Assembly: GCF_007830445.1 (NCBI RefSeq)
Contig: NZ_VLKR01000006.1
Coordinates: 62,001-126,000, forward strand
From: Sphingobacterium siyangense
GTDB lineage: Bacteria > Bacteroidota > Bacteroidia > Sphingobacteriales > Sphingobacteriaceae
Length of the DNA stretch: 64,000 nucleotides
Reading direction: 5' to 3'
Below, in pieces: positions 1 through 64,000 of this stretch. Every line of letters starts with the position of its first letter. The first letter of the stretch is position 1. Below the pieces are notes generated by a model. The model was given only the letters and a program-made list of their open reading frames with translations, did no database searches and was not told where the DNA came from. The position numbers and the translations under genes are program-made.

Positions 1-2
1 AA

Positions 3-953
3 CAACAGCTCAAAATTGGCGATCAGATCCATAGTTCACATGGCTTGAGCAAAGATGGACATCATCATGACGAACATCCGTTTACCATTGTTGGTATTCT
101 AAAACATAACAATAACGTTACCGATAACTTAATACTAACCAACTTAGAAAGTGTTTGGGATGTACATGGCATTGCACATAAACATGAGCATCAAGAAACA
201 GCAGTAGAGAAAGAATTACGGGAACGCCAAGAAGACCGGGAGGAAACCCTCAAAGCACATCTGCACCATCATGGTGAAGATATAGCAGAAAATTCATCTG
301 CTCCAGCCCAAACGAACGAAAAAGGGCATCAGGAGCAGGAAGACCATCATGAGCACGCAGAGGAAGGCATGTTTGTGAAGTCAATAGGTGCCGACATGGT
401 AAAACAGAATGGACTGGAAATAACCGCCATTCTACTAAAATATCAATCCCCTGCAGCGATCGGAATTTTGCCAAAATTGATTGATCAGCAAACAGACATG
501 CAGGCCGCATCTCCCGCCATGGAAAGCACTCGTCTATTCTCGTTATTAGGCGTAGGGATAGATTCTTTATCGATACTCGCTTATGTAATTATGTTTATTG
601 CAGGTTTAAGCGTCTTTATTAATTTATATAACGCATTAAAGCAACGTAAATACGATCTTGCCATCATGCGTACGCTTGGAGCCTCCAAAGGAAAACTCTT
701 TGCCATTGTGCTTCTTGAAGGACTAATCATTACGATTCTTGGTGGGTTAATTGGGCTTATAATGGCACATCTAGCGCTTTACTATATCAGTAATCAGACA
801 AGTCAAAGCGCCGATTTTATAGAGGCTTTTACACTTCATCCTAAAGAACTGATTTTCTTGTTTGTTGCTTGTCTAATAGGTATCTTCGCAGCACTTATTC
901 CGGCGATCAAGGCCTACAGGACAAGTATTTCTGGAACACTATCAAATAAATAA
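3..953 (+). CDS. ABC transporter permease, FtsX/MacB type, 5' end outside window
   Basis: The reading frame is open from base 3 with no convincing start, so the gene begins before the window. The visible part ends a periplasmic MacB-like domain and then has three membrane segments near the C-terminus, as FtsX-type permeases do (motif AIMRTLGASKGKLF between the first two). The periplasmic part is very rich in His, Glu and Asp (GHHHDEH, HKHEHQE, HLHHHGED, HQEQEDHHEHAEE), suggesting binding of a divalent metal such as zinc. An ATPase partner is probably upstream. The next gene, a DUF3299 protein, is a common neighbour of such permeases in metal-linked clusters. The permease call is firm; the metal role is inference. 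Confidence 0.85.
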   Translation, partial: QQLKIGDQIHSSHGLSKDGHHHDEHPFTIVGILKHNNNVTDNLILTNLESVWDVHGIAHKHEHQETAVEKELRERQEDREETLKAHLHHHGEDIAENSSAPAQTNEKGHQEQEDHHEHAEEGMFVKSIGADMVKQNGLEITAILLKYQSPAAIGILPKLIDQQTDMQAASPAMESTRLFSLLGVGIDSLSILAYVIMFIAGLSVFINLYNALKQRKYDLAIMRTLGASKGKLFAIVLLEGLIITILGGLIGLIMAHLALYYISNQTSQSADFIEAFTLHPKELIFLFVACLIGIFAALIPAIKAYRTSISGTLSNK

Positions 954-1085
954 GTTTAACTAAGATTACACAACGACAAAAGATCGCAATAAGAAGAGCA
1001 GCTTATCCTCTAGGCAGGAAAACGGAAAATACATTCGAACAGCTTCTCGATACATAACACTCGATACATAACAATAGCATAACAC

Positions 1086-1562
1086 ATGAAAAAAACACTG
1101 ACAGTATTCTTATTTATATTATTCTGTACCATACAGTCCCAAGCCCAAATAGGCAATAATCCGGATGTTCCCGATCATACACCTATGATGAACAAAACTT
1201 GGGAAGCAATTGATAAAATGGCTTATAAAGTAACTTATAATGGGGCAAAGAAAGTATATACTCCTTTCTACCCAAAAGAACTTAAAGCGCTTGAAAATAA
1301 AATTGTTGAATTACCAGGTTATATGGTTCCTCTTCATAGTGGTCGTAATCATAAAAACTTTATGATGTCTGTATTACCCGTGATGCAATGCCAATTCTGT
1401 GGATCCAACGGAATACCACCAATGGTTGAAGTAACATTAAAGGGCAATGCAATAAAATTCTCTGAAGATCCGATTAAATTAAAAGGGAAAATGATCTTTA
1501 CCAAAGATCCGCTTAAAGGAAATGCTGAAATCCAGATTGTAGATGCAGAACCAATAAAATAA
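1086..1562 (+). CDS. DUF3299-like secreted protein
   Basis: A 158-residue protein with a clear signal peptide (KKTLTVFLFILFCTIQSQAQ). The mature part fits the DUF3299 family: FYPKELKALENKIVELPGYMVPL, then a cysteine pair in MQCQFCGSNG, then MVEVTL. The family's molecular function is not known; members are often found beside histidine-rich ABC permeases, as here, 133 bases downstream of one. The CxxC could bind metal or be redox active. The start at the first Met is supported by the signal peptide. The family assignment is from recognition of the pattern, not from a search. Confidence 0.75.
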   Translation: MKKTLTVFLFILFCTIQSQAQIGNNPDVPDHTPMMNKTWEAIDKMAYKVTYNGAKKVYTPFYPKELKALENKIVELPGYMVPLHSGRNHKNFMMSVLPVMQCQFCGSNGIPPMVEVTLKGNAIKFSEDPIKLKGKMIFTKDPLKGNAEIQIVDAEPIK

Positions 1563-1585
1563 ACTAGCGTCTATTATTAAACCAT

Positions 1586-1620
1586 TAAATGGGCTTTGCA
1601 GATCTCTCACAGCCCATTTA
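1586..1620. terminator. Stem-loop between convergent genes
   Basis: TAAATGGGCT at 1586-1595 pairs perfectly with AGCCCATTTA at 1611-1620 around a 15-base loop. It sits between the convergent DUF3299 and rsmE genes, so it may end transcription of either. There is no strong T-run after it, so the call is moderate. Confidence 0.5.
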
Positions 1621-1646
1621 GTGGGCCAGGGTCCGTCTTTTATCCC

Positions 1647-2363
1647 CTATCCTCTATTCAGCAGGGAAACTTCCATACAAGCTGCTAAAGCAGCCGTTTC
1701 GGTTCTTAAACGCGCTTCTCCCAACGAAATCGGATGAAACCCCATCTGTAGTGCCAAATCAATTTCTTCTTCAGAGAAATCTCCTTCCGGACCAATGAGG
1801 ATAATATAATGCTGGGCAGGCTCCAAAACCTGGTTTAAATACTTCTTTTCAGCGTCAACACAGTGTGCAATTGCCTTTTGAACACCTTCTTTTGGGATTT
1901 CTCTCAAAAACTGTTTAAACGATACTGCTGGATTTAGCTTGGGAAGATAGGCTTTCAACGATTGTTTCATCGCTGCAACTACCACCTTATTTAGACGATC
2001 TAATTTCACCTCTTTTCGCTCAGAATGCTCACAGATAACTGGAGTTATTTCTTGAATGCCAACCTCAGTCGCCTTCTCCAAAAACCATTCGATGCGATCA
2101 ATATTCTTCGTTGGACCAACAGCAATATGCAAATGATATTTTGGCTGCTGAAATTCCTCCTCAACAGTTAAGATCGTAAGAACAGTACGTTTGGGATGAG
2201 GGTCAATAATTTGAGCTTCGTACAAACCACCGCGACCGTCTATGAGATGTAGGCGATCACCAGTATCCATACGAAGCACACGAATAGCATGTTTACTTTC
2301 TTCTTCACTAAGGATAAAATTTTCTAATGAAGGGTTTAAATCCGGTGTAAAAAATAACTGCAT
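1647..2363 (-). CDS. rsmE: 16S rRNA (uracil1498-N3)-methyltransferase RsmE
   Basis: A 238-residue protein, full length for RsmE, which methylates N3 of U1498 in 16S rRNA using S-adenosylmethionine. It has the N-terminal PUA-like part and the SPOUT C-terminal half. The SAM-binding knot motifs are easy to see: LIGPEGDFSEEEI and SLGEARLRTETAALAA. ATG start at 2363. It follows the CNNM transporter gene by 17 bases on the same strand and so is likely co-transcribed with it. Confidence 0.95.
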   Translation of the reverse strand: MQLFFTPDLNPSLENFILSEEESKHAIRVLRMDTGDRLHLIDGRGGLYEAQIIDPHPKRTVLTILTVEEEFQQPKYHLHIAVGPTKNIDRIEWFLEKATEVGIQEITPVICEHSERKEVKLDRLNKVVVAAMKQSLKAYLPKLNPAVSFKQFLREIPKEGVQKAIAHCVDAEKKYLNQVLEPAQHYIILIGPEGDFSEEEIDLALQMGFHPISLGEARLRTETAALAACMEVSLLNRG

Positions 2364-2380
2364 GTGCTTTCGTTATTGTT

Positions 2381-3694
2381 TTATTCTTCTGTATCATCAT
2401 CGGCCGATTCGACCAATTCCAATTTGACAAACTCTATGTTCTGCTGGGCCTTACGGATAATAGTGAATACGTAACCATATTCTTCTTTACGCTCACCGAC
2501 TTCAGGAATCTTATCAAAGATTTCGCTCACCAGACCGGACATCGTATCGTAATCCTGACTCTCGGGTAATTCTATCGGGAGAAATTCATTCACATCATGA
2601 ATACTAGCGCCTGCATCGACCATATATTCCGTTTCCGAGATACGTTCGACAACTGGAGTTTCCTCATCGTATTCATCCTGAATCTCACCAACAAGTTCCT
2701 CAACAATATCTTCCAGGGTAACCATACCCGCAGTTCCACCAAATTCATCCAATACAATCGCTAACTGTAGACGCTTTTGCTGGAACTCAGCCATTAGATC
2801 ATTGATCTTCTTCGTCTCAGGAATGAAATAAGGTTTGCGCATGATATTTCTCATGACAACCTCTTTTCCTTTAGCTAAGAGGGGTAAAATATCTTTCGTA
2901 TGGACAATACCAACGATTTGATCAATATTATCCTCATAAATTGGCAGACGAGAGTACCCTTCTTCAGTCATGGTTTCTATCAGCTCAGAGGCATCAGCCG
3001 TGACCTCCACAGCCACAATTTTGGTACGAGGTACCATAATATTCTTAACGATACGTTCGTTAAAATCAAATACATTTTTGATCAACTCGTGCTCAGAAAT
3101 ATCCAAAGCACCAGACTCCTTACCTTTATCCAAAAGATATTGCAACTCTTCAGAAGAGTGTGCAGATTCCCCTTTAGTAACTTCAAATCCTAAAATCTTC
3201 AACAGAAAATTAGCGAAACCATTTAAAATCCAAATAAATGGTCTAAAGATAAAGTAGAAAAATTGCAGTGGAACCGCAATTTTCATTGTTGTTGCAACAG
3301 GTTTTTGAATCGCAATTGATTTAGGAGCGAGCTCTCCAAATACAATGTGTAACACGGTAATAATCGTAAAAGCCAATATATGACCTGCATTCGTCGCGAT
3401 TGTACCTGTCAATTCAACACCGAAAAAACCTAGTACCCCCTGCACAATTTGGGTCATTACAGCCTCTCCTACCCAACCTAAGGCCAGTGAAGAAAGTGTA
3501 ATACCCAATTGTGTAGCGGCCAAATAACCATCCAAATGCTCCGTTATACTTTTGGCTATTGTAGCAACTTTGCTACCTGTTTTTGCCTGAACTTCAATTT
3601 GGGAGACTCGGACCTTGACAATAGCAAATTCTGCCGCGACAAAAAAGCCGTTGGCCAATACTAAAAACAATGTCCAAAATATATCGAGCGCCAT
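2381..3694 (-). CDS. CNNM/CorC (hemolysin C) family transporter
   Basis: A 437-residue membrane protein of the CNNM/CorC family, linked to Mg2+ or Co2+ efflux. Order of domains: an N-terminal DUF21 membrane domain (residues about 1-190, four hydrophobic stretches), a pair of CBS domains (about 205-335, with VKNIMVPRTKIVAVEV and IVLDEFGGTAGMVTLEDIVEELVGEI written here as two motifs), and a C-terminal CorC_HlyC domain (about 350-430, YDTMSGLVSEIFDKIP). In gliding relatives such a protein is called GldE, but nothing here supports that name specifically. It is preceded by ppa with 8 bases between them. Confidence 0.9.
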   Translation of the reverse strand: MALDIFWTLFLVLANGFFVAAEFAIVKVRVSQIEVQAKTGSKVATIAKSITEHLDGYLAATQLGITLSSLALGWVGEAVMTQIVQGVLGFFGVELTGTIATNAGHILAFTIITVLHIVFGELAPKSIAIQKPVATTMKIAVPLQFFYFIFRPFIWILNGFANFLLKILGFEVTKGESAHSSEELQYLLDKGKESGALDISEHELIKNVFDFNERIVKNIMVPRTKIVAVEVTADASELIETMTEEGYSRLPIYEDNIDQIVGIVHTKDILPLLAKGKEVVMRNIMRKPYFIPETKKINDLMAEFQQKRLQLAIVLDEFGGTAGMVTLEDIVEELVGEIQDEYDEETPVVERISETEYMVDAGASIHDVNEFLPIELPESQDYDTMSGLVSEIFDKIPEVGERKEEYGYVFTIIRKAQQNIEFVKLELVESADDDTEE

Positions 3695-3702
3695 GCTTGG
3701 GG

Positions 3703-4245
3703 TTATTTGTTAACAAATTCTTTTTTGTACAAATCGATAGCCTCGATCAAGATTCTTTGTGCTTCTTCACGTCCTTTTACACCCTCAACAATGACATGCT
3801 TCTTTTCAAGTGCTTTATAACTCTCAAAGAACTGTACAATCTCCTTCATGGTATGCGGAGGTAACTGATCAATATCTTTAATGTAATTAAAAACGGGATC
3901 ATTTTTAGCTACCGCAATAATTTTATCATCTTGTTCTCCACCATCAACCATATTCATCACACCAATGACCTGTGCTTCAACCAATGTTAATGGTAAAATA
4001 TCCACTGAACAAATGACCAAAATATCCAAAGGATCTTTGTCATCGCAATAAGTCTGTGGGATAAAACCATAATTGGCAGGATAAACGACAGATGAACTCA
4101 TTACTCTGTCCAAAAGCAACAAACCAGTTTCTTTGTCTAATTCATACTTTCCTTTGGATCCGTTTGTAATCTCAATGATAGCATTTACGGCATTTGGAAC
4201 ATTCTCACCTGGAGAAACCATGTGCCAAGGGTTTTGTTTACTCAT
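3703..4245 (-). CDS. ppa: Inorganic pyrophosphatase
   Basis: A 180-residue family I soluble pyrophosphatase, which hydrolyses PPi to two phosphates with Mg2+. The signature CDDKDPLDILV carries the three metal-binding aspartates. Upstream, VVYPANYGFIPQTY is the usual active-site loop. Length is normal for the family. It lies in a tight leftward cluster, 8 bases from the DedA stop and 8 bases before the CNNM gene. Confidence 0.95.
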   Translation of the reverse strand: MSKQNPWHMVSPGENVPNAVNAIIEITNGSKGKYELDKETGLLLLDRVMSSSVVYPANYGFIPQTYCDDKDPLDILVICSVDILPLTLVEAQVIGVMNMVDGGEQDDKIIAVAKNDPVFNYIKDIDQLPPHTMKEIVQFFESYKALEKKHVIVEGVKGREEAQRILIEAIDLYKKEFVNK

Positions 4246-4253
4246 TTTTTATT

Positions 4254-4904
4254 TTACTGTATATTTTGTTTGTTTCTTTTATCTTTTATACGCTTTTTTA
4301 ACAACGTTATTGCAATTGGTAAAAATGCGATCACAATCATACCAACGACAACATATTCTACATAATGTATAATCCAAGGGAACTCAATACCAAGGAAATA
4401 TCCAGACAGGGTCAATACAAGTACCCAAATGGCAGCTCCGGCAACATTATACAGAACGAACTTCTTAAAATCTAATTTTACAACACCTGCAAAGATAGGT
4501 GCAAAAGTACGAACTATTGGAACAAATCTTCCTATAATTAAAGCAGTTCCACCATATTTATGGTAAAATTCTTCGGCCATGACCACATATTTTCGCTTAA
4601 AGATGAAACTATCTTTTCGCTTAAACAGCATCGGCCCCGCTCGATAACCAAACCAATACCCTGTAAAATTCCCTAACACTCCCGCTATAAACAAGCCCAA
4701 ACAAAGCGTGTATATATTAACGTCAATTTTATTTAGCGCGCAAAATAATCCTGCAAGAAATAATAAATAATCCCCAGGTAGAAAAAATCCAAAAAATAGG
4801 CCCGTCTCAGCAAATACAATTAAGATAACCAGATAAAACCCTCCTGAACTCAATAGCTCCTCCGGGTTTAATAATTGTTGAAATGACAACAAGAGTTCAT
4901 GCAT
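4254..4904 (-). CDS. DedA family membrane protein
   Basis: A 216-residue inner-membrane protein of the DedA/SNARE-associated family, now linked to undecaprenyl-phosphate or phospholipid flipping. The family motif FxGxxxPGDxLL appears as FGFFLPGDYLLFLAG near residue 40, and the conserved GRFVPIVRTFAPIFAG is near residue 125. Five or so hydrophobic segments are visible. It heads the leftward DedA-ppa-CNNM-rsmE group. Confidence 0.9.
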   Translation of the reverse strand: MHELLLSFQQLLNPEELLSSGGFYLVILIVFAETGLFFGFFLPGDYLLFLAGLFCALNKIDVNIYTLCLGLFIAGVLGNFTGYWFGYRAGPMLFKRKDSFIFKRKYVVMAEEFYHKYGGTALIIGRFVPIVRTFAPIFAGVVKLDFKKFVLYNVAGAAIWVLVLTLSGYFLGIEFPWIIHYVEYVVVGMIVIAFLPIAITLLKKRIKDKRNKQNIQ

Positions 4905-5047
4905 AACCTTTAGTAAAAATCAATGTTGCGTTCCTTTTTTAGAACAACTTCCACGCTTATCTCTGTACAAATTTGAAACGACAAGGTACAAATATAGCAT
5001 TCTTCTAAAAAACGAACGTAAATCAAGTGTAATATAATCCTTTCTAA

Positions 5048-5464
5048 TTATTGATTTTGAGCAGTTATACTGACGATAGACTCGCGAATAGTAGTCGCAA
5101 TTTCATGAAGTTCGTCCTCTGCCAAGCTCAATTTAGGTCCAGCAAAGTTTAAATCACTAATTTTATTAATAGGCACCAAATGTATATGTGCGTGAGCCAC
5201 TTCTAAACCAACAACTGCAACACCAACTTTTACACAGGGAATTACCTTTTTAATACCTTGAGCAACAATCTTAGCAAAGACCCAAAGCGCCATATATTCA
5301 TCATCTTCTATATCAAAAATGTAATCGGTCTCTTTCTTAGGGATCACAAGAACGTGCCCCTTAGCCAATGGACTGATATCCAAAAAAGCTAGAAAATCAT
5401 TACTTTCTGCAACTTTGTAAGCTGGGATCTCCCCAGCAACGATTTTTGAAAAAATTGTCGACAT
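5048..5464 (-). CDS. HIT family nucleotide hydrolase
   Basis: A 138-residue histidine-triad protein of the HINT type, which hydrolyses phosphoramidate or adenylated nucleotides. The catalytic HxHxHxx motif is HAHIHLVPI near residue 95, and the N-terminal IFSKIVAGEIPAYKV is typical. It is followed by a 144-base gap before dedA and preceded, beyond a terminator, by greA. Likely a single gene or the second gene after greA. Confidence 0.93.
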   Translation of the reverse strand: MSTIFSKIVAGEIPAYKVAESNDFLAFLDISPLAKGHVLVIPKKETDYIFDIEDDEYMALWVFAKIVAQGIKKVIPCVKVGVAVVGLEVAHAHIHLVPINKISDLNFAGPKLSLAEDELHEIATTIRESIVSITAQNQ

Positions 5465-5605
5465 ATTATTCTAATCTTGGAATAAATCTTTTAAACAATA
5501 ATTAGCAAAAAACAGACTTTAAAATGCAAAGCCTTCGGTATGTTAGCAATTAAAAATTTAACTGCAGATTTTATCACACCCTGTTTTTCTACTGCCAACA
5601 AATAT

Positions 5606-5641
5606 AAACAAAAAAGGTCGCGATTACTATATCACGACCTT
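5606..5641 (-). terminator. Intrinsic terminator of greA
   Basis: On the minus strand an 11-base stem (AAGGTCGTGAT pairing with ATCGCGACCTT, one wobble pair) with a six-base loop spans 5614-5641 and is followed by a run of T (the A-run at 5606-5613 on the plus strand). It lies 60 bases after the greA stop. Confidence 0.8.
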
Positions 5642-5702
5642 CTTAATATAAAGTTAATTTGTGGATGTGCGGTTATGGCATACCGCACATAACCGACATA
5701 TA

Positions 5703-6176
5703 TTATCTTGAAATCTCTACGATCTCGAATTCAATTTTACCGGCAGGCACTTCAATAACAGCTGTATCACCTTTCGATTTTCCCAACAAACCCTGGGCAA
5801 TAGGAGATTTAACTGAAATCTTGCCCGACTTCAAATCTGCTTCTGACTCCGCCACCAATTGATAAGTCATTTCAGCACCATTCTTTTTGTTCTTGATCTT
5901 AACAATCGATAAGGCCAAAACTTTAGATGTATCCAATTTGGACTCATCAATTAAACGTGCAGTCGCCAATGTATTCTCCAAATTGGCAATTTTAGCTTCG
6001 TGAAGCCCCTGAGCTTCTTTAGCTGCATCATACTCTGCATTTTCTGACAAATCTCCTTTGTCTCTAGCCTCTGCAATAGCATTGGCAATTTTAGACCTTC
6101 CTTCCGTCTTCAGATAAGCCAATTCTTCTTTAAGCTTACGCAATCCTTCTTCCGTAAAATAAGTTACTTCTGCCAT
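5703..6176 (-). CDS. greA: Transcription elongation factor GreA
   Basis: A 157-residue GreA, which rescues backtracked RNA polymerase by stimulating transcript cleavage. The N-terminal coiled coil (residues about 1-75) carries the acidic tip motif DKGDLSENAEYDAAKEAQG. The C-terminal FKBP-like domain ends ISVKSPIAQGLLGKSKGDTAVIEVPAG (split here over two motifs). Length is standard. It has its own terminator downstream. Confidence 0.95.
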   Translation of the reverse strand: MAEVTYFTEEGLRKLKEELAYLKTEGRSKIANAIAEARDKGDLSENAEYDAAKEAQGLHEAKIANLENTLATARLIDESKLDTSKVLALSIVKIKNKKNGAEMTYQLVAESEADLKSGKISVKSPIAQGLLGKSKGDTAVIEVPAGKIEFEIVEISR

Positions 6177-6207
6177 AATTTTATCTTTTTTCTTATTTTC
6201 TACTTTT

Positions 6208-6255
6208 TAAAAAAGAAACAAGACCATATTTCCCTCGTCAGGAAACATGGTCTTG
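6208..6255 (-). terminator. Terminator after the response regulator gene
   Basis: CAAGACCAT at 6219-6227 pairs with ATGGTCTTG at 6247-6255, and TTTCC/GGAAA extend the stem inside. Read on the minus strand, the hairpin is followed by a T-rich run (the A-run around 6208-6218). It lies 65 bases after the response regulator stop and just upstream of greA. Confidence 0.75.
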
Positions 6256-6319
6256 CTTTGAATCTATACGAAGATAATAATTGTTTTCAACAAAACAAAT
6301 TCTTACCCGTTAAATAAAA

Positions 6320-7018
6320 TTAAATCTCTTCCTCATCAACAAATTTATACCCCAGCCCCCGAACTGTTTGTAGATAATGTGGCTTATCTGGATTTGTTTC
6401 GATCTTTTTCCTTAAACGAACCACATGCATATCCAAAGTACGTGTGTTGACATTGGAGCTATAACCCCAGACAACCTCCATTAACTCCTCGCGTGTAATC
6501 TCCCGGCCTAAGTTTTGTAAAAAATGAAGCAAAATTCGGTTTTCCAAAATGGTCAACTCAACTTTCCTTCCGTCACGTATTAAGGAATGAATATTCGGAT
6601 GATGTTCCGTTTGCCCAAATTTATATACTTCGGGACTGTTCTTAGGTAAGAAAAATTTCACCTTATTATCGATCATAGCAATAAGCACATCCATATTGAA
6701 TGGCTTACTAATGTAATCAGTCACACCAAAGCTATAGGCTTCAATTTTGTCCACATCTTGAGACTTCGCTGTCATCATGATAATGATATTCTCAAACCCG
6801 GCTTTACGGACATCTTCACAGATTTCGTTGCCTTCTTTTCCTGGAAGCATCCAATCCAACAAAACCACATCGGGTCTCTTTTCCAAGATCAAACTTTCCG
6901 CTTCATTCCCATTTCCACTCTGAATGACCTGATAGCCTTCGGATTCCAATCGATGTTTTACCAAGAACCGTAAGTTCTCATCATCTTCAATAACAGCAAC
7001 AGTGATGTCTTTATTCAT
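6320..7018 (-). CDS. OmpR-family response regulator
   Basis: A 232-residue two-component regulator. The receiver domain (residues 1-120) has the acidic pocket EDDE, the phosphoacceptor Asp in VVLLDWMLPG and the Lys in DYISKPF. The C-terminal winged helix (about 135-228) shows LTILENRILLHFL, and RTLDMHVVRLRKKI with TVRGLGYKF. It is 16 bases downstream of the sensor kinase gene, so the two form a pair. The signal is unknown. Confidence 0.93.
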   Translation of the reverse strand: MNKDITVAVIEDDENLRFLVKHRLESEGYQVIQSGNGNEAESLILEKRPDVVLLDWMLPGKEGNEICEDVRKAGFENIIIMMTAKSQDVDKIEAYSFGVTDYISKPFNMDVLIAMIDNKVKFFLPKNSPEVYKFGQTEHHPNIHSLIRDGRKVELTILENRILLHFLQNLGREITREELMEVVWGYSSNVNTRTLDMHVVRLRKKIETNPDKPHYLQTVRGLGYKFVDEEEI

Positions 7019-7033
7019 ATTTAAATTTATTTT

Positions 7034-8692
7034 TTAAACCGGAAATACCAAGGTAAAGGTGGTCCCCTGTCCCAATTGACTTTTTACTGTAATATCACCG
7101 CCTATAAATTCGGTAATCTCTTTACAGAAAGCCAAGCCCAAACCGATACTTCCTTGCTGATTATATTGACTTTTTATTCTATAAAACTTTTTGAAGATGT
7201 TGTTAAACTCTGCCTTCTCAATACCTATTCCTTCATCCTTAAAAGTGATAACAAAATTCTTCTTGTTTTGTTGTATCGCAATATCTAAGATTTTATGCCC
7301 CGCTTTCGAATATTTATAGGCATTATCGATCATATTTTGAAACACACTACTTAACAGTACCGGATCTGCAAGCATTGATGTTCTTACATCAATTTTTGTG
7401 CTAATCTTGAAATCCGCATATTTTATTCTTGACGAAGCTACTAGATTTTCGGTAAATTCCTCCAAATCAACTTCTTCTTTATTTAATTTTATGGTTTTAT
7501 TTTCGATCTGACTAAAAGACAACAGCTTATTCATCAAGTTATTTAATCGGTCTGCCTCCTGATCTAATATATTTCCATACATTTTCCGCTCTTCATCAGA
7601 GAGTACCTGCGCACTCTTAATATTATTTCCAGCAATTTTAATAACACTCACAGGCGTCTTAAACTCGTGGGTAAGATTATTGATGAAATCGTACTGCAAT
7701 TTAAAAAGTCTTCCGTTAATTTCTAAATTTCTATAAATTAAATATAATATTGCAATCAAAATAATATAAATCAGGGATACCCCTCCCAATACCGGCCAAA
7801 AACTGCGATTTATCTCTTTTGACAGAAAACTTTTACTCGACCTAAAAAGAAGTTTGTAGTCTGCTAACGCTCCAGGTAACGGCATCTCCGTTGAAATCTC
7901 GTCATTTTCCGGCGTGATCGGAGCACCAACCAGTGGCACTATTTCTACTTTCTCATAAAGATTTGAATAACTATTTTTTACTTCCAGATACATTGGATCA
8001 ATCTGAAAATTGAACATATCCTGTTCATATCCGACAGTATGATCCAAATTACCTTCCATAATGGACTTATAGACTATTAAGTCGTTGACCCTTGGAATAT
8101 TCAGATAGGTAATCTGTCCAGGTCTTATGGTATAAAAAACCTTCAGAATATCCTTATCAGAAAGCTTGGCATTCGGTTGCAATTTATCGATATAAGTTGC
8201 CAGCTTCACACCAATATTATTAATCTCTTCGGAATGCAAGCCCATCTGTCCACGATCCCGAATCGTATTTTTATTCAGGCCAGACCTGGAAACGGTAAAA
8301 AAAGTAATGGTTTTCGGTTGAATTCTAAGGTTATTAACAATAAAACCATAGTTCAAGTTATGATCATTATTAAATTGTAAATCAAAAAAACCAATTTCTC
8401 TAACGAATGGGTAGGAACTTAATATACTATATGCATATTTTCCCGCCTGGACTGAATCCAAAAAACCTTGATAAAAAGATACTTCAGGAATTCTATTCTG
8501 AAAAAAATCATTGAAAGGGACTAAGGTTTGATCAAATATCTCCGATTTCCGATTGGTAAATTCGTTCTTAATATGCGATTCTGTATAATTACGCGAAAGA
8601 AAAAGGGCAAATATATACAGACCACTAATCACGATGAAAAACATCAACAATAATCCGTAATTTTTTCGATAGCTATATTTCTCTGCTTTCAT
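7034..8692 (-). CDS. Membrane sensor histidine kinase
   Basis: A 552-residue kinase. A membrane segment near residues 12-31 and another near 297-318 enclose a periplasmic sensor region of about 265 residues with no recognised domain. The HisKA box is NNLTHEFKTPVSVIK, with the phosphoacceptor His. The HATPase_c domain shows the N box (NMIDNAYKYSKAG), the G1 box (FKDEGIGIE) and the G2 box (GSIGLGLAFCKEI). It sits between the cognate regulator and the S9-like lipoprotein, only 12 bases from the latter, so all three are probably one transcript. Confidence 0.93.
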   Translation of the reverse strand: MKAEKYSYRKNYGLLLMFFIVISGLYIFALFLSRNYTESHIKNEFTNRKSEIFDQTLVPFNDFFQNRIPEVSFYQGFLDSVQAGKYAYSILSSYPFVREIGFFDLQFNNDHNLNYGFIVNNLRIQPKTITFFTVSRSGLNKNTIRDRGQMGLHSEEINNIGVKLATYIDKLQPNAKLSDKDILKVFYTIRPGQITYLNIPRVNDLIVYKSIMEGNLDHTVGYEQDMFNFQIDPMYLEVKNSYSNLYEKVEIVPLVGAPITPENDEISTEMPLPGALADYKLLFRSSKSFLSKEINRSFWPVLGGVSLIYIILIAILYLIYRNLEINGRLFKLQYDFINNLTHEFKTPVSVIKIAGNNIKSAQVLSDEERKMYGNILDQEADRLNNLMNKLLSFSQIENKTIKLNKEEVDLEEFTENLVASSRIKYADFKISTKIDVRTSMLADPVLLSSVFQNMIDNAYKYSKAGHKILDIAIQQNKKNFVITFKDEGIGIEKAEFNNIFKKFYRIKSQYNQQGSIGLGLAFCKEITEFIGGDITVKSQLGQGTTFTLVFPV

Positions 8693-8704
8693 AATCTCCC
8701 GCCC

Positions 8705-10591
8705 TTAGTCTACAAGATATTTCGCCAAAAATCGCTCCAACTCATTATAGTAACCAAAGACATTCTCGTCCCGTTTAAAAGTTCTATCCTCGTCCTCTTT
8801 TAGGATGTATTGTACGGGAATATTATTATTCTTTAATTTCTGTACAAATTGATTTGCATCTGTTACCGAACTAAACCGATCCTTTCCTCCCTGTACCAAT
8901 AGCACCGGTATCTTTACTTTATCCGAATGAAATACAGGTGAAATATTTTTAAATAGCTCAGCCTCCCGAATCGGATTCCCAACTACTTGATACATTTTCT
9001 GCACATACGATTTAAAATATGGCGGTATATCTCTAAAGTAAGTGAACAGATTGGTATAGCCGGAATAAGACACGGCACATTTATAAAGATCAGAATTAAA
9101 ACAAGCAGCGTGTAGCGCCGAATAGCCTCCGAAACCTTTCCCTACAATAGCGACACGTTCCCGATCAGCAATTCCTTCTTTAATCAACCATTTTACTCCA
9201 TCAGTAATATCATCCTGAATCTTCCCGCCCCATTCCTTAAATCCCGCAGTCCAAAACTTCTTACCAAAACCGGTCGATCCCCTATAGTTCATCTGAAAAA
9301 CCAAATAACCCCTGTTCGCCAAAAACTGCGCTTCGTTATCGAATCCCCAAACCTCCCGTCCGTTAGGTCCATCATGGGGCAATACAACCATAGGCAGATT
9401 TTTGCGATTGGAATGAATGGGATAAGTTAAATAACCCGAAATCTGAATGCCATCTCTCGCCGTATAAGTGATATACTCATTTGGAGAAAGTTCTTTGTCT
9501 TTTAGATCGGAATTATTATCTGTTAGCTTCGTTAATTTTTGAGTCGAAAAATCATAGAAATAAATCCCGCCCGGGTTTACGTCCGTATAGGTTTTGATAA
9601 TGACCTTGTTCCCCGAAATATCAGTATTCAATACCTGAAACTCAAAGCCATCAATCTGCTTCGACAATTGATCATATTTCTTTTTGGTAGCCTCATCAAA
9701 AAAATGTCTGTTCTGTCTTGATGTGCTATAATTGACAAATAACAGCTTATTCTGTTCAGTGAAATACCCCCCAGGGCTCACGTCAACATCTTTATGACTA
9801 TATAGCTCGCCCAGCTCTTTTTGGTTTAATAAATCATAACTTACCAAGGCCAGTTTATCCCTGTCTATATTGGATAAAGCATAAATGATGGCATTTGAAC
9901 TATCCTTATAACCCAGTGGAGTAAAACTACTTTCAACATCACATCGTATAATCTCTTTAAATGGTTCTGTTTCTGAACTTCTATAGAGCACAGATTGCTG
10001 TACAGAATCGTTGGCCACAGCCAATCGTACCTGCCCATCATTAGATACAACCCAGGAGCTCATATTTCCGGGATTCTGTAAAACCAATTCCCGAGGCCTC
10101 CCGTCTAAATAGATACGATAAAGGTCAAAAAAAGAAGAGTCTCTATCGTTGATTCCCGCTATAAAACTATCACCTCCGGTCGCCATAGCATGAATCCATC
10201 GAAACCGACCTCGTACCGGTTTAATCAATGGCCAAATCTTTTCTGTGTTGATGTCCACAGCATATAAACGTAAACTGTCCTGCGAAGATTGTTCCGTCAA
10301 AAAGGAAATTTTTGAATCATTGTTCCAAGCGAAGGATTTTACATTAATATCATTTTGATAAGTAAGCTGTTTGGAACTATCCTTATTGATCAAATCTATT
10401 AAATAGATATTTTTGCAATGATTATCTAAGCCAATGTAAGCGATAAATCGACCATTTGGAGAAATCTTAAAATTTGATTTTTCAGGTGTAGAAAAAAATT
10501 GATTTATTGGAATAAGATCAACACTATGTCGTTGACACCCCAACATGATCATGGCAGAAAAAAACAAACCTATCCAAAATTTCATCCTCAT
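8705..10591 (-). CDS. S9 (prolyl oligopeptidase)-like lipoprotein with lost catalytic Ser and His
   Basis: A 628-residue protein with a lipoprotein signal (IMLGC lipobox), an N-terminal beta-propeller (about residues 30-360) and a C-terminal alpha/beta-hydrolase domain like acylaminoacyl peptidases. The nucleophile elbow, normally GxSxGGY, reads GKGFGGY with Gly at about residue 486. The Asp is present in QGGKDRF (about 571). The His, usually in EGHxF, is Arg in EDRTF (about 603). The protein is otherwise full length with intact frame, so it looks like a maintained pseudo-enzyme rather than decay. It is 12 bases upstream of the kinase gene, which suggests a sensing or scaffold role (inference). 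Confidence 0.9.
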   Translation of the reverse strand: MRMKFWIGLFFSAMIMLGCQRHSVDLIPINQFFSTPEKSNFKISPNGRFIAYIGLDNHCKNIYLIDLINKDSSKQLTYQNDINVKSFAWNNDSKISFLTEQSSQDSLRLYAVDINTEKIWPLIKPVRGRFRWIHAMATGGDSFIAGINDRDSSFFDLYRIYLDGRPRELVLQNPGNMSSWVVSNDGQVRLAVANDSVQQSVLYRSSETEPFKEIIRCDVESSFTPLGYKDSSNAIIYALSNIDRDKLALVSYDLLNQKELGELYSHKDVDVSPGGYFTEQNKLLFVNYSTSRQNRHFFDEATKKKYDQLSKQIDGFEFQVLNTDISGNKVIIKTYTDVNPGGIYFYDFSTQKLTKLTDNNSDLKDKELSPNEYITYTARDGIQISGYLTYPIHSNRKNLPMVVLPHDGPNGREVWGFDNEAQFLANRGYLVFQMNYRGSTGFGKKFWTAGFKEWGGKIQDDITDGVKWLIKEGIADRERVAIVGKGFGGYSALHAACFNSDLYKCAVSYSGYTNLFTYFRDIPPYFKSYVQKMYQVVGNPIREAELFKNISPVFHSDKVKIPVLLVQGGKDRFSSVTDANQFVQKLKNNNIPVQYILKEDEDRTFKRDENVFGYYNELERFLAKYLVD

Positions 10592-10762
10592 AATCCCAAA
10601 TACATCCTTATCATTTATTCCAAATATTGCAATTAAATACGGAATTGCATGAAATGCAACCTTATTTTTACAAGATATAGTAATTAAATGTAATATTCAA
10701 ACTTATCTCGGTTCTGTCCTTTAGAATCTTTTTTATCGCAGAAAAATAGCGTATTTTTGCAT

Positions 10763-11053
10763 ATGTTTTTATACAATGTCTCCGTTATAGCAGAAGAAAC
10801 AATCCATCAAGAGGTCGTTTCATGGATTCAGGATAATATCGTGCAATCCCAAAAATTTCAAGTGCATTTTCTGGAAATGCTACAGTCTCCACACGAAGGT
10901 ATGACCTACTGCATTCAAGTTATACTCCCTACAGAAGACCATATAGCAGATTTTCAGCAAGTGCATCTAATTCCATTACAACAACTCATTTCGGAAGTAT
11001 ATAAAGACAAGGTGTTCCTTTTCGACAGTACCATGAAGTATCTAAAAAAATAA
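10763..11053 (+). CDS. DUF4286 family protein
   Basis: A small protein of 96 residues (MFLYNVSVIAEETIHQEVV) that fits DUF4286, a Bacteroidota family of unknown function with a ferredoxin-like length. The frame also has an upstream TTG at 10757, but ATG at 10763 is preferred because it opens on the family's usual first residues. A TATTTTTG at 10752-10759 resembles the Bacteroidota -7 element but is too close to the ATG to be its promoter with confidence. Confidence 0.8.
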   Translation: MFLYNVSVIAEETIHQEVVSWIQDNIVQSQKFQVHFLEMLQSPHEGMTYCIQVILPTEDHIADFQQVHLIPLQQLISEVYKDKVFLFDSTMKYLKK

Positions 11054-11082
11054 AAGAGCTCTGTGGAGCTCTTTTATTTTTT
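11052..11082. terminator. Bidirectional terminator
   Basis: AAAAGAGCTC and GAGCTCTTTT form a perfect 10-base stem with a TGTG loop (11052-11075), with A and T runs on both sides. It overlaps the stop codons of the convergent DUF4286 and DUF983 genes and can serve both. Confidence 0.85.
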
Positions 11083-11526
11083 TATTTCATTAATATCGTT
11101 ACCATCTTCTTCAAAGTTCTTATTATTCTTTTCACCTATCTCTGCCGCCAATTCATAGCGCGGATCATAACTGATTTTTGGCGTTAAAAAATGAAGTAAA
11201 ATCAAACGGGCATATCTAAAATTAAAAGGTGCGAAGACCAAAATGGTTACAGCTAGACCAATCAGATAAGACCAAGGAGACTCGCTTCCTGTCAAAATTG
11301 CGATAGCAACAGATACAGTAACAATCTCAGCGACAGACAAAGCATAACTCACATACATGGCAGCATAGAAATACCCCGGCTCAACCTCGTACTTGACACC
11401 ACAATAAGGGCAAGTATCATTCATATGCTGCTTATGTAAACTGTATACCTTTCCTACAAATACATTACCAATATGACACTTCGGACATTTGGAATGTATC
11501 ATTGCATGGAATTTGGATGTGGGCAT
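11074..11526 (-). CDS. DUF983 family membrane protein
   Basis: A 150-residue protein. Two CxxC pairs near the N-terminus (SKCPKCHIGNVF and DTCPYCGVKYEVEPGYFYAAMYVSY, the latter cut here to its core CPYC) form a likely zinc ribbon, followed by two hydrophobic segments. This matches DUF983, of unknown function; in other phyla it can neighbour cytochrome oxidase genes. It is 7 bases downstream of a small membrane protein gene and probably co-transcribed. Confidence 0.85.
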   Translation of the reverse strand: MPTSKFHAMIHSKCPKCHIGNVFVGKVYSLHKQHMNDTCPYCGVKYEVEPGYFYAAMYVSYALSVAEIVTVSVAIAILTGSESPWSYLIGLAVTILVFAPFNFRYARLILLHFLTPKISYDPRYELAAEIGEKNNKNFEEDGNDINEIKK

Positions 11527-11533
11527 TAAGAAT

Positions 11534-11797
11534 CTATTTTATTTCGTTTAAAAATTTCTTTGTTACGGGGTTCTTCTTGCGGTATTTTTTATACCATAAA
11601 TAACCAAGGCCCGCCGCGGCTAGATAAGGTATTACCAATAGAAACAAAATACCGTCATTCAGACCTCTTCCTTGCATATTTCCTTCCTTCGTAGAATTCT
11701 CAGCGTTCAATGTACACATCGCACACTGTCCGTACGAAACAGACACAGCCGAGCAGCTTAAGGTAAATATTAGGAGTAAATATTTAAACCATTTCAT
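11534..11797 (-). CDS. Small exported membrane protein with CAMC motif
   Basis: An 87-residue protein. A signal peptide (WFKYLLLIFTLSCSAVSVSYG) is followed by QCAMCTLNAENS, then a second hydrophobic segment (GILFLLVIPYLAAAGLGYLW) and a basic tail. The mature N-terminal CxxC would face the periplasm. I know this arrangement from small Bacteroidota proteins of unknown function. It is in the same tight group as the DUF983 gene, 27 bases after the pseudouridine synthase. Confidence 0.75.
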   Translation of the reverse strand: MKWFKYLLLIFTLSCSAVSVSYGQCAMCTLNAENSTKEGNMQGRGLNDGILFLLVIPYLAAAGLGYLWYKKYRKKNPVTKKFLNEIK

Positions 11798-11824
11798 AGC
11801 ACAAAGGTACTGAAATTTTAACGA

Positions 11825-12535
11825 TTAGCGTGCCAAAGATTCAAATTTATCCCAAAAGCCATCTTTCGGCAAAGAAGCGATCAATTCCATCTTATCCTTT
11901 TTTATTGGATGCGTAAAGGTCAATGAACGAGAATGTAAACAAATACTGCCCAAAGAACTGCCTCTTGGATATCCATACTTATTATCACCAACAATAGGAC
12001 ATCCCATCGCTGCAAGTTGCGCACGAATCTGATGTGTACGACCTGTTAAAGGCTCTACGCGCAGCAAATAGAATCCATTCAACTCACCCACCAATGTATA
12101 ATCCAACTCGGCATAACTTCCGCCTTTCACCTCGCGTGGAAAGGCCTTTGTTACCCTTGTTTGTCTATTCCGAACCAACCAATTGATAAGTTTCCCCTCA
12201 GTTTTTCGCGGACGCTGTCTAACGATTGCCAAATAGGTCTTTTTCACATGTCTATCCTGAAAAAATTTATTCATTCGCTCTAGCGCCTTGCTTGTTTTGG
12301 CGAACAAAATCATACCACTAACAGGTCTATCTAATCGATGAATAACACCAACAAATGCTTCATTTGGCTTATCATATTTCTTTTTCAAATATACTTTCAC
12401 CATATCTTCTAAAGATAGGTCTCCTGTTTCATCCACCTGCACAATATCCCCGGCTTTCTTATTTATAGCGATGAGATGATTGTCTTCGTAAATGACGTCT
12501 TTATCGGTTATTTCGCTGTGATTCATTTCTTTCAA
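11825..12535 (-). CDS. RluA-family RNA pseudouridine synthase
   Basis: A 236-residue pseudouridine synthase without an S4 domain. The catalytic motif [15 protein letters not shown] contains the essential Asp, and [19 protein letters not shown] is the conserved downstream motif. The start at 12535 opens [18 protein letters not shown]; Met4 is an alternative. The target RNA cannot be told from the sequence. Confidence 0.92.
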
Positions 12536-12611
12536 ATATAAAAGGGTTATCCAAATACTATACAGTGCTAAGACCTGTTGAGTTGGATCCCATAATGACG
12601 CTATTATTTAT

Positions 12612-12643
12612 TAAAAAAGGCCCTACGCAAGCGTACAGCCTTT
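12612..12643 (-). terminator. Terminator of the mla operon
   Basis: AAAGGC (12616-12621) pairs with GCCTTT (12638-12643), with an inner TACGC/GCGTA stem and an AA loop. The minus strand continues into a T-run. It follows the mlaD stop by 25 bases. Confidence 0.75.
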
Positions 12644-12667
12644 CCTTATGTTCTTTTTTAACACAAC

Positions 12668-13672
12668 TTACTTTGCAGTGTCCGCTTTAAGCAACTCAGC
12701 TTTTTTCGCATCCTCCTTCATCTTCTTTTTAAAGAAACCACGCAACAAGAAATTATGCTGCAATGCCTCCATATTCTCGTCCAGTTTGGATGTGCTCGAA
12801 TTTAAATTATTGATTGCCGATTTAATTTGATTTGCCGATGCCGGGTCATTCAATAACACACCCACCGCATTATCTTTATCATTCAATCGACTTGAAGCAT
12901 TATTCAAATTGTTTATCAATGCATTTGCTGTCTGAGAAACTCCTTGCAACTGCGCTGCAGACTGACGCAGGTTAGAGAATATAGCGGTATCAGTCGTTAA
13001 ATCATGAATCAAGCCCTTATTGCTATTTAAAGAGTTTGTCAAGGTAACCAAATTAGCAGATGCTTTATTCGCATTATTCATTGCAGCACTGATTGACAAT
13101 AATGTAGCACGCAATGTATTAACCATAGAAGTATCGGTCAACATCGCTCCAACCATTCCTTTTCCGTCCGCCAATCCACGTGATATTTCTACAAAGTCAG
13201 TCGTAATCTTTGCTAAGTTTTCATTATTTACCTGCAATGTTTCCATCATTGCTTCCATGTCCGCAGTCTTCGCCGAACGCAAGAAATCACCTGTCTCCAC
13301 TGTTGGCGCATTTTGCGACCCTCCAGAAATCACTACGATCTTGTTACCAATCAAACCGTCCGAGCCCAATTTTGTTACAGCATCTTTACGAATATATTCA
13401 GCAGATTTCTCCTCGATTGTCAATACCACCTCAACATCCTGCACGCTTTTAAAATGTATATTCTTAATGATCCCTACCTTAACCCCAGAAAACCACACAT
13501 TACTCCCCACTTTCAATCCAGCGACATCGGGAAATGAAGTCGTAATTTCGATATTTCTAGTAAATTTCTTTTGCTGGCTACCCAAAATAAAAATACCCGC
13601 TAAAAGAATCAATACGCCTAAAAAAACAAAAATACCGACAATGATTGCTCTTTTATTTTCTGCCTTACTCAT
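12668..13672 (-). CDS. mlaD: MlaD-like MCE domain lipid-binding protein
   Basis: A 334-residue protein anchored by an N-terminal membrane segment (IIVGIFVFLGVLILLAGIFI). The MCE domain (about 38-115: FPDVAGLKVGSNVWFSGVKV) is followed by long helices with many Asn, Ala and Ser, which would form a tunnel-like needle. It delivers phospholipids across the periplasm as part of an MlaFE-type ABC complex. It is the last gene of a leftward mlaE-mlaF-mlaD operon, 5 bases after mlaF. Confidence 0.92.
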   Translation of the reverse strand: MSKAENKRAIIVGIFVFLGVLILLAGIFILGSQQKKFTRNIEITTSFPDVAGLKVGSNVWFSGVKVGIIKNIHFKSVQDVEVVLTIEEKSAEYIRKDAVTKLGSDGLIGNKIVVISGGSQNAPTVETGDFLRSAKTADMEAMMETLQVNNENLAKITTDFVEISRGLADGKGMVGAMLTDTSMVNTLRATLLSISAAMNNANKASANLVTLTNSLNSNKGLIHDLTTDTAIFSNLRQSAAQLQGVSQTANALINNLNNASSRLNDKDNAVGVLLNDPASANQIKSAINNLNSSTSKLDENMEALQHNFLLRGFFKKKMKEDAKKAELLKADTAK

Positions 13673-13677
13673 GTATA

Positions 13678-14451
13678 TTATAGAATAAAATTATAATTAT
13701 AAAACGCTCTTACACGTGCGTCATCTGTATCAAAAATCTCTTCAAAAGACCCCTGTCTTTCAAACTTGCCATCCAACAACATTACAATACGGTCTCCCAC
13801 CTCTTTCGCACAAGCTAAATCATGCGTAATAATAATTGATGCTGTTTTATACCTCTCCTGAACCTCATTAATCAATCCATTAATCTCCAAACAAGTGATC
13901 GGATCTAGTCCTGCTGTTGGTTCATCGTACATCATGATTTCAGGTCTAAGAATCAGTGTGCGCGCAATACCAATTCGTTTACGTTGTCCACCCGACAACT
14001 CCGATGGCATCTGATTGATAGCTTGCGAAAGCCCTACTCCATCCAAAACCTCTTCTACAGCGTAGTTGATCTCCGAACGTGTTAAGTTCCGTTTATTTCG
14101 AACCAATGGAAATTCCAAATTTTCGCGCACAGTCATACTATCATAAAGCGCACTATTCTGAAAAGAAAACCCTATTTTTAAGCGTAATTCACGCAGTTCG
14201 CGATCATTTAATTCAAGAACTGACTCTCCCAAAACATTGATCGTCCCCTCATCCGGTCTTAATAAACCAGAAATCAATTTGATCAACACTGATTTCCCCG
14301 TTCCAGAACGTCCAAGCACAACGAGATTTTCTTCTTTATATAAATCCAGGTTGACACCACGTAGGACGTGATTATCACCGAAAGACTTGCTAACATCCCT
14401 AATTTCAATGACCGGCTTCGAATGGTCGATGGTTGATTTAATCTTTTCCAT
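13678..14451 (-). CDS. mlaF: MlaF-like ABC transporter ATPase
   Basis: A 257-residue ATPase. Walker A is GRSGTGKS, the ABC signature is ELSGGQRKRIGIARTL, Walker B is IMMYDEPTAGLD and the switch His is in ITHD. It powers lipid transport with the MlaE permease and MlaD. The gene is 6 bases from mlaE and 5 bases from mlaD. Confidence 0.95.
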   Translation of the reverse strand: MEKIKSTIDHSKPVIEIRDVSKSFGDNHVLRGVNLDLYKEENLVVLGRSGTGKSVLIKLISGLLRPDEGTINVLGESVLELNDRELRELRLKIGFSFQNSALYDSMTVRENLEFPLVRNKRNLTRSEINYAVEEVLDGVGLSQAINQMPSELSGGQRKRIGIARTLILRPEIMMYDEPTAGLDPITCLEINGLINEVQERYKTASIIITHDLACAKEVGDRIVMLLDGKFERQGSFEEIFDTDDARVRAFYNYNFIL

Positions 14452-14457
14452 AGCTCG

Positions 14458-15216
14458 CTATCCAAAGAACGATAAAACTTGAACAATAATTATTTCCTCA
14501 ATAAATACAAGGAACATCGAAGCTACAACGGCAGCATTGGCTGCCTTACCCACACCTTCAGTCCCCTTTGAAGAAAAATAACCGCAATAACAACTTACAG
14601 CTCCAATAGTAAAACCAAATATAACCGCACGCAAAACCATAGCACCTAAATCCTTAAATGCTATCGTCTCAAATACTTGCGTAAAAAAACTCAAAAAGCT
14701 TAAGTCGTCTTTACTCATCATACTTAGGTAACCGCCTAAAAGACCTATACCCGCTACATAAAAACATAGTACAGGAATCCCAATAGTTGTAGCTAATATT
14801 CTACTTACAATAAGATACTTATATGGATTAGTTCCCGAAACTTCCATGGCATCGATTTGCTCCGTGACATTCATCGAACTTAGTTCCGCACCGATTTGCG
14901 AGCCCACTTTACCCGAAGCTATTAAAGCTGTCACCAGCGGTGCAAGAGCACGAACAATAGCAATCGAAATAAGCGAAGGCAACATCGAAGTCGCCCCGAA
15001 TTCTTCCAAAGAAGGACGCGATTGTTTTGTAAAGACAAATCCAACAATAAACCCCGTTAAACTGATCAAAGGCAAAGATTTGTAGCCTATTTCATAGCAC
15101 TGGCGGACAATTTCTTTAAATTCATATGGTGGAGTTACCAATTCGCGCCAAAACCGTAGCAAAAAACGGTGAATGTTTGCGAATTCTAGAAAAAAAGTCT
15201 GAAGTTTTTTAGCCAT
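14458..15216 (-). CDS. mlaE: MlaE-like ABC permease
   Basis: A 252-residue integral membrane protein of the MlaE/YrbE family. The conserved centre reads APLVTALIASGKVGSQIGAEL, then VTEQIDAMEVSGTNPYKYL. The C-terminus ends in hydrophobic helices. It is the first gene of the mla operon, with ATG at 15216. The 256 bases upstream separate it from a divergent gene and hold no other feature I can support. Confidence 0.94.
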   Translation of the reverse strand: MAKKLQTFFLEFANIHRFLLRFWRELVTPPYEFKEIVRQCYEIGYKSLPLISLTGFIVGFVFTKQSRPSLEEFGATSMLPSLISIAIVRALAPLVTALIASGKVGSQIGAELSSMNVTEQIDAMEVSGTNPYKYLIVSRILATTIGIPVLCFYVAGIGLLGGYLSMMSKDDLSFLSFFTQVFETIAFKDLGAMVLRAVIFGFTIGAVSCYCGYFSSKGTEGVGKAANAAVVASMFLVFIEEIIIVQVLSFFG

Positions 15217-15472
15217 TTAAATGATGTCTATTTCAAATTAATGTGTCATAAAACACGTCTTATGCTGAACAAACACGTAGCAATTCGAGCGGTAAAGGTA
15301 AATAAAAAATATGTATCTAAAATTGTCGTTTATGTAAAAAGATCATCAATTTGACTTTTATATAAAAAAAATCAGATTTCCAGTGTACCGATTAAACCAT
15401 TTTATACGTTATGCTGTCATAATAACAAAGACAATACAATAGAGTTTTGTCACACTTTTAAATATTACAGTC

Positions 15473-17041
15473 ATGAAAAATTTAGGCAACATAAAATATT
15501 GGGTACTTGGTTTTATAGGTATCGCTTCTTTTTCAAGTTGCGCGACTTCAATGGCCCAACGGAGTGGATATAATGGTTATAACAATTATAACAATGCTGG
15601 AGTTTCGTTCCAGATGTTCTATGATCAACTCTCCCCTTACGGACAATGGGTTAATGATCCCAATTATGGTTATGTCTGGATTCCGGACGTTGGCCCGAAC
15701 TTCCAGCCTTATGCAACCAATGGTTATTGGACAATGACCGACTATGGTAATACCTGGGTATCCAACTATGACTGGGGTTGGGCTCCATTTCACTATGGTC
15801 GCTGGAACTACAATGACCGTTATGGATGGGGATGGGTTCCTGACTATGAATGGGGGCCAGCATGGGTAAATTGGCGTCAAAGTAACGACTACTACGGTTG
15901 GGCACCAATGGGCCCGGGCATGAGTATAAATGTATCTGTTAATATTCCAATGAACTTTTGGACATTTGTGGGAGTCAATCACTTTATGAATAGGGATATG
16001 GATAGATATTATGTTAATCGAAGAAATTACAATATTATCTATAACAGAACCACCATTATCAACAATACAACGATAATTAACAACAACTATTATGTTGGTG
16101 GCCCTCGAAGATCTGACATCGAACGTTCGACAGGAAGAAGCGTAACAGTTAATAGAATTGCAAATGCCGATCGACCTGGATCTGCCCGCAGTAGCAGCAA
16201 TCGTAGTAATGAAATCAGTATGTACCGTCCAAATGTAGACCGTAATACAAGATCTTCTGCACGTCCTACAAATGTCGTGGATGCATCTACCCGAACACGT
16301 AATAACAATAGTGAGATTTCAGATCGTACCAATCGTGTTATCAGCAATCGAGACAACATCGATTCAAGATCAGGAAGTCGTGAGTTATATATCGATAACA
16401 GTGGAAATGCTTCTGTAAGGTCTCGTAATGATGCCAACAGCGGTGGCTCGAGTCGTAGTTCAAATAATAATACGAGAAGCAGCGACAATGGAACTGTAAA
16501 TAGAAATACGAACGGTACACAACCTAATTCGAATAACTATGATTTTAGAACACGATCAGGTCGCCAATCGGATGCTTCAAACAATAACAACCCTACATCT
16601 ACCAGTAGAAATAGACAAAATGGCTCCGTTGATAATAATGGTGTTGTAAACGGCAGAAGTACAGACTACAATAGAAACACAGATTATAATTCACGTTCGC
16701 GGTCAAATGCAAGCAGCTCTAATCAGACTGTGCCTCCACGAGTACCGACAACAACGCCGCAACGAAATGGAAATTATGATGGCAGTAGAACACGTTCAAG
16801 CCAACCGGTGTCACAGCCTGTCCAAAATGGAAATAACAACGCTGGCAGCAGGAGCCGTTCGAGCCAACCGGTATCGCAACCTGTAGCACAACCAACTCAA
16901 AATCGGAGCTACGAAAACACAAGAAGTAGATCAAATACAGACAATTCATCGTCCGTATCGCGATCAAGGTCTTCAGAAAGCTCCGGTGAACGTAGCTCTG
17001 GACGTTCTTCACAAGGATCAGAAAGATCTAGAACAAGATAA
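15473..17041 (+). CDS. YXWGXW/DUF6600-like lipoprotein with long disordered tail
   Basis: A 522-residue protein. The N-terminal signal ends in FSSC, a lipobox. Residues about 45-165 are rich in Trp, Tyr and Gly with repeats such as YGQWVNDPNYGYVW, WGWAPFHYGRW and YGWGWVPDYEWGPAWV, matching the YXWGXW/DUF6600 kind of domain. From about residue 210 to the end the sequence is low-complexity Ser, Arg, Asn and Thr with repeated RSRSS and SQPVSQPV units, surely disordered and strongly basic. The role is unknown; an outer-membrane or surface function is likely. Confidence 0.8.
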   Translation: MKNLGNIKYWVLGFIGIASFSSCATSMAQRSGYNGYNNYNNAGVSFQMFYDQLSPYGQWVNDPNYGYVWIPDVGPNFQPYATNGYWTMTDYGNTWVSNYDWGWAPFHYGRWNYNDRYGWGWVPDYEWGPAWVNWRQSNDYYGWAPMGPGMSINVSVNIPMNFWTFVGVNHFMNRDMDRYYVNRRNYNIIYNRTTIINNTTIINNNYYVGGPRRSDIERSTGRSVTVNRIANADRPGSARSSSNRSNEISMYRPNVDRNTRSSARPTNVVDASTRTRNNNSEISDRTNRVISNRDNIDSRSGSRELYIDNSGNASVRSRNDANSGGSSRSSNNNTRSSDNGTVNRNTNGTQPNSNNYDFRTRSGRQSDASNNNNPTSTSRNRQNGSVDNNGVVNGRSTDYNRNTDYNSRSRSNASSSNQTVPPRVPTTTPQRNGNYDGSRTRSSQPVSQPVQNGNNNAGSRSRSSQPVSQPVAQPTQNRSYENTRSRSNTDNSSSVSRSRSSESSGERSSGRSSQGSERSRTR

Positions 17042-17072
17042 TGACAGCCGAGTAAAATAATAATTCATATCT

Positions 17073-17105
17073 GGCGGGTAAAATGAAAAATTTTATCCGC
17101 CTTTT
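17073..17105 (+). terminator. Intrinsic terminator
   Basis: GGCGGGTAAAAT at 17073-17084 pairs with ATTTTATCCGCC ending at 17101 (one wobble), followed by TTTT. It ends the transcript of the disordered-tail lipoprotein. Confidence 0.8.
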
Positions 17106-17201
17106 ATATGCATGTCTTTTTATATTTATCATGAACAATCCATACATTTTCACGTTAATTAGTAAATTTACCGCTTCAAACAAAAAAACAGATCGATAAA
17201 G

Positions 17202-18383
17202 ATGGCTTCATTTACCTCTATATTAGATAATGACTTTTACAAATTCACCATGCAGCATGCTGTGGTTAAGTTGTTTCCAAAGGCCAAGGCACGTTATCAT
17301 TTTATTAACCGGGGACATCATAAATTTCCCGATGGTTTTGACGTGCTCCTGAAGGAAGCCGTCAATGAGATGGCTAATTTGAAGTTAACAAAAGCAGAAA
17401 AGGCATTTTTTGCCAGAACATGTCCTTATATAGACCCAACCTATTTTGACTTTCTTCAAGGTTATCGCTACGATCCCGAAGAGATCAAAATATTCCAGGA
17501 TGGCCCCGACCTTGAAGTCATTATCGAAGGGTACTGGTACCGTACTATTCTTTGGGAGGTTCCGTTGATGTCGCTCATATGTGAACTTTTTTATGAATCC
17601 CAAGGTCTACAACGTGCCTCGGATGCAGAAGTAATCGCCACAGCCAAAGATAAAATCGAAAAATATAAAAAACTCAATATCACAATTGCTGATTTTGGCA
17701 CCCGCAGACGTCATTCTTATGAAGTCCATGATATGGTCGTTCGCACACTGAAGCAATATGGCGAAAAAACATTTATAGGTACCAGCAATGTACATTTGGC
17801 AATGAAATATGAGACGAAACCAATTGGCACACACGCCCATGAATGGTTTATGTTTCACGCCGCCAAATACGGTTATAAAATGGCCAATCTACTTGGTCTT
17901 GAACATTGGTCTGATGTCTACCGAGGTGACCTCGGAATAGCACTATCGGACACCTATACTACGGAAGTTTTCTTTCAGCAATTTGACAAAAAGTTAACCA
18001 AATTATTTGATGGAGTCCGCCACGATAGCGGCGACCCGCTTGAATTTACAGATAAGGTTATTGCACACTATAATAAAAATGGAATCAATCCCCTCTCAAA
18101 GACAATCATATTCTCGGATGGCCTAGACTATGAGAAGGTCGAAAGAATCGCGAGCTACTGTGAGGGAAAAATATTGCATTCCTTTGGCGTTGGCACCAAT
18201 TTCACCAATGATGTGGGACTCAAACCCATGAATATCGTCATTAAGATGACTGACGCTTTACCAGAAGATGATCAATGGACCCCGGTCATTAAGCTATCTG
18301 ACGAACCAATGAAACATACAGGAGATGAGGACTCCATATATATTGCAAAAAAAGTATTAATGATTGATGATGACAATGCATAG
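17202..18383 (+). CDS. pncB: Nicotinate phosphoribosyltransferase
   Basis: A 393-residue enzyme of NAD salvage, joining nicotinate with PRPP using ATP. Motifs include YHFINRGHHKFP near the start, the active-site DFGTRRRHSYE (the His is autophosphorylated in the family), GTSNVHLAMKY, and the phosphate-binding VRHDSGDP. Length is normal. The methyltransferase gene starts within its last codons, so the two are translationally linked. Confidence 0.95.
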   Translation: MASFTSILDNDFYKFTMQHAVVKLFPKAKARYHFINRGHHKFPDGFDVLLKEAVNEMANLKLTKAEKAFFARTCPYIDPTYFDFLQGYRYDPEEIKIFQDGPDLEVIIEGYWYRTILWEVPLMSLICELFYESQGLQRASDAEVIATAKDKIEKYKKLNITIADFGTRRRHSYEVHDMVVRTLKQYGEKTFIGTSNVHLAMKYETKPIGTHAHEWFMFHAAKYGYKMANLLGLEHWSDVYRGDLGIALSDTYTTEVFFQQFDKKLTKLFDGVRHDSGDPLEFTDKVIAHYNKNGINPLSKTIIFSDGLDYEKVERIASYCEGKILHSFGVGTNFTNDVGLKPMNIVIKMTDALPEDDQWTPVIKLSDEPMKHTGDEDSIYIAKKVLMIDDDNA

Positions 18384-19077
18384 AGATGTATACGGTGAGG
18401 CCTTAGATGATTACTTTGTACATCAAGAAGAAAAGTTCCCTTTAATACTCAATACAAGTTATGGCGACCAAGATGAAATGCCCGTTGAGATTTTCTTTCG
18501 GGAACCCGATGATTTTCCTGAACTGGAATTTATTGGACTATCCTTATGTGATGGACGTGTACTGGATGTTGGAGCAGGAGTTGGCAGCCATAGCCTGTAT
18601 CTCCAAGAAAAAGGTTTTGAAGTAGATGCACTGGAACTCTCGCAAACCGCTTGCCATATTATGCAACAACGCGGGGTACAACATATTATCTGCGAAGATT
18701 TCTATAAATTCGAAGGCCAAAAATATGATACGCTATTGTTTTTAATGAACGGAATAGGTCTTGCCGGTGACGTAGATGGTTTTCGAAAACTATTACAGCA
18801 TAGTAAAGAGTTACTGACTGAAAATGGCCAACTGATTTTTGACTCTTCAGACATCAGTTATTTGTACAAAGATTACAACATCAAAAAACCAGCGCATTAT
18901 TTTGGGGAAATTCAATACCAGTATGAGTACAAAGGGACTCGAGGAAATCTTTTCAAATGGCTCTATTTAGACCAGGATTTATTGATCAAAATTTCGCACG
19001 AACTGGGTTGGGTTGTCCAAATTTTGTATGAAGATGAGAATGATCAATACCTCGTCCGCATGGAACTAAAAAAATAG
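18376..19077 (+). CDS. Class I SAM-dependent methyltransferase
   Basis: About 233 residues if the start is ATG 18376 (MHRDVYGEALDDYF); TTG 18364 and ATGs 18367 and 18370 are alternatives. Motif I is VLDVGAGVGSHSLYLQEKGF, with VDALELS after it and LIFDSSDISYL as a later strand. The substrate cannot be told. It overlaps the end of pncB by 8 bases and shares its terminator, so it probably belongs to the same transcript, but a link to NAD metabolism is only suggested by position. Confidence 0.88.
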   Translation: MHRDVYGEALDDYFVHQEEKFPLILNTSYGDQDEMPVEIFFREPDDFPELEFIGLSLCDGRVLDVGAGVGSHSLYLQEKGFEVDALELSQTACHIMQQRGVQHIICEDFYKFEGQKYDTLLFLMNGIGLAGDVDGFRKLLQHSKELLTENGQLIFDSSDISYLYKDYNIKKPAHYFGEIQYQYEYKGTRGNLFKWLYLDQDLLIKISHELGWVVQILYEDENDQYLVRMELKK

Positions 19078-19107
19078 CCTGTTGTTTATAACAGGCTATT
19101 TTTTTTA
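19072..19107 (+). terminator. Strong intrinsic terminator
   Basis: AAATAGCCTGTT (19072-19083) and AACAGGCTATTT (19090-19101) form a perfect 12-base stem with a short loop, followed by a long T-run. It ends the pncB-methyltransferase transcript. Confidence 0.9.
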
Positions 19108-19130
19108 TTATTTCTATGTTATTATATATA

Positions 19131-20063
19131 TTATTTCTGTGTTCTTATATAGATATCTCCCATGGATGTTTTTAAAATAACATCCTGTCCACCACCATTC
19201 ATTTTGCCTTTCACGGCGTTACCCATCGGAGTTGATTTGGCTTCCTCGGCAGGTTTTTCGAATTGAAATTCGTCCGCAGCATAGATATTCCCCATAGCAG
19301 ATTTTACATCCACATTAGCGCCGAAATTCTTTGGGAAGGCAACATCTACAGCGCCCATGGCAGCGACTAAAGAAATCGGTCCTTTGACAGGTTGAACAAA
19401 TTTGGCTGTAACATCTCCCTGTGAAACCTTTACATTGATCGGCCCGGTAACATTCAATAAATTCACGTCGCCTATCGTACTAGCAACTTCAACCTCAGCC
19501 CGGATATCTTTTAATTCGATAACTCCAGCATTAAACATAGCCCCACGCCCTCCTTTGATCGTCACAGGTAAATCCATTGGTATCTTGATACGAATAGAAT
19601 CTTCTAAGGGCATCCCAACCATACTTATTTCAGTCACTCCACCTTCTGTTTTGATGTTCATACCAAGTCCTGAATTATCCGATAATCCCGAGCCATTGAT
19701 CACACGTAGGCCTTTTGCACGGTCATTTTCTTCACTTTCCTCTACCTTGGCTGTAATCAGCACATCGTTTCCCTTATAACCTTCAATATAAACATTATCC
19801 AATTTTAGTAAAAGTTTATTCCCCAAGTTGGGCACTTTAATTTCTTTCCAGTTTTTCGGTCCCTTTTTACGGCCGAATCCGGCAGAACTGTATGTAAAAT
19901 TATTAGTATTACTAACAACAACTCCTGAAACCGCTCTAGCCTTTTTAGGAGGATTAGGAGGTTTTGGCGCAGCCACACTTTCTACAGTTTCATTTACTTG
20001 GGCCTGCAATACACTTGCAAAGATCAGTGCGACCCCAATCATCATTATCCTTATCTTTTTCAT
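19131..20063 (-). CDS. DUF4097-like secreted beta-strand repeat protein
   Basis: A 310-residue protein with a signal peptide ending near VLQAQ. The body has repeated short strands of the type VEVASTIGDVNLLNVTG, INVKVSQGDVTAKF, VDVKSAMGNIYA and VILKTSMGDIYIRTQ, a DUF4097-type beta-helix pattern. Such proteins often follow ECF sigma and anti-sigma genes in Bacteroidota. Here the sigma and anti-sigma genes lie just upstream on the same strand (98-base gap), so co-regulation is likely. Function unknown. Confidence 0.8.
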   Translation of the reverse strand: MKKIRIMMIGVALIFASVLQAQVNETVESVAAPKPPNPPKKARAVSGVVVSNTNNFTYSSAGFGRKKGPKNWKEIKVPNLGNKLLLKLDNVYIEGYKGNDVLITAKVEESEENDRAKGLRVINGSGLSDNSGLGMNIKTEGGVTEISMVGMPLEDSIRIKIPMDLPVTIKGGRGAMFNAGVIELKDIRAEVEVASTIGDVNLLNVTGPINVKVSQGDVTAKFVQPVKGPISLVAAMGAVDVAFPKNFGANVDVKSAMGNIYAADEFQFEKPAEEAKSTPMGNAVKGKMNGGGQDVILKTSMGDIYIRTQK

Positions 20064-20160
20064 TTCGTTTTAATTTATCTTCATTATTTGTCAAATAATG
20101 CATTTTAAGCTTTTTCATAGATTAACCTACACAATCTGACTTCTACCTTAATATATCCTA

Positions 20161-20982
20161 TTATTGATTTAATAATACCGCATATGCTTGCTCCTTCACA
20201 AATTTCAGGGTAAATGGATCTTCCACAATTTCATTTAACTTTTCTTTTGTTGTTGCTTTCATCGTCGGATCCTCCTGTTGAGCCATCATTTGCATCAGTT
20301 CCATTTGTAAAGTGGGGTCATTTTGCTCCACAAAGAAGTCCTGAACTTTCTGCTGACGTTCTTCTGGACTAAGTCCACTTAATATGGTTTCGATTGCAGC
20401 CATGCGGACATTACTACTTTGATCTGACACTGCTGTCTTTTCCAAAGCTCCCACACTATTCCGGTCTAACTTACCCCCATCTTTCATCGCCAAGACAGCA
20501 CTTAAACGCGTGCTTGCGGAACTCGAATCCTGAAGCATCTGAACGTAATCCATTTTCTCTTCCATTTCACGATGAGCAGTTTCCGATACGCTTGCTTTTG
20601 CCAATTGTTTTCCTTTGCTTTCGATACCGGCGATTGCCTTAACGGGAGCTGAAGCCTCTTGGCTATCAGTATGAATTCCCATCACCTCAGCATCAACTGC
20701 TTTTGCATTGTCTTCTTTTTCCGGAACAGTAATAGGATGTACCGCAGCCACAGGCTTTTCTACTTCTATTGCTCGTTGTTGATTAAAAGCAATAAAAGTT
20801 GCTGTCCCAACTAACAGGGCTGCTGCCGCAATACTAGCCCACGTCCATAAAGGCTTAATCTTTCTTTCCTGAACAGGAGGAACTACTTGTGGTCTTATTT
20901 TATTCCATAAGTCAGCCGAAGGTTCTCTCTGATCAAATGCCTCCCGATTAGCGTTCACAAAATCTTTTAAATTATCCCGCAT
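20161..20982 (-). CDS. Putative anti-sigma factor with HEAT-like C-terminus
   Basis: A 273-residue protein. The N-terminus (DNLKDFVNANREAFDQREPSADLWNKI) is cytoplasmic and followed by one membrane segment (WTWASIAAAALLVGTATFIAF). The C-terminal 120 residues (LSAVLAMKDGGKLDRNSVGA, RMAAIETILSGLSPEERQQK) look like short HEAT-type helical repeats outside the membrane. It overlaps the ECF sigma gene by 11 bases, the typical sign of an anti-sigma partner. No zinc-finger motif is seen. Confidence 0.75.
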   Translation of the reverse strand: MRDNLKDFVNANREAFDQREPSADLWNKIRPQVVPPVQERKIKPLWTWASIAAAALLVGTATFIAFNQQRAIEVEKPVAAVHPITVPEKEDNAKAVDAEVMGIHTDSQEASAPVKAIAGIESKGKQLAKASVSETAHREMEEKMDYVQMLQDSSSASTRLSAVLAMKDGGKLDRNSVGALEKTAVSDQSSNVRMAAIETILSGLSPEERQQKVQDFFVEQNDPTLQMELMQMMAQQEDPTMKATTKEKLNEIVEDPFTLKFVKEQAYAVLLNQ

Positions 20983-21529
20983 AATTATACCTTTCCTTCA
21001 ATTCTTCGTAAATTTTCTTTTTAGCACGGTGATATTGACTACGTACAGCAACCGCTGTCATCCCCAATGTTTCCGCAACCTCATCATGGCTCATGTTTTC
21101 AAACAGGTAAAGATTAACAACCATCTTAGGTACGCCTGTCAATTGATCGATCACATGCTCTAAATCTGTCAAACGACATTCACGCCATTCTTTTTCCAGC
21201 AATTCGTCTTCGCCATCATCCTTGATTTCCAAATCATCCACCGGCGTAAAATATTGCTTATTCTTCCGTAACAGTGAGATTGCCTTATTCACCCCCATCC
21301 TTCTCAACCAGGCTTCCACACTGAGAACTAAATGCCATTTATCTGATCTTGAAAAAAAGTCAACAAAGGTTTCCTGTAAAATATCTTCACTTTCTTCCTG
21401 ATTGGACAAAATCCGATAAATAGAATTAAAAATCTTTTTTGCATACCGATGATAGAGCTGTGCAAATCCAGACTCATTGCCCGTTTGGCACATCGCTAAT
21501 AAATCTTTATCGCTAAGCTGATTTTGCAC
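20972..21529 (-). CDS. ECF RNA polymerase sigma factor
   Basis: A 185-residue sigma-70 family protein of the ECF type. Region 2 spans about 20-90 (FAQLYHRYAKKIFNSIYRIL, then EDILQETFVDFF). Region 4 is about 125-180 (MVVNLYLFENMSHDEVAETLG, then VRSQYHRAKKKI). It lies directly before a membrane protein overlapping it, its probable anti-sigma factor. The target regulon is not visible, but the downstream DUF4097 gene is a likely member. Confidence 0.92.
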   Translation of the reverse strand: MQNQLSDKDLLAMCQTGNESGFAQLYHRYAKKIFNSIYRILSNQEESEDILQETFVDFFSRSDKWHLVLSVEAWLRRMGVNKAISLLRKNKQYFTPVDDLEIKDDGEDELLEKEWRECRLTDLEHVIDQLTGVPKMVVNLYLFENMSHDEVAETLGMTAVAVRSQYHRAKKKIYEELKERYNYAG

Positions 21530-21664
21530 GTTCTAAAATTAATACTGTTAATTCTTATGTTTCTACTATGTAGTCGGGGCTCTGCTGAAAATGTTGCAAT
21601 ATAATTTTATTTTTTTTCTAAAATAATTCTAAAAATGCACAAAAGCCCATTAAAGGGCCTCCTT

Positions 21665-21698
21665 TCAACAAAAAACACTCAAGAATGAACTTGAGTGT
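21665..21698 (-). terminator. Terminator of the small lipoprotein gene
   Basis: ACACTCAAG (21675-21683) pairs perfectly with CTTGAGTGT (21690-21698). On the minus strand the hairpin is followed by a run of T (plus-strand A-run 21670-21675). It follows the lipoprotein gene by 58 bases. Confidence 0.75.
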
Positions 21699-21756
21699 CT
21701 GCATTAATAAAATAAACTTAATAAGGATTTTAAAACTCCAGGTATAAGATTATCGA

Positions 21757-22239
21757 TTATTTAACTTTTAGATAGGTCTCCACAATGGTATGTTTAACTC
21801 CCAATTCAGGTAAGTTTTCCTCACCTGTCTGAACCAATGTATCTCCTTTTAAAGTAAGTTGAAAATCAAACTTATTACTTTCCCAATCGCGCATTGAACA
21901 ATATTGTAATCTTTCTTGATAGTTGACACCATCAAAAGAATAGGTCCCCCCACCTGCGACAAACAGCGGTTCTTTACCTTTACCTTTTTCCTTATCGTGG
22001 TTAAAAAAGGAAAAATGGTCATCATTGAACATTTTAAACATTTCGGTTTTGCTCGTGTCCGTAAAAGCAGTTACCGTATCTTTCCCTTTGATTGTTTTGC
22101 TTTCAATAAGCTTATAGGTACCGGTCAAGGACTTGGCTTTTACGGCATCCACATCTTTCTTTTCGGTAGTATTTTTACATGAAAAAACAAGACAGGAAAT
22201 CGCAATCGCAAATAGCAGTTGATTTTTTAGGTTTATCAT
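21757..22239 (-). CDS. Lipocalin-like small lipoprotein
   Basis: A 160-residue lipoprotein (signal LLFAIAISCLVFSC, Cys about residue 21). The mature part starts SLTGTYKLIESKTIKGKDTV and ends with DTLVQTGEENLPELGVKHTIVETYLK (shown here in part), a pattern of strands like small lipocalin-type proteins in this phylum. No ligand can be named. It is a single gene between its terminator and the SusD gene on the same strand. Confidence 0.7.
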   Translation of the reverse strand: MINLKNQLLFAIAISCLVFSCKNTTEKKDVDAVKAKSLTGTYKLIESKTIKGKDTVTAFTDTSKTEMFKMFNDDHFSFFNHDKEKGKGKEPLFVAGGGTYSFDGVNYQERLQYCSMRDWESNKFDFQLTLKGDTLVQTGEENLPELGVKHTIVETYLKVK

Positions 22240-22307
22240 ATTTTATAAAAGGTTTAAAGAGGCCAAACTACGAAAGTTCAGCCTCAATCAAAAACAAACC
22301 ATTGTAA

Positions 22308-23915
22308 TTATTTATCCCACCAAACTCGACCAGACAACTTATCTCCGCCAGGTACTGCGGCTGAAGCTGCTCTGTAGTTTTCGCCATTGATAGCCGCTTC
22401 AGTAGAAGGATAAGGGAATCTTCTAGGAATAGTCCCCGAAGTAGCATTTCCTGGATAATTCACAGGAGTTAACGCCGGATACCCACTTCTGCGCCAGTTG
22501 CTCCAAGTTTCATAAAAATCCATCATCGTTATCGTATGTGCCCAGTATTGGGTATTGATCTGTTTTAAGGCATCAGCAGCATTATATGGATTCGCAGCCA
22601 AATAAGTCTCAGCATCTGCATCACTTATTGTCAAAGAACCATCATACTGATTCAGATAGGTAATGCTTGCCTTCACACCTTTTTTATAATGATCGCCTGC
22701 ACTACCACCTACTCCCCAACGTTGGGCAGCCTCAGCCAAAAGCAACTCGGATTCACCGTAGGTCAAAATAAATGTCGCACCGGTCCGCTTGATCATATTA
22801 GGATTGGGCGAAGAATATTCTGCAAATGTCGTGTAACTTGGGTCGCTACTAATGTTATACTGTGCATTTGATCCCAAATCTTTTCCATTCGGCATCCCCT
22901 TTTGCTTGGTTGGATCTGTGATAAAACTCCCGTTCTGTGTTTTGTCCTTTTCCGATAAATATAGTTTTGTAACAGCAACCTTTTGCAACCTCGGATCATT
23001 ATTGCTTTTTAGATAGTCAATAAATGTTTTAGACCATTTTACATAATAATTCTCTTGGCCACCATCGCCCAATAAAACCTGGCTATTTCTATTCTGAGTA
23101 ACCCTAGATCCTGATTCATCGTGTAAAATAAATGCATTGTCGGCATTACTGTCCATTGTCTTACCCACAGCCTTCTGTACATATTCCTTCGCTTTAGATT
23201 CGTCTACTTTAACCAAACGCATCGCTGTTCGTAAGAGCAGAGAATTGCCAAATTTGCGCCATTTCGCAATATCACCTTTATAAATAACATCACCAGTGAC
23301 TTTATCACCATCATCCTTTAATGCTGCAGTAGCCGTTTCAAGCTCCTTTAGCAAATCGTTATAGATGTCCTGCTGCTTATCATACTTCGGTTTATAAACT
23401 TTGGTATAAAAACCCAGTCCCGCCTCCGAATAGGGAACATCACCATACAAATCAGTTAAGCGAGCAAAAATTAAAGCTTTCCAAATACGTGCGACATTGT
23501 ACAGATTTGCATATTTTGGTTTGTCTTTTGTAAACTCAACCACATCCACAATATTACGAACCTGCTCAATATAGGCCCCAACTGTACCCGTACCCCAATA
23601 CGCCGCGGTATAGCTTTCATTCAGCATATATTTATCGCCGGCCCAATAACTCACTACAGTCGATAGACCCTGCATCATTGTCGACGAGTAAATTAGATTT
23701 CCACGCCATGTATCGTATGCAAAATCAAAACTTCCTGTATAAAATAATTGTGCAGAGCTCAATGTATAATTTGGATCCCAATTTTCTTTACCATAAGCAA
23801 CTGGATCTGTATTTATCTTATCAAAATCTTTTGTACAGCTACTTTCCATAAATAACGTCGCTGCCATTAAACTAATAACTACCGGTTTAATATATCTTTT
23901 CATGATTGTTTGCAA
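22308..23915 (-). CDS. SusD/RagB-like nutrient-binding lipoprotein
   Basis: A 535-residue outer-membrane lipoprotein. The better start is the internal Met5 (MKRYIKPVVISLMAATLFMESSC), giving a normal signal with lipobox Cys. SusD proteins bind the substrate above the SusC pore; this one has the early TPR-like region (YNVARIWKALIFARLTDLYGDVPY) and the late QYWAHTITMMDFYETWSNWRR. It directly follows the susC-like gene with no gap. The substrate is unknown; no glycosidase is nearby, so peptide or siderophore-like cargo is as likely as glycan. Confidence 0.92.
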   Translation of the reverse strand: MQTIMKRYIKPVVISLMAATLFMESSCTKDFDKINTDPVAYGKENWDPNYTLSSAQLFYTGSFDFAYDTWRGNLIYSSTMMQGLSTVVSYWAGDKYMLNESYTAAYWGTGTVGAYIEQVRNIVDVVEFTKDKPKYANLYNVARIWKALIFARLTDLYGDVPYSEAGLGFYTKVYKPKYDKQQDIYNDLLKELETATAALKDDGDKVTGDVIYKGDIAKWRKFGNSLLLRTAMRLVKVDESKAKEYVQKAVGKTMDSNADNAFILHDESGSRVTQNRNSQVLLGDGGQENYYVKWSKTFIDYLKSNNDPRLQKVAVTKLYLSEKDKTQNGSFITDPTKQKGMPNGKDLGSNAQYNISSDPSYTTFAEYSSPNPNMIKRTGATFILTYGESELLLAEAAQRWGVGGSAGDHYKKGVKASITYLNQYDGSLTISDADAETYLAANPYNAADALKQINTQYWAHTITMMDFYETWSNWRRSGYPALTPVNYPGNATSGTIPRRFPYPSTEAAINGENYRAASAAVPGGDKLSGRVWWDK

Positions 23916-26900
23916 TTAGAATTTAACACTTAAATTAACACCGTAAGTACGTACAGCTGGTACACCTCCAAGCTCTAGGCCCGGGAAAGTTGCATTATAG
24001 CTCGACTCTGGATCTATGTTATTTGTTTTCTTCATGATCGTCCAGAGATTGCGCGCTACAGCACTTACTGTAATCGACTTAACTTTGTTATTAAATAGAT
24101 TGGATGGGAAAGTATAGCCCATAACGACCTGTCTCAATTTTACAAAATCAGCGCTGTTTACAAATATCTTAGATACATTATTTGCCGTATTGGTATAATA
24201 AGTAGAAGCTGTTCTGCCCAAGCTTTCACGATCAGCCACAGTTTCCTGATGTAATCCAAAAATATAACCGTAGTAATCTGTTCCCGAGAAAAGCTTTCCT
24301 CCCCATTTTCCATCAACCAAGAAAGAAAAATTGAACCTTTTGTAGCTAAACTCATTATTCCAGCCAGCAAACCATTTATTCATTGCCGAACCGTAGGACT
24401 TTAACTCACCCCGGTCAGGAGAACCATCGGCCAATTTTACGATCTCACCATTACTATCGTATTTATAATCGAAAGCCATGATCTGAAAAGCAGGCATACC
24501 AACTTTATTCATTAAGTAACCTACACCCGAACGCGAAGTCGCTACCGTCTGCTCGTCCATTCCTTCAGCCAATGAAATCACTTTATTGTCGTTGTAAGAA
24601 CCATTCAATGAGGATACCCATTTAAAATCTTCCGTTTTGACAACTGTGGCTGAAATCAATGCTTCAAATCCCTTATTTTGCATTTTACCGGCATTGAGTA
24701 CGGCACCGGCATATCCGCTTGCGGAAGGCGTTGTGATAAAGGAAATCTCATCTTTCGACTTTTTGTTATACCATGTTAGATCCAAATTTACACGATTATT
24801 AAAAAGACGCAACTCCGTTCCGATTTCCAACTCTGTTGCTGTAGAAGCTTTTAAAGAAGAGTTCGGAATATTCACATTGTTAATAACCCCTAAAGGTTGT
24901 CCGTTAAGTACCTCACTTCTAAAATTATAGGTTAACAAGGTTTGATAAGGATCTGTTGCCTGTCCTACCTGAGCAAAACCTGCTCTCAACTTTCCAAAAC
25001 TCAACCATGATGGTTTTAGATATTCTGAAAAGATAAATGAACCCGAGATTGCGGGATAAACAGAGTTTAATTTATTATCTACTCCAGGTGTGGCTAAGGT
25101 AGAAAACCAGTCAGAGCGTAAACTACCAGTCAAATAAGCTATATCTTTATAAGCAAATTCTAAGGTACCATAAGTAGACTGTGTCTCCGATTCACTTTCG
25201 AGATACGCTACCGACTTATTTTTTGCGTTCAAAATATTATACACACCAAATATCGCGAAGTCGGTACCTAAATTGGTCGTCTGTCTGATTTTAGTATTTC
25301 GGTAACTCGCACCAAGATTAGGTGTAAGGGTATAATCTCCGAAAGTGAATGACTTACCGACCAAAACATCGGCATTAATATCTGCAAATTTAGTTTCTTG
25401 CTCTGCAATTTTACCATTCTCATAATAGCCGGTGCCAGAAGGAACAACATTCTTATAATGATCGGTATAACCATCTCTTCCTGCCCTTCCCTGAACAAAC
25501 AAACCATTACCCATGGTATACTTTGCTGTTACGGAAGCGATCGAACGATCCCGGTTCGTATTATTGATAAACTCATTTGCTGCAAACCAAGGGTTGGTTG
25601 CATACACATTCCCCGAATTATAAAGGATTTCTTTTCCATTGTCATCTTTCCATGGCTTCAAATCGTTTACATTGATGCTCGTTGGCAAAAACATGACGTT
25701 GTAATTGGCATTTCCAGCACCGTCAGAAACCATTGGACGATTTTTGACTTGCTCCAGAATCATATTATAGCGTGCATCAATCGTCAAACCTTTGAGTGGC
25801 TCAAAAAGTCCAACCAAATTGAACGACTGTCTTTTCAGTCCCGAATTTGGAACAACAGATCTGTTATTGACATCTGTCCCTGACAGACGAATAGAGCCAC
25901 CATCAAATGATTTATTTAACGCTAATGTATTAGTCCATGTCGAACCAGTGCGGTAAAACCGATCTAAATTTCCCTTTTGTAATGAATAAGGTCTTGATGC
26001 GCCATCGAATTGTACGACGGGTGTTCCATCTAATTTAGCTCCCCAGCTTGAACCTCCCACTTGGGCTGCGCCTGCTTGGGTCGTTGGCTTCTCACCGTTT
26101 GCCCCCTGACCATAGACTGTTTGCCAATTCGTGTTGTCTATAATTTGCTCGGCAACAAGGTTACTATTAAAATCGATCGAATTGCCTTTTCCTGATTTTG
26201 TTGTAATAAGGATAACCCCTGCCTTGGCTCTTGAACCATATAATGCAGATGCTGCAGCACCTTTCAATACCGAAATACTTTCAATATCGTCTGGGTTGAT
26301 ATTGCCGATTGCATCGCCAAGATCGGGTGCATTATCCCATTGGCTCCCTGAGTTTCCTTTGGAATTGGCGTTTCCGATACCTACCGGCTTACTTTCCATA
26401 GGAATACCGTTAATTACGTATAATGGTTGATTTGTCTGATTCAAACTCGATACCCCGCGGATGGTCACATTGGACGCAGCTCCGGCACCGCCAGAAGTAG
26501 AACTGATATCCAACCCGGCCACCTTTCCTACGAGTGAATTCATCACATTATTTTCACGGGCTGTGGTTAGCGATTCACCGGCAACCTGCGTAACAGAATA
26601 CCCCAATGAGCGCTTCTCTTTCTTCATACCCAATGCCGTCACAACGACCTCATTGAGCATCCGATTATCTTCCAATAAAACAATTTTCAGATCACCCTCT
26701 TTGGTTACGGCCACTTCTTGCGAAGTGTAACCTGCAAAAGAAATAATTAAGGTGTTTCCCGTTGCCGCATCGATCATAAAGCGTCCATTGATATCTGTTG
26801 CACGTCCTACCGCGGTTCCCTTAACACGTACCGTAGCACCAGCTAAGGGATTGCCTTTATCGTCAGTGACGACACCTGCGACAGCCACCTGCTGCTGTTG

Positions 26901-27257
26901 ACTGACAACCACAAGACCTTCCTTAGAAACGGAATAAACCAATCCACTTTTATTGAAAAGCTTAGCCAACACATCCAATACCTTGGTATTATTCGCATTG
27001 ACTGACACTTCTTTATTTAAATTTTCATTCGTCGAATTATAAACAAAGTAATAATCACTTTGCTCTTCGATCATTTTAAGTACCTTGCTCAGTTTTGTTT
27101 TTTGGACATCAAAGGAGACTTTTTGTTGGGAAAATACATTTGCCGAAACATTCATAACAGCACACGTAGTCATAATTAAGGCTAGTTTCATCCGGATAAT
27201 GAATCTAAAATGCACAATATATCCATTGCGCATTTGCAATAAGCAATTTTTAATCAT
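23916..27257 (-). CDS. SusC/RagA TonB-dependent transporter with STN domain
   Basis: A 1113-residue outer-membrane transporter. After a signal sequence (MKLALIMTTCAVMNVSANVFS) comes an STN domain (about 48-115, LSKVLKMIEEQSDYYFVYNS), a carboxypeptidase-like domain (about 125-205, GVVTDDKGNPLAGATVRVKG), the TonB plug (NEVVVTALGMKKEKRSLGYS, then GVSSLNQTNQPLYVINGIP) and a long barrel ending VNLSVKF. The STN domain signals through the FecR upstream to the FecI sigma factor. It pairs with the adjacent SusD. Confidence 0.95.
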   Translation of the reverse strand: MIKNCLLQMRNGYIVHFRFIIRMKLALIMTTCAVMNVSANVFSQQKVSFDVQKTKLSKVLKMIEEQSDYYFVYNSTNENLNKEVSVNANNTKVLDVLAKLFNKSGLVYSVSKEGLVVVSQQQQVAVAGVVTDDKGNPLAGATVRVKGTAVGRATDINGRFMIDAATGNTLIISFAGYTSQEVAVTKEGDLKIVLLEDNRMLNEVVVTALGMKKEKRSLGYSVTQVAGESLTTARENNVMNSLVGKVAGLDISSTSGGAGAASNVTIRGVSSLNQTNQPLYVINGIPMESKPVGIGNANSKGNSGSQWDNAPDLGDAIGNINPDDIESISVLKGAAASALYGSRAKAGVILITTKSGKGNSIDFNSNLVAEQIIDNTNWQTVYGQGANGEKPTTQAGAAQVGGSSWGAKLDGTPVVQFDGASRPYSLQKGNLDRFYRTGSTWTNTLALNKSFDGGSIRLSGTDVNNRSVVPNSGLKRQSFNLVGLFEPLKGLTIDARYNMILEQVKNRPMVSDGAGNANYNVMFLPTSINVNDLKPWKDDNGKEILYNSGNVYATNPWFAANEFINNTNRDRSIASVTAKYTMGNGLFVQGRAGRDGYTDHYKNVVPSGTGYYENGKIAEQETKFADINADVLVGKSFTFGDYTLTPNLGASYRNTKIRQTTNLGTDFAIFGVYNILNAKNKSVAYLESESETQSTYGTLEFAYKDIAYLTGSLRSDWFSTLATPGVDNKLNSVYPAISGSFIFSEYLKPSWLSFGKLRAGFAQVGQATDPYQTLLTYNFRSEVLNGQPLGVINNVNIPNSSLKASTATELEIGTELRLFNNRVNLDLTWYNKKSKDEISFITTPSASGYAGAVLNAGKMQNKGFEALISATVVKTEDFKWVSSLNGSYNDNKVISLAEGMDEQTVATSRSGVGYLMNKVGMPAFQIMAFDYKYDSNGEIVKLADGSPDRGELKSYGSAMNKWFAGWNNEFSYKRFNFSFLVDGKWGGKLFSGTDYYGYIFGLHQETVADRESLGRTASTYYTNTANNVSKIFVNSADFVKLRQVVMGYTFPSNLFNNKVKSITVSAVARNLWTIMKKTNNIDPESSYNATFPGLELGGVPAVRTYGVNLSVKF

Positions 27258-27360
27258 ATTTTAGTGTTGGTTAAAATTAATATTAAGCAGCACGCCCCAA
27301 TGTTGCTGCTTTTGGTTAATCATTTTTTCAATGAAGGATGGTGTTGGTCCACCATCCTTT

Positions 27361-28461
27361 TTACTTTTCTGATATAGTTATTTTTCTCCCATATACATTA
27401 AATTTAAAAGGTTCAACGCTCTGTAAAGCACTCAGTACCTGAGCAATATTCTCCCTACTAAAAGTTGCCGTAAAACGGTATTGTTTTAATTGATCATTTT
27501 GGATTTGGATATCCACATCATACCAGCGTTCTAATGTCCGGCGAAGCGATTCAAAATCTTGGTCCACGATTTCTAATCTATTTTCACGCCATGCAATATC
27601 TGGTATTTCAGCTGTATTGGATTCTATTGTAGGGATGTTCTCTATGGCAATCTCCTTAATCGGTAATTTGCTCGCGGTTGGTTTATTGGTTTTACGAGCG
27701 ACTGCTATTTCAGCTTGATTCTTAAAGATCGTGATTTTTTGATTCGGCTTGATGACCACAGAATTTTCACGCTGTCCTTTGCTCGTCATTTCAATCGAAC
27801 CTTCTACAAGCAGTGCTTCTGCTGTAGGTTCATCGGAATAACTCTTCACATTAAATGTTGTTCCCAGGACCTTGATATCAAAATCAGATGCTTGTACCAC
27901 AAAAGGTTTTTCCTTATTCTTGGCCACCTGAAAATAACCTTCACCCGCAAGCCGCACCACACGCAATTCCTGATTGAAATCTGCCGATAACTCCAGTTTA
28001 CTAGCAGAGTTTAATGTCACTGTACTTCCGTCACTTAATTCGAAGGTCTTTTTTTCACCATTTTTTGTTTGATAGACCTGGCCAATTGCGCTTATTGGTA
28101 ATGTCGTATCAACTTTGCCTGGTTGAGCATAATACCAGATACCACCCGATACCAAAGCGACAAATACAGCGGCAATGGCTGCCCATTTAGGCCAGTTAAA
28201 CCGATAGGACACGCGATGTTCTACTGGAGCATTCTGCAGATCTGTCTTCAATTTTTCCAATTGCTCATTCACAGGTCTACGGTTACCAACCAAGAGTTGA
28301 AATAGGCGTTTGGCTTTCAGAATCGTCTCCGCTTGTTCTGGATGATTCAGGCTATATTGTTGCCAGTATAGAATACAGTTTTTATCTTCTCCCGAACAAT
28401 ACTTCTGAAAAGTATCATCAATCAAAAAATCTTCTAACTGTTTATAATCTTTTTGGCTCAT
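27361..28461 (-). CDS. FecR family anti-sigma factor
   Basis: A 366-residue protein. An N-terminal cytoplasmic part (DFLIDDTFQKYCSGEDKNC) is followed by a single membrane helix (AAIAAVFVALVSGGIWYYA, about residue 90). The FecR domain reads LSDGSTVTLNSASKLEL and VLGTTFNVKSYSDEPTAEALL. The C-terminal domain (FESLRRTLERWYDVDIQI) is of the DUF4974 kind, which contacts the STN domain of the transporter. It lies between the sigma gene and the STN-bearing SusC. Confidence 0.95.
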   Translation of the reverse strand: MSQKDYKQLEDFLIDDTFQKYCSGEDKNCILYWQQYSLNHPEQAETILKAKRLFQLLVGNRRPVNEQLEKLKTDLQNAPVEHRVSYRFNWPKWAAIAAVFVALVSGGIWYYAQPGKVDTTLPISAIGQVYQTKNGEKKTFELSDGSTVTLNSASKLELSADFNQELRVVRLAGEGYFQVAKNKEKPFVVQASDFDIKVLGTTFNVKSYSDEPTAEALLVEGSIEMTSKGQRENSVVIKPNQKITIFKNQAEIAVARKTNKPTASKLPIKEIAIENIPTIESNTAEIPDIAWRENRLEIVDQDFESLRRTLERWYDVDIQIQNDQLKQYRFTATFSRENIAQVLSALQSVEPFKFNVYGRKITISEK

Positions 28462-28648
28462 TCTTTTGGGTATTTACTCTATAGTGCCCTAAAGCATGGC
28501 TTTTTCCTAAGGAAAATTTAAATTATTTTTCAATCAACTGAAAATCAATCAATTATTTTAAATAAAAAATATCAACACACCTACTTTTGCAAACATCGTA
28601 CGAGCATGTTATTATTGAAGGCTTAAAATAAAAAGCCAGACACAAAAC

Positions 28649-29206
28649 TTAGATATCTTTTAATTCCTCCCTCAGAATCTTTAAAGCATCATAAAGTGTA
28701 TTGTAGGCAGTTTTCACGGACATCTGCGTAGTTTCAGCTATTTTTTCATAGGAATAGCCCTCAAAAAACTTCAGATTCACCAGCTGTTTCTGACGAAAAG
28801 ACAACTTCTCCAGCGCCTCCTTCAAACGGATCTGTATAATTTCATTCGTCTGTACTTTGATGACAAACTCCTCATAGGGCATCTCCACCCAATCATCTTC
28901 AGCTTTCACATTTTGAAGGGCTGTATTGATTTTATGTTGTTTCTCCAGTAGACGCAGAATACGTCTTTTTAAAAAAGTAATGAGATAGGACTGTACATTT
29001 TCTACCCGATCTAGCTGTTCTCTTTTCTCCCAAATTTTAACAAATACCTGATCGGTTGCTTCACTTGCCAAGTCACTGTCGCCACAAGTGCGTATTCCAA
29101 AATTGACAAGCTCTTGATAGAGCGCCGCGTATAGATCAAAGAAAGCCGTCTCGTCTCCTGTACGAATACGTTCCCACAATAAGCGGTACCCCATTTTATT
29201 TCTCAT
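28649..29206 (-). CDS. FecI-type ECF sigma factor
   Basis: A 185-residue ECF sigma factor. Region 2 has FDLYAALYQELVNFGIRTCG and ATDQVFVKIWEKRE; region 4 has LSFRQKQLVNLKFFEGYSYE and QMSVKTAYNTLYDALKIL. It opens the FecI-FecR-SusC-SusD unit. 187 bases separate it from fecR, which hold only an imperfect small hairpin near 28618-28636 and the fecR upstream region. Confidence 0.93.
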   Translation of the reverse strand: MRNKMGYRLLWERIRTGDETAFFDLYAALYQELVNFGIRTCGDSDLASEATDQVFVKIWEKREQLDRVENVQSYLITFLKRRILRLLEKQHKINTALQNVKAEDDWVEMPYEEFVIKVQTNEIIQIRLKEALEKLSFRQKQLVNLKFFEGYSYEKIAETTQMSVKTAYNTLYDALKILREELKDI

Positions 29207-29421
29207 AATAAAGCATATAATCCGAAAAAAGCCAATAATAAGTCCTCAGTTCCAAAAGTATAAACTTAATCGGTAAAAGGAGAAAGAAACGAAAAATTAC
29301 ATTGAAGCGAAGAACAAAGTAAATCGTTTGAATTGAATATTGTAATTTAGTTCCTTCATTAAGGATATAAAAAGTAAAAACACAACAGCAGTATACAGCC
29401 GTTGACTAGATTTAAACTCAC

Positions 29422-29940
29422 ATGAAAACTATTTTTGCCATTGTAGGTAGCGCCAGTGCACATTCATCCAATCATCATATTGTAAGTCACCTCCAACAGG
29501 AGATTAGTGCCAATATCCATTTCACGCTATTTGACCGTCTTAAAGAACTGCCTCATTTTGATCCTGAAGAAAGCCAGACCCATCCACCAATCGAAATTAT
29601 TGCACTTCGTCAGGTAATCAACGATGCCGATTTGGTATTGATCAGTAGCCCTGAATATATTTTCAGTGTACCCAGTGGATTAAAAAATCTACTTGAATGG
29701 TGCGCCGCAACCACGGTTTTCACCGATAAACCCGTTAGTATCATTACCGCTGCTGCGCAAGGCGAAACAGCGCATATCGAACTACAACGTATCCTGCAGG
29801 GACTGGGCGCTCAAATTGATGAAAAACGAAATCTGCTGATACAAGGAGTCAAAGGGAAACTGGATGCCACTGGGGCAATTTGGGACGAACAGCTCAATTT
29901 AGAACTAGAAAAGCTGGCAACACAACTTAAAGAAGATTAA
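29422..29940 (+). CDS. NADPH-dependent FMN reductase family protein
   Basis: A 172-residue flavodoxin-fold protein. The phosphate-binding loop near the start is GSASAHSSNHHIVSHL. SSPEYIFSVPSGLKNLLEWC is the family's hallmark loop over the flavin. It likely reduces FMN or quinones using NAD(P)H. It stands alone, divergent from the sigma gene. Confidence 0.88.
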   Translation: MKTIFAIVGSASAHSSNHHIVSHLQQEISANIHFTLFDRLKELPHFDPEESQTHPPIEIIALRQVINDADLVLISSPEYIFSVPSGLKNLLEWCAATTVFTDKPVSIITAAAQGETAHIELQRILQGLGAQIDEKRNLLIQGVKGKLDATGAIWDEQLNLELEKLATQLKED

Positions 29941-30022
29941 TACACACTAGGTTCAGCTCCATTTTCATCCAAACCATAAAAATTAGCGCAATCCATAATT
30001 TGAAGATTATTATCTTTACGAC

Positions 30023-30244
30023 ATGCAAGAACAAATTAATAATCCATTACACGGAAAAAGGCTCGACACGATCATTGAATATTTAGTGGAGTATTATGGT
30101 TGGGAAGAGTTGGGACAACGCATATCCATCCGTTGCTTCAATGAGAATCCGAGCGTCAAATCCTCCCTAACTTTCTTAAGGAAAACACCTTGGGCTAGAG
30201 AGAAGGTCGAACAGCTCTATGTAAAAACCTTGTTGAAGAAATAA
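30023..30244 (+). CDS. VF530/DUF2132 family DNA-binding protein
   Basis: A 73-residue protein with the VF530 core [47 protein letters not shown] (shown in part) and VEQLYV. The family has a known fold and is described as DNA-binding; its cellular role is unclear. Standalone, followed 55 bases on by the J-domain protein. Confidence 0.85.
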
Positions 30245-30299
30245 GTTTTTTTCATATTTCATAACGAATAATCTGATTATTAAGCATATCTTTGCCGCC

Positions 30300-30749
30300 A
30301 TGAAAAAAATTGCCGACTACCGGAAGTTACTTAACGTAGAGAAATCTGTGGATCTTAAAACCCTAAAATCTACCTACCGGACAATCATGAAAGAATGTCA
30401 TCCAGATAAATTTGTCAATGATGAAGAAGGTCGTTTGGCTGCAGAGCAAAAAAGTGTGGAAATGATTGAAGCCTACCATTTCCTGGTAAGCATCTGTCCA
30501 GAAACATTAGAGCAACAGTTGCCGATCTACACGGAGACAATTACCAATTCTGGCATTCAGGATATTGACTGGAAAGCACAAATATTGACAGTCACTTTTC
30601 ATGACGGCAGTCAATATGAATATTTCGGTGTTCAGCGGAATGACTATATTAAATTTGTCAACGCAGATTCTTTAGGTCGATTTGCCCGTAGACACATCTT
30701 CCATTCTTATCCTTACCGCAATGTATTAAAGACTGCGACAGTTGCTTAA
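30300..30749 (+). CDS. J-domain plus KTSC-domain protein
   Basis: A 149-residue protein joining two parts. Residues about 4-65 are a J domain (YRKLLNVEKSVDLKTLKSTYR, with the key HPD in KECHPDKF). Residues about 80-140 are a KTSC-type domain (LTVTFHDGSQYEYFGV), though the usual Lys-Thr-Ser-Cys tail is not present as such. The J domain would recruit a DnaK-type chaperone; the KTSC domain has been linked to RNA binding in some proteins. The combined role is unknown. Confidence 0.8.
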   Translation: MKKIADYRKLLNVEKSVDLKTLKSTYRTIMKECHPDKFVNDEEGRLAAEQKSVEMIEAYHFLVSICPETLEQQLPIYTETITNSGIQDIDWKAQILTVTFHDGSQYEYFGVQRNDYIKFVNADSLGRFARRHIFHSYPYRNVLKTATVA

Positions 30750-30778
30750 ACACTGTTCTTTCTCAGCTATACAAAGAT

Positions 30779-30811
30779 AAACGCCCTCTATCAGATTGAT
30801 ATAGGGCGTTT
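30779..30811. terminator. Stem-loop between convergent genes
   Basis: AAACGCCCTCTATCA and TGATATAGGGCGTTT pair over 15 bases with one mismatch around a GAT loop. It lies between the convergent J/KTSC gene and the STN protein gene. There is no long T-run, so it is a likely but not certain terminator. Confidence 0.6.
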
Positions 30812-30876
30812 ACGTAAAATGTTAAATGTTTAAAAGCTATCTATAGAACAATGCTATTGCCAAATAGTTTTTAGTT

Positions 30877-32667
30877 TTATAATTTTAGCATAAGACCTGC
30901 CATTCCACCTCCATAAAACGTATTTCGGGTACGGTCTCTCCGCCAAGCTTTCCACAATGTACTACCACCATAAATTGAATTCTCGTCTCTTTCCGCATAG
31001 TTCAAGCTGGGAGCCACAAATATAGACATGCGCTCACTTAGTTTAAACGCCGGAATTACCCGCAGCGAGGACTGATGATTATCCAGGCTTTTAAATTTCT
31101 CTGTCAGATAATTACGTGTAGCTATTTCCGTACGCAGACTAAACTTGGTCCTATTGATCAATACTGCACCTAAACCTGCTTCAAAGGCATATTTATCCGG
31201 TCTGTTGCCATCGAGTGCCCTATTGATCGATAATATACTATAGAGTACACGACCACCTGAACGAAATTGTAATCCGAGATAGCTATCCTCATTGACCGCT
31301 ACTGAAAGACTCTGCTCACCATTTTTAATAAAATTAAGCAGACCAATGGGATAATCACTACTATCGGCAATATTAACGATACCTGCCACCTGAACTCCGC
31401 TTACTTTTTTAGCTTTATTAGCGATGCCTGCTAATTGACTTCCAACAGTCGATTCGCTATTGTTAAGTATGCTAGCAAGCTGTGTCGTTCCTGGAGCCTC
31501 ATTGGCTAAATTTACAACACCAGCGATTTGAACACCTCTAACCGTATCCGCTTTGTTAAAAACACCCGCTATTTGCAGACCTTTCACTTCCCCGGAAACA
31601 TGGTTTCCCACACCGGCGATCTGTACCCCACTTACATTTTCTCCTACACCATTGAAGACGCCTGCCACTTGCAAACCTTTCATTTCTCCGAACACACGGT
31701 TTCCTACACCGGCAAGTTGTACACCACGCACACTTCCCCCAACGGCATTGAAAACACCGCCCATTTGCAAGCCTTGCATATCATATTGATTAATATTAAA
31801 TACGCCACCAAGCTCAATACCTTTTACCCCCGCAGTAGATCCACCAATAATGTTTATGGAAAATTTATTCACAATTTGCGATTGTATAAAACCATGTGTA
31901 CTTAATCCCGGTGTCATCGAAATTTGGTATGGGCTATACAAAAACATCCCGCCCAAATTCATACTTTGGATCTTTTGGGCAGGAGACAGAAATACCCGTC
32001 CCCAAAAAGATCGATAAAGACCATGATCTTCTTCATACCCTTCAAAATAGCCATATTCACGCTTCTTCTTATCGCCAATTTGCGCTTCTATCGGAAAAAT
32101 CACCATAACACTGGTGTCCCGAAAAGCCTCCTTACTAACGTTCACTGCAATGAGATTACTTTTTTTCTTTACGTCCAGCTCAAAGTAGCCATTTCGGTCC
32201 GTCAACGTAGACAATAAAGCACTTCGATCAAAGATACTGGCATTGGAAATCGGATTATTAGTCCGAATATTTTTGATATACCCCGCTATAACAACTTTGT
32301 TTTTATGAGGTGTCTTCACTTCAAACTCCACCGACATCCGCTGAGGTGTATATTGAATAATAATATGCCGTCCAAGTTCTTTAAAACTATATTCCTTGCC
32401 CAAAATCCGATCCAGATAATCATACAAATTCCCTTTGAAGGCTTTAGTATGAATCACACTGTCTGTCTGTAGGATATTTCCATTAAAGGAGAACAATACA
32501 TCCTGCTGCTCCTTCAACAAACGAAAAACTTCACCTACAGTAGTCTCTGGAAAGGCTGGTATTTGAATCGTTGCAGCGAGCTTTTGCTGTGCCCTTCCCA
32601 AATGGAACGAACACAGCATTAAAATTAAGAGATAAAGCTCTACCCTCTTTATAAAAAATAGTATCAT
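30877..32667 (-). CDS. STN-domain surface protein with LA_2272-like repeats
   Basis: About 596 residues from ATG 32667, chosen because it opens on a signal peptide (ILFFIKRVELYLLILMLCSF); the frame is open 17 codons further up. An STN domain (TVGEVFRLLKEQQDVLFSFNG) is followed by a carboxypeptidase-like domain (VIAGYIKNIRTNNPISNASI). Then come at least seven repeats of the kind GLQVAGVFN / GVQIAGVGN, typical of LA_2272-type surface proteins, and C-terminal strands ending GGGMAGLMLKL. It is not a TonB transporter: no plug or SusC signature is seen. It follows FecR directly and may serve as its partner. Confidence 0.8.
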   Translation of the reverse strand: MILFFIKRVELYLLILMLCSFHLGRAQQKLAATIQIPAFPETTVGEVFRLLKEQQDVLFSFNGNILQTDSVIHTKAFKGNLYDYLDRILGKEYSFKELGRHIIIQYTPQRMSVEFEVKTPHKNKVVIAGYIKNIRTNNPISNASIFDRSALLSTLTDRNGYFELDVKKKSNLIAVNVSKEAFRDTSVMVIFPIEAQIGDKKKREYGYFEGYEEDHGLYRSFWGRVFLSPAQKIQSMNLGGMFLYSPYQISMTPGLSTHGFIQSQIVNKFSINIIGGSTAGVKGIELGGVFNINQYDMQGLQMGGVFNAVGGSVRGVQLAGVGNRVFGEMKGLQVAGVFNGVGENVSGVQIAGVGNHVSGEVKGLQIAGVFNKADTVRGVQIAGVVNLANEAPGTTQLASILNNSESTVGSQLAGIANKAKKVSGVQVAGIVNIADSSDYPIGLLNFIKNGEQSLSVAVNEDSYLGLQFRSGGRVLYSILSINRALDGNRPDKYAFEAGLGAVLINRTKFSLRTEIATRNYLTEKFKSLDNHQSSLRVIPAFKLSERMSIFVAPSLNYAERDENSIYGGSTLWKAWRRDRTRNTFYGGGMAGLMLKL

Positions 32668-32714
32668 GTTGTTTTCTATACAATTTTGTTCTGAAAATAT
32701 ATCTATCTGTTGGC

Positions 32715-33683
32715 TCACCTCGTCAGATGAATCTCGCTGTCTTTCACATTTACGTTTAATCCAAATGTGCTAGAAATGACTTTCAAAATTTCAGTTAAAC
32801 TATTTTGTTCGAATTTTGCTGTCAATAATAATTTCTGATCAGCAGGATGGTCAATAATAATCTTATACGCATAAGCTTGATTTAGCAGCTCAACAACACG
32901 CTGCAATGGGGTATTCTCAAAATCAAACACACGATCCACATAATATTTATAAAACTGATCCTTGACAGGTTCCTTTCCTACTTTTATTGTATCACTATCC
33001 CGGATTGTAATCATTTGTTGTGGTCGCAAAAAGACTTCCTTTTTTGCATAACCGACTTTAACCAATCCTGTAGCAACAATAACTTCCGTCGCATCTGATG
33101 TTCGGCGCACATTAAAGCTGGTGCCCAATACCGTAATTTTGGTTTTCCCTGTCTCAATGACAAAGGGATGTTTTTTATCCTTGTGGACCTGGAAAAACAC
33201 TTCCCCTCTTTTCAATGCCACATTTCTATTATTATTGGTCCACCTGCTTGAATAAGCCAGCTCCGTATTTTTATTTAAGGTAACTACCGAACCATCAGGT
33301 AGGGAATCTTGGCGCACTTGCTCCATACTCGAAAGAAACATTTCCTCACGATGAGATTGATCAAACACATAGAATCCTACAGCACAAAAGACCAAGATAC
33401 TTGCTGCTAACCACCAGCTCCATTGAATTACAGAAGTCTTTTTTTGGGGGATTACCGCAGCTTCTGCCGCTCTTTTATCTCGCACAACTTTGAAGTCAGC
33501 CCAAGCCTTATCTACGTTCACATCAGGAACATCCAGGGGTTTGGGCAAACTATCCCACATTTTTTTCATTTTTATGTACTCCTCCTTATTGTTAGCGTCT
33601 TCTTCTAACCAATCGTGTATCATGATATTCTCTATTTCATTGGTCTCGCCAATGATATATCTTTCTAACAGTTCCTTATTCAT
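32715..33683 (-). CDS. FecR family anti-sigma factor
   Basis: About 322 residues. ATG 33683 is preferred over the upstream in-frame start at 33704, as it gives an ATGA overlap with the sigma gene stop and the usual opening MNKELLERYIIGETNE. One membrane helix is near residue 90 (WWLAASILVFCAVGFYVFD). The FecR domain includes LPDGSVVTLNKNTELAYSS and VLGTSFNVRRTSDATEVIVA, and the C-terminal DUF4974-like part includes NTPLQRVVELLNQAYAYKII. Partner of the sigma factor upstream and probably of the STN protein downstream. Confidence 0.93.
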   Translation of the reverse strand: MNKELLERYIIGETNEIENIMIHDWLEEDANNKEEYIKMKKMWDSLPKPLDVPDVNVDKAWADFKVVRDKRAAEAAVIPQKKTSVIQWSWWLAASILVFCAVGFYVFDQSHREEMFLSSMEQVRQDSLPDGSVVTLNKNTELAYSSRWTNNNRNVALKRGEVFFQVHKDKKHPFVIETGKTKITVLGTSFNVRRTSDATEVIVATGLVKVGYAKKEVFLRPQQMITIRDSDTIKVGKEPVKDQFYKYYVDRVFDFENTPLQRVVELLNQAYAYKIIIDHPADQKLLLTAKFEQNSLTEILKVISSTFGLNVNVKDSEIHLTR

Positions 33684-34213
33684 AGCGTATAGATAAGAAA
33701 GCAAATAATCAATGTTAAATAATCCATAAGTTCGATACGCAAATGCTTCAGTGCCTTGCTCATATGTCCCTCAACAGTTTTAATCGACAGATCCAGGGTT
33801 ACTGCGATATCCTTATATTTCATTTCCTGAAAACGGCTTAACTCAAAGACCGTACGGCTTTTTTCAGGTAATTCCGCCAATGCGACCTGTAGCTTTTCGT
33901 CCAAATCCCGCGTACTTTCATCAACCGCAGGTACAAAATCCTGCCTATGCAGTTCGTGGGATTGATATTTTAGCTTACGTTGCTCTTTTTTCAGCACATT
34001 CATACTTTCATTATAAATAGCCCGATATAAATACGCTTTTAATGAAGTATGTATCTGCTCCTCCCAATCGCGTTCCCAAAGCCGCAAAAACACCTGTTGC
34101 ACAACCTCTTCCGCCACATCACTATCGCCTAGATACCGGTAGGCATAACGATGTAACTCTTTGTAGTGCGCCCGAAAAAGCTGCTCAAAATTCTTTTCTT
34201 TATTTTCCGACAT
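33680..34213 (-). CDS. FecI-type ECF sigma factor
   Basis: A 177-residue ECF sigma factor. Region 2 includes FEQLFRAHYKELHRYAYRYL and EEVVQQVFLRLWERDWEEQ; region 4 includes LPEKSRTVFELSRFQEMKYK and LDLSIKTVEGHMSKALKHLR. A hydrophobic C-terminal end (YLTLIICFLIYTL) is unusual for a soluble sigma factor. The stop overlaps the start of fecR by the bases ATGA. Confidence 0.92.
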   Translation of the reverse strand: MSENKEKNFEQLFRAHYKELHRYAYRYLGDSDVAEEVVQQVFLRLWERDWEEQIHTSLKAYLYRAIYNESMNVLKKEQRKLKYQSHELHRQDFVPAVDESTRDLDEKLQVALAELPEKSRTVFELSRFQEMKYKDIAVTLDLSIKTVEGHMSKALKHLRIELMDYLTLIICFLIYTL

Positions 34214-34571
34214 TGATCAAATCTGTCTTATTGTTTAAATAATCCACTTTATTAGTAAGACACCCCAATAGACTATTACCCTTACAAATTTTTCACTTTT
34301 TTTAATATCAACTTCGATACATCCGCCATATAATTTCAAATCCCTTATTTATACCTATTCGTAATTCTTTTCGTATAGATGCTCAGGCGAGTACATGACA
34401 TCCTCCCATCGGCCAATGATATTTACCCAAAAAACTTTATAAAAAGGCTTTTGTGACGACTAAAGGTAAGCCATCTATTTTATAAAATATTTTTTTTCTA
34501 AGGGTATATGGATTTTCCATTGTCATAAAGGAAAGAACAACATACAATTGATCACAAAAAATAATTTGACA
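34214..34571. other. Intergenic stretch, 358 bases
   Basis: This AT-rich gap lies between two divergent genes, the sigma factor and the outer-membrane barrel. It must carry both promoters. I see no coding frame, RNA gene, strong hairpin or repeat in it, and no clear TTG/TAnnTTTG pair that I would defend. Confidence 0.5.
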
Positions 34572-35135
34572 ATGAAAACAACATTCAAAGTAGCCCTGTT
34601 GGGATTGACATTATTAGGAATTGCAGGTACTACACAAGCGCAAGATATCACTTATGGTTTACAGGTCGGAAGCAACTATCATATGAGTTCCTTTGGCAAC
34701 AAGTCTGTCAAAGATAATAATGGCAAAGTCGGCGTATCTGTAGCAGGATTTGCCCGTATTGGAGATCGCGTTTTCTTCCAGCCCGGAATCGGTGCCAGTC
34801 TGTTGCGTAAAGAATATACCTTCGAAAATGTGCAGAAAACACCTAAATTCTATCAAATAAATCTACCATTACAGGTCGGTTATAAATTTTTGGAAAATGG
34901 CGACTTCAACCTCCGTGGGCTATTGGGCCCGCAGTTAAACTATGATGTAAAAACAGTGAAGTCCAGCGCAAATACCGATTATAAGAAATTTTCATTTGAT
35001 GGTAGAGTGGGGATCGGTGTAGATATCAGTCACCTTACATTAGATGCTTATTACAGCCATGGTTTTACGAGTATCGACAAGACCTTAGACGCAAAAAATA
35101 AAACAATCGGCATTATGGTCGGTTATAAGTTCTAA
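34572..35135 (+). CDS. Small outer-membrane beta-barrel protein
   Basis: A 187-residue protein from ATG 34572, chosen because the signal peptide starts there (MKTTFKVALLGLTLLGIAGT). The frame is open eight codons further up. The mature part has alternating strands (YGLQVGSNYHMSSFG, RVFFQPGIGASLLRKEY, NLPLQVGYKFLENGDFNLRG) and ends in IGIMVGYKF, the terminal aromatic typical of barrel insertion. It fits the OMP_b-brl_2 (PorT-like) group. Function unknown. Confidence 0.85.
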   Translation: MKTTFKVALLGLTLLGIAGTTQAQDITYGLQVGSNYHMSSFGNKSVKDNNGKVGVSVAGFARIGDRVFFQPGIGASLLRKEYTFENVQKTPKFYQINLPLQVGYKFLENGDFNLRGLLGPQLNYDVKTVKSSANTDYKKFSFDGRVGIGVDISHLTLDAYYSHGFTSIDKTLDAKNKTIGIMVGYKF

Positions 35136-35154
35136 TCAGCATCTATTAACTAAG

Positions 35155-35188
35155 AAAAACGCCATTCGATTTAAAATGGCGTTTTTTC
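35155..35188 (+). terminator. Intrinsic terminator
   Basis: AAAACGCCATT pairs with AATGGCGTTTT around a short loop, followed by T6. It lies 20 bases after the stop of the barrel gene. Confidence 0.88.
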
Positions 35189-35295
35189 GTATTTACATTT
35201 TATTTTTTGTCAATAATTACTATTTTAGCCCTACAAAAAAATTATTCCGGCTAATCGTCCTATTTAAATACGACTTTCAATCAAATTGGAATAAA

Positions 35296-35369
35296 CGGGA
35301 TGTAGCGTAGCCCGGTATCGCGCCAGCATGGGGTGCTGGAGGTCGTCGGTTCAAATCCGGCCATCCCGA
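35296..35369 (+). tRNA. tRNA-Pro(GGG)
   Basis: The cloverleaf folds fully. The acceptor arms CGGGATG and CATCCCG pair perfectly. The anticodon stem CCAGC/GCTGG encloses the loop ATGGGGT, giving anticodon GGG. The T arm contains GTTCAAATC. The discriminator base is A at 35369, and CCA is not encoded. A C at position 1 is typical of bacterial tRNA-Pro. Confidence 0.95.
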
Positions 35370-35376
35370 CGGGAGA

Positions 35377-35404
35377 AGCTCTAACGAATGTTAGGGCTTT
35401 TTTT
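35377..35404 (+). terminator. Terminator of the tRNA gene
   Basis: AGCTCTAAC (35377-35385) pairs with GTTAGGGCT (35390-35398, one wobble), with a GAAT loop and a following T-run, just after the tRNA. Confidence 0.88.
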
Positions 35405-35651
35405 ATCTAAGCTAGTACAGAACCTACTACCCGGCCCCATATGATACGTTTCGATCTCAAAATAATTCTTTACATTTGCACTATGAAAATGACTGTAATG
35501 TTATAACACCCTTTTCTTGCTTAGTTCTTAAGCATGGCGCTGTGTACTATCCACATAGCGTAGATTTCTATTTTAAAATTTTATTCATTATCTAAACAAA
35601 TAGGTCAATACGCAATTATTGTCCCTAAATAGGTTATATATCAAAAGAATT

Positions 35652-36431
35652 ATGTCAGAAATACTAAGTAAAAAGGAAATAGAGCAATTCATTCTTAGTG
35701 GCTTTGTTCGCATTGAAAATGCATTTTCAAAAGAAACAGCGGATGCAGTTTTAGATATCCTATGGAATGACCTTCCCTGTGAAAGGTCTAATCCGCAAAC
35801 TTGGACCGAACCAGTTATACGCTTGGGTATGTATACTCAACCACCTTTTATCGAATCATTAAATACAAAAAAAATACATTTAATTTTTGATCAATTGGTG
35901 GGTAAAGACAGGTGGATACCCTGTCGAAATGTGGGTACCTTCCCTATAAGGTTTCCATCTATCCAGAAACCAAATGATACGGGTAAGCACGTCGACGCAA
36001 GTTTCGCTGGCCATGACCCAAACAATTATTTAGAGTGGCGTATCAATGTCAGATCCAAAGGTCGAGCTTTATTAATGCTTGTGTTGTATTCGGAGGTAAG
36101 CGAAAATGATGCGTCTACGATCATATATGAAGGTTCTCACATTGATGTGGCAAAGCTCTTAGCCAAGGAGGGAGAGTTTGGTCTTTCGTTTATGCAGCTT
36201 GCGAATAAGTTGGACGAGCTGCCCAAAAGGAAAGAGGTGTATGCAACGGGTAAAGCAGGTACAGTTTATCTTTGCCATCCGTTTCTAGTCCATTCAGCTC
36301 AACCACACAGTGGAACTCTTCCTAAATTTATGGCACAACCGCCCTTGTTGTTGAGGGAGGAATTAGCAATCTCGGATTCCACAGAAGGATATACTCCAGT
36401 TGAACAAGCCATTCGTATAGGCTTAGATTAA
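35652..36431 (+). CDS. PhyH-like Fe(II)/2-oxoglutarate dioxygenase
   Basis: A 259-residue protein from ATG 35652 (MSEILSKKEIEQF); an upstream in-frame start at 35619 is less likely. The N-terminal FILSGFVRIENAFSKETADAV is like phytanoyl-CoA dioxygenase proteins. The metal ligands could be the His and Asp in KHVDASF and the later His in VHSAQPH. ACYL or other substrate is unknown. The 247 bases upstream, after the tRNA terminator, hold nothing else I can support. Confidence 0.72.
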   Translation: MSEILSKKEIEQFILSGFVRIENAFSKETADAVLDILWNDLPCERSNPQTWTEPVIRLGMYTQPPFIESLNTKKIHLIFDQLVGKDRWIPCRNVGTFPIRFPSIQKPNDTGKHVDASFAGHDPNNYLEWRINVRSKGRALLMLVLYSEVSENDASTIIYEGSHIDVAKLLAKEGEFGLSFMQLANKLDELPKRKEVYATGKAGTVYLCHPFLVHSAQPHSGTLPKFMAQPPLLLREELAISDSTEGYTPVEQAIRIGLD

Positions 36432-36442
36432 TCTGAAAATAT

Positions 36443-36484
36443 CACATTAAAAAGTGGTCGCAAAAGCGACTACTTTTTAATGTG
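36443..36484. terminator. Long stem-loop between convergent genes
   Basis: A 19-base stem with one wobble pair (left arm from 36443, right arm to 36484) closes on a four-base AAAA loop. It contains T5 and A5 tracts in the arms. It lies between the convergent PhyH-like and DUF5107 genes and probably ends both transcripts. Confidence 0.65.
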
Positions 36485-36515
36485 ATTAACATATCCTTGC
36501 AACGTTAACACCGCA

Positions 36516-39500
36516 TCAGAATAACCGTTGATCCTGTTCAAAATAGATTTTTCGGATCAATTCAGGCCAATAACTTGCAAGGGTTCCTTCTTTAATCCGC
36601 TTGAAAAGATCATGATCCGAAGGAATCATTCCTTTTAAATCTTCCTTCTTCGCGGCAGATCCTTCCCCTTTCGACAGCTTTAATTGTTCTTCTGCAAGTT
36701 TTCGAAGCATCAGTTCATACCTGTTTTTTGAAGGTTTACGCTGGGCAATTTTTTTCAAAAGATCTGGATTTCCCGGATTATTCCCTTGCTGCAAATGCAG
36801 TTCAAGCCAGTCAGCCAATATTTCATTTTTTTCATCGGCATAAGGCTCACCAACACCCAAATCCATGGGCCATAATCTCGATTCCGCAATTTTCAATTTT
36901 GCCTCTTTATATTTCTTTTCAAGGATAAATTGGTAGGCCAACATTAATTTAGTCTGTACATAATACCGATGGCCTTCAGTTGCACCTTCAAATGGAAGTA
37001 TGGTCACCTCTTCCAATTCTTTCTCAGCCCGCATGTATTCTTTCCCCAATAACAATGTACGTACCTGTGCCAAGGTTAGTATATAATTCTTCGGAAATTT
37101 GCGATGATATGCTGTACTCACCTTAAGGGCTTCTTTATAAGACTGACTATTGTTTAGGAGCTCCACCAAATGTAGCCCATATCGCCATTCTTGTGGTTCC
37201 ATCAAGGTTGCCTGCTGCATCATCTGTACCGCCAGATCTATACGGCTCGTATCTTGCAAACTTGATTTCAGCGCATAATAGGCGGCAAAATCTGTTGGCT
37301 CCTGGCCTACTGCCGACAAAATTTCTCTTGCTTTTTGGGGCTGATTCCTGAAACGATACAATAGTGCAGTCAGATAATCGATCGTCCAACTTTTACTGTT
37401 CTCTTTTGCCCATTGGAATACTTGGTTACTTTCTTCTCGAAATGGGAAGACAAAAGCTGGCTTACTTTGCGTTGCCTGATTTAACCATTCCTGACTGATC
37501 GACTTATTCGATCGTGTCAGCCAAGCTAGCCAAATTAATGCTTCCGTATTCTTCTGTCCCGAGCGGAGTAGATCGGTGGCCGATTCAAACTCTCCAAGAT
37601 CAGCATACCATATCGCCAGTTCCATCAGCTTTTCAGCGGCAAACTCTTGCCGGGATGAAAATGTCTTCTTTTCCTCAAATTGGAGAAAGGCATTAAACGG
37701 ATCATATTGGAGAATTGCCTGATGGGAAAGACGATCTGTTACAGCTCCTTTTTTGTGCTGAACCAACACGTCCATCTGCAAGGCATCTATATTTAGCGGA
37801 TTTGCAACTACAGCTTTTGCGATATAATCCCCTGCACGTTCATATTGTTTAATCCGATAGTAATATTTGGCCATTTGCACAAAGGAAGCACTTCGCCAAG
37901 TCGGATTTAATGAAGCGACTTCAAAACCATCTAAAGCATCGTTATCTTTTTTTAGCTTAATCGCTGCCAAACCATAGTAGTAATTTGCCTGTGCATCATA
38001 AGTATCCATAGACAATGCTTGCCGGGCATAGGCATAACATTGCTGATATTCCATTTTAAACCAGGCCATTTTGGCCATTTCAAGGTAGGTCTGCGAAGTA
38101 GCGCCATGCTGGATCAGTTCCTTTAATTTTACTTCCGCAAGCGTATATTGCCTAAAGCGAATGAGATCACGTATCTCCAATAATTTGGTCTGCCCCGTAT
38201 CTGAGCTTACTTCCGCTGAAATTACAGTGGGTCTATTCAGTTTTGACCAAGATGTATCCGTTCTGAGATTAAAATAATCCTGTCCCAATTTCAGATAGCG
38301 AGGTCTTGAGTCGGTTGCTACCATCAAGGATAACCTGGTAGGTTCGCCCAATTGGGCTTCAATAAAACTTCGATTTAATACAGTACCTATGCTATCAAGC
38401 ACATATATACTATCTTTTAAAGGTCGCTTTGGATCAAGATCCAATAATAGCGTATTGTTCTCACGTTTTATCTGAATTGCTGCTGAAAGTTGTATCTCCT
38501 TCGGTTTTCCTATCCCTGAAAATGGCATCCAGTATTCTGTCCAACTGTCACTTTGATAAGGCGCAAATCCAAGTTGTTTAAAGGGGGTCTGGCTGCTGGA
38601 AGGAACATTTTGATTGAACAGACGTCCACTTTGGATTTCCACATATTGCCCACTCTGATCAGTCAATAAATTTTCCCAGATCTTGCCATCTCCAGCCTGC
38701 GACCAAAGAAATATCTTTTTCCCTAATTTATCTTCACGGAGGGCATAACGGGCCATTCCATAATTATGATCTGTATAGTAAACCCCGAAAGCATTACTAT
38801 GCGCGCCCAATACATGATATGATTTAGAACTGCCAAAAGCATTCTCGCTATAGTTAGAAAGATCCCGTCCCTGGCTATCGATAGGCCAGGCATGCGCATC
38901 CCCATCATGACCGATATATTGATTTCCGGGATACAAAAACTTCAGATCTTGTCCCGCAGCAACACCCAGATTCATCCAGGTATAATAAGGTTGTTCAACC
39001 GCATTGGCATTATACCAAAAGGAACGTGTAGAAAAATAACCTTTGTCTTTTTCTAATCGGATCTCCAAGGTCCAGTTACTACGGCTCAGCATATCATAAG
39101 CGTGGATAAAGCAACTTACGCTTCCATCCGCATTTTCCTGCGTAAGGTAATCGACCGGGGTAGAAGTATTGGGCGTGTGTCCAATAATACCATAATTCGC
39201 TTCGATACCACCACTCGTCCATGGTCCCCGCATGGCAATATCCCTAAATTTCACAACGCCATTGTTGTAAATATAGTCCCGCTTATTGACCTTATCATAG
39301 GCCGACCAAATTTTCCCACCGATCTCTGGCATCACCTGTACCCGAATATAATCGTTTTCCAGGATAACGGTTTTCCAGTCCTTTTCAATAGCCGTATTTG
39401 TAAAACCGTCAAAGCGGAAATAAGGATACAACTTTTGAGCTGAAGCTATGGGATCCGGATCCGTAAAGGGATAGGTTACATAACGTTTCTTAAGCTCAGA

Positions 39501-39581
39501 AACCTTTGCCGGATGCTGTGCAAAAACTCCGAGCACACAGCTGCCCATTGCCCATAACATAATCCACTTTTTCATTGGCAT
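36516..39581 (-). CDS. DUF5107 domain plus TPR protein, secreted
   Basis: A 1021-residue protein; Met3 is the likely start (MKKWIMLWAMGSCVLGVFAQ, a signal peptide). The N-terminal 330 residues match DUF5107 (IRVQVMPEIGGKIWSAYDK, WTSGGIEANYGIIGHTPNT), a galactose-mutarotase-like fold thought to be sugar related. Residues about 470-930 are TPR-type helix pairs (AQANYYYGLAAIKLKKDNDA, YYRIKQYERAGDYIAKAVVA). It belongs to the leftward SusC/SusD locus, the last of the group. The molecular function is unknown. Confidence 0.82.
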   Translation of the reverse strand: MPMKKWIMLWAMGSCVLGVFAQHPAKVSELKKRYVTYPFTDPDPIASAQKLYPYFRFDGFTNTAIEKDWKTVILENDYIRVQVMPEIGGKIWSAYDKVNKRDYIYNNGVVKFRDIAMRGPWTSGGIEANYGIIGHTPNTSTPVDYLTQENADGSVSCFIHAYDMLSRSNWTLEIRLEKDKGYFSTRSFWYNANAVEQPYYTWMNLGVAAGQDLKFLYPGNQYIGHDGDAHAWPIDSQGRDLSNYSENAFGSSKSYHVLGAHSNAFGVYYTDHNYGMARYALREDKLGKKIFLWSQAGDGKIWENLLTDQSGQYVEIQSGRLFNQNVPSSSQTPFKQLGFAPYQSDSWTEYWMPFSGIGKPKEIQLSAAIQIKRENNTLLLDLDPKRPLKDSIYVLDSIGTVLNRSFIEAQLGEPTRLSLMVATDSRPRYLKLGQDYFNLRTDTSWSKLNRPTVISAEVSSDTGQTKLLEIRDLIRFRQYTLAEVKLKELIQHGATSQTYLEMAKMAWFKMEYQQCYAYARQALSMDTYDAQANYYYGLAAIKLKKDNDALDGFEVASLNPTWRSASFVQMAKYYYRIKQYERAGDYIAKAVVANPLNIDALQMDVLVQHKKGAVTDRLSHQAILQYDPFNAFLQFEEKKTFSSRQEFAAEKLMELAIWYADLGEFESATDLLRSGQKNTEALIWLAWLTRSNKSISQEWLNQATQSKPAFVFPFREESNQVFQWAKENSKSWTIDYLTALLYRFRNQPQKAREILSAVGQEPTDFAAYYALKSSLQDTSRIDLAVQMMQQATLMEPQEWRYGLHLVELLNNSQSYKEALKVSTAYHRKFPKNYILTLAQVRTLLLGKEYMRAEKELEEVTILPFEGATEGHRYYVQTKLMLAYQFILEKKYKEAKLKIAESRLWPMDLGVGEPYADEKNEILADWLELHLQQGNNPGNPDLLKKIAQRKPSKNRYELMLRKLAEEQLKLSKGEGSAAKKEDLKGMIPSDHDLFKRIKEGTLASYWPELIRKIYFEQDQRLF

Positions 39582-39697
39582 TTTAATTTAAAAATTTCAC
39601 AATTTTAATGGCATTCCCCAAATCGTTGATTTGTCCGATCTGATTAAATCCGTCATGTAAGCCATTAACTTCACCGAACTTCAACATAAATGAATCT

Positions 39698-39741
39698 ATC
39701 ATAGGTTATTTGCATCTTTGCATCAACAAAAAGCCTATGAT
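39698..39741. repeat. Inverted repeat enclosing a tandem 8-mer
   Basis: ATCATAGG at 39698-39705 pairs perfectly with CCTATGAT at 39734-39741. In the loop TTTGCATC is repeated in tandem at 39709-39716 and 39717-39724. It is in the 189-base gap between the DUF6067 and DUF5107 genes, both leftward. It could be a terminator of the first, a regulator site of the second, or both. Confidence 0.55.
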
Positions 39742-39770
39742 AAATTGCATCTTGTAGCAATATCGTACTG

Positions 39771-42700
39771 CTATTCAATAATCAACAAAAGTCCTTTATT
39801 CTTTGCTACCGGAATCGCATCGCCTAATTTATACTGCGCTCCCTTTTGAAAATTAGGGATTAATGGTGCGGATAATTTTGCCTTTCCAGAATCAATCCCC
39901 AATTTTTCCCAGTCAATGGCCAATTTTACATCCACATCACCATCCGCCCAGCTAGCGATAGCTACCATCGCCTTGCCCGCACGGCTATAAACAGTTGTAA
40001 GAACCTTATCATGATCGGTTTTAACAGGAATATTTGGCGACCAATAACCTATCATTTTACTCCCTTTGATGCCAAATTGATCCCACGCTCTCCATAGATC
40101 AGCAGGTGTCAATTTTTGGTAAGGCATCCTATTGGTCATGCCATAGAGCATACCCCGCCAAGGATTTCCACCATCCTGTAGCATTTCACCCATTAAACCA
40201 AACGGAATGCCGCTCACCTCGGTAAGGAAAAAATCGGGTTGGTTATTCTCGTAGTCAAAGTATTCACCAAACCATAATCTATTGATGTACGGAAAATGCT
40301 CCAGATACAGATTCGCGCTATTATTGAATCCATCACTTTTATTATATTGATTTGCCGAATGCAAATCGATCAGACCAGGTTTGCCATTTTTTGTCAGTAC
40401 ACGTTTTATTCTTTTCATGGTTACCCGATCGAAGGCAACATCATCCAAATAAATCCCATCGATACCGATATGATCTACCAGCCAATTCATGCCTTCCACG
40501 TAATAATTGTGCCATCTATTCATTCCGCTATTGATAATAGCCGCGTCTTTAAATTGGGGAACATACCATGCAGCGATATAATTTTTACCCACATGCTCCT
40601 GCAACCAGGAATATCCGCCTCCTTTTCCAGGTGAAAACACCTCAGTGCCCAGACTACGCAATGGATAGAGCTCATAAACCCGATTTGAAACCTCACGAAC
40701 GGTATTGTAGATCTTGACCTTTAAGCCCTTATCATGTGCCTGATCGATATATTGCTTCATTTCTTTTGTCGCAATAAACGGATAATTGATATATGGATTT
40801 ATTTCATTTCCATGATGGATATTGATGACATTAGATCCACTTGCAACAACAGAATCAACGGGTTTATAGGCATGGTAATACCGTTCATTCCATTGTGCTT
40901 CCGTATTGATCGGGTGAAAAGGGGTAATTAGCAGGTTAAAATTGTAATAAAGCACATCGCCTTTTTTGAGTTCACGGGCTCCGCTGTAACTATTGACCAA
41001 AACCGATTTTCCTTTCAGGCCAATATCAATTCCCCCTTTATTTTCATTACCCCAGGACTGTGGCAGCACAAGCGGCTTTTGAAGATAAAAATTCGTATTG
41101 AGCGGCCGAGAATAATGCTCGTCACGGAGTGAAAACTGGAGTCCGGCATCTACAGCACCTATCCAACCACCATCCTGATTTTTATGGGCTACATCCCATT
41201 TCCAGGTAAGCTGTTCGGGCCTCTTTCCTCCCTTTTGCCCGAGTCCCATAAAATAATCCGTCTTATCGGGCATCATCGGGATATGCATCGTGGCATCTTT
41301 TAATGACAGGTCCTTTAGCGCCGTGAGCTTGACCACATAATGCATATAGCCATCAAATTCCAATTTACCCTCTACTTCCATTGTCAGATCGGAAGACTCA
41401 TTTTTGGCCGTCCAACTATATTCACCTTCACTTTTGGTTTCAAATCGGATCCCGCTTGGTTTAAGTTGAATTTCCTTTCCATCTGAAGCACTATAAAAAT
41501 GAAAATGAAGCGGTTCAAATAAGAGGTTATTCGCCTTGGACGATATTTCAGTCAATTCGGGCGTAAAAAACGTGCTGATCTGTTTTGGAAAACCACTCGC
41601 ATGGAGTTTCACCTCGCGGCCTAAAATATGTAAGGTAGAGTCCGCTTTTAATTCAATAGCTGTATAAGGCGCAACCACTGTGTTTTTTTGGGCCAATGTC
41701 GAATTGAGCCATGGTAGTCGCGTCATTTTCCATGGTTGATCAACACCGGATATATCACCTGAAGCATCTGAAACCCTTATTTCCACATTGACCTGTTTCG
41801 CTACCGCATTTTTTGGCTTTACGGTAACCACGCCATGGTAAGTTCCGCTTGCAGTAACCTCCGGAATCTGTATACCGCACCACAGGGCCTGAACCTTATC
41901 TTTTGGTATATCAACCTGCAGTGCCATTGCTTTTCCGGTATAATCCGTACCTTGGGTATTGATACAATTCAGGCTACTCGCGGGAATAATAGCCCCATCA
42001 CTTGCTTTAAAATCCGAGAAAGAAATTTGAATTTCATGGAGGTCCTGCTTTGGAGACCATACCCCGAGTTGAAATCCATAAAATTCACCTTTCTGCCCTG
42101 TGCCCTGCAACTTAGTCATGGCTTTACCCTTCATAAGCCAGCGTTGCGGAAGATTGCTTTCCATTTTAATCGGAAACTCCCGCAATTCAGGAAAAAGATA
42201 ATAAGCGGCATTCGCATTTCTGTTCACAAAGCCTCGCACTTCTTCGGCACTCGCGATCAGTTCCATCGGATCATTACTATTGTATTTATCTACGGCATCA
42301 AAGCGTGCAACAGTAACTCCTTTTGAGTTCCCTGCCTCATGTTGTGCTACTTTCACTGGTGCTGAAACGGCATTTTTAAGATAAATTGCATCCGGATAAT
42401 TGCGGCTGCGGCCACCCATCTGATACGGTAAATAATAGACATAGTAAACGCCCTTCCCGGAAATCGGCTTAAACCGTAGTCCACCAGATTCCGTATTCAT
42501 CCAAAGATAAGAGCTGGGTGCGATTTGCCTATTGCTGGCACTGTCGACGATAATAACTTGCTGATTTGCCTCAACCCAGCGATTTCGCCACGGAATAGTA
42601 ACCTGCACCTCCTTCTGATCCGTGTTTACCTGCAGCACTGCTCGATGATTACCCAGCAGGTCCGCATCCCACTTTTGTGTTTCCGGAGGATAGGTCAATT

Positions 42701-42776
42701 GCGCCCGGGCCGAGTTTGCGCATAAGGATACGGCAAGGATAATTGCCAGCTTATAAGAGGCTGTTCTTTTTTTCAT
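39771..42776 (-). CDS. DUF6067-like glycoside-hydrolase-type protein, secreted
   Basis: A 1001-residue protein with a signal peptide (SYKLAIILAVSLCANSARAQ). The N-terminal half is beta-rich. The C-terminal half has a TIM-barrel-like section (GIDGIYLDDVAFDRVTMKRI, PGLIDLHSANQYNKSDGFNN) with acidic residues where glycosidases have their catalytic pair. I assign it to the DUF6067 group by pattern. It is likely the polysaccharide-degrading or -binding enzyme of this SusC/SusD locus. The substrate is not evident. Confidence 0.75.
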   Translation of the reverse strand: MKKRTASYKLAIILAVSLCANSARAQLTYPPETQKWDADLLGNHRAVLQVNTDQKEVQVTIPWRNRWVEANQQVIIVDSASNRQIAPSSYLWMNTESGGLRFKPISGKGVYYVYYLPYQMGGRSRNYPDAIYLKNAVSAPVKVAQHEAGNSKGVTVARFDAVDKYNSNDPMELIASAEEVRGFVNRNANAAYYLFPELREFPIKMESNLPQRWLMKGKAMTKLQGTGQKGEFYGFQLGVWSPKQDLHEIQISFSDFKASDGAIIPASSLNCINTQGTDYTGKAMALQVDIPKDKVQALWCGIQIPEVTASGTYHGVVTVKPKNAVAKQVNVEIRVSDASGDISGVDQPWKMTRLPWLNSTLAQKNTVVAPYTAIELKADSTLHILGREVKLHASGFPKQISTFFTPELTEISSKANNLLFEPLHFHFYSASDGKEIQLKPSGIRFETKSEGEYSWTAKNESSDLTMEVEGKLEFDGYMHYVVKLTALKDLSLKDATMHIPMMPDKTDYFMGLGQKGGKRPEQLTWKWDVAHKNQDGGWIGAVDAGLQFSLRDEHYSRPLNTNFYLQKPLVLPQSWGNENKGGIDIGLKGKSVLVNSYSGARELKKGDVLYYNFNLLITPFHPINTEAQWNERYYHAYKPVDSVVASGSNVINIHHGNEINPYINYPFIATKEMKQYIDQAHDKGLKVKIYNTVREVSNRVYELYPLRSLGTEVFSPGKGGGYSWLQEHVGKNYIAAWYVPQFKDAAIINSGMNRWHNYYVEGMNWLVDHIGIDGIYLDDVAFDRVTMKRIKRVLTKNGKPGLIDLHSANQYNKSDGFNNSANLYLEHFPYINRLWFGEYFDYENNQPDFFLTEVSGIPFGLMGEMLQDGGNPWRGMLYGMTNRMPYQKLTPADLWRAWDQFGIKGSKMIGYWSPNIPVKTDHDKVLTTVYSRAGKAMVAIASWADGDVDVKLAIDWEKLGIDSGKAKLSAPLIPNFQKGAQYKLGDAIPVAKNKGLLLIIE

Positions 42777-42844
42777 GCGAATAGTATTTATTCAAAATAT
42801 TTTTGTCTTTACCAAGCTTTTCCATAGGCCTGATACGATTTACA

Positions 42845-42883
42845 AGCTGCACTGCTTCCCTAACATGAGTCTATAGTGCAGCT
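42845..42883. repeat. Inverted repeat between DUF6067 and arylsulfotransferase genes
   Basis: AGCTGCACT at 42845-42853 pairs with AGTGCAGCT at 42875-42883 around a 21-base loop. It lies in the 162-base gap between two genes on the minus strand. No T-run is seen, so it may be an mRNA-processing or regulatory hairpin rather than a terminator. Confidence 0.5.
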
Positions 42884-42938
42884 ACTTTTATTGGTCAATA
42901 AGAGAACTAATATTAAGTTTTATTCCTAACATCTTAAC

Positions 42939-44423
42939 TTAGTTTTGTCTGTATTTATGCCAGGTTTCCTCAGGCACATAAATAGCGCGATACGGAATAA
43001 AATAAGCGTTTAATTCCCAAAGCACTTTTCCTGTTTTATCCGTCACCAATACACTACCTGTTTTTGAGCTAGTCTGCAGTAAATTACCATTATCCAGTTC
43101 ATAGGCACTGCCCATTCTTGCTGTAAACTGCTTTTTAGGAATTGGGGCCGTATAAGCTACTGTTGCCGTTTTATTCCTTTGATCAAGCCTAAAAGCGATC
43201 GCCCGAGATTGCTTATTGGCTGTTGTACTGTCACGCGGAGAAAAATCACCATTGTCAAAAAGCAACAGCTCACCAGTTTTTGTGATATGCGGTGCATGCT
43301 GGAAATAAAACAGTTCCTGGTCCTTTAATTTATAATCGCCACCCTTTCCCAATTTCCAGAGAATATCACCAGTTTTGGCATCAATTTTCCAGACCTGATT
43401 TTCAATTGGCGAAGAAGTCAAATAATTGTTGTCACGATCGAAGGAAATGGTATTAAAATGAAATCGGTCATGCTTCAGGCTGTCTAATTTTTTATCCTGC
43501 TGAATATCCCATTTTTCCCAGGGAGACCATTTCTTCAAAATATTACCTTTTATATCCATCGTCAAAATAGCATCGCCCCAAAGGGTATCTTTTGGATGGT
43601 TGGGCCGATCGTCGATCCTAAAATCCCGCACGATACCGACAATATTATTATTGTGATCCATCTGCACGTCATGGTGCATGATGATCCCTTTTTTATCCAA
43701 ATCGATACGTGCTATTTCTTTACCCGTAAGATCAATTTCAACAAGTACAGTCCCACCGACAAATCCGATACGACCACTTCTTAAATAATAACTTGCATTG
43801 GTCGATTTCTTGCTTGGCTGATTGGGTTTGTTGAATTCATCTTTACTCGCTGGAGCCAATAAGGCGAGGATAGTACCCCTTGGGGTCAAAGAGGCAAGAC
43901 GCACGCCCAGCTTTTCGTCCTGCCAATACCAACGAATCGTCCCTTTGCCGTCCACCATGGCCATGTAGCCTGGAAATCCGCGATAACATAATAATACCAT
44001 ACCATTACCTAGGGCCTTTTCATCATGTGGATGGTCGGCCTTGATCCAGTCGTGCACCATCCATGGCGATTGCGCTCTTGTTTTAAAAGATTGTTCGCTG
44101 GATTTTATGGGAATAATCCGGTCTATGATAACCCTAAATTTATAACTTGTATTTGGTTCAAGCGTCATTAACGGAATGTTATGCTGAACAGCAGCATTTG
44201 AAACAGTTGTTTTATAAGACTGTTTATCCCCCTCTTTCCAATACTCCACATACACGGCTTCTGCCTGATTTAGTTTCACCTGAATAGCAGCGTTGAGCGG
44301 CAAATTATTGGGTGAGCTCACCTCAATATTTTCAATGTCAACCTGATGTGCATAATAATAGTAAGCAGCAAATACTGCTATAGCCACCACAATCAGTGCA
44401 ATAATTGCTTTAATTGGTTTCAT
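42939..44423 (-). CDS. Arylsulfotransferase (ASST)-like protein
   Basis: A 494-residue protein with an N-terminal membrane segment (AIIALIVVAIAVFAAYYYYA). It has a fibronectin-like part (NTSYKFRVIIDRIIPIKSSE) and then a six-bladed propeller typical of ASST, with IIMHHDVQMDHNNN, RFHFNTISFDRDNNYLTSS and YFQHAPHITKTGELLLFDNG. The conserved histidines HH and QHA are where the family's catalytic His sits. It may move sulfate groups in sulfated glycan or phenol metabolism. Position in the SusC/SusD locus suggests a role in uptake of the same substrate. Confidence 0.8.
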   Translation of the reverse strand: MKPIKAIIALIVVAIAVFAAYYYYAHQVDIENIEVSSPNNLPLNAAIQVKLNQAEAVYVEYWKEGDKQSYKTTVSNAAVQHNIPLMTLEPNTSYKFRVIIDRIIPIKSSEQSFKTRAQSPWMVHDWIKADHPHDEKALGNGMVLLCYRGFPGYMAMVDGKGTIRWYWQDEKLGVRLASLTPRGTILALLAPASKDEFNKPNQPSKKSTNASYYLRSGRIGFVGGTVLVEIDLTGKEIARIDLDKKGIIMHHDVQMDHNNNIVGIVRDFRIDDRPNHPKDTLWGDAILTMDIKGNILKKWSPWEKWDIQQDKKLDSLKHDRFHFNTISFDRDNNYLTSSPIENQVWKIDAKTGDILWKLGKGGDYKLKDQELFYFQHAPHITKTGELLLFDNGDFSPRDSTTANKQSRAIAFRLDQRNKTATVAYTAPIPKKQFTARMGSAYELDNGNLLQTSSKTGSVLVTDKTGKVLWELNAYFIPYRAIYVPEETWHKYRQN

Positions 44424-44458
44424 CTGTAAATAATTTCAATTCCACTGGTCTATCAAAC

Positions 44459-44487
44459 AAAGCGCATTACCGAATATAATGCGCTTT
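44459..44487. repeat. Strong stem-loop after the SusD gene
   Basis: AAAGCGCATTA and TAATGCGCTTT form a perfect 11-base stem (44459-44487), and CAAAC/GTTTG outside extend it. It lies between the SusD stop and the ASST start on the minus strand. Such hairpins can damp transcription or protect the upstream mRNA, which would make SusC/SusD more abundant than the enzymes. Confidence 0.65.
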
Positions 44488-44495
44488 AGTTTGGG

Positions 44496-46064
44496 TTATT
44501 TAGGCAATCGCGATGGATTGGCTGTAGTCATTTCTTGATGCAAACGTGCTTCTTCCAATGGATAAGGGAAATAGCGCATGGCTTCAGTGACATTTTCTTT
44601 CAGTCCGCGACCTTTCAAATAAGCATTGCTTACTTTTTCATAGCGGCCCAGGCGGATCAGATCCTGACGTCTTTTGTATTCAAAGACAAGCTCAAAACCA
44701 CGTTCGTCAACAAGCGCATCGATCAGAGCCTCCTTACTTGCAGGACTAGGGAAATCAGGATGCTTACCATATTCAGGTGCTCCAGCTCTCTTCCGGACTT
44801 CATTGATATAAGGCAATGCTGCCGCGGGTCCGTTCAGTGCATTTTCAATCTCAGCCTTGCACAAAATAACATCCGCCAAACGGAGAACCTGAATCGTGCG
44901 CCCATCCAGATAGGAGTTATTGACCATATCATAAGAATACTTTTTCGTCGCAACATTTTGCAGGAATTTTACGGTATCACTTGGCGGAGTAGTCTGTCCT
45001 TTAGCAGGCAACATGTAAAAAAATCCATACTTTGTATTTTTGTCCCGTGCAGCCTTTCCGGTGTAATTATAATAGAAAAACTTTTTACGCGGATCGAGAT
45101 CACTATATTTTCGCCAAAAATCAAGGGAAACACCATAGTACTGCCATCTATCCGGTACTTCAGGGTTGTCGGTCGGACCAAAGTGATTGGTAATCTCGCC
45201 TCCATTTAATGTAGGCTCATGCAAGATGCCAAATATCAGCCCCATATCCATTTTATTATTGTCGGACCACTCCTTCTTAAAATCTGGATTCAGCGTGTAT
45301 ACACCTTTATCACGTAACGCTAAAACCTGATCGATATACGTTTTTGCTTTTTCATAATTGTGCGAACGCATATACATCTTTCCCATTAAGGTCAACGCGG
45401 CGCCTTTTGTAGCACGGCCAATGCCCAGTTCGTCCGACCATTTCTCCGGCAAGTTATCGATTGCATACTGACAATCTTCAGCAATTTGTGCATCAATTTT
45501 CTCTACAGCAACCAAGGGTTCATTGTAGCTTTCCGTCGGATTCTTGACTGTCGTTATCAGTGGTACCGGTCCCCAGGCATCTGTAAGATCCATATAAGAT
45601 AATGACCGCAAGAACCTGGCCTGTGCGATAATTTTCTTCTTCCGATCGTCGGGAATAGTTACACTCTCAATACGATCAATCAACATATTGGCATTGCTGA
45701 TCACCTGGTACATATTCTGATAATTAAATTTAAAATACCTGTTATTATCATCATAGGTAAAGTTGCTCATCCGTGTAGGATCACCTGCCGCTGTAGAAAA
45801 GCCTATATCCGTTGCGTAATCGGTGATCATCACCAAATAACCCGCATAGTATAAATAAGCATCCCCCGGATAAGGCGATAAACTCGTATAGACACCCGTC
45901 AGGGCAGCATTGATATCACTTTCTGTTGAGTAGGCATTTTTTGTTGTAAGATCACTGTATAATTTAGGGTCCAGCTTGGTACAGCTATTCAAGCTGAGGC
46001 CCAAAACAATGGCCAAACCTGCCATACCCAAGATATATTTGATATTATTTTTAAACGTCTTCAT
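44496..46064 (-). CDS. SusD/RagB-like nutrient-binding lipoprotein
   Basis: A 522-residue lipoprotein (signal IKYILGMAGLAIVLGLSLNSC). TPR-like helices appear in KIIAQARFLRSLSYMDLTDA and GAALTLMGKMYMRSHNYEKA. The C-terminus has the typical LVDERGFELVFEYKRRQDLI and YFPYPLEEARLH. It follows susC by 26 bases and binds the locus's substrate at the cell surface. Confidence 0.95.
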   Translation of the reverse strand: MKTFKNNIKYILGMAGLAIVLGLSLNSCTKLDPKLYSDLTTKNAYSTESDINAALTGVYTSLSPYPGDAYLYYAGYLVMITDYATDIGFSTAAGDPTRMSNFTYDDNNRYFKFNYQNMYQVISNANMLIDRIESVTIPDDRKKKIIAQARFLRSLSYMDLTDAWGPVPLITTVKNPTESYNEPLVAVEKIDAQIAEDCQYAIDNLPEKWSDELGIGRATKGAALTLMGKMYMRSHNYEKAKTYIDQVLALRDKGVYTLNPDFKKEWSDNNKMDMGLIFGILHEPTLNGGEITNHFGPTDNPEVPDRWQYYGVSLDFWRKYSDLDPRKKFFYYNYTGKAARDKNTKYGFFYMLPAKGQTTPPSDTVKFLQNVATKKYSYDMVNNSYLDGRTIQVLRLADVILCKAEIENALNGPAAALPYINEVRKRAGAPEYGKHPDFPSPASKEALIDALVDERGFELVFEYKRRQDLIRLGRYEKVSNAYLKGRGLKENVTEAMRYFPYPLEEARLHQEMTTANPSRLPK

Positions 46065-46090
46065 GTCATTTCTGATTTAGATATTAGCTA

Positions 46091-49000
46091 TTAAAATGTT
46101 GCACTTACACCAAAAGTAAACGAGCGCATCGAAGGATATGAATTAAAATCCAGCCCCACCCCTGCATTGGCACTCTGATTATTTCCAGCTCTATTTTTAA
46201 CCAGCGCATCATTTTCATATCCCTTGGTATCCACCTCAGGATCCCATCCAGAATAATTGCTAATCGTAAATAAGTTTTCCGCCATACCATATACCCGTAT
46301 CGATTGAACCGCTTTTGTTTTCAATGGAATGGTATAACCGAGTGTCAGATTACGCAACCGCAAAAAAGAAGCATTCTCAATAAAATGGTCATTGATATAG
46401 CCACCATAGTTCATGTAGTAGAATCCGTTTCTTGGAATATCCGTATTGGTGTTTGTCGGTGTCCATCGATTTAAAGCTTCTGTGGTACGTTTCCACTCCA
46501 GATTCATGCGTGTCATATTAAGGAGATCGTTTCCGACATTTCCATAAATGAAGGCCGTCAGATCAAAGTTTTTATACGCGAATGTATTGGTCATACCAAA
46601 ATTGAACTTCGGATAACCACGACCGATGATCGTCCGGTCCGCAGAATTGATTGTACCATCGCCGTTCACATCCGCGAACTTTGGATCGCCGGGTTTAGAA
46701 TTTGGCTGTGGCGCATAGTTTTCTCCTTGTTGAATAACCCCCAGGTATCTATAGCCAAATAAAGAGCCCAACGATTCCCCGACACGAATAACCGAATAAG
46801 CTTCTTCAGAAACATTACCCATTGGTTTTGACGAAGTCAACAACTGTTCAGGCTCTCCACCCAAACTTGACACCTTATTGCGGTTCATCGTTAAATTCAA
46901 TTTTGTCTCCCAGGTAAACGCTCCGGTCATATTCTTACTGGTTACCGAAAACTCCAACCCTTTGTTATTCATCGTACCTAGATTGCGCTGTCCGGAGGTA
47001 TATCCTGTGTAATAAGGCAATATACTCTTAATCAAAAGATCATTGGTTTTCTTATAATAGGCATCTACGGTAAAGGCTAATCGATTTTTAAAAAATGAAA
47101 AATCAAGTCCTACGTTATATTGCGTTGTGGATTCCCATTTTAATTTATCGTTTTCAGGATAAGTTGGGTTTTGTTTAACGCCACCCGAATTGGTCACACC
47201 ATCAAACGTATAGTGACCATTATCCATCAATCCATAAGAAGCATAATCCGCAACGCGATCATTACCCGTCTGTCCGTAACCCAACCTAAATTTTAGATCC
47301 GAAAATAACTGCTGCTCTTTCATGAAATCCTCATTGTTGACCTTCCATGCAAAAGCTGCTGAAGGAAAGGTTCCCCAACGATGGTTGGGACTAAAGCGCG
47401 AGGATCCATCACGACGTAAGGTTGCAGTCAACAGATACTTATCAGCATAGGCGTAATTTACCCGCCCGAAAAAAGAGATGACCAAGTTCTCAGCTTTTGC
47501 AGAATTTACTCCCGTAATACTAGAGGCCATTCCTAAATTATTGTATTCCAGCAGATCCGTTGAAAAACCTTTCACATTGATCCCCTTATTGTTTCGCACG
47601 TATTTCTCATACGAATAGCCCCCCATCACACTCAAATTGTGTTTCTCATTAAACACCTTCGCATAGGTGGCATAAAAATCAATCAGGTTATGGGTTTCAT
47701 TATAATCGGCCTGACTTGCCACACCATCATCTATCCCACCCTGATAAGAGTCTCTAGTCAGATAACTGCCCAATTGATCATGCGTTATTTCTGTTCCTGC
47801 ATCCATGCGCAAAGTCAGTTCCTTGATCGGATTTACCTCAAGAAAAATATTTCCATTCAACTTGTCCCTTTGCACATCATTGATCCGTGACATCAGGTTG
47901 GCCAAGGGATTGTCACCCTGCCCCCCTGGAGGTCTTCCAAAACTACCGTCTGCATTGTAAACAGGTACCGTCGGATCATAGGTCAATATGCTGTACAAAA
48001 CATTTGAATTCAGGATATTTCCGTCATACACCTGCATATTCGATTTTTCCCGTTGCGCGGATAGGCTCGCCCCAGTGCGAATATAATCGTTTACCTTTTG
48101 ATCCACGTTGATACGTCCCGAAATTCGATTAAAGTCTGTCGTCTTCAAAACACCCTTTTGATCAAAATAACCTATGCTCGTCAACACTTTGGTTTTCTCA
48201 CCACCTCCGGAAAACTGTAAATTATGGTTTTGCAAAATACCGTTCCGCATGGTCTCCTTTACCCAATCCGTATTGACATCAGACTCGAGCTGTGATTTGG
48301 TGTAGACTGCATATTCCTGATTTTCTTGCCCCTGAATCTCCTTATAAAGTGCATTGGCAAGATTCATATATTGCTTACCGTCGAGAAAGGTGAACGGTAT
48401 AATCGGTTTCTGTGTTCCCACATAGCCACTATAGGTAATGTTGTTTTTATCCGTAAGACCACGTTTTGTGGTAATGATAATAACACCATTGGCACCTCTG
48501 GAACCGTAGATAGCCGTTGCCGAAGCATCCTTTAAGATATCCATGGAAGCAATATCATCAGGATTGATGTTGATTCCATTATTTGTTGGAAATCCATCGA
48601 TCACATAGAGTGGATCATTACTTCCACTAATCGAATTGGTTCCGCGAATCCGAATAGACGTGCTACCACCCGGGGCCTTTGAATTCTGGGTTACAACGAC
48701 ACCGGAAGCTTTACCCTGTAGGGCCTGACCTACATTGCTCACCGCTCCTCCTTTCGTTAGCTCGTTGCTGGAAAGCGATGCAATGGCACCTGTCAGATCG
48801 CTTTTCTTTTGTTTACCGTATCCGATCACGACAACATCTTCTAGCTGATTCACCTGATCCTCCAAAATAATGGAAAGAGTGGTGGCTCCATCAGCGGAAA
48901 CCTGCACATTTCGTTCTACATAGCTTTGATACCCGATGTATGAAAAAGTCAGTTCATACCCCTTTCCATTCGGTACATCAGCAAAACGAAAACTCCCATC

Positions 49001-49189
49001 ACTCGCACTCGAGGCTGCTGTTGAAAAACTGCTGCCGGGATTTTTCAAAATTATACTTACCCCTGCCAGCCGTTGCCCCGACGAGTTTTTGATTACACCA
49101 TTTATTGTTCCCGCTAGACATCGAAAAGATAACAGTGTCAAGACAAGAAAAACAAAAAATGGTTTCTTGGTTAAGTTGAAATTTACCAT
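46091..49189 (-). CDS. SusC/RagA TonB-dependent transporter
   Basis: About 1032 residues from the preferred Met17 start (MVNFNLTKKPFFVFLVLTLL, a signal peptide); the frame is open to 49237, overlapping the end of fecR. A carboxypeptidase-like domain (INGVIKNSSGQRLAGVSIIL) is followed by the plug (EDVVVIGYGKQKKSDLTGAI, then IRGTNSISGSNDPLYVIDGF) and the barrel, ending FGVSATF. There is no N-terminal STN domain, so the link to the neighbouring FecR is not the classical one. Confidence 0.95.
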   Translation of the reverse strand: MVNFNLTKKPFFVFLVLTLLSFRCLAGTINGVIKNSSGQRLAGVSIILKNPGSSFSTAASSASDGSFRFADVPNGKGYELTFSYIGYQSYVERNVQVSADGATTLSIILEDQVNQLEDVVVIGYGKQKKSDLTGAIASLSSNELTKGGAVSNVGQALQGKASGVVVTQNSKAPGGSTSIRIRGTNSISGSNDPLYVIDGFPTNNGININPDDIASMDILKDASATAIYGSRGANGVIIITTKRGLTDKNNITYSGYVGTQKPIIPFTFLDGKQYMNLANALYKEIQGQENQEYAVYTKSQLESDVNTDWVKETMRNGILQNHNLQFSGGGEKTKVLTSIGYFDQKGVLKTTDFNRISGRINVDQKVNDYIRTGASLSAQREKSNMQVYDGNILNSNVLYSILTYDPTVPVYNADGSFGRPPGGQGDNPLANLMSRINDVQRDKLNGNIFLEVNPIKELTLRMDAGTEITHDQLGSYLTRDSYQGGIDDGVASQADYNETHNLIDFYATYAKVFNEKHNLSVMGGYSYEKYVRNNKGINVKGFSTDLLEYNNLGMASSITGVNSAKAENLVISFFGRVNYAYADKYLLTATLRRDGSSRFSPNHRWGTFPSAAFAWKVNNEDFMKEQQLFSDLKFRLGYGQTGNDRVADYASYGLMDNGHYTFDGVTNSGGVKQNPTYPENDKLKWESTTQYNVGLDFSFFKNRLAFTVDAYYKKTNDLLIKSILPYYTGYTSGQRNLGTMNNKGLEFSVTSKNMTGAFTWETKLNLTMNRNKVSSLGGEPEQLLTSSKPMGNVSEEAYSVIRVGESLGSLFGYRYLGVIQQGENYAPQPNSKPGDPKFADVNGDGTINSADRTIIGRGYPKFNFGMTNTFAYKNFDLTAFIYGNVGNDLLNMTRMNLEWKRTTEALNRWTPTNTNTDIPRNGFYYMNYGGYINDHFIENASFLRLRNLTLGYTIPLKTKAVQSIRVYGMAENLFTISNYSGWDPEVDTKGYENDALVKNRAGNNQSANAGVGLDFNSYPSMRSFTFGVSATF

Positions 49190-49193
49190 GATT

Positions 49194-50231
49194 CTATTTT
49201 TTAGGTTTGAGTATATATGTATTATGTTGTTTTTCAAGAATAAACGGATTCACCTCAACAATCAACTGCAGAATAGACGCCGCAAGATCCGTTTTGTCTT
49301 TCAGATCCATTGTTGGATTCTTGCTAAACCGCCCCTTTATCCGATAGTTTTTCACGATTAATGAATCATAGGATATAGGTACATCAAGCTCATGATTGAT
49401 ATATTGAATAATATCAGATACAGCGGTTTCTTCCAATTGGAGCCAATTGGCGCTCTGGTGAATTGTTGCCGGATTGCGGTACTGTTTTTCCGTCGCGGAA
49501 AGCATAAGCTGGGCTGGTAGACTTTCCCTCGCGCTCATTTTTGGCGTACCTCTGAAATTTGAAACAAGCATCTTGTTCGCCCCGCCAAAATAAATCTGTT
49601 GGCCAGGTTTCAAAATATTTGTCTCTACTACGGACGGTTCTATAGATTCAACGCGAACTTTCCCCTCAAATAATCGGATCAAAACATGTTCAACTGCCGC
49701 ATTATAATCCACAATGAATTCTGTTCCCAGCGCTGTGGTCATCAACGTGCCGCTTTCGACGATGAAAGGTTTTGAAGGATCCTTTGCTACTTTAAAATTG
49801 ACTCTTCCACTGAATAGTTTAACCCGCCGAAAATCAAGATCCGGTTTTATACCTAGCTGAATCAGTGCACCGGGTTCCAAGGTTAAAATTGAATTGTCTG
49901 CTGCAATAATTTCTTTAGGCTGAGCAGAAGGGTTGTAGTAAATTTCATGAATGAAGCTTGCTGTTTGTATAGGTTTATCGGTTGATGTGCTCAAAAGATT
50001 GGATAAAACGAACAGGAAACCAAACAGAACAAATACAGTAATAATTCTCAACAGGCTATCGCCACCACGTTTTGACTTATTTTCCTGATTGATATAGGAT
50101 ACCCAATCATCTTCCGAAATGAGATCGTCCAATAATGTCGGATCGTCATTCAGCCAGGTGAACACAAGTTTCGCTTCCTCAGCAGAACATTCATTCGCCA
50201 GGAATTTATTTAATAAGGATTTGCGATTCAT
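49194..50231 (-). CDS. FecR family anti-sigma factor
   Basis: A 345-residue protein. A cytoplasmic start (NKFLANECSAEEAKLVFTWL) is followed by a membrane helix (ITVFVLFGFLFVLSNLLS, about residue 70). The FecR domain has IIAADNSILTLEPGALIQLG and TALGTEFIVDYNAAVEHVLI. The C-terminal part (VSDIIQYINHELDVPISYD) is DUF4974-like. It regulates the truncated sigma factor upstream and now probably has no working partner in the lysogen. Confidence 0.92.
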   Translation of the reverse strand: MNRKSLLNKFLANECSAEEAKLVFTWLNDDPTLLDDLISEDDWVSYINQENKSKRGGDSLLRIITVFVLFGFLFVLSNLLSTSTDKPIQTASFIHEIYYNPSAQPKEIIAADNSILTLEPGALIQLGIKPDLDFRRVKLFSGRVNFKVAKDPSKPFIVESGTLMTTALGTEFIVDYNAAVEHVLIRLFEGKVRVESIEPSVVETNILKPGQQIYFGGANKMLVSNFRGTPKMSARESLPAQLMLSATEKQYRNPATIHQSANWLQLEETAVSDIIQYINHELDVPISYDSLIVKNYRIKGRFSKNPTMDLKDKTDLAASILQLIVEVNPFILEKQHNTYILKPKK

Positions 50232-50297
50232 AACAGTTTCTATCCTTTTAGCGGGATAGGTATATAACTGTTATACGAATAGTGATGGGCTTGTCCC

Positions 50298-50699
50298 CTA
50301 AGACAACTTAAAAAATTTTTTAATAAATTTCAGGCCAATGCTAACGTGGTTTTCTACAGTCTTCGGGGAGATGGACAATTTGACGGCAATTTCTTTATAA
50401 CTCAATTCTTCAATTTTATGAAGATAAAACACCTGTTGCCGCATAAAAGGCATTTGTGTAATCAGCTCTTTTACGTATTCTAACTCTCCTTTATAGGCAA
50501 TTTGTCGTTCAAGATCTTCATATTGGGTCAGTACAAATGGTTTCTCAAACGCTACATATTTTCTATTCAATGCACGCCGGCGCAATTCATCAATCAATTT
50601 TGTGCGCGCAATCTGGAAGAGCTGGGTACTGAATTGGATTTGCTGATTCGCATTATTTTTACGTTCCCAAACAATTAAAAAAGTCTGTTGGATATAGGG
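50298..50699 (-). pseudogene. FecI-type sigma factor, 5' part cut off by the prophage
   Basis: Reading leftward, the sigma-like sequence begins at YIQQTFLIVWERKNNANQQI, the end of region 2.2, and continues through region 2.4 to a full region 4 (MPFMRQQVFYLHKIEELSYK, then LSISPKTVENHVSIGLKFIK). The frame stays open to 50840, but the 45 or so residues before that point (MVDYGRLITLCFFRAMRGVC and on) are not sigma-like and lie in prophage DNA. Regions 2.1 and most of 2.2 are missing. They should lie beyond the prophage's far end, outside the window. An uninterrupted gene with a divergent start is possible but less likely. Confidence 0.78.
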
Positions 50700-50707
50700 G
50701 GTAAAAC

Positions 50708-50739
50708 AAAACGTTATTAAATCAAAAACGGCAAAAACG
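50708..50739. repeat. AAAACG direct repeats near the prophage left end
   Basis: AAAACG occurs at 50708-50713, 50725-50730 and 50734-50739, with a related AAACGG at about 50766. Mu-type transposases bind several short repeats at the phage ends, so these are candidate transposase sites. The unit is short and AT-rich, so chance is not excluded. Confidence 0.35.
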
Positions 50740-50768
50740 GTTAAAATCATTGTTAATGATATAACAAA

Positions 50769-50801
50769 CGGCGTTTTCCCACAAACGCCGCGCATAGCGC
50801 G
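50769..50801. repeat. Two adjoining hairpins
   Basis: CGGCGTTT (50769-50776) pairs with AAACGCCG (50783-50790). Directly after, CGCGC (50789-50793) pairs with GCGCG (50797-50801) around ATA. This GC-rich pair stands out in an AT-rich region just inside the prophage. It could be a terminator for phage transcripts or a protein site. Confidence 0.55.
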
Positions 50802-50824
50802 AAAAAAACAAAGTGTTATAAGCC

Positions 50825-50893
50825 TACCATAGTCTACCATTTTAATACCATTGTATTAAAAGTTTGATACCATAGTGATCCCATAAGTACCAT
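50825..50893. repeat. Five helically phased TACCAT repeats
   Basis: TACCAT occurs at 50825, 50835, 50846, 50868 and 50888. The spacings of 10, 11, 22 and 20 bases are near whole turns of the helix, so all sites face one side of the DNA. Flanks partly agree (three are followed by AGT or TGT). It is in the 426-base gap between the broken fecI gene and the repressor, the phage left-end region. Such phasing suggests cooperative binding of a regulator or of the transposase. Confidence 0.7.
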
Positions 50894-51053
50894 TCGTAAA
50901 TTAAAATGTCTTTAAACGGCCTGATACCCGATTAAATGTGATTTTTATTTGTAAAAGCTATGATATGCAACTGTAGGAACTGCTATTGTTTGATTGTTAT
51001 TTAAACATTAGAAAAAATGGCGTATTGTTATGTTTGTTTAAGTAAGATACTAG

Positions 51054-51077
51054 TTTAGATACATGTTTAGGTACATG
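51054..51077. repeat. Tandem 12-mer TTTAGRTACATG
   Basis: TTTAGATACATG (51054-51065) is followed directly by TTTAGGTACATG (51066-51077), one base apart in sequence. It is in the non-coding left-end region of the prophage. The rest of 50894-51265 is AT-rich and holds no other feature I can support. Confidence 0.6.
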
Positions 51078-51265
51078 AAAGCACTTGTTTTATTGACGTG
51101 AGTATGATAGTAGTTTTACATAAAAACGTGTGTTTTGCCTGTAAATTTAATTGAATTGACATGTGGTTTAGTAATGTCATCCTGTTGATTTTTTATAAAA
51201 CACTGATTATAAGTGGCTAAATGGATAATATTGATAGATTTTTGAATTGAGAATACATTTTGTTC

Positions 51266-51946
51266 TTATTCTAAGCTAATACAGCCAATAACCATAGCTA
51301 TGTTTTGTATATCACTTAACGGGACCTCAAAGTCGATATACTCCTTATTATCAGATCGACAAATAACATGATCAGGATTTTTACTTGGAAGAAGTCTCTT
51401 AATCATAGCTCCCTGGCTTTTACTATCAATTATATATACTTTATTCCATTGAATAAATAAAAGTTCTCTAACAAATCTACATGCTACGATATCGCCCGAT
51501 CTATACTTTGGGTACATAGAAGATCCACGAACGTACATTAAAAAATCAACTCCTTTGCCTTCAAACAATGGGATATTATAGCGCTCCTCAATCGCTTCAA
51601 AGTCTACTGCATAGCCATTATTAAGTGCTGCACCGGCAAAAGCTTCTACTGGAATTAATGGGAGACTATTGTCAGAAGCATGTGGTGTCATGCTCAAAAC
51701 TTTATTTTTTTCCTCTTGATGCAACATTTGTCCTTCCCCTGTTTTTATCCAAACTTTGTTTATATTTTGATCTAAGCCAATCAATTTATCTATAAACTTA
51801 TCTGATAATGGAACTTTACCATTAATTATTTGTGAAAAAGACGATTTAGTATAACCTAAAATATCAGAGAGTTCTTTGTCGTTATCTGCAACTTCATTAA
51901 AAATTAGCCATTTGCATACCTTTTTAACTCTACTTAGTTCAGTCAT
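51266..51946 (-). CDS. Phage repressor, LexA/CI type (HTH plus S24 peptidase)
   Basis: A 226-residue repressor. The N-terminal helix-turn-helix (about 22-60) reads DKELSDILGYTKSSFSQIIN. The C-terminal S24 domain has the nucleophile Ser in GSSMYPKYRSGDIV and the general-base Lys in QGAMIKRLL. An Ala-Gly bond in EAFAGAALN is a likely self-cleavage site, so DNA damage could induce the phage. It is divergent from the early genes, and the operator lies 29 bases upstream. Confidence 0.92.
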   Translation of the reverse strand: MTELSRVKKVCKWLIFNEVADNDKELSDILGYTKSSFSQIINGKVPLSDKFIDKLIGLDQNINKVWIKTGEGQMLHQEEKNKVLSMTPHASDNSLPLIPVEAFAGAALNNGYAVDFEAIEERYNIPLFEGKGVDFLMYVRGSSMYPKYRSGDIVACRFVRELLFIQWNKVYIIDSKSQGAMIKRLLPSKNPDHVICRSDNKEYIDFEVPLSDIQNIAMVIGCISLE

Positions 51947-51974
51947 TTTTAAATAGTTAAGAATAAAATAACTT

Positions 51975-52008
51975 TTGTTTCGATTTTTACTTGTTTAAAT
52001 CGAAACAA
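51975..52008. promoter_or_regulatory. Repressor operator, perfect 12-bp inverted repeat
   Basis: TTGTTTCGATTT (51975-51986) and AAATCGAAACAA (51997-52008) are perfect inverted copies with a 10-base spacer. The half-site centres are 22 bases, two turns, apart. It lies between the divergent repressor and early genes, as expected for an operator of a dimeric or tetrameric repressor. Confidence 0.8.
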
Positions 52009-52022
52009 TGTTTATATATTTG
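51991..52022 (+). promoter_or_regulatory. Early rightward promoter
   Basis: TTG at 51991-51993 and TATATTTG at 52015-52022 match the Bacteroidota -33 TTG and -7 TAnnTTTG elements with a 21-base spacer. The -33 element is in the operator spacer and the -7 element lies just beyond the right half-site, so repressor binding would block it. It would drive the Ner-position gene and the transposase. Confidence 0.65.
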
Positions 52023-52047
52023 TTCTACAATAAGAACAGTTTGAACA

Positions 52048-52254
52048 ATGAACAAAACTAGGAAAAATAAACACAACTACAATGATGCAGTCATCGAAGA
52101 GTTGAGGAGAAAATACGGGTTCCACAAGAACTATATCATCATGTCGGTGCGAGGTGACCGTGTCGGAACCTTTCCGACAAAAATAAAGGATGAATATCAT
52201 CAATTGGATCGCGCTTCCAAAGCAGCAATCCAAAAGAAAATAAGCGAATTGTAA
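52048..52254 (+). CDS. Small Ner-position DNA-binding-like protein
   Basis: A 68-residue basic protein (NYNDAVIEELRRKYGFHKNY, MSVRGDRVGTFPTKIKDEYH). It sits just after the early promoter and before the transposase, the place of Ner in Mu, which shuts off the repressor and early promoters. The pattern KYGFHKNYIIMSVRGDR could be a helix-turn-helix, with GDR as in many phage regulators. Assignment is by position and a weak motif only. Confidence 0.65.
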   Translation: MNKTRKNKHNYNDAVIEELRRKYGFHKNYIIMSVRGDRVGTFPTKIKDEYHQLDRASKAAIQKKISEL

Positions 52255-52343
52255 AACGGAAAGTTTGACAGCTATCAAGTTAGCAAAATTCCCGAAAGCG
52301 TAATCCGGTCATCGCCGCCGGGCGGGAACAGAAAAAAGTAAAG

Positions 52344-54338
52344 ATGATGCAAACGAAAACGTATCAATACCATAAAAATGAGCTGTGTATACCTGCTAGT
52401 CTTCTATATGAGGACTGGGAGTTAATGAGCTATAGAAAATACTTGTATCAATGCGAAACCAGAAAATTAGTCCGAGTTCGTGAAGGTAAAGGTAAGGGTA
52501 ATGAAGCTTTGGTAAGTTATCATGCTCTTCCAGAAGAATACAAAATGGCATGTAAAGAAAATTTAGGTGATTACAATGAGGTGGTGGTAGTCAATCTACT
52601 GGAGCCATACATTGTACCGGACACCAAAGCAATAGATTTCTTTGCAATGCATCGTTATCCAGATGGTAGAGAACTGGATGATAAAGCCAAAATAGAGCGT
52701 GCTACCAACTGCTGTATCTTAAATGCTATTAAAACTCTTTTAAAGGACCCTAAATATTCGAGCAGATCCATTAAAATGAGTAAAGCATGGGTGGAGATAT
52801 CCAAAGCCGTTAATTCGTTGAATGAAGGCAAAAAGGAAAAGCGATGGAGCTATAATTTACCCAAGCATCCATCCCGTTTACAGGCCAGATACAACAAATA
52901 TCAAAAAGAAGGTTATGCTTCTTTCATCCATGCAGGTGAGGGAAACGCAAATACGATCAAGATAAAGGGTGATGTAGCCGATTATATCATGGCCGTTTAT
53001 TGCCTGCCGAACAGGTACAGCATCCCTGAACTGCTAAACTTTTATCGGGGTGAAATGGATGCGAAAGGATGGCCCAGCCTAAGTGAGGCCGCAGTGAAAC
53101 TGTTTTTGAACAAGCCTGAAAACAAACGGATTTGGATAGAGCCGCGTCTGGGTAAAGATGCCTATGACAAGGAGTTCAAGCATACAATATCACGCAATCG
53201 GACCAGGTGGTTCCCAAATGTGTACTGGTCACTGGATGGTACCAAACTGGATCTGACATTTTTTGATCCTGACAGCTCGACAAAGATGAGCGCACATTTC
53301 CGTATTGACGTTGTATTTGACGTTTACAGCGAGACGATCATTGGCTGGAGCCTATCAGAGACAGAATCACATGTAGACCACTTCAAAGCGATAAAAATGG
53401 CCGTGCAGACTGCGGGATGCCGCCCGTACCTTCTAACCTATGATCAGCAATCCGGTCATAAAACAGCGAAGATGCAGGAACTCTATAGCAAAATCGTAGC
53501 AGATAGCGGTGGCACGCATTATCCGCACAGAGCCTACGGCCATGGAAATCCAGCGGATAAATTACACGGGATGTTACAGCAGGAAGTAACAACAAGACTG
53601 TACAATTCTGATGGTCAGGGTATAAAAACAAAAAGGGCGGATTCGCACGCCAATATGGACTATCTGGAGTCTATCAAGGAAAGCTTACCAACGAAAGATA
53701 AGGCACTCAGACAATGGGAAGCAATAGTACGTACATGGAATGAAGGTAAACATTCAACAAAACTTGTCAGCCGCAATACTCTTTACGCTGATCCGATGCC
53801 GATGAGCGAAGAGCTGAATTATGAAGATATCCTTAAATACATGTGGATTGAAGAGAGAAAACGCCCGATTACCTATCGTGCGCACGGCTTGGAGATCACG
53901 ATCGACAAAAAGGATTATCTATTTGAGGTGTATGATGATGAGGGAAACATAGATCTTGAATTCCGTCGCAAATATGTCGGTGCAAAATTCATTGTCCGTT
54001 ACGATCCTGACGGGCTTGACTCCTATATACAGTTGCTACAGACAAATCAACAGGGAGAGAAATTCCTTGTCGCCTATGCGCAGCCAAAACGTGAGTTTGA
54101 TCCGGTACCGGTGACCATGGCAGAGGGTGAAAAGGCTTTGTGGCAAAAAGATTTTGAAGTGCGGGACAAAGAGCATGAGCGCGATCAGAAAGCGTATGAA
54201 TCGCTCAAGAAACGTACAGGGATAACTCCAGAACGTATCGCCGCTGATCAGGAGCTCAATATTAAGATGCATGGCCGTTTGAATAAATCTATCAGCATAG
54301 ATACAGACCGAAAGAAGACATTATTAACTGAAATATAA
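52344..54338 (+). CDS. MuA-like DDE transposase
   Basis: A 664-residue transposase. An N-terminal DNA-binding half is followed by an rve-type core. The first catalytic Asp is in YWSLDGTKLDLTFF (residue 298) and the second in LTYDQQSG (residue 367). The third acidic residue would align at NPADKLHGMLQQE: Asp405 stands where MuA has its Glu (PVERAF), while Glu414 is nine residues on. A C-terminal domain and a basic tail follow. It inserts and replicates the phage genome together with the MuB-like ATPase. Confidence 0.93.
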   Translation: MMQTKTYQYHKNELCIPASLLYEDWELMSYRKYLYQCETRKLVRVREGKGKGNEALVSYHALPEEYKMACKENLGDYNEVVVVNLLEPYIVPDTKAIDFFAMHRYPDGRELDDKAKIERATNCCILNAIKTLLKDPKYSSRSIKMSKAWVEISKAVNSLNEGKKEKRWSYNLPKHPSRLQARYNKYQKEGYASFIHAGEGNANTIKIKGDVADYIMAVYCLPNRYSIPELLNFYRGEMDAKGWPSLSEAAVKLFLNKPENKRIWIEPRLGKDAYDKEFKHTISRNRTRWFPNVYWSLDGTKLDLTFFDPDSSTKMSAHFRIDVVFDVYSETIIGWSLSETESHVDHFKAIKMAVQTAGCRPYLLTYDQQSGHKTAKMQELYSKIVADSGGTHYPHRAYGHGNPADKLHGMLQQEVTTRLYNSDGQGIKTKRADSHANMDYLESIKESLPTKDKALRQWEAIVRTWNEGKHSTKLVSRNTLYADPMPMSEELNYEDILKYMWIEERKRPITYRAHGLEITIDKKDYLFEVYDDEGNIDLEFRRKYVGAKFIVRYDPDGLDSYIQLLQTNQQGEKFLVAYAQPKREFDPVPVTMAEGEKALWQKDFEVRDKEHERDQKAYESLKKRTGITPERIAADQELNIKMHGRLNKSISIDTDRKKTLLTEI

Positions 54339-54346
54339 ATTTAGCT

Positions 54347-55222
54347 ATGACAAACGAATATAAAACATCCATCGCAACGGAGCTCTTCCGTTTAGCAGGA
54401 TCTGGAAAGTCAAAAACAGACAAGTATAAATATTCACAGGTGGAACTTTCCGCACGTCTGGGGATCAGTAACGCGACGGTAAGCAAAATGATATCTGGAC
54501 AATGGAATAATATTTCTGACGCCATGTGGCGCAAAGTACAGGCGACATTAAAGCTTGATATGGACTGGAATACCGGAGCAACGACCAACTACACCAACCT
54601 GATGGAACTATTGAAGGCAGCCCAAGAGCGGCATCTGACTTTAGGTATCAGCTTCAATGCCGGTGTGGGCAAGTCACATGCCTATGTAGATTACGAACGC
54701 TATAACAGAAATGTGATCCATATTGAGTGTGCCAATTTCTGGCGGACAAGATCATATATATCAAATCTGCTCAAAGCTTGTGGTATTGTCCCATCTGGAA
54801 CCATGGAGGAAATGATCGAATGCTTTATTGATCATGTCATGGGGCTGGAAGATCCTATTATTATCATCGATCAGATGGATAAGCTTAAGGAGGGACCTTT
54901 TGACCTTTTCATGGACATGTATAACTACCTTTTCAGATGCTGCTCTTTTGTGGTCTCCGGTGTACCGGCACTTAAGAAACGTATCCTTAGAGGTGCCAAA
55001 AATGACAAGATCGGATATCGTGAGGTACTGTCCAGGCTTCACGGAAATTTTCTGCAACTGAATATACCTGATCATAGCGATGTGGAAGCGGTATGCAAGG
55101 CGAACGGTTTGGATGATGAAGATGAGATAGCACGTATCTATAATCTTAGTGAGGGGGATTTGCGGGTAGTACGTAAAGAGGTAGCCAAATATTTTCTATT
55201 GAACGGTAAGGAGGTCGCGTAA
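54347..55222 (+). CDS. MuB-like transposition ATPase
   Basis: A 291-residue AAA+ protein with an N-terminal helix-turn-helix (YSQVELSARLGISNATVSKM). Walker A is FNAGVGKSHA and Walker B is PIIIIDQMDKL. MuB binds target DNA, stimulates MuA and gives target immunity. It starts 8 bases after the transposase stop and abuts the next ATPase gene. Confidence 0.92.
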   Translation: MTNEYKTSIATELFRLAGSGKSKTDKYKYSQVELSARLGISNATVSKMISGQWNNISDAMWRKVQATLKLDMDWNTGATTNYTNLMELLKAAQERHLTLGISFNAGVGKSHAYVDYERYNRNVIHIECANFWRTRSYISNLLKACGIVPSGTMEEMIECFIDHVMGLEDPIIIIDQMDKLKEGPFDLFMDMYNYLFRCCSFVVSGVPALKKRILRGAKNDKIGYREVLSRLHGNFLQLNIPDHSDVEAVCKANGLDDEDEIARIYNLSEGDLRVVRKEVAKYFLLNGKEVA

Positions 55223-55864
55223 ATGTCACAGGATATCAAGTTAGCACCGTTGTTCAGCTATGCTGATATCGAGAAAATCAAGTACAAGACGGTAAAGCTG
55301 GAGGGTGATTGGGCAAAACTCCTTGGTGAGGAGATTGAGCTCGCAGGGGTATGGATCATCTGGGGAGAATCAGCCAATGGTAAAACAAAACTTGTACTGG
55401 AGATGGCAAAGTATCTCTCTGGATTTGAGCCGGTGTATTTCAATTCCCTGGAGGAAAAAAAGAAAATGACTTTCCGCCGGGCGTTAAGACTGGCAAATGT
55501 CGGAGCTGTAGGAAACCGGATCCAGTTCCAGAGCGAATCCTTTGAACACATGAAATACCGTTTGCGTAGGGAGCGTAGCAGAAAAGTCGTTTTTATTGAC
55601 AGTCTTCAATATCTGCGCATTACCAAAGCGCAATATTTTGAACTCATTGAAGCGTTTCCCGACAAGTTATTTGTCTTTACCTGCCACGCACAGGGTTTAT
55701 GGCCAAAGGGTGACCTTGCCGACGATGTAAGGTATGATGCGGATGTGAAATTGCGTGTACGTCACTTTGTGGCCACTCCGGTGGAAGCCACACGGTATGG
55801 AGGAAGTGAACCAATGGTGATCTGGGAGGAAGGGATGCGAAAAGCACAAATGAAACTAACATAA
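55223..55864 (+). CDS. RecA-fold/AAA P-loop ATPase
   Basis: A 213-residue ATPase. Walker A is WGESANGKTKLVLEMAKYL and Walker B is KVVFIDSLQYLRI. AQGLWPKGDLADDVRYDADV may be the sensor or DNA-facing loop. The RecA-like fold (single short domain) suggests a helicase loader or recombination ATPase. It starts directly after the MuB-like stop, so it is co-translated. Mu itself has no obvious counterpart. The exact role is unknown. Confidence 0.75.
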   Translation: MSQDIKLAPLFSYADIEKIKYKTVKLEGDWAKLLGEEIELAGVWIIWGESANGKTKLVLEMAKYLSGFEPVYFNSLEEKKKMTFRRALRLANVGAVGNRIQFQSESFEHMKYRLRRERSRKVVFIDSLQYLRITKAQYFELIEAFPDKLFVFTCHAQGLWPKGDLADDVRYDADVKLRVRHFVATPVEATRYGGSEPMVIWEEGMRKAQMKLT

Positions 55865-55877
55865 AATTTTTGAATAG

Positions 55878-56042
55878 ATGAAAAGACTGATTTACCTCTG
55901 CATGCTTCTGTCAGCACTGACATCGTGCAAAAAAGACGACGATTTACCTGTACCTCAAAAGGAGGAACTACCAAAGAAATGTGCGGGATGCTCTAAAGTT
56001 GACCGTGCCAAATTGATAACAGATACGATTAATCGGAAATAA
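55878..56042 (+). CDS. Small phage lipoprotein
   Basis: A 54-residue protein from ATG 55878. LIYLCMLLSALTSC is a lipoprotein signal with Cys17; the mature 38 residues are charged (KKDDDLPVPQKEELPK) and hold a CAGC pair. It sits between the ATPase and a hypothetical gene in the same frame of early transcription. Small phage lipoproteins can exclude other phages or act as Rz1-type spanins; neither is shown here. Too short for routine gene calls, but the signal and spacing make it credible. Confidence 0.7.
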   Translation: MKRLIYLCMLLSALTSCKKDDDLPVPQKEELPKKCAGCSKVDRAKLITDTINRK

Positions 56043-56043
56043 G

Positions 56044-56517
56044 ATGAAAACATTAACAGAAAATCACAAAGGTGTTAAACGTGTCAGTCTTATAGAGCAG
56101 ACAAGGATACTTAACAGCTCCCAGATCAATGAAATATGCGATATCCTCGAATGGACCGAGATACAATACTGTGAGCATCAATTTGAACAGTATGAGCAGT
56201 TCTTGAAACGAGTCTTACACGGAAACGATGAAAGCTTTTTAAGTAAGGTCAGGCACGCTCCGCTCATGCGAGGCCTTTGGAACAATGAGTGGATCCAGCG
56301 GAACGAGGAATTTATATTGATTGCCAGATATCAGCTTTTTTCAGGGAAGGAAGTAGATCCATCGGGTGAAATTATTACTGTACCACCTCCCGACCACGCA
56401 ACCTTTGCAAAGGTATACGATGATTACCATACGCTACATAACGGCAATCTACTGGCCGTAAACCATGAATTTATCGTCAGGTTTGAACATGTACTGGATT
56501 TAATCTTCAAGCTATGA
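56044..56517 (+). CDS. Phage early protein, unknown function
   Basis: A 157-residue acidic protein, without signal peptide or membrane segment. ILNSSQINEICDILEWTEIQ begins a helical stretch. No family recognised. It starts one base after the lipoprotein gene stop and overlaps the next gene by 4 bases, so it belongs to the early operon. Confidence 0.7.
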   Translation: MKTLTENHKGVKRVSLIEQTRILNSSQINEICDILEWTEIQYCEHQFEQYEQFLKRVLHGNDESFLSKVRHAPLMRGLWNNEWIQRNEEFILIARYQLFSGKEVDPSGEIITVPPPDHATFAKVYDDYHTLHNGNLLAVNHEFIVRFEHVLDLIFKL

Positions 56518-56825
56518 AAATCAAGTTTAAAATCAGCGATAACCAACTTCGGGTTTGGATAGCGTGCCTTGAATTATGCTGGATGGAACCCAAACGGGAT
56601 AGTCCGGCCATTGTAAGAATGGCCTATCATGGACTCTCCAACCTGTTCCACAAACTTAGATCAGAGGCACTGATCCAAAAATCTGAATACAGATTTAGTC
56701 TGGACAGTATGGAAGCCCTGGCGTTTGTTGCCCACATGCAGGGATATACAAACTATCTGGTCAATCCAACAGATGCTGCCATCATAAATGGAATAATAGG
56801 AATAATAGATCATAAAACAACTTAA
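56514..56825 (+). CDS. Phage early protein, unknown function
   Basis: A 103-residue protein, starting with the basic strand KIKFKISDNQLRVWIACLEL and helical after that. No known domain. Overlaps the previous gene (ATGA-type) and is 2 bases from the next. Confidence 0.65.
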   Translation: MKIKFKISDNQLRVWIACLELCWMEPKRDSPAIVRMAYHGLSNLFHKLRSEALIQKSEYRFSLDSMEALAFVAHMQGYTNYLVNPTDAAIINGIIGIIDHKTT

Positions 56826-56827
56826 AA

Positions 56828-57346
56828 ATGGACAAAACAAAAAAAGAATCAATGGAGAATTTGAAAGAAGTATTTACTTCAATGGACAATTCAATAAGTA
56901 GACTCGTATTGGCAGAAGACGGTGAACAAGCACTGATCGGATTGGTGACCAAGGATCCAATTGCATTTGCAGCAATGCTGTCGATACAGATGAAAGAAAA
57001 CCGAGGCCTTGCCGAAATCATTACCATGGCTTATGATGCATACAAATTTCCTCATACTGAAAGAGAGACCGAATCATCCGATTATATCGATCAGATTGAC
57101 AGCTTGTATCGTACAATGCCCAGAGATGCAGTAGCATTCTCCATTGTCAGCCACGGGGGCCACACGGTAGCTCATCTTAATGGATCAGTTATCAAAGTCT
57201 CTGCAAAACTATGCGAATTTCAGGAGCATAACCCCAAAGCTATAAAAATATTGAACATCGCCGTTGAAGGTTTTAAAATGGCCGAAAAGACAGGGTTTTT
57301 GGATGAATTAAAGACTAAAGGAAAGGATGCAGGTAATGTCAACTAA
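56828..57346 (+). CDS. Phage early protein, unknown function
   Basis: A 172-residue soluble protein. Acidic helices (ENLKEVFTSMDNSISRLVLA) precede a centre with DYIDQIDSLYRTMPRDAVAF and a Gly- and His-rich VSHGGHTVAHLNGS. No family recognised. It overlaps the membrane gene that follows by up to 20 bases. Confidence 0.68.
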   Translation: MDKTKKESMENLKEVFTSMDNSISRLVLAEDGEQALIGLVTKDPIAFAAMLSIQMKENRGLAEIITMAYDAYKFPHTERETESSDYIDQIDSLYRTMPRDAVAFSIVSHGGHTVAHLNGSVIKVSAKLCEFQEHNPKAIKILNIAVEGFKMAEKTGFLDELKTKGKDAGNVN

Positions 57347-57545
57347 CAATAATTCAAATGGCGGTTCAATAGGCTTGTCGGGTTTACTGGCCATAGTGTT
57401 CATCGTATTGAAGCTGATCGGTAAGATCGATTGGTCTTGGTGGTGGGTACTGGCACCGATATGGTTTCCAGGAGCAATGTTAATAATTGGTTTTTTAATT
57501 TATTGTATCGTTCGTGAAATCCGAATCAAAAAATTAAGAAGATGA
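57327..57545 (+). CDS. Small phage membrane protein
   Basis: A 72-residue protein (ATG 57327; ATG 57336 is an alternative). Two hydrophobic segments, GLSGLLAIVFIVLKLIG and VLAPIWFPGAMLIIGFLIYC, flank a Trp-rich turn, and the tail is basic. It could be a holin-like or inner-membrane early protein, but position in the early region speaks against lysis. Overlaps the DUF3164 gene by 4 bases. Confidence 0.68.
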   Translation: MQVMSTNNNSNGGSIGLSGLLAIVFIVLKLIGKIDWSWWWVLAPIWFPGAMLIIGFLIYCIVREIRIKKLRR

Positions 57546-58192
57546 CAGATATTTCAAAACTTTCAGCAGAGCAGCGCAAGGAGCTGATGGCTGAACTAGC
57601 TAAAGAGGCTAAGGCAGAGAAAGTAAAACGGGCAAAAGAAAAAAGGAAGTATGAAGCTAAGAAAGATGTTTCGATCGAGGAGCTGATGGATGAGGCTCGA
57701 GAGTTATCCCTTGCAAATGCACGTTTCAAAGCTAAAATGCATATCGTCATGGAAAACCACCAAGATTCCTTAAATAATTATGGCGGAATCCGGTCAAATA
57801 GTCGAGGGGGATTTACGTTAAATCATTCCCGAAATGATCTTCGTATCACCAGGCGCCGAGATACCGATCCATCATGGGACGAGCGAGCTAACAAGGCTGT
57901 AGAACTTATCAAAGAGTTCTTGTTATCTGAAGGTATAAAAAAAACAGCGGGGCGCGTGCATGGCATCTTAATGGATTATATAGCACGAAATGATGATGGT
58001 GACCTAGAGTATGCAAAAGTGATGAAGCTTTTACAACATGAGGATACCTTCCAGGATCCCCGTTGGGTAAAAGGTCTTGAACTGATCAAGGAAGCCTACA
58101 GTATCACCTTTAAGAAATTCGGTTATGAGTTCAAGGAGAAAAATGCAGCTGGTAAATGGGTTCGTTTAGAGATGAATTTTAGTAGTCTTTAG
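57542..58192 (+). CDS. DUF3164-like Mu-type phage protein
   Basis: A 216-residue protein. The N-terminal third is a charged helix (LSAEQRKELMAELAKEAKAE). From about residue 75 it follows the DUF3164 pattern: the loop YGGIRSNSRGGFTLNHSRND, then RITRRRDTDPSWDERANKAV and VMKLLQHEDTFQDPRWVKGL. DUF3164 proteins are found in early regions of Mu-like phages; their function is unknown. A family recognition from sequence pattern. Confidence 0.75.
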   Translation: MTDISKLSAEQRKELMAELAKEAKAEKVKRAKEKRKYEAKKDVSIEELMDEARELSLANARFKAKMHIVMENHQDSLNNYGGIRSNSRGGFTLNHSRNDLRITRRRDTDPSWDERANKAVELIKEFLLSEGIKKTAGRVHGILMDYIARNDDGDLEYAKVMKLLQHEDTFQDPRWVKGLELIKEAYSITFKKFGYEFKEKNAAGKWVRLEMNFSSL

Positions 58193-58193
58193 T

Positions 58194-58421
58194 ATGAAAA
58201 GGATCTATTTCGAGGATAACGGTCAGGATTTCCTCTGGTGGGAAATAAATGAGTTAGGTATCGTGGTTGACTGTAGCCCCTTCCAAAGCGCCGTTTGGAC
58301 TGGAAGTGAAGTTATAGCACCCGATTTTATTAAAGTAGGCGATCAGTTAGAATTTATAAGCAAGTATCGCGACGGGTTAAGAACACTTATTCATAAAGTA
58401 GAAAAAATAGTATCAAAATGA
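58194..58421 (+). CDS. Small phage protein, unknown function
   Basis: A 75-residue protein, beta-rich by eye (RIYFEDNGQDFLWWEINELG, DFIKVGDQLEFISKYRDGLR). It resembles the gene at 58657 in ending with a short strand pattern (KVEKIVS versus LKIEKEE), so the two may be distant relatives. One base after DUF3164. Confidence 0.62.
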   Translation: MKRIYFEDNGQDFLWWEINELGIVVDCSPFQSAVWTGSEVIAPDFIKVGDQLEFISKYRDGLRTLIHKVEKIVSK

Positions 58422-58660
58422 GCATATACAGCGATATATCAAATAGAATCGGATGGGACAAGGACACTAAGGTGTCCATCCCATCCATTGACGAGGCTAA
58501 AGAGCTTCACAATGATGTCATGGTAAATAAATCCATTGAAGCATACGAAAGCATTTTCCGTTATCATCGCTTTGCGCCACAGCCAGATGGAGGTGACGAT
58601 GAGATCGCGATGCGATACATCCATGATGCCTTTTTGGAAGGAAGGAGTTTTTTTCAATGA
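58418..58660 (+). CDS. Small phage protein, unknown function
   Basis: An 80-residue protein with no known domain (SIDEAKELHNDVMVNKSIEA). It overlaps both neighbours by 4 bases, the sign of a tightly packed early operon. Confidence 0.6.
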   Translation: MSIYSDISNRIGWDKDTKVSIPSIDEAKELHNDVMVNKSIEAYESIFRYHRFAPQPDGGDDEIAMRYIHDAFLEGRSFFQ

Positions 58661-58986
58661 GAGAGGAACTTTCAAACTGCATTCTGGTCATTGTGTTTTG
58701 CCTGGTCTGCATTGGTACAATTTATTACGTGCAAAAAAAACAACCGAAACAAAAAATGTTCAAGATAGAATTTGAAAAAAGCAAAGACGAATATGTTACC
58801 GTATGGGTTGGTGTAGATGGCCTGATAAAAAAGGCTGACAAGGATCCTGCCTACTGGTATGATCGCGTCGTGATAAACCCACATCTGTTGCAAATAGGTA
58901 GCCAGATGAAAGTCTATGGCTTATATACTGACGCAATAGAGCGAGAGTCCTATTTCGTATTGAAAATCGAAAAGGAGGAAATATAA
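58657..58986 (+). CDS. Small membrane-anchored phage protein
   Basis: A 109-residue protein with an N-terminal membrane segment (NCILVIVFCLVCIGTIYYV), then a soluble part of strands (FKIEFEKSKDEYVTVWVGVD, INPHLLQIGSQMKVYGLYTD). The soluble part echoes the protein at 58194. Function unknown. Confidence 0.65.
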   Translation: MREELSNCILVIVFCLVCIGTIYYVQKKQPKQKMFKIEFEKSKDEYVTVWVGVDGLIKKADKDPAYWYDRVVINPHLLQIGSQMKVYGLYTDAIERESYFVLKIEKEEI

Positions 58987-59201
58987 TGCAGTTGTACTTC
59001 ACAGAGGATGAGATGGCCGAGTTCCTCCTTGCTCGGGGATATGTGATTATGATGGCTGTGGAGGAACTGGAAGTCAATACTTATCAAAATGTCTTCCTAC
59101 AGGAGCAAAAAGAAGTTATCAAGGCTTTTAAAGGCAACTACTCCGATGATCTGCAAGAGGCTTTTAAAAGAGAATTAAAAACGAAAATCTTAACACAATA
59201 A
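58986..59201 (+). CDS. Small phage protein, unknown function
   Basis: A 71-residue acidic protein (MQLYFTEDEMAEFLLARGYV) whose first half may be a small helical DNA- or protein-binding unit. It ends 2 bases before the first DGR target gene, so it may be co-translated with it. Confidence 0.6.
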   Translation: MQLYFTEDEMAEFLLARGYVIMMAVEELEVNTYQNVFLQEQKEVIKAFKGNYSDDLQEAFKRELKTKILTQ

Positions 59202-59203
59202 AA

Positions 59204-59557
59204 ATGGATTACAAACAAATCAACACATTCGAGAAAGCACTCGAATTCAAAGGCGAAACATTGGAACAGTTCAATGAGCGTACAAAAGGAATGGATATCG
59301 ACACCATTGGCTATGAGAAGGTGAAAGCGATCGTATTCGCCCTAAACGGCGGTAAACATGTTAAACGTGGGTATTATCCTTGGTTTTACAATCCCACTGG
59401 TTCGTCCTCCTCGTTTTCGTACGACGATTCCGCTTACGACTACGACTTCGCGGGTGTCGGTGCCCGCCAGCTTTTGAAAACAAGTGAGCTGGCTAGATAT
59501 GCCGGAAGGACATTCCCATTGGAGTACAGTCAGTACATTAACAATACAAACGATTAA
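59204..59557 (+). CDS. DGR target protein 1
   Basis: A 117-residue soluble protein. The constant N-terminal part (FEKALEFKGETLEQFNERTK, IVFALNGGKHVKRGYYPWFY) leads into the variable region. VR1 codes residues 65-88; residues 73-84 (YDDSAYDYDFAG) are where template adenines allow change, followed by VGAR. The last 29 residues (ELARYAGRTFPLEYSQYINN) are constant. No signal peptide, no lectin-type tail. It is a paralogue of target 2. Likely binds some partner through the variable surface; the partner is unknown. Small size and early position are unusual for DGR targets. Confidence 0.85.
   Translation: MDYKQINTFEKALEFKGETLEQFNERTKGMDIDTIGYEKVKAIVFALNGGKHVKRGYYPWFYNPTGSSSSFSYDDSAYDYDFAGVGARQLLKTSELARYAGRTFPLEYSQYINNTND
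59396..59467 (+). repeat. DGR variable repeat VR1
   Basis: 72 bases aligned without gaps to the template repeat at 60054-60125. It differs at 11 positions, and every one is A in the template (A to G, C or T). The first 24 bases are identical to both TR and VR2. The last 12 bases GTCGGTGCCCGC are the same in VR1 and VR2 but differ from TR at two adenines. Confidence 0.93.
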
Positions 59558-59559
59558 TC

Positions 59560-60030
59560 ATGGAAAATCTAACAATCACGAAAGAAAACGCTATCAAAGC
59601 TTTTGACGGGGCTAACGATAAAGGTAAAAACCTTCTTAAAAATCTATTTGGCGAAAAGGTATTTGTCAAAAATATCATGGATCGCATCAAGACAGTGGAA
59701 GATGCACTGGTGTATAATGGTAAAACAGTAGCACAGTTTAACTGGGAGACCGAAAGGGATTCGGATGCACAAAAGGCGGATAAAGAGATAGAAGAGATTG
59801 CAATGGCTCTCCGTGAAGGTAAAACACTTGAAATGGGGCAAAAATGGTACTATCCATATTTTTATAAGCCCACTGGTTCGTCCTCCTCGTTTTCGGGCAA
59901 CGGTTACCTTTACGCCGACGACTGCGCGTCTGTCGGTGCCCGCCGTTCTGTAGATACGCCGGAAAAGGCTATATACATGGGTAAACAGTTCGCTGCTATT
60001 TATACCAGGAGTTTAGCCCCAAGCAGATAA
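59560..60030 (+). CDS. DGR target protein 2
   Basis: A 156-residue soluble protein, related to target 1 over its last 115 or so residues (VEDALVYNGKTVAQFNWETE aligns with FEKALEFKGETLEQFNERTK). It has an N-terminal extension of about 40 residues (ENAIKAFDGANDKGKNLLKN). VR2 codes residues 105-128, with changes in GNGYLYADDCAS and then VGAR. The C-terminal end (KAIYMGKQFAAIYTRSL) is constant. Starts 2 bases after the target 1 stop. Partner unknown. Confidence 0.85.
   Translation: MENLTITKENAIKAFDGANDKGKNLLKNLFGEKVFVKNIMDRIKTVEDALVYNGKTVAQFNWETERDSDAQKADKEIEEIAMALREGKTLEMGQKWYYPYFYKPTGSSSSFSGNGYLYADDCASVGARRSVDTPEKAIYMGKQFAAIYTRSLAPSR
59872..59943 (+). repeat. DGR variable repeat VR2
   Basis: 72 bases aligned without gaps to the template repeat. 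It has 13 differences: 12 at template adenines and one T to G. Similarity to TR goes on for about 12 more bases (to 59955), where five further adenines differ and one G to T is seen. Confidence 0.92.
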
Positions 60031-60053
60031 AAATTAAACAGGTCGTGTGCTGT

Positions 60054-60125
60054 ACTGGTTCGTCCTCCTCGTTTTCGTACAACGATTACAATTACGACAA
60101 CGACAACGCGAATGTCAGTGCCCAC
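60054..60125 (+). repeat. DGR template repeat TR
   Basis: A non-coding copy of the variable repeats between target 2 and the reverse transcriptase. Its middle is a run of adenine-bearing codons in the target frame: TAC, AAC, GAT, TAC, AAT, TAC, GAC, AAC, GAC, AAC, GCG, AAT, with 16 adenines. None of these codons can become a stop by changing A. The last 12 bases read GTCAGTGCCCAC, the probable IMH* counterpart of the VR end. Confidence 0.93.
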
Positions 60126-60244
60126 AATGCTAAAAATGATAATAACAGCACAGGCCTTACCCAAAAGGTAAAAAAATACTTATTCCTTGCAGGGCGTTGG
60201 TAGCTCAACCGGGCGAAGACGACCTTTTAAGCAAAGGCGCAACA
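60126..60244 (+). other. TR to RT spacer of the DGR
   Basis: This 119-base stretch follows the template. DGR RNAs need the sequence between TR and RT for priming and RT/Avd binding, so it is probably functional RNA. It contains GTTGGTAGCTCAAC, which can form a small hairpin, and CCTTGC at 60185-60190 can pair imperfectly with GCAAAGG near 60233. Its part 60194-60240 recalls the 5' half of a tRNA but does not close into a cloverleaf. Confidence 0.5.
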
Positions 60245-61198
60245 ATGAAAAGATTAGGCAACATATACGACCAATTATGCAGCATAGACAACCTTCTCCT
60301 TGCGGATAGCATCGCAAGGAAAGGAAAGTCTAAGCAAACAGGAATCATCGAATTTGATAAAAATTACGATCAGAATATCGCCGATATATATCGCGAGTTA
60401 GCAACAAATACTTACCAGACGTCCCCATATCGACACCGGACAATCTACGAACGAAAAGAACGTGAGATATCTATTTTACCTTATCGCGACCGTGTCGTGC
60501 AGCATGCTATTATGAATATCCTTGAACCGATGTTTGTGTCTGTTTTTACACGCGACACCTATAGCTGTATCAAAGGTCGTGGTGTGCATTTGGCTAGCAA
60601 AGTGCTACAGAAGTATATGAGCGATACTGAGGGTACGATGTACTGTCTAAAGTTAGATATTAAGAAATTTTATCCCAACGTCGATAATGGGATCCTAAAG
60701 TCCATGCTACGGAAAAAGATCAAGGACAGGGAAATGCTTCAGCTACTGGATGGGATCGTCGACAGTGCCCCTGGTCTTCCGATCGGTAATTACTTAAGCC
60801 AATATCTGTCCAACTTTTATCTGTCGTATTTTGATCACTGGATCAAAGAAGAGTGCAAGGTCAAGTATTATCTGCGCTATGCGGACGATATCGTCATCCT
60901 GCACCAGGATAAAAATTATCTACAAGGATTGTTTGACAGGATCCAACGATACCTATATGATAACCTCAAGCTTTCATTGAAGCCGAACCGCGGTCCATTT
61001 CCAACAAGTACAGGCATTGACTTTGGAGGCTATGTACACTATCCCACACATGTATTAATGCGAAAAACCATCAAGCAGGCTTTTGCCCGTGCGATAAAGG
61101 CGAACAAACCCAAGGAGAGTATCGCCAGTTATCTTGGCTGGGCAAAACACTGCAATTCCAAAAATTTAATCAAAAAACTCATACATGAAAAACTTTAG
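60245..61198 (+). CDS. DGR-type reverse transcriptase
   Basis: A 317-residue reverse transcriptase from ATG 60245; a TTG start at 60197 would add 16 residues with no RT homology. Motifs: ILPYRDRVVQHAIMNILEPM (motif 2 area), CLKLDIKKFYPNVDN (catalytic Asp), GLPIGNYLSQYLSNFYL (the DGR-type IGxxxSQ motif), YYLRYADDIVIL (YADD active site), IDFGGYVHYPTHVLMRK, and a C-terminal SYLGWAKHCNS. It copies TR RNA into cDNA with adenine errors, which replaces VR in the targets. Its stop overlaps the next gene by 14 bases. Confidence 0.95.
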   Translation: MKRLGNIYDQLCSIDNLLLADSIARKGKSKQTGIIEFDKNYDQNIADIYRELATNTYQTSPYRHRTIYERKEREISILPYRDRVVQHAIMNILEPMFVSVFTRDTYSCIKGRGVHLASKVLQKYMSDTEGTMYCLKLDIKKFYPNVDNGILKSMLRKKIKDREMLQLLDGIVDSAPGLPIGNYLSQYLSNFYLSYFDHWIKEECKVKYYLRYADDIVILHQDKNYLQGLFDRIQRYLYDNLKLSLKPNRGPFPTSTGIDFGGYVHYPTHVLMRKTIKQAFARAIKANKPKESIASYLGWAKHCNSKNLIKKLIHEKL

Positions 61199-61487
61199 TG
61201 ATTTGAATATTCAGATAGATCAGTTCAATGGAAAGAAAATAGAGATCGATGAGGTTGTCGGTCATACCATCGAGGTGCTGGACTTTAAGATCGAACCCTC
61301 CAAGTACCAGGACAAAGGTAACAGCAAGTGCCTGGTCTTACAGATCCGATATGACAACAGGGACAGGGTGATCTTTACCGGCTCCGTGATCCTCCAGCAG
61401 CAATGCCAAAAAGTTAGGGAGATGAACGGCTTTCCATTTAGAGCGACAATTGAAGCAATCAAACCACGCGGTTACAAGTTCATTTAA
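61185..61487 (+). CDS. Small RT-coupled protein, possible ssDNA-binding OB-like fold
   Basis: A 100-residue protein starting inside the end of the RT gene, so coupled to it. It looks beta-rich (KIEIDEVVGHTIEVLDFKIE, LVLQIRYDNRDRVIFTGSVI) and ends ATIEAIKPRGYKFI. VFTGS...LQQQ followed by PFRATI recalls small single-strand-binding proteins of phages, from memory. No Avd-like four-helix gene is seen in this DGR, so this may stand in for an accessory factor. Confidence 0.62.
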   Translation: MKNFSDLNIQIDQFNGKKIEIDEVVGHTIEVLDFKIEPSKYQDKGNSKCLVLQIRYDNRDRVIFTGSVILQQQCQKVREMNGFPFRATIEAIKPRGYKFI

Positions 61488-61514
61488 ATTAATAACAACT
61501 TAAATAATACGATT

Positions 61515-62561
61515 ATGTTAAATTTTATCGATAGCAAAATTAAAGCTGTTTCCGTCCATAGAGTCGGTAACAAAGCACAGGACGAATTTTATATATTGTC
61601 CGATCAATCCCTTGACCTTGATGAAGAAACAGAAGCCTATTTAATGCGGTTTTTTATTGATCCTTTCCATAAGGAGCCGCGCGTTTATAGATTGTCCGAT
61701 ATCAACAGTTCATTGGATCTGAATGAAGTTTATTATTACGCTTGTCGGATTTTTGACGGTAGGTATGAATTTTTGGAAGCCTCTAAGATTTTGGCACAAC
61801 GATTATATGAGGTTTCCAATCATCCAAAAATCAAGGCTGGAGAATTTTATACAGTTAAATTTAACAATGTACTTTTTGAAGGTGAAGAAAGGGAAGCACT
61901 CGCTCTTTTCAAAGTAGATGATAACAAAGAGAGTTACCTAGATGCAAATCCAGAAAATGGCACATATAAGCTGAAAATTGTGAATGGCGTCGGTGTAGGG
62001 GATATTGACAAGGCTGTCATCATTTTAAATTGTGAAGCCGACAACGGATATAAGGTAATTCTAGCAGAGAATACCAAATCTTTTGACGATAGCTTTTGGC
62101 GGGACGAATTCCTTCAGGTGAAATTGCGCAACGATTCCAATTTCCAGACCGAGGCAACGATCAGAATTTTTAAAACTTTTGTTGACGGATTGGATGAAGT
62201 CTTTGAGGTTGAAAAAATGGACAAGATCGATCTGCTCAATAAAGCACAGGCATATTTTAAAAATAATGAGACGTTTTCTCAAGAAGAATTTGAAGAATCG
62301 GTCATTGGATCAGAACAAGCTATCGAGTTATTTAGAATATCCAAAGCGAATACTGAAGACCTACTGGATGCGAAGATTCCAGATGAATTCCCACTTTCCA
62401 ATGCTATAATCAAAAAAAGCAAGGCAGGTTTTAAAAATATGATCAAGCTTGATAAAAATTTCCAGATCAGCGTGCATGGAAAACGTGAGCTGATCGAGAG
62501 AGGCTTTGATGAGGAAAAGGGTATGAATTACTACAAGGTGTATTTTGAAAATGAATCATAG
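61515..62561 (+). CDS. NA37/YejK-family nucleoid-associated protein
   Basis: A 348-residue protein of the 37-kDa nucleoid-associated family. Supporting stretches: ISKIVVH-like start (IKAVSVHRVGNKAQDEFYIL), SNHPKIKAGEFYTVKFNNVL, GVGDIDKAVIILNCEADNGY, and KNMIKLDKNFQISVHGKREL near the end. Bacterial members bind DNA and condense the nucleoid; phage-borne copies could act on host or phage DNA. It follows the DGR genes by 27 bases. Confidence 0.85.
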   Translation: MLNFIDSKIKAVSVHRVGNKAQDEFYILSDQSLDLDEETEAYLMRFFIDPFHKEPRVYRLSDINSSLDLNEVYYYACRIFDGRYEFLEASKILAQRLYEVSNHPKIKAGEFYTVKFNNVLFEGEEREALALFKVDDNKESYLDANPENGTYKLKIVNGVGVGDIDKAVIILNCEADNGYKVILAENTKSFDDSFWRDEFLQVKLRNDSNFQTEATIRIFKTFVDGLDEVFEVEKMDKIDLLNKAQAYFKNNETFSQEEFEESVIGSEQAIELFRISKANTEDLLDAKIPDEFPLSNAIIKKSKAGFKNMIKLDKNFQISVHGKRELIERGFDEEKGMNYYKVYFENES

Positions 62562-62964
62562 GGATTACCGTAGGTTTTACGCCATGTGCAAGGCACTGGA
62601 TAAAACAAAAGAAGAGGCCGTCTGTGAATTTACAGACGGCCGAACCGAAAGCTGCAGGGAACTTTCCGATGAGGAATTCGACCAGCTTTTTGCAAAAATT
62701 GTAACACTGCAGACAGCCGTTCAAAAAATCCCGGATGACTGGGAGCCTGCTCCTGGAGATGCGATGCGAAAAAAGATGTTCAGCATAGCCCGGGAAATGT
62801 ACTTCCATAAATCAAATACTGAACTGAAAACAATCATTGACGATTTTTGCATAAAGCAAAAAAAGAAGCCATTGAACAGATTGGATGTGATCGAGCTCGG
62901 TCAGGTTCTTTCGATATTCGAAAAAAAAGTTAAACCGGATCATCTTAACGCATTGAAACGATGA
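62545..62964 (+). CDS. Mu-like phage protein in the GemA position
   Basis: A 139-residue protein (alternative Met3 start at 62551). YRRFYAMCKALDKTKEEAVC and FTDGRTESCRELSDEEFDQL fit a conserved gene of Bacteroidota Mu-like phages in the position of Mu gemA (gp16, DUF1018). The C-terminal part (REMYFHKSNTELKTIIDDFC) is helical. Overlaps the NA37 gene by up to 17 bases. Assignment by position and pattern only. Confidence 0.6.
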   Translation: MKMNHRDYRRFYAMCKALDKTKEEAVCEFTDGRTESCRELSDEEFDQLFAKIVTLQTAVQKIPDDWEPAPGDAMRKKMFSIAREMYFHKSNTELKTIIDDFCIKQKKKPLNRLDVIELGQVLSIFEKKVKPDHLNALKR

Positions 62965-63551
62965 AACAGGTGTATAAATTAACGTCCAAAAAGTTAGAAG
63001 GCTGTCTGTACGTCACCTTTGACCAGGGCTATTTAACAGCTATTGAAATAGCTATTAAAAGTCCTTTAAACGATGGACAGTTTAGAGGTTTAATGATCAA
63101 TATCCCATATGCTGAGGAACAGATCGCCAGCAAAAGTAACCAGATCGGACTAACCTGTGAGAAGATTGTTGAAATGGCCACAAATAGAAAAGTGGCTATG
63201 TTCTGCCTGATGTACGAAAAATGCAATAGGATCAAATACAAAGCCTCGCGACAGGATGGCGGAAAGATCTCCAGTATAAAAATTACTGAAGAGATTTTAA
63301 AGCATTACTTTGAAAGCGAAAATTTCCTGTTCAAGGGCAAACATTCGATATCCAACCTAGTGCGTTACTATAATGAACTATTGCTGGAGATATCTAAAAA
63401 AGGTACCGTGGGTTTTCCAAACAGTTGGTCAAAGGATTATGCGGACAAATTGAGTCCAGCAGATCTATCAGAATATTGGAAACACCTCCGGGGCTTAGGG
63501 CTCAAGCCGAAAAAAGATAGGCTTGGAAATACAACAGATTGGATTAAATAA
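62961..63551 (+). CDS. Phage early/middle protein, unknown function
   Basis: A 196-residue soluble protein. First half strand-rich (VYKLTSKKLEGCLYVTFDQG), second half helical with many Lys (SKDYADKLSPADLSEYWKHL). In this place Mu carries mor, the middle-gene activator, but no helix-turn-helix is seen. ATGA overlap with the previous gene. No family recognised. Confidence 0.62.
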   Translation: MKQVYKLTSKKLEGCLYVTFDQGYLTAIEIAIKSPLNDGQFRGLMINIPYAEEQIASKSNQIGLTCEKIVEMATNRKVAMFCLMYEKCNRIKYKASRQDGGKISSIKITEEILKHYFESENFLFKGKHSISNLVRYYNELLLEISKKGTVGFPNSWSKDYADKLSPADLSEYWKHLRGLGLKPKKDRLGNTTDWIK

Positions 63552-63593
63552 CAGAAGAAAAATTTTATATTTGGGCTTAAATCTATTAAATCC

Positions 63594-64000
63594 ATGAAAA
63601 GAATACTATTTGCTTTATTTATACTTTTCAGTTCCTGGAGCATAGTGGTCGCCCAAACTGAACCAGATATATCAAAGTATAACTTTTTTCCAAAAGAGGA
63701 GGCCCTGGAGTTCGCCAAACAATGCGCGGCATTATCGAAAACAAAATGGGTATTCTTAAAAGATAAGGAAATAACAAACCCTGATTATTATGTGGTAACG
63801 TTTGTTAATTCCTTGGATGAGACCGAAACCATGAAATTTAATTTTATCAAAAGATACCTAAACTCCAATGAGGACCTGGAGATTAAAGGGGATCCTAGTT
63901 ATAGGTTTCAAGATGTATACGGTAAATATTTGGATTTATTTCCTATTTGGGAGCGATTTTTTAAACCAGGTGTTCCACTCGAAGCAACTATTGAAGAGCC
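63594..64000 (+). CDS. Secreted phage-borne protein, 3' end outside window
   Basis: At least 135 residues from ATG 63594, cut by the window end. MKRILFALFILFSSWSIVVAQ is a clear signal peptide; the mature part (TEPDISKYNFFPKEEALEFA, YYVVTFVNSLDETETMKFNF) has no known domain. An exported protein of this kind in a prophage may be a lysogenic conversion gene. A host-like gene in phage DNA is likely; base usage does not differ visibly. Confidence 0.7.
   Translation, partial: MKRILFALFILFSSWSIVVAQTEPDISKYNFFPKEEALEFAKQCAALSKTKWVFLKDKEITNPDYYVVTFVNSLDETETMKFNFIKRYLNSNEDLEIKGDPSYRFQDVYGKYLDLFPIWERFFKPGVPLEATIEE

Follow-up and report, generated by a model that had tools for sequence, protein, structure and literature searches.

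Phage diversity-generating retroelements (DGRs) are usually regarded as host-range switches. A locus of Sphingobacterium siyangense, in which one template repeat (TR) is accompanied by variable repeats (VRs) in two small adjoining genes of a Mu-like prophage, raises the question of what such an element diversifies and where its products act. We analysed this locus within a stretch of 64,000 nucleotides (NZ_VLKR01000006.1, contig positions 62,001-126,000), referred to below as the window. The element is, with virtual certainty, a bona fide DGR, and its fullest explanation, namely a working DGR whose targets T1 and T2 are early, intracellular, variable binders, is in our estimate a probable one.

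The cassette and its prophage

The features on which the analysis relies are, in window coordinates:

50696-64000, no strand assigned: left portion of a Mu-like prophage of ~36.2 kb that interrupts an ECF sigma-factor gene (rejoined flanks, late genes)
51266-51946, minus: CI/S24-type repressor (Pfam Peptidase_S24, 2.7e-9)
52344-54338, plus: MuA-like transposase (phrog_310 transposase, 7.9e-53; rve and Mu-transpos_C weak, below the cut-off)
54347-55222, plus: MuB-like AAA ATPase (phrog_296 DNA transposition protein, 8.7e-36)
57542-58192, plus: DUF3164 early protein (Pfam DUF3164, 3e-11)
59199-61488, plus: whole cassette as a recombining module (86% identical to relative L084 over exactly this stretch)
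59204-59557, plus: target gene T1, 117 aa, phrog_11581 family (ORF call, PHROG)
59396-59469, plus: VR1, within T1 (74-nt register)
59560-60030, plus: target gene T2, 156 aa, a T1 paralogue (ORF call, PHROG)
59872-59945, plus: VR2, within T2 (74-nt register)
60041-60241, plus: template RNA (alignment of ten sequences, compensatory changes)
60054-60127, plus: TR, non-coding (74-nt register; identical in L084)
60153-60245, plus: RT-17 RNA (RF03020)-like spacer (Rfam, 29 bits, below the gathering score of 40.4)
60242-61198, plus: DGR reverse transcriptase (RT), 318 aa from the ATG, with an in-frame TTG at 60197 (PHROG and PDB matches, RT tree)
61185-61487, plus: OB-fold-like accessory gene, 100 aa, overlapping the 3' end of the RT gene (conservation behind the RT, AlphaFold2, structure matches)

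The prophage runs beyond the window to about contig position 148,927. One piece of the interrupted sigma-factor gene lies at 50298-50695 and the other at ~148.9 kb on the contig, and rejoining the prophage flanks restores ...LAEDVVHIQQTFLIVWERK in frame. The MuA-like, MuB-like and DUF3164 genes lie upstream of the cassette, and downstream of it follow reversed terminase, portal and minor head genes, as well as sheath, tape measure and baseplate genes (late genes read in L173/L174). These neighbours and the interrupted host gene bear out the assignment to a Mu-like prophage made in a preliminary description of this DNA, and from gene order the cassette appears to sit in the early operon.

The same description had placed two VRs in adjoining genes, a TR and an RT on one strand, and all of them were found on the plus strand at those positions. 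In the 74-nt register, 12 differences separate VR1 from the TR, each at a TR adenine (12/12), and 15 separate VR2 from it, of which 14 are at TR adenines, the sole exception being the change of TR T60078 to G. The earlier counts, 11/11 and 12/13, had shown the same bias over repeats whose ends were set slightly short. Computed over a 77-nt stretch extending slightly beyond the repeats, the probability of such an adenine enrichment by chance is 2.4e-6 for VR1 and 1.3e-8 for VR2. Differences between VR and TR restricted in this manner to template adenines are a defining feature of DGRs. Near the 3' end of VR1, the IMH-like bases 59459 and 59466 are fixed differences with respect to the TR. A search of the host genome revealed neither a third VR nor a second DGR RT elsewhere.

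The RT carries the motifs YADD and IGNYLSQ (GxxxSQ type) and matches phrog_1423 (reverse transcriptase) at 1.8e-119. In the PDB search its nearest solved relative was the 8ub7 chain (E 1.3e-48), labelled there simply 'Reverse transcriptase', which we take to be the BPP-1 DGR RT; a group II intron RT scored 1.9e-18. The GxxxSQ motif and the 8ub7 match confirm the DGR type proposed from sequence, and the RT groups with DGR RTs and not with retrons or group II introns. In the RT tree, RTs of loci with small targets cluster together (3 changes versus 17 in shuffles); Hankyphage, BPP-1-like and ANMV-1 RTs stand on long branches, and their placement was not used.

Relatives and parts of the cassette

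RT-based scans yielded 159 loci from Bacteroidota, Ignavibacteriota, a few other genomes and viral contigs, in which adenine-biased repeat pairs were sought without supervision. Such pairs are present in most loci and at nearly constant spacing: the VR of the near target lies ~189 nt (173-257) from the TR, that of the far target ~592 nt (550-663) from it. When 164 small-target VRs from 94 loci were pooled, 1,638 of 2,618 adenine sites were changed, compared with 14 of the 5,090 non-adenine sites. Two or more small-target VRs are present in 61 loci, the paired targets being paralogues (median identity within a locus, 42%), and the standard order is target, target, TR with structured RNA, RT, and a protein of ~100 aa that is OB-fold-like. 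The preliminary description had rightly set the two small targets apart from the classic tail-fibre case, and had understated the matter: this layout is the rule in a large RT lineage of Bacteroidota phages.

The closest comparison is provided by L084, whose TR is identical to that of the window over 74 nt in a cassette that is overall only 86% identical. The VR1 sequences of the two differ at 4 sites, 4/4 being TR adenines, and the VR2 sequences at 13, of which 12 are TR adenines. The check put forward earlier, comparing VR changes in related genomes with the adenines of the TR, thus finds the differences between relatives on TR adenines. With the RT grouping described above, neither of the outcomes named there as refuting a DGR was observed. 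Homology between the two loci spans 59199-61488 and ends at both edges, the flanking DNA being unrelated. Because homology is confined to this stretch, the five parts travel as one module.

Moreover, the TR adenines at +3 and +10 of the V-G-A/S-R motif differ in every VR (150/150 and 137/137), which matches the pattern expected for IMH in the VR and IMH* in the TR. As these adenines are never kept in VRs, the motif retains its Gly and Arg when the VR is overwritten.

A structured RNA surrounds and follows the TR. One stem closes around the TR (60041-60052/60146-60156), followed by a hairpin (60158-60161/60167-60170) and a further stem (60192-60198/60218-60225). In an alignment of ten relatives 98.3% of the cells were paired, a value equalled by 0/500 shuffles and compared with 36-43% in slid controls, and compensatory changes occurred in 14 cells versus 3.6 in shuffles. 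Such a structured RNA adjoining the TR is a further feature by which DGRs are recognised. The spacer between TR and RT matches the Rfam family RT-17 (RF03020), whose name gives no DGR role; L004, L020 and L123 pass its gathering score at the same cassette position, and a limited literature search found no link between RT-17 and DGRs.

The fifth part is the accessory gene. The preliminary description had taken 59396-61198 as a complete DGR; the DGR itself stands, and the functional unit extends to 61487, both this gene and the structured RNA having gone unnoticed. A relative of it occurs in 137 of the 159 loci, nearly always directly behind the RT, and is found at 125 of 128 small-target loci, against 4 of 20 loci with large targets. 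The AlphaFold2 model (pLDDT 93; order b-b-b-a-b-b) retrieves mostly OB folds, weakly (Z 4-6.3), among them RuvBL2 DII, LEF-3, HIN, Teb1, SsbA and PRD1 P12. In the archaeal virus ANMV-1 a similar segment (34%) is a separate gene after the RT. No match to Avd (PF05635) was found among the early ORFs scanned, and the OB-fold-like gene sits in its stead; its product may replace Avd, or handle cDNA or RNA.

Several relatives deviate in copy number. Genome G051 harbours three separate cassettes (L194, L195, L196; RTs 91, 73 and 71% identical), each with its own target pair and at least two of the three in Mu-like prophages. The Mu-like locus L161 has apparently two TR/VR pairs with a single RT, at 6670-7202 and 8351-9881, the one serving a small target and the other a target of 451 aa. 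In L048, L050, L092 and L140 extra VRs lie 3-7 kb from the cassette, so that a single TR can also reach a third or fourth target at a distance.

Possible role of the targets

T1 contains no Pfam domain in a Pfam scan and no signal peptide that could be seen by eye. Pfam, PDB and structure searches returned no usable match for T1 or T2, and their BFVD matches were uncharacterised phage proteins only. The AlphaFold2 model of T2 consists of helices, with a coil of low confidence where the VR lies, and has no structural match in the PDB. A new, non-lectin scaffold was considered on the basis of this model and dropped, since the VR is precisely its low-confidence part; that reading is weakened further by phage BI-TP1, where the same TR serves an Mtd-like, lectin-type gene as well as a T2 homologue, a sharing which argues for a lectin-like VR in T2. 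Two Sphingobacterium-type genomes encode a fused double-target protein without an RT (L190:5494-6363, 289 aa; L191:5111-6010, 299 aa), which in L190 lies next to genes for a non-specific endonuclease and a Na/H exchanger, as though it had been domesticated. A search of plasmids found no relative of the target of family member L144.

With respect to the setting of the targets, in 40 relatives the cassette is preceded by early Mu genes and followed by reversed head genes, and at 74 of the 128 small-target loci neither was detected in the stretch examined. Relatives that lack Mu genes have genes for repressors, integrases, primases, RecT, exonucleases, helicases and DNA methyltransferases as neighbours, and T1/T2 homologues in Bacteroides phages lie in the DNA-metabolism region. 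Because their relatives lie near replication and methylation genes, T1 and T2 are probably not virion proteins; that they are early, non-virion proteins is the view towards which we lean.

Taken together, these results suggest a model in which the TR would be transcribed inside the structured RNA and the RT would copy that RNA with adenine errors, probably aided by the OB-fold-like protein encoded at 61185-61487 instead of Avd. The resulting cDNA would then overwrite both VRs as far as a fixed 3' boundary, where the conserved Gly and Arg of V-G-A/S-R are encoded, such that a surface segment of ~17 residues would be varied independently in T1 and T2. The TR/VR relationship, the adenine bias, the boundary, the DGR RT, the RNA stems, the accessory gene and the spread as a module are evident from the sequence; we infer that the DGR is active at present and that the OB-fold-like protein assists it. 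T1 and T2 would be made with the early genes, would stay in the cell and would act there as variable binders. The proteins bound would most likely belong to host defence or to competitor phages, and this counter-defence or inter-phage role, suggested by gene position only, we propose tentatively. With similar reserve, one may picture an entire Bacteroidota phage lineage whose DGRs serve not tail tropism but the diversification of pairs of small intracellular early proteins. Directed against host defence or rival phages, such variation would be a counterpart, on the phage side, to that of antibodies, and the DGR behind it would work with an RT-17 template RNA and with an OB-fold accessory protein instead of Avd.

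Alternatively, the cassette could be a conventional tropism-switching DGR, T1 and T2 being small components of the virion, in the baseplate or at the fibre tips, that attach to the host surface although their genes lie outside the tail module. The majority of phage DGR targets are indeed tail proteins (PMC8144416), Hankyphage, likewise Mu-like, mutates its own tail fibre (PMC12135933), and a small target such as the T2 homologue of BI-TP1, fed by the same TR as a tail gene, could be a virion decoration. However, T1 and T2 lie in the early operon, are small and have neither trimerisation nor fibre domains; within the same RT clade, loci whose targets are large (430-480 aa) form separate branches, and some of these loci adjoin tail genes; and fixed, RT-less fused copies reside in chromosomes beside housekeeping-type genes. 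We therefore regard tropism switching as unlikely.

A decaying DGR, in which the VRs are a record of past mutagenesis and the cassette is now inactive, is improbable to a far greater degree. The one non-adenine difference in VR2 would agree with it, but every ORF is intact, compensatory changes preserve the RNA structure, and L084 combines an identical TR with VRs that differ, almost exclusively at TR adenines, in a cassette of 86% identity. Finally, that the RT belongs to a retron, a group II intron or another RT defence system and that the repeats are coincidental deserves hardly any credence: the PHROG label reads just 'reverse transcriptase' and RTs of group II intron and retron type matched more weakly, but 8ub7 leads by 30 orders of magnitude, the GxxxSQ motif is present and most relatives carry adenine-only repeats, and together these results refute it.

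If the preferred reading of T1 and T2 as intracellular variable binders is true, targets beside replication and methylation genes would mean that phages also hypermutate intracellular proteins, as one earlier paper suggested for a single phage group. The locus further provides a compact, defined cassette of 2.3 kb, including a candidate substitute for Avd, and it ties the hitherto unassigned Rfam RT-17 RNA to DGRs; the RT-17 link and the Avd replacement are both directly testable.

Comparison with known systems

The literature searched contained no description of a compact cassette with paired small targets, an OB-fold-like gene and a structured RNA, nor of the extent of its lineage. Bordetella phage BPP-1 shares with the window a TR and VR, adenine mutagenesis, an IMH-type boundary and an RT homologous to 8ub7, but has a single target, the tail protein Mtd with its C-type lectin fold, and Avd. 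The Mu-like phage with a DGR from Bacteroides mentioned in the preliminary description is Hankyphage, whose target is a tail fibre (PMC12135933). Hankyphage p00 is likewise a transposable phage with a DGR, and a segment (L179 4501-4785) that lies within or immediately after its RT gene resembles the OB-fold-like protein (32%); it differs in having one large tail-fibre target and Avd (PMC12135933), and its RT is only 35% identical.

DGRs with two targets are already known (PMC10743442; PMC6642488). Those of phages with tentaclins (PMC10743442) resemble the window in that one TR serves two target genes, but the tentaclin DGR targets are functionally different receptor-binding proteins, whereas T1 and T2, with 117 and 156 aa, are paralogues.

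The idea of a phage DGR acting on a non-structural target is not new: for the DGRs of Quimbyviridae, Benler 2021 (PMC8008677) reported a second target that is non-structural and lies within a defence-related island. In BI-TP1 the T2 homologue is gp84, located amid methyltransferases and far from the tail module, with VR differences at TR adenines in 14 of 14 cases. From its matching gene neighbourhood gp84 is presumably the ORF meant in that study, and the second Quimbyviridae target most likely belongs to the same family as T1 and T2. DGRs of this Quimbyviridae/LoVEphage type thus share with the window a T2 homologue with a VR in a DNA-metabolism/methyltransferase region; they differ in that their RT lies at a distance and their TR rewrites a tail gene in addition, whereas in the window both targets are small sisters joined to TR, RT and OB-fold-like gene in a Mu-like early operon.
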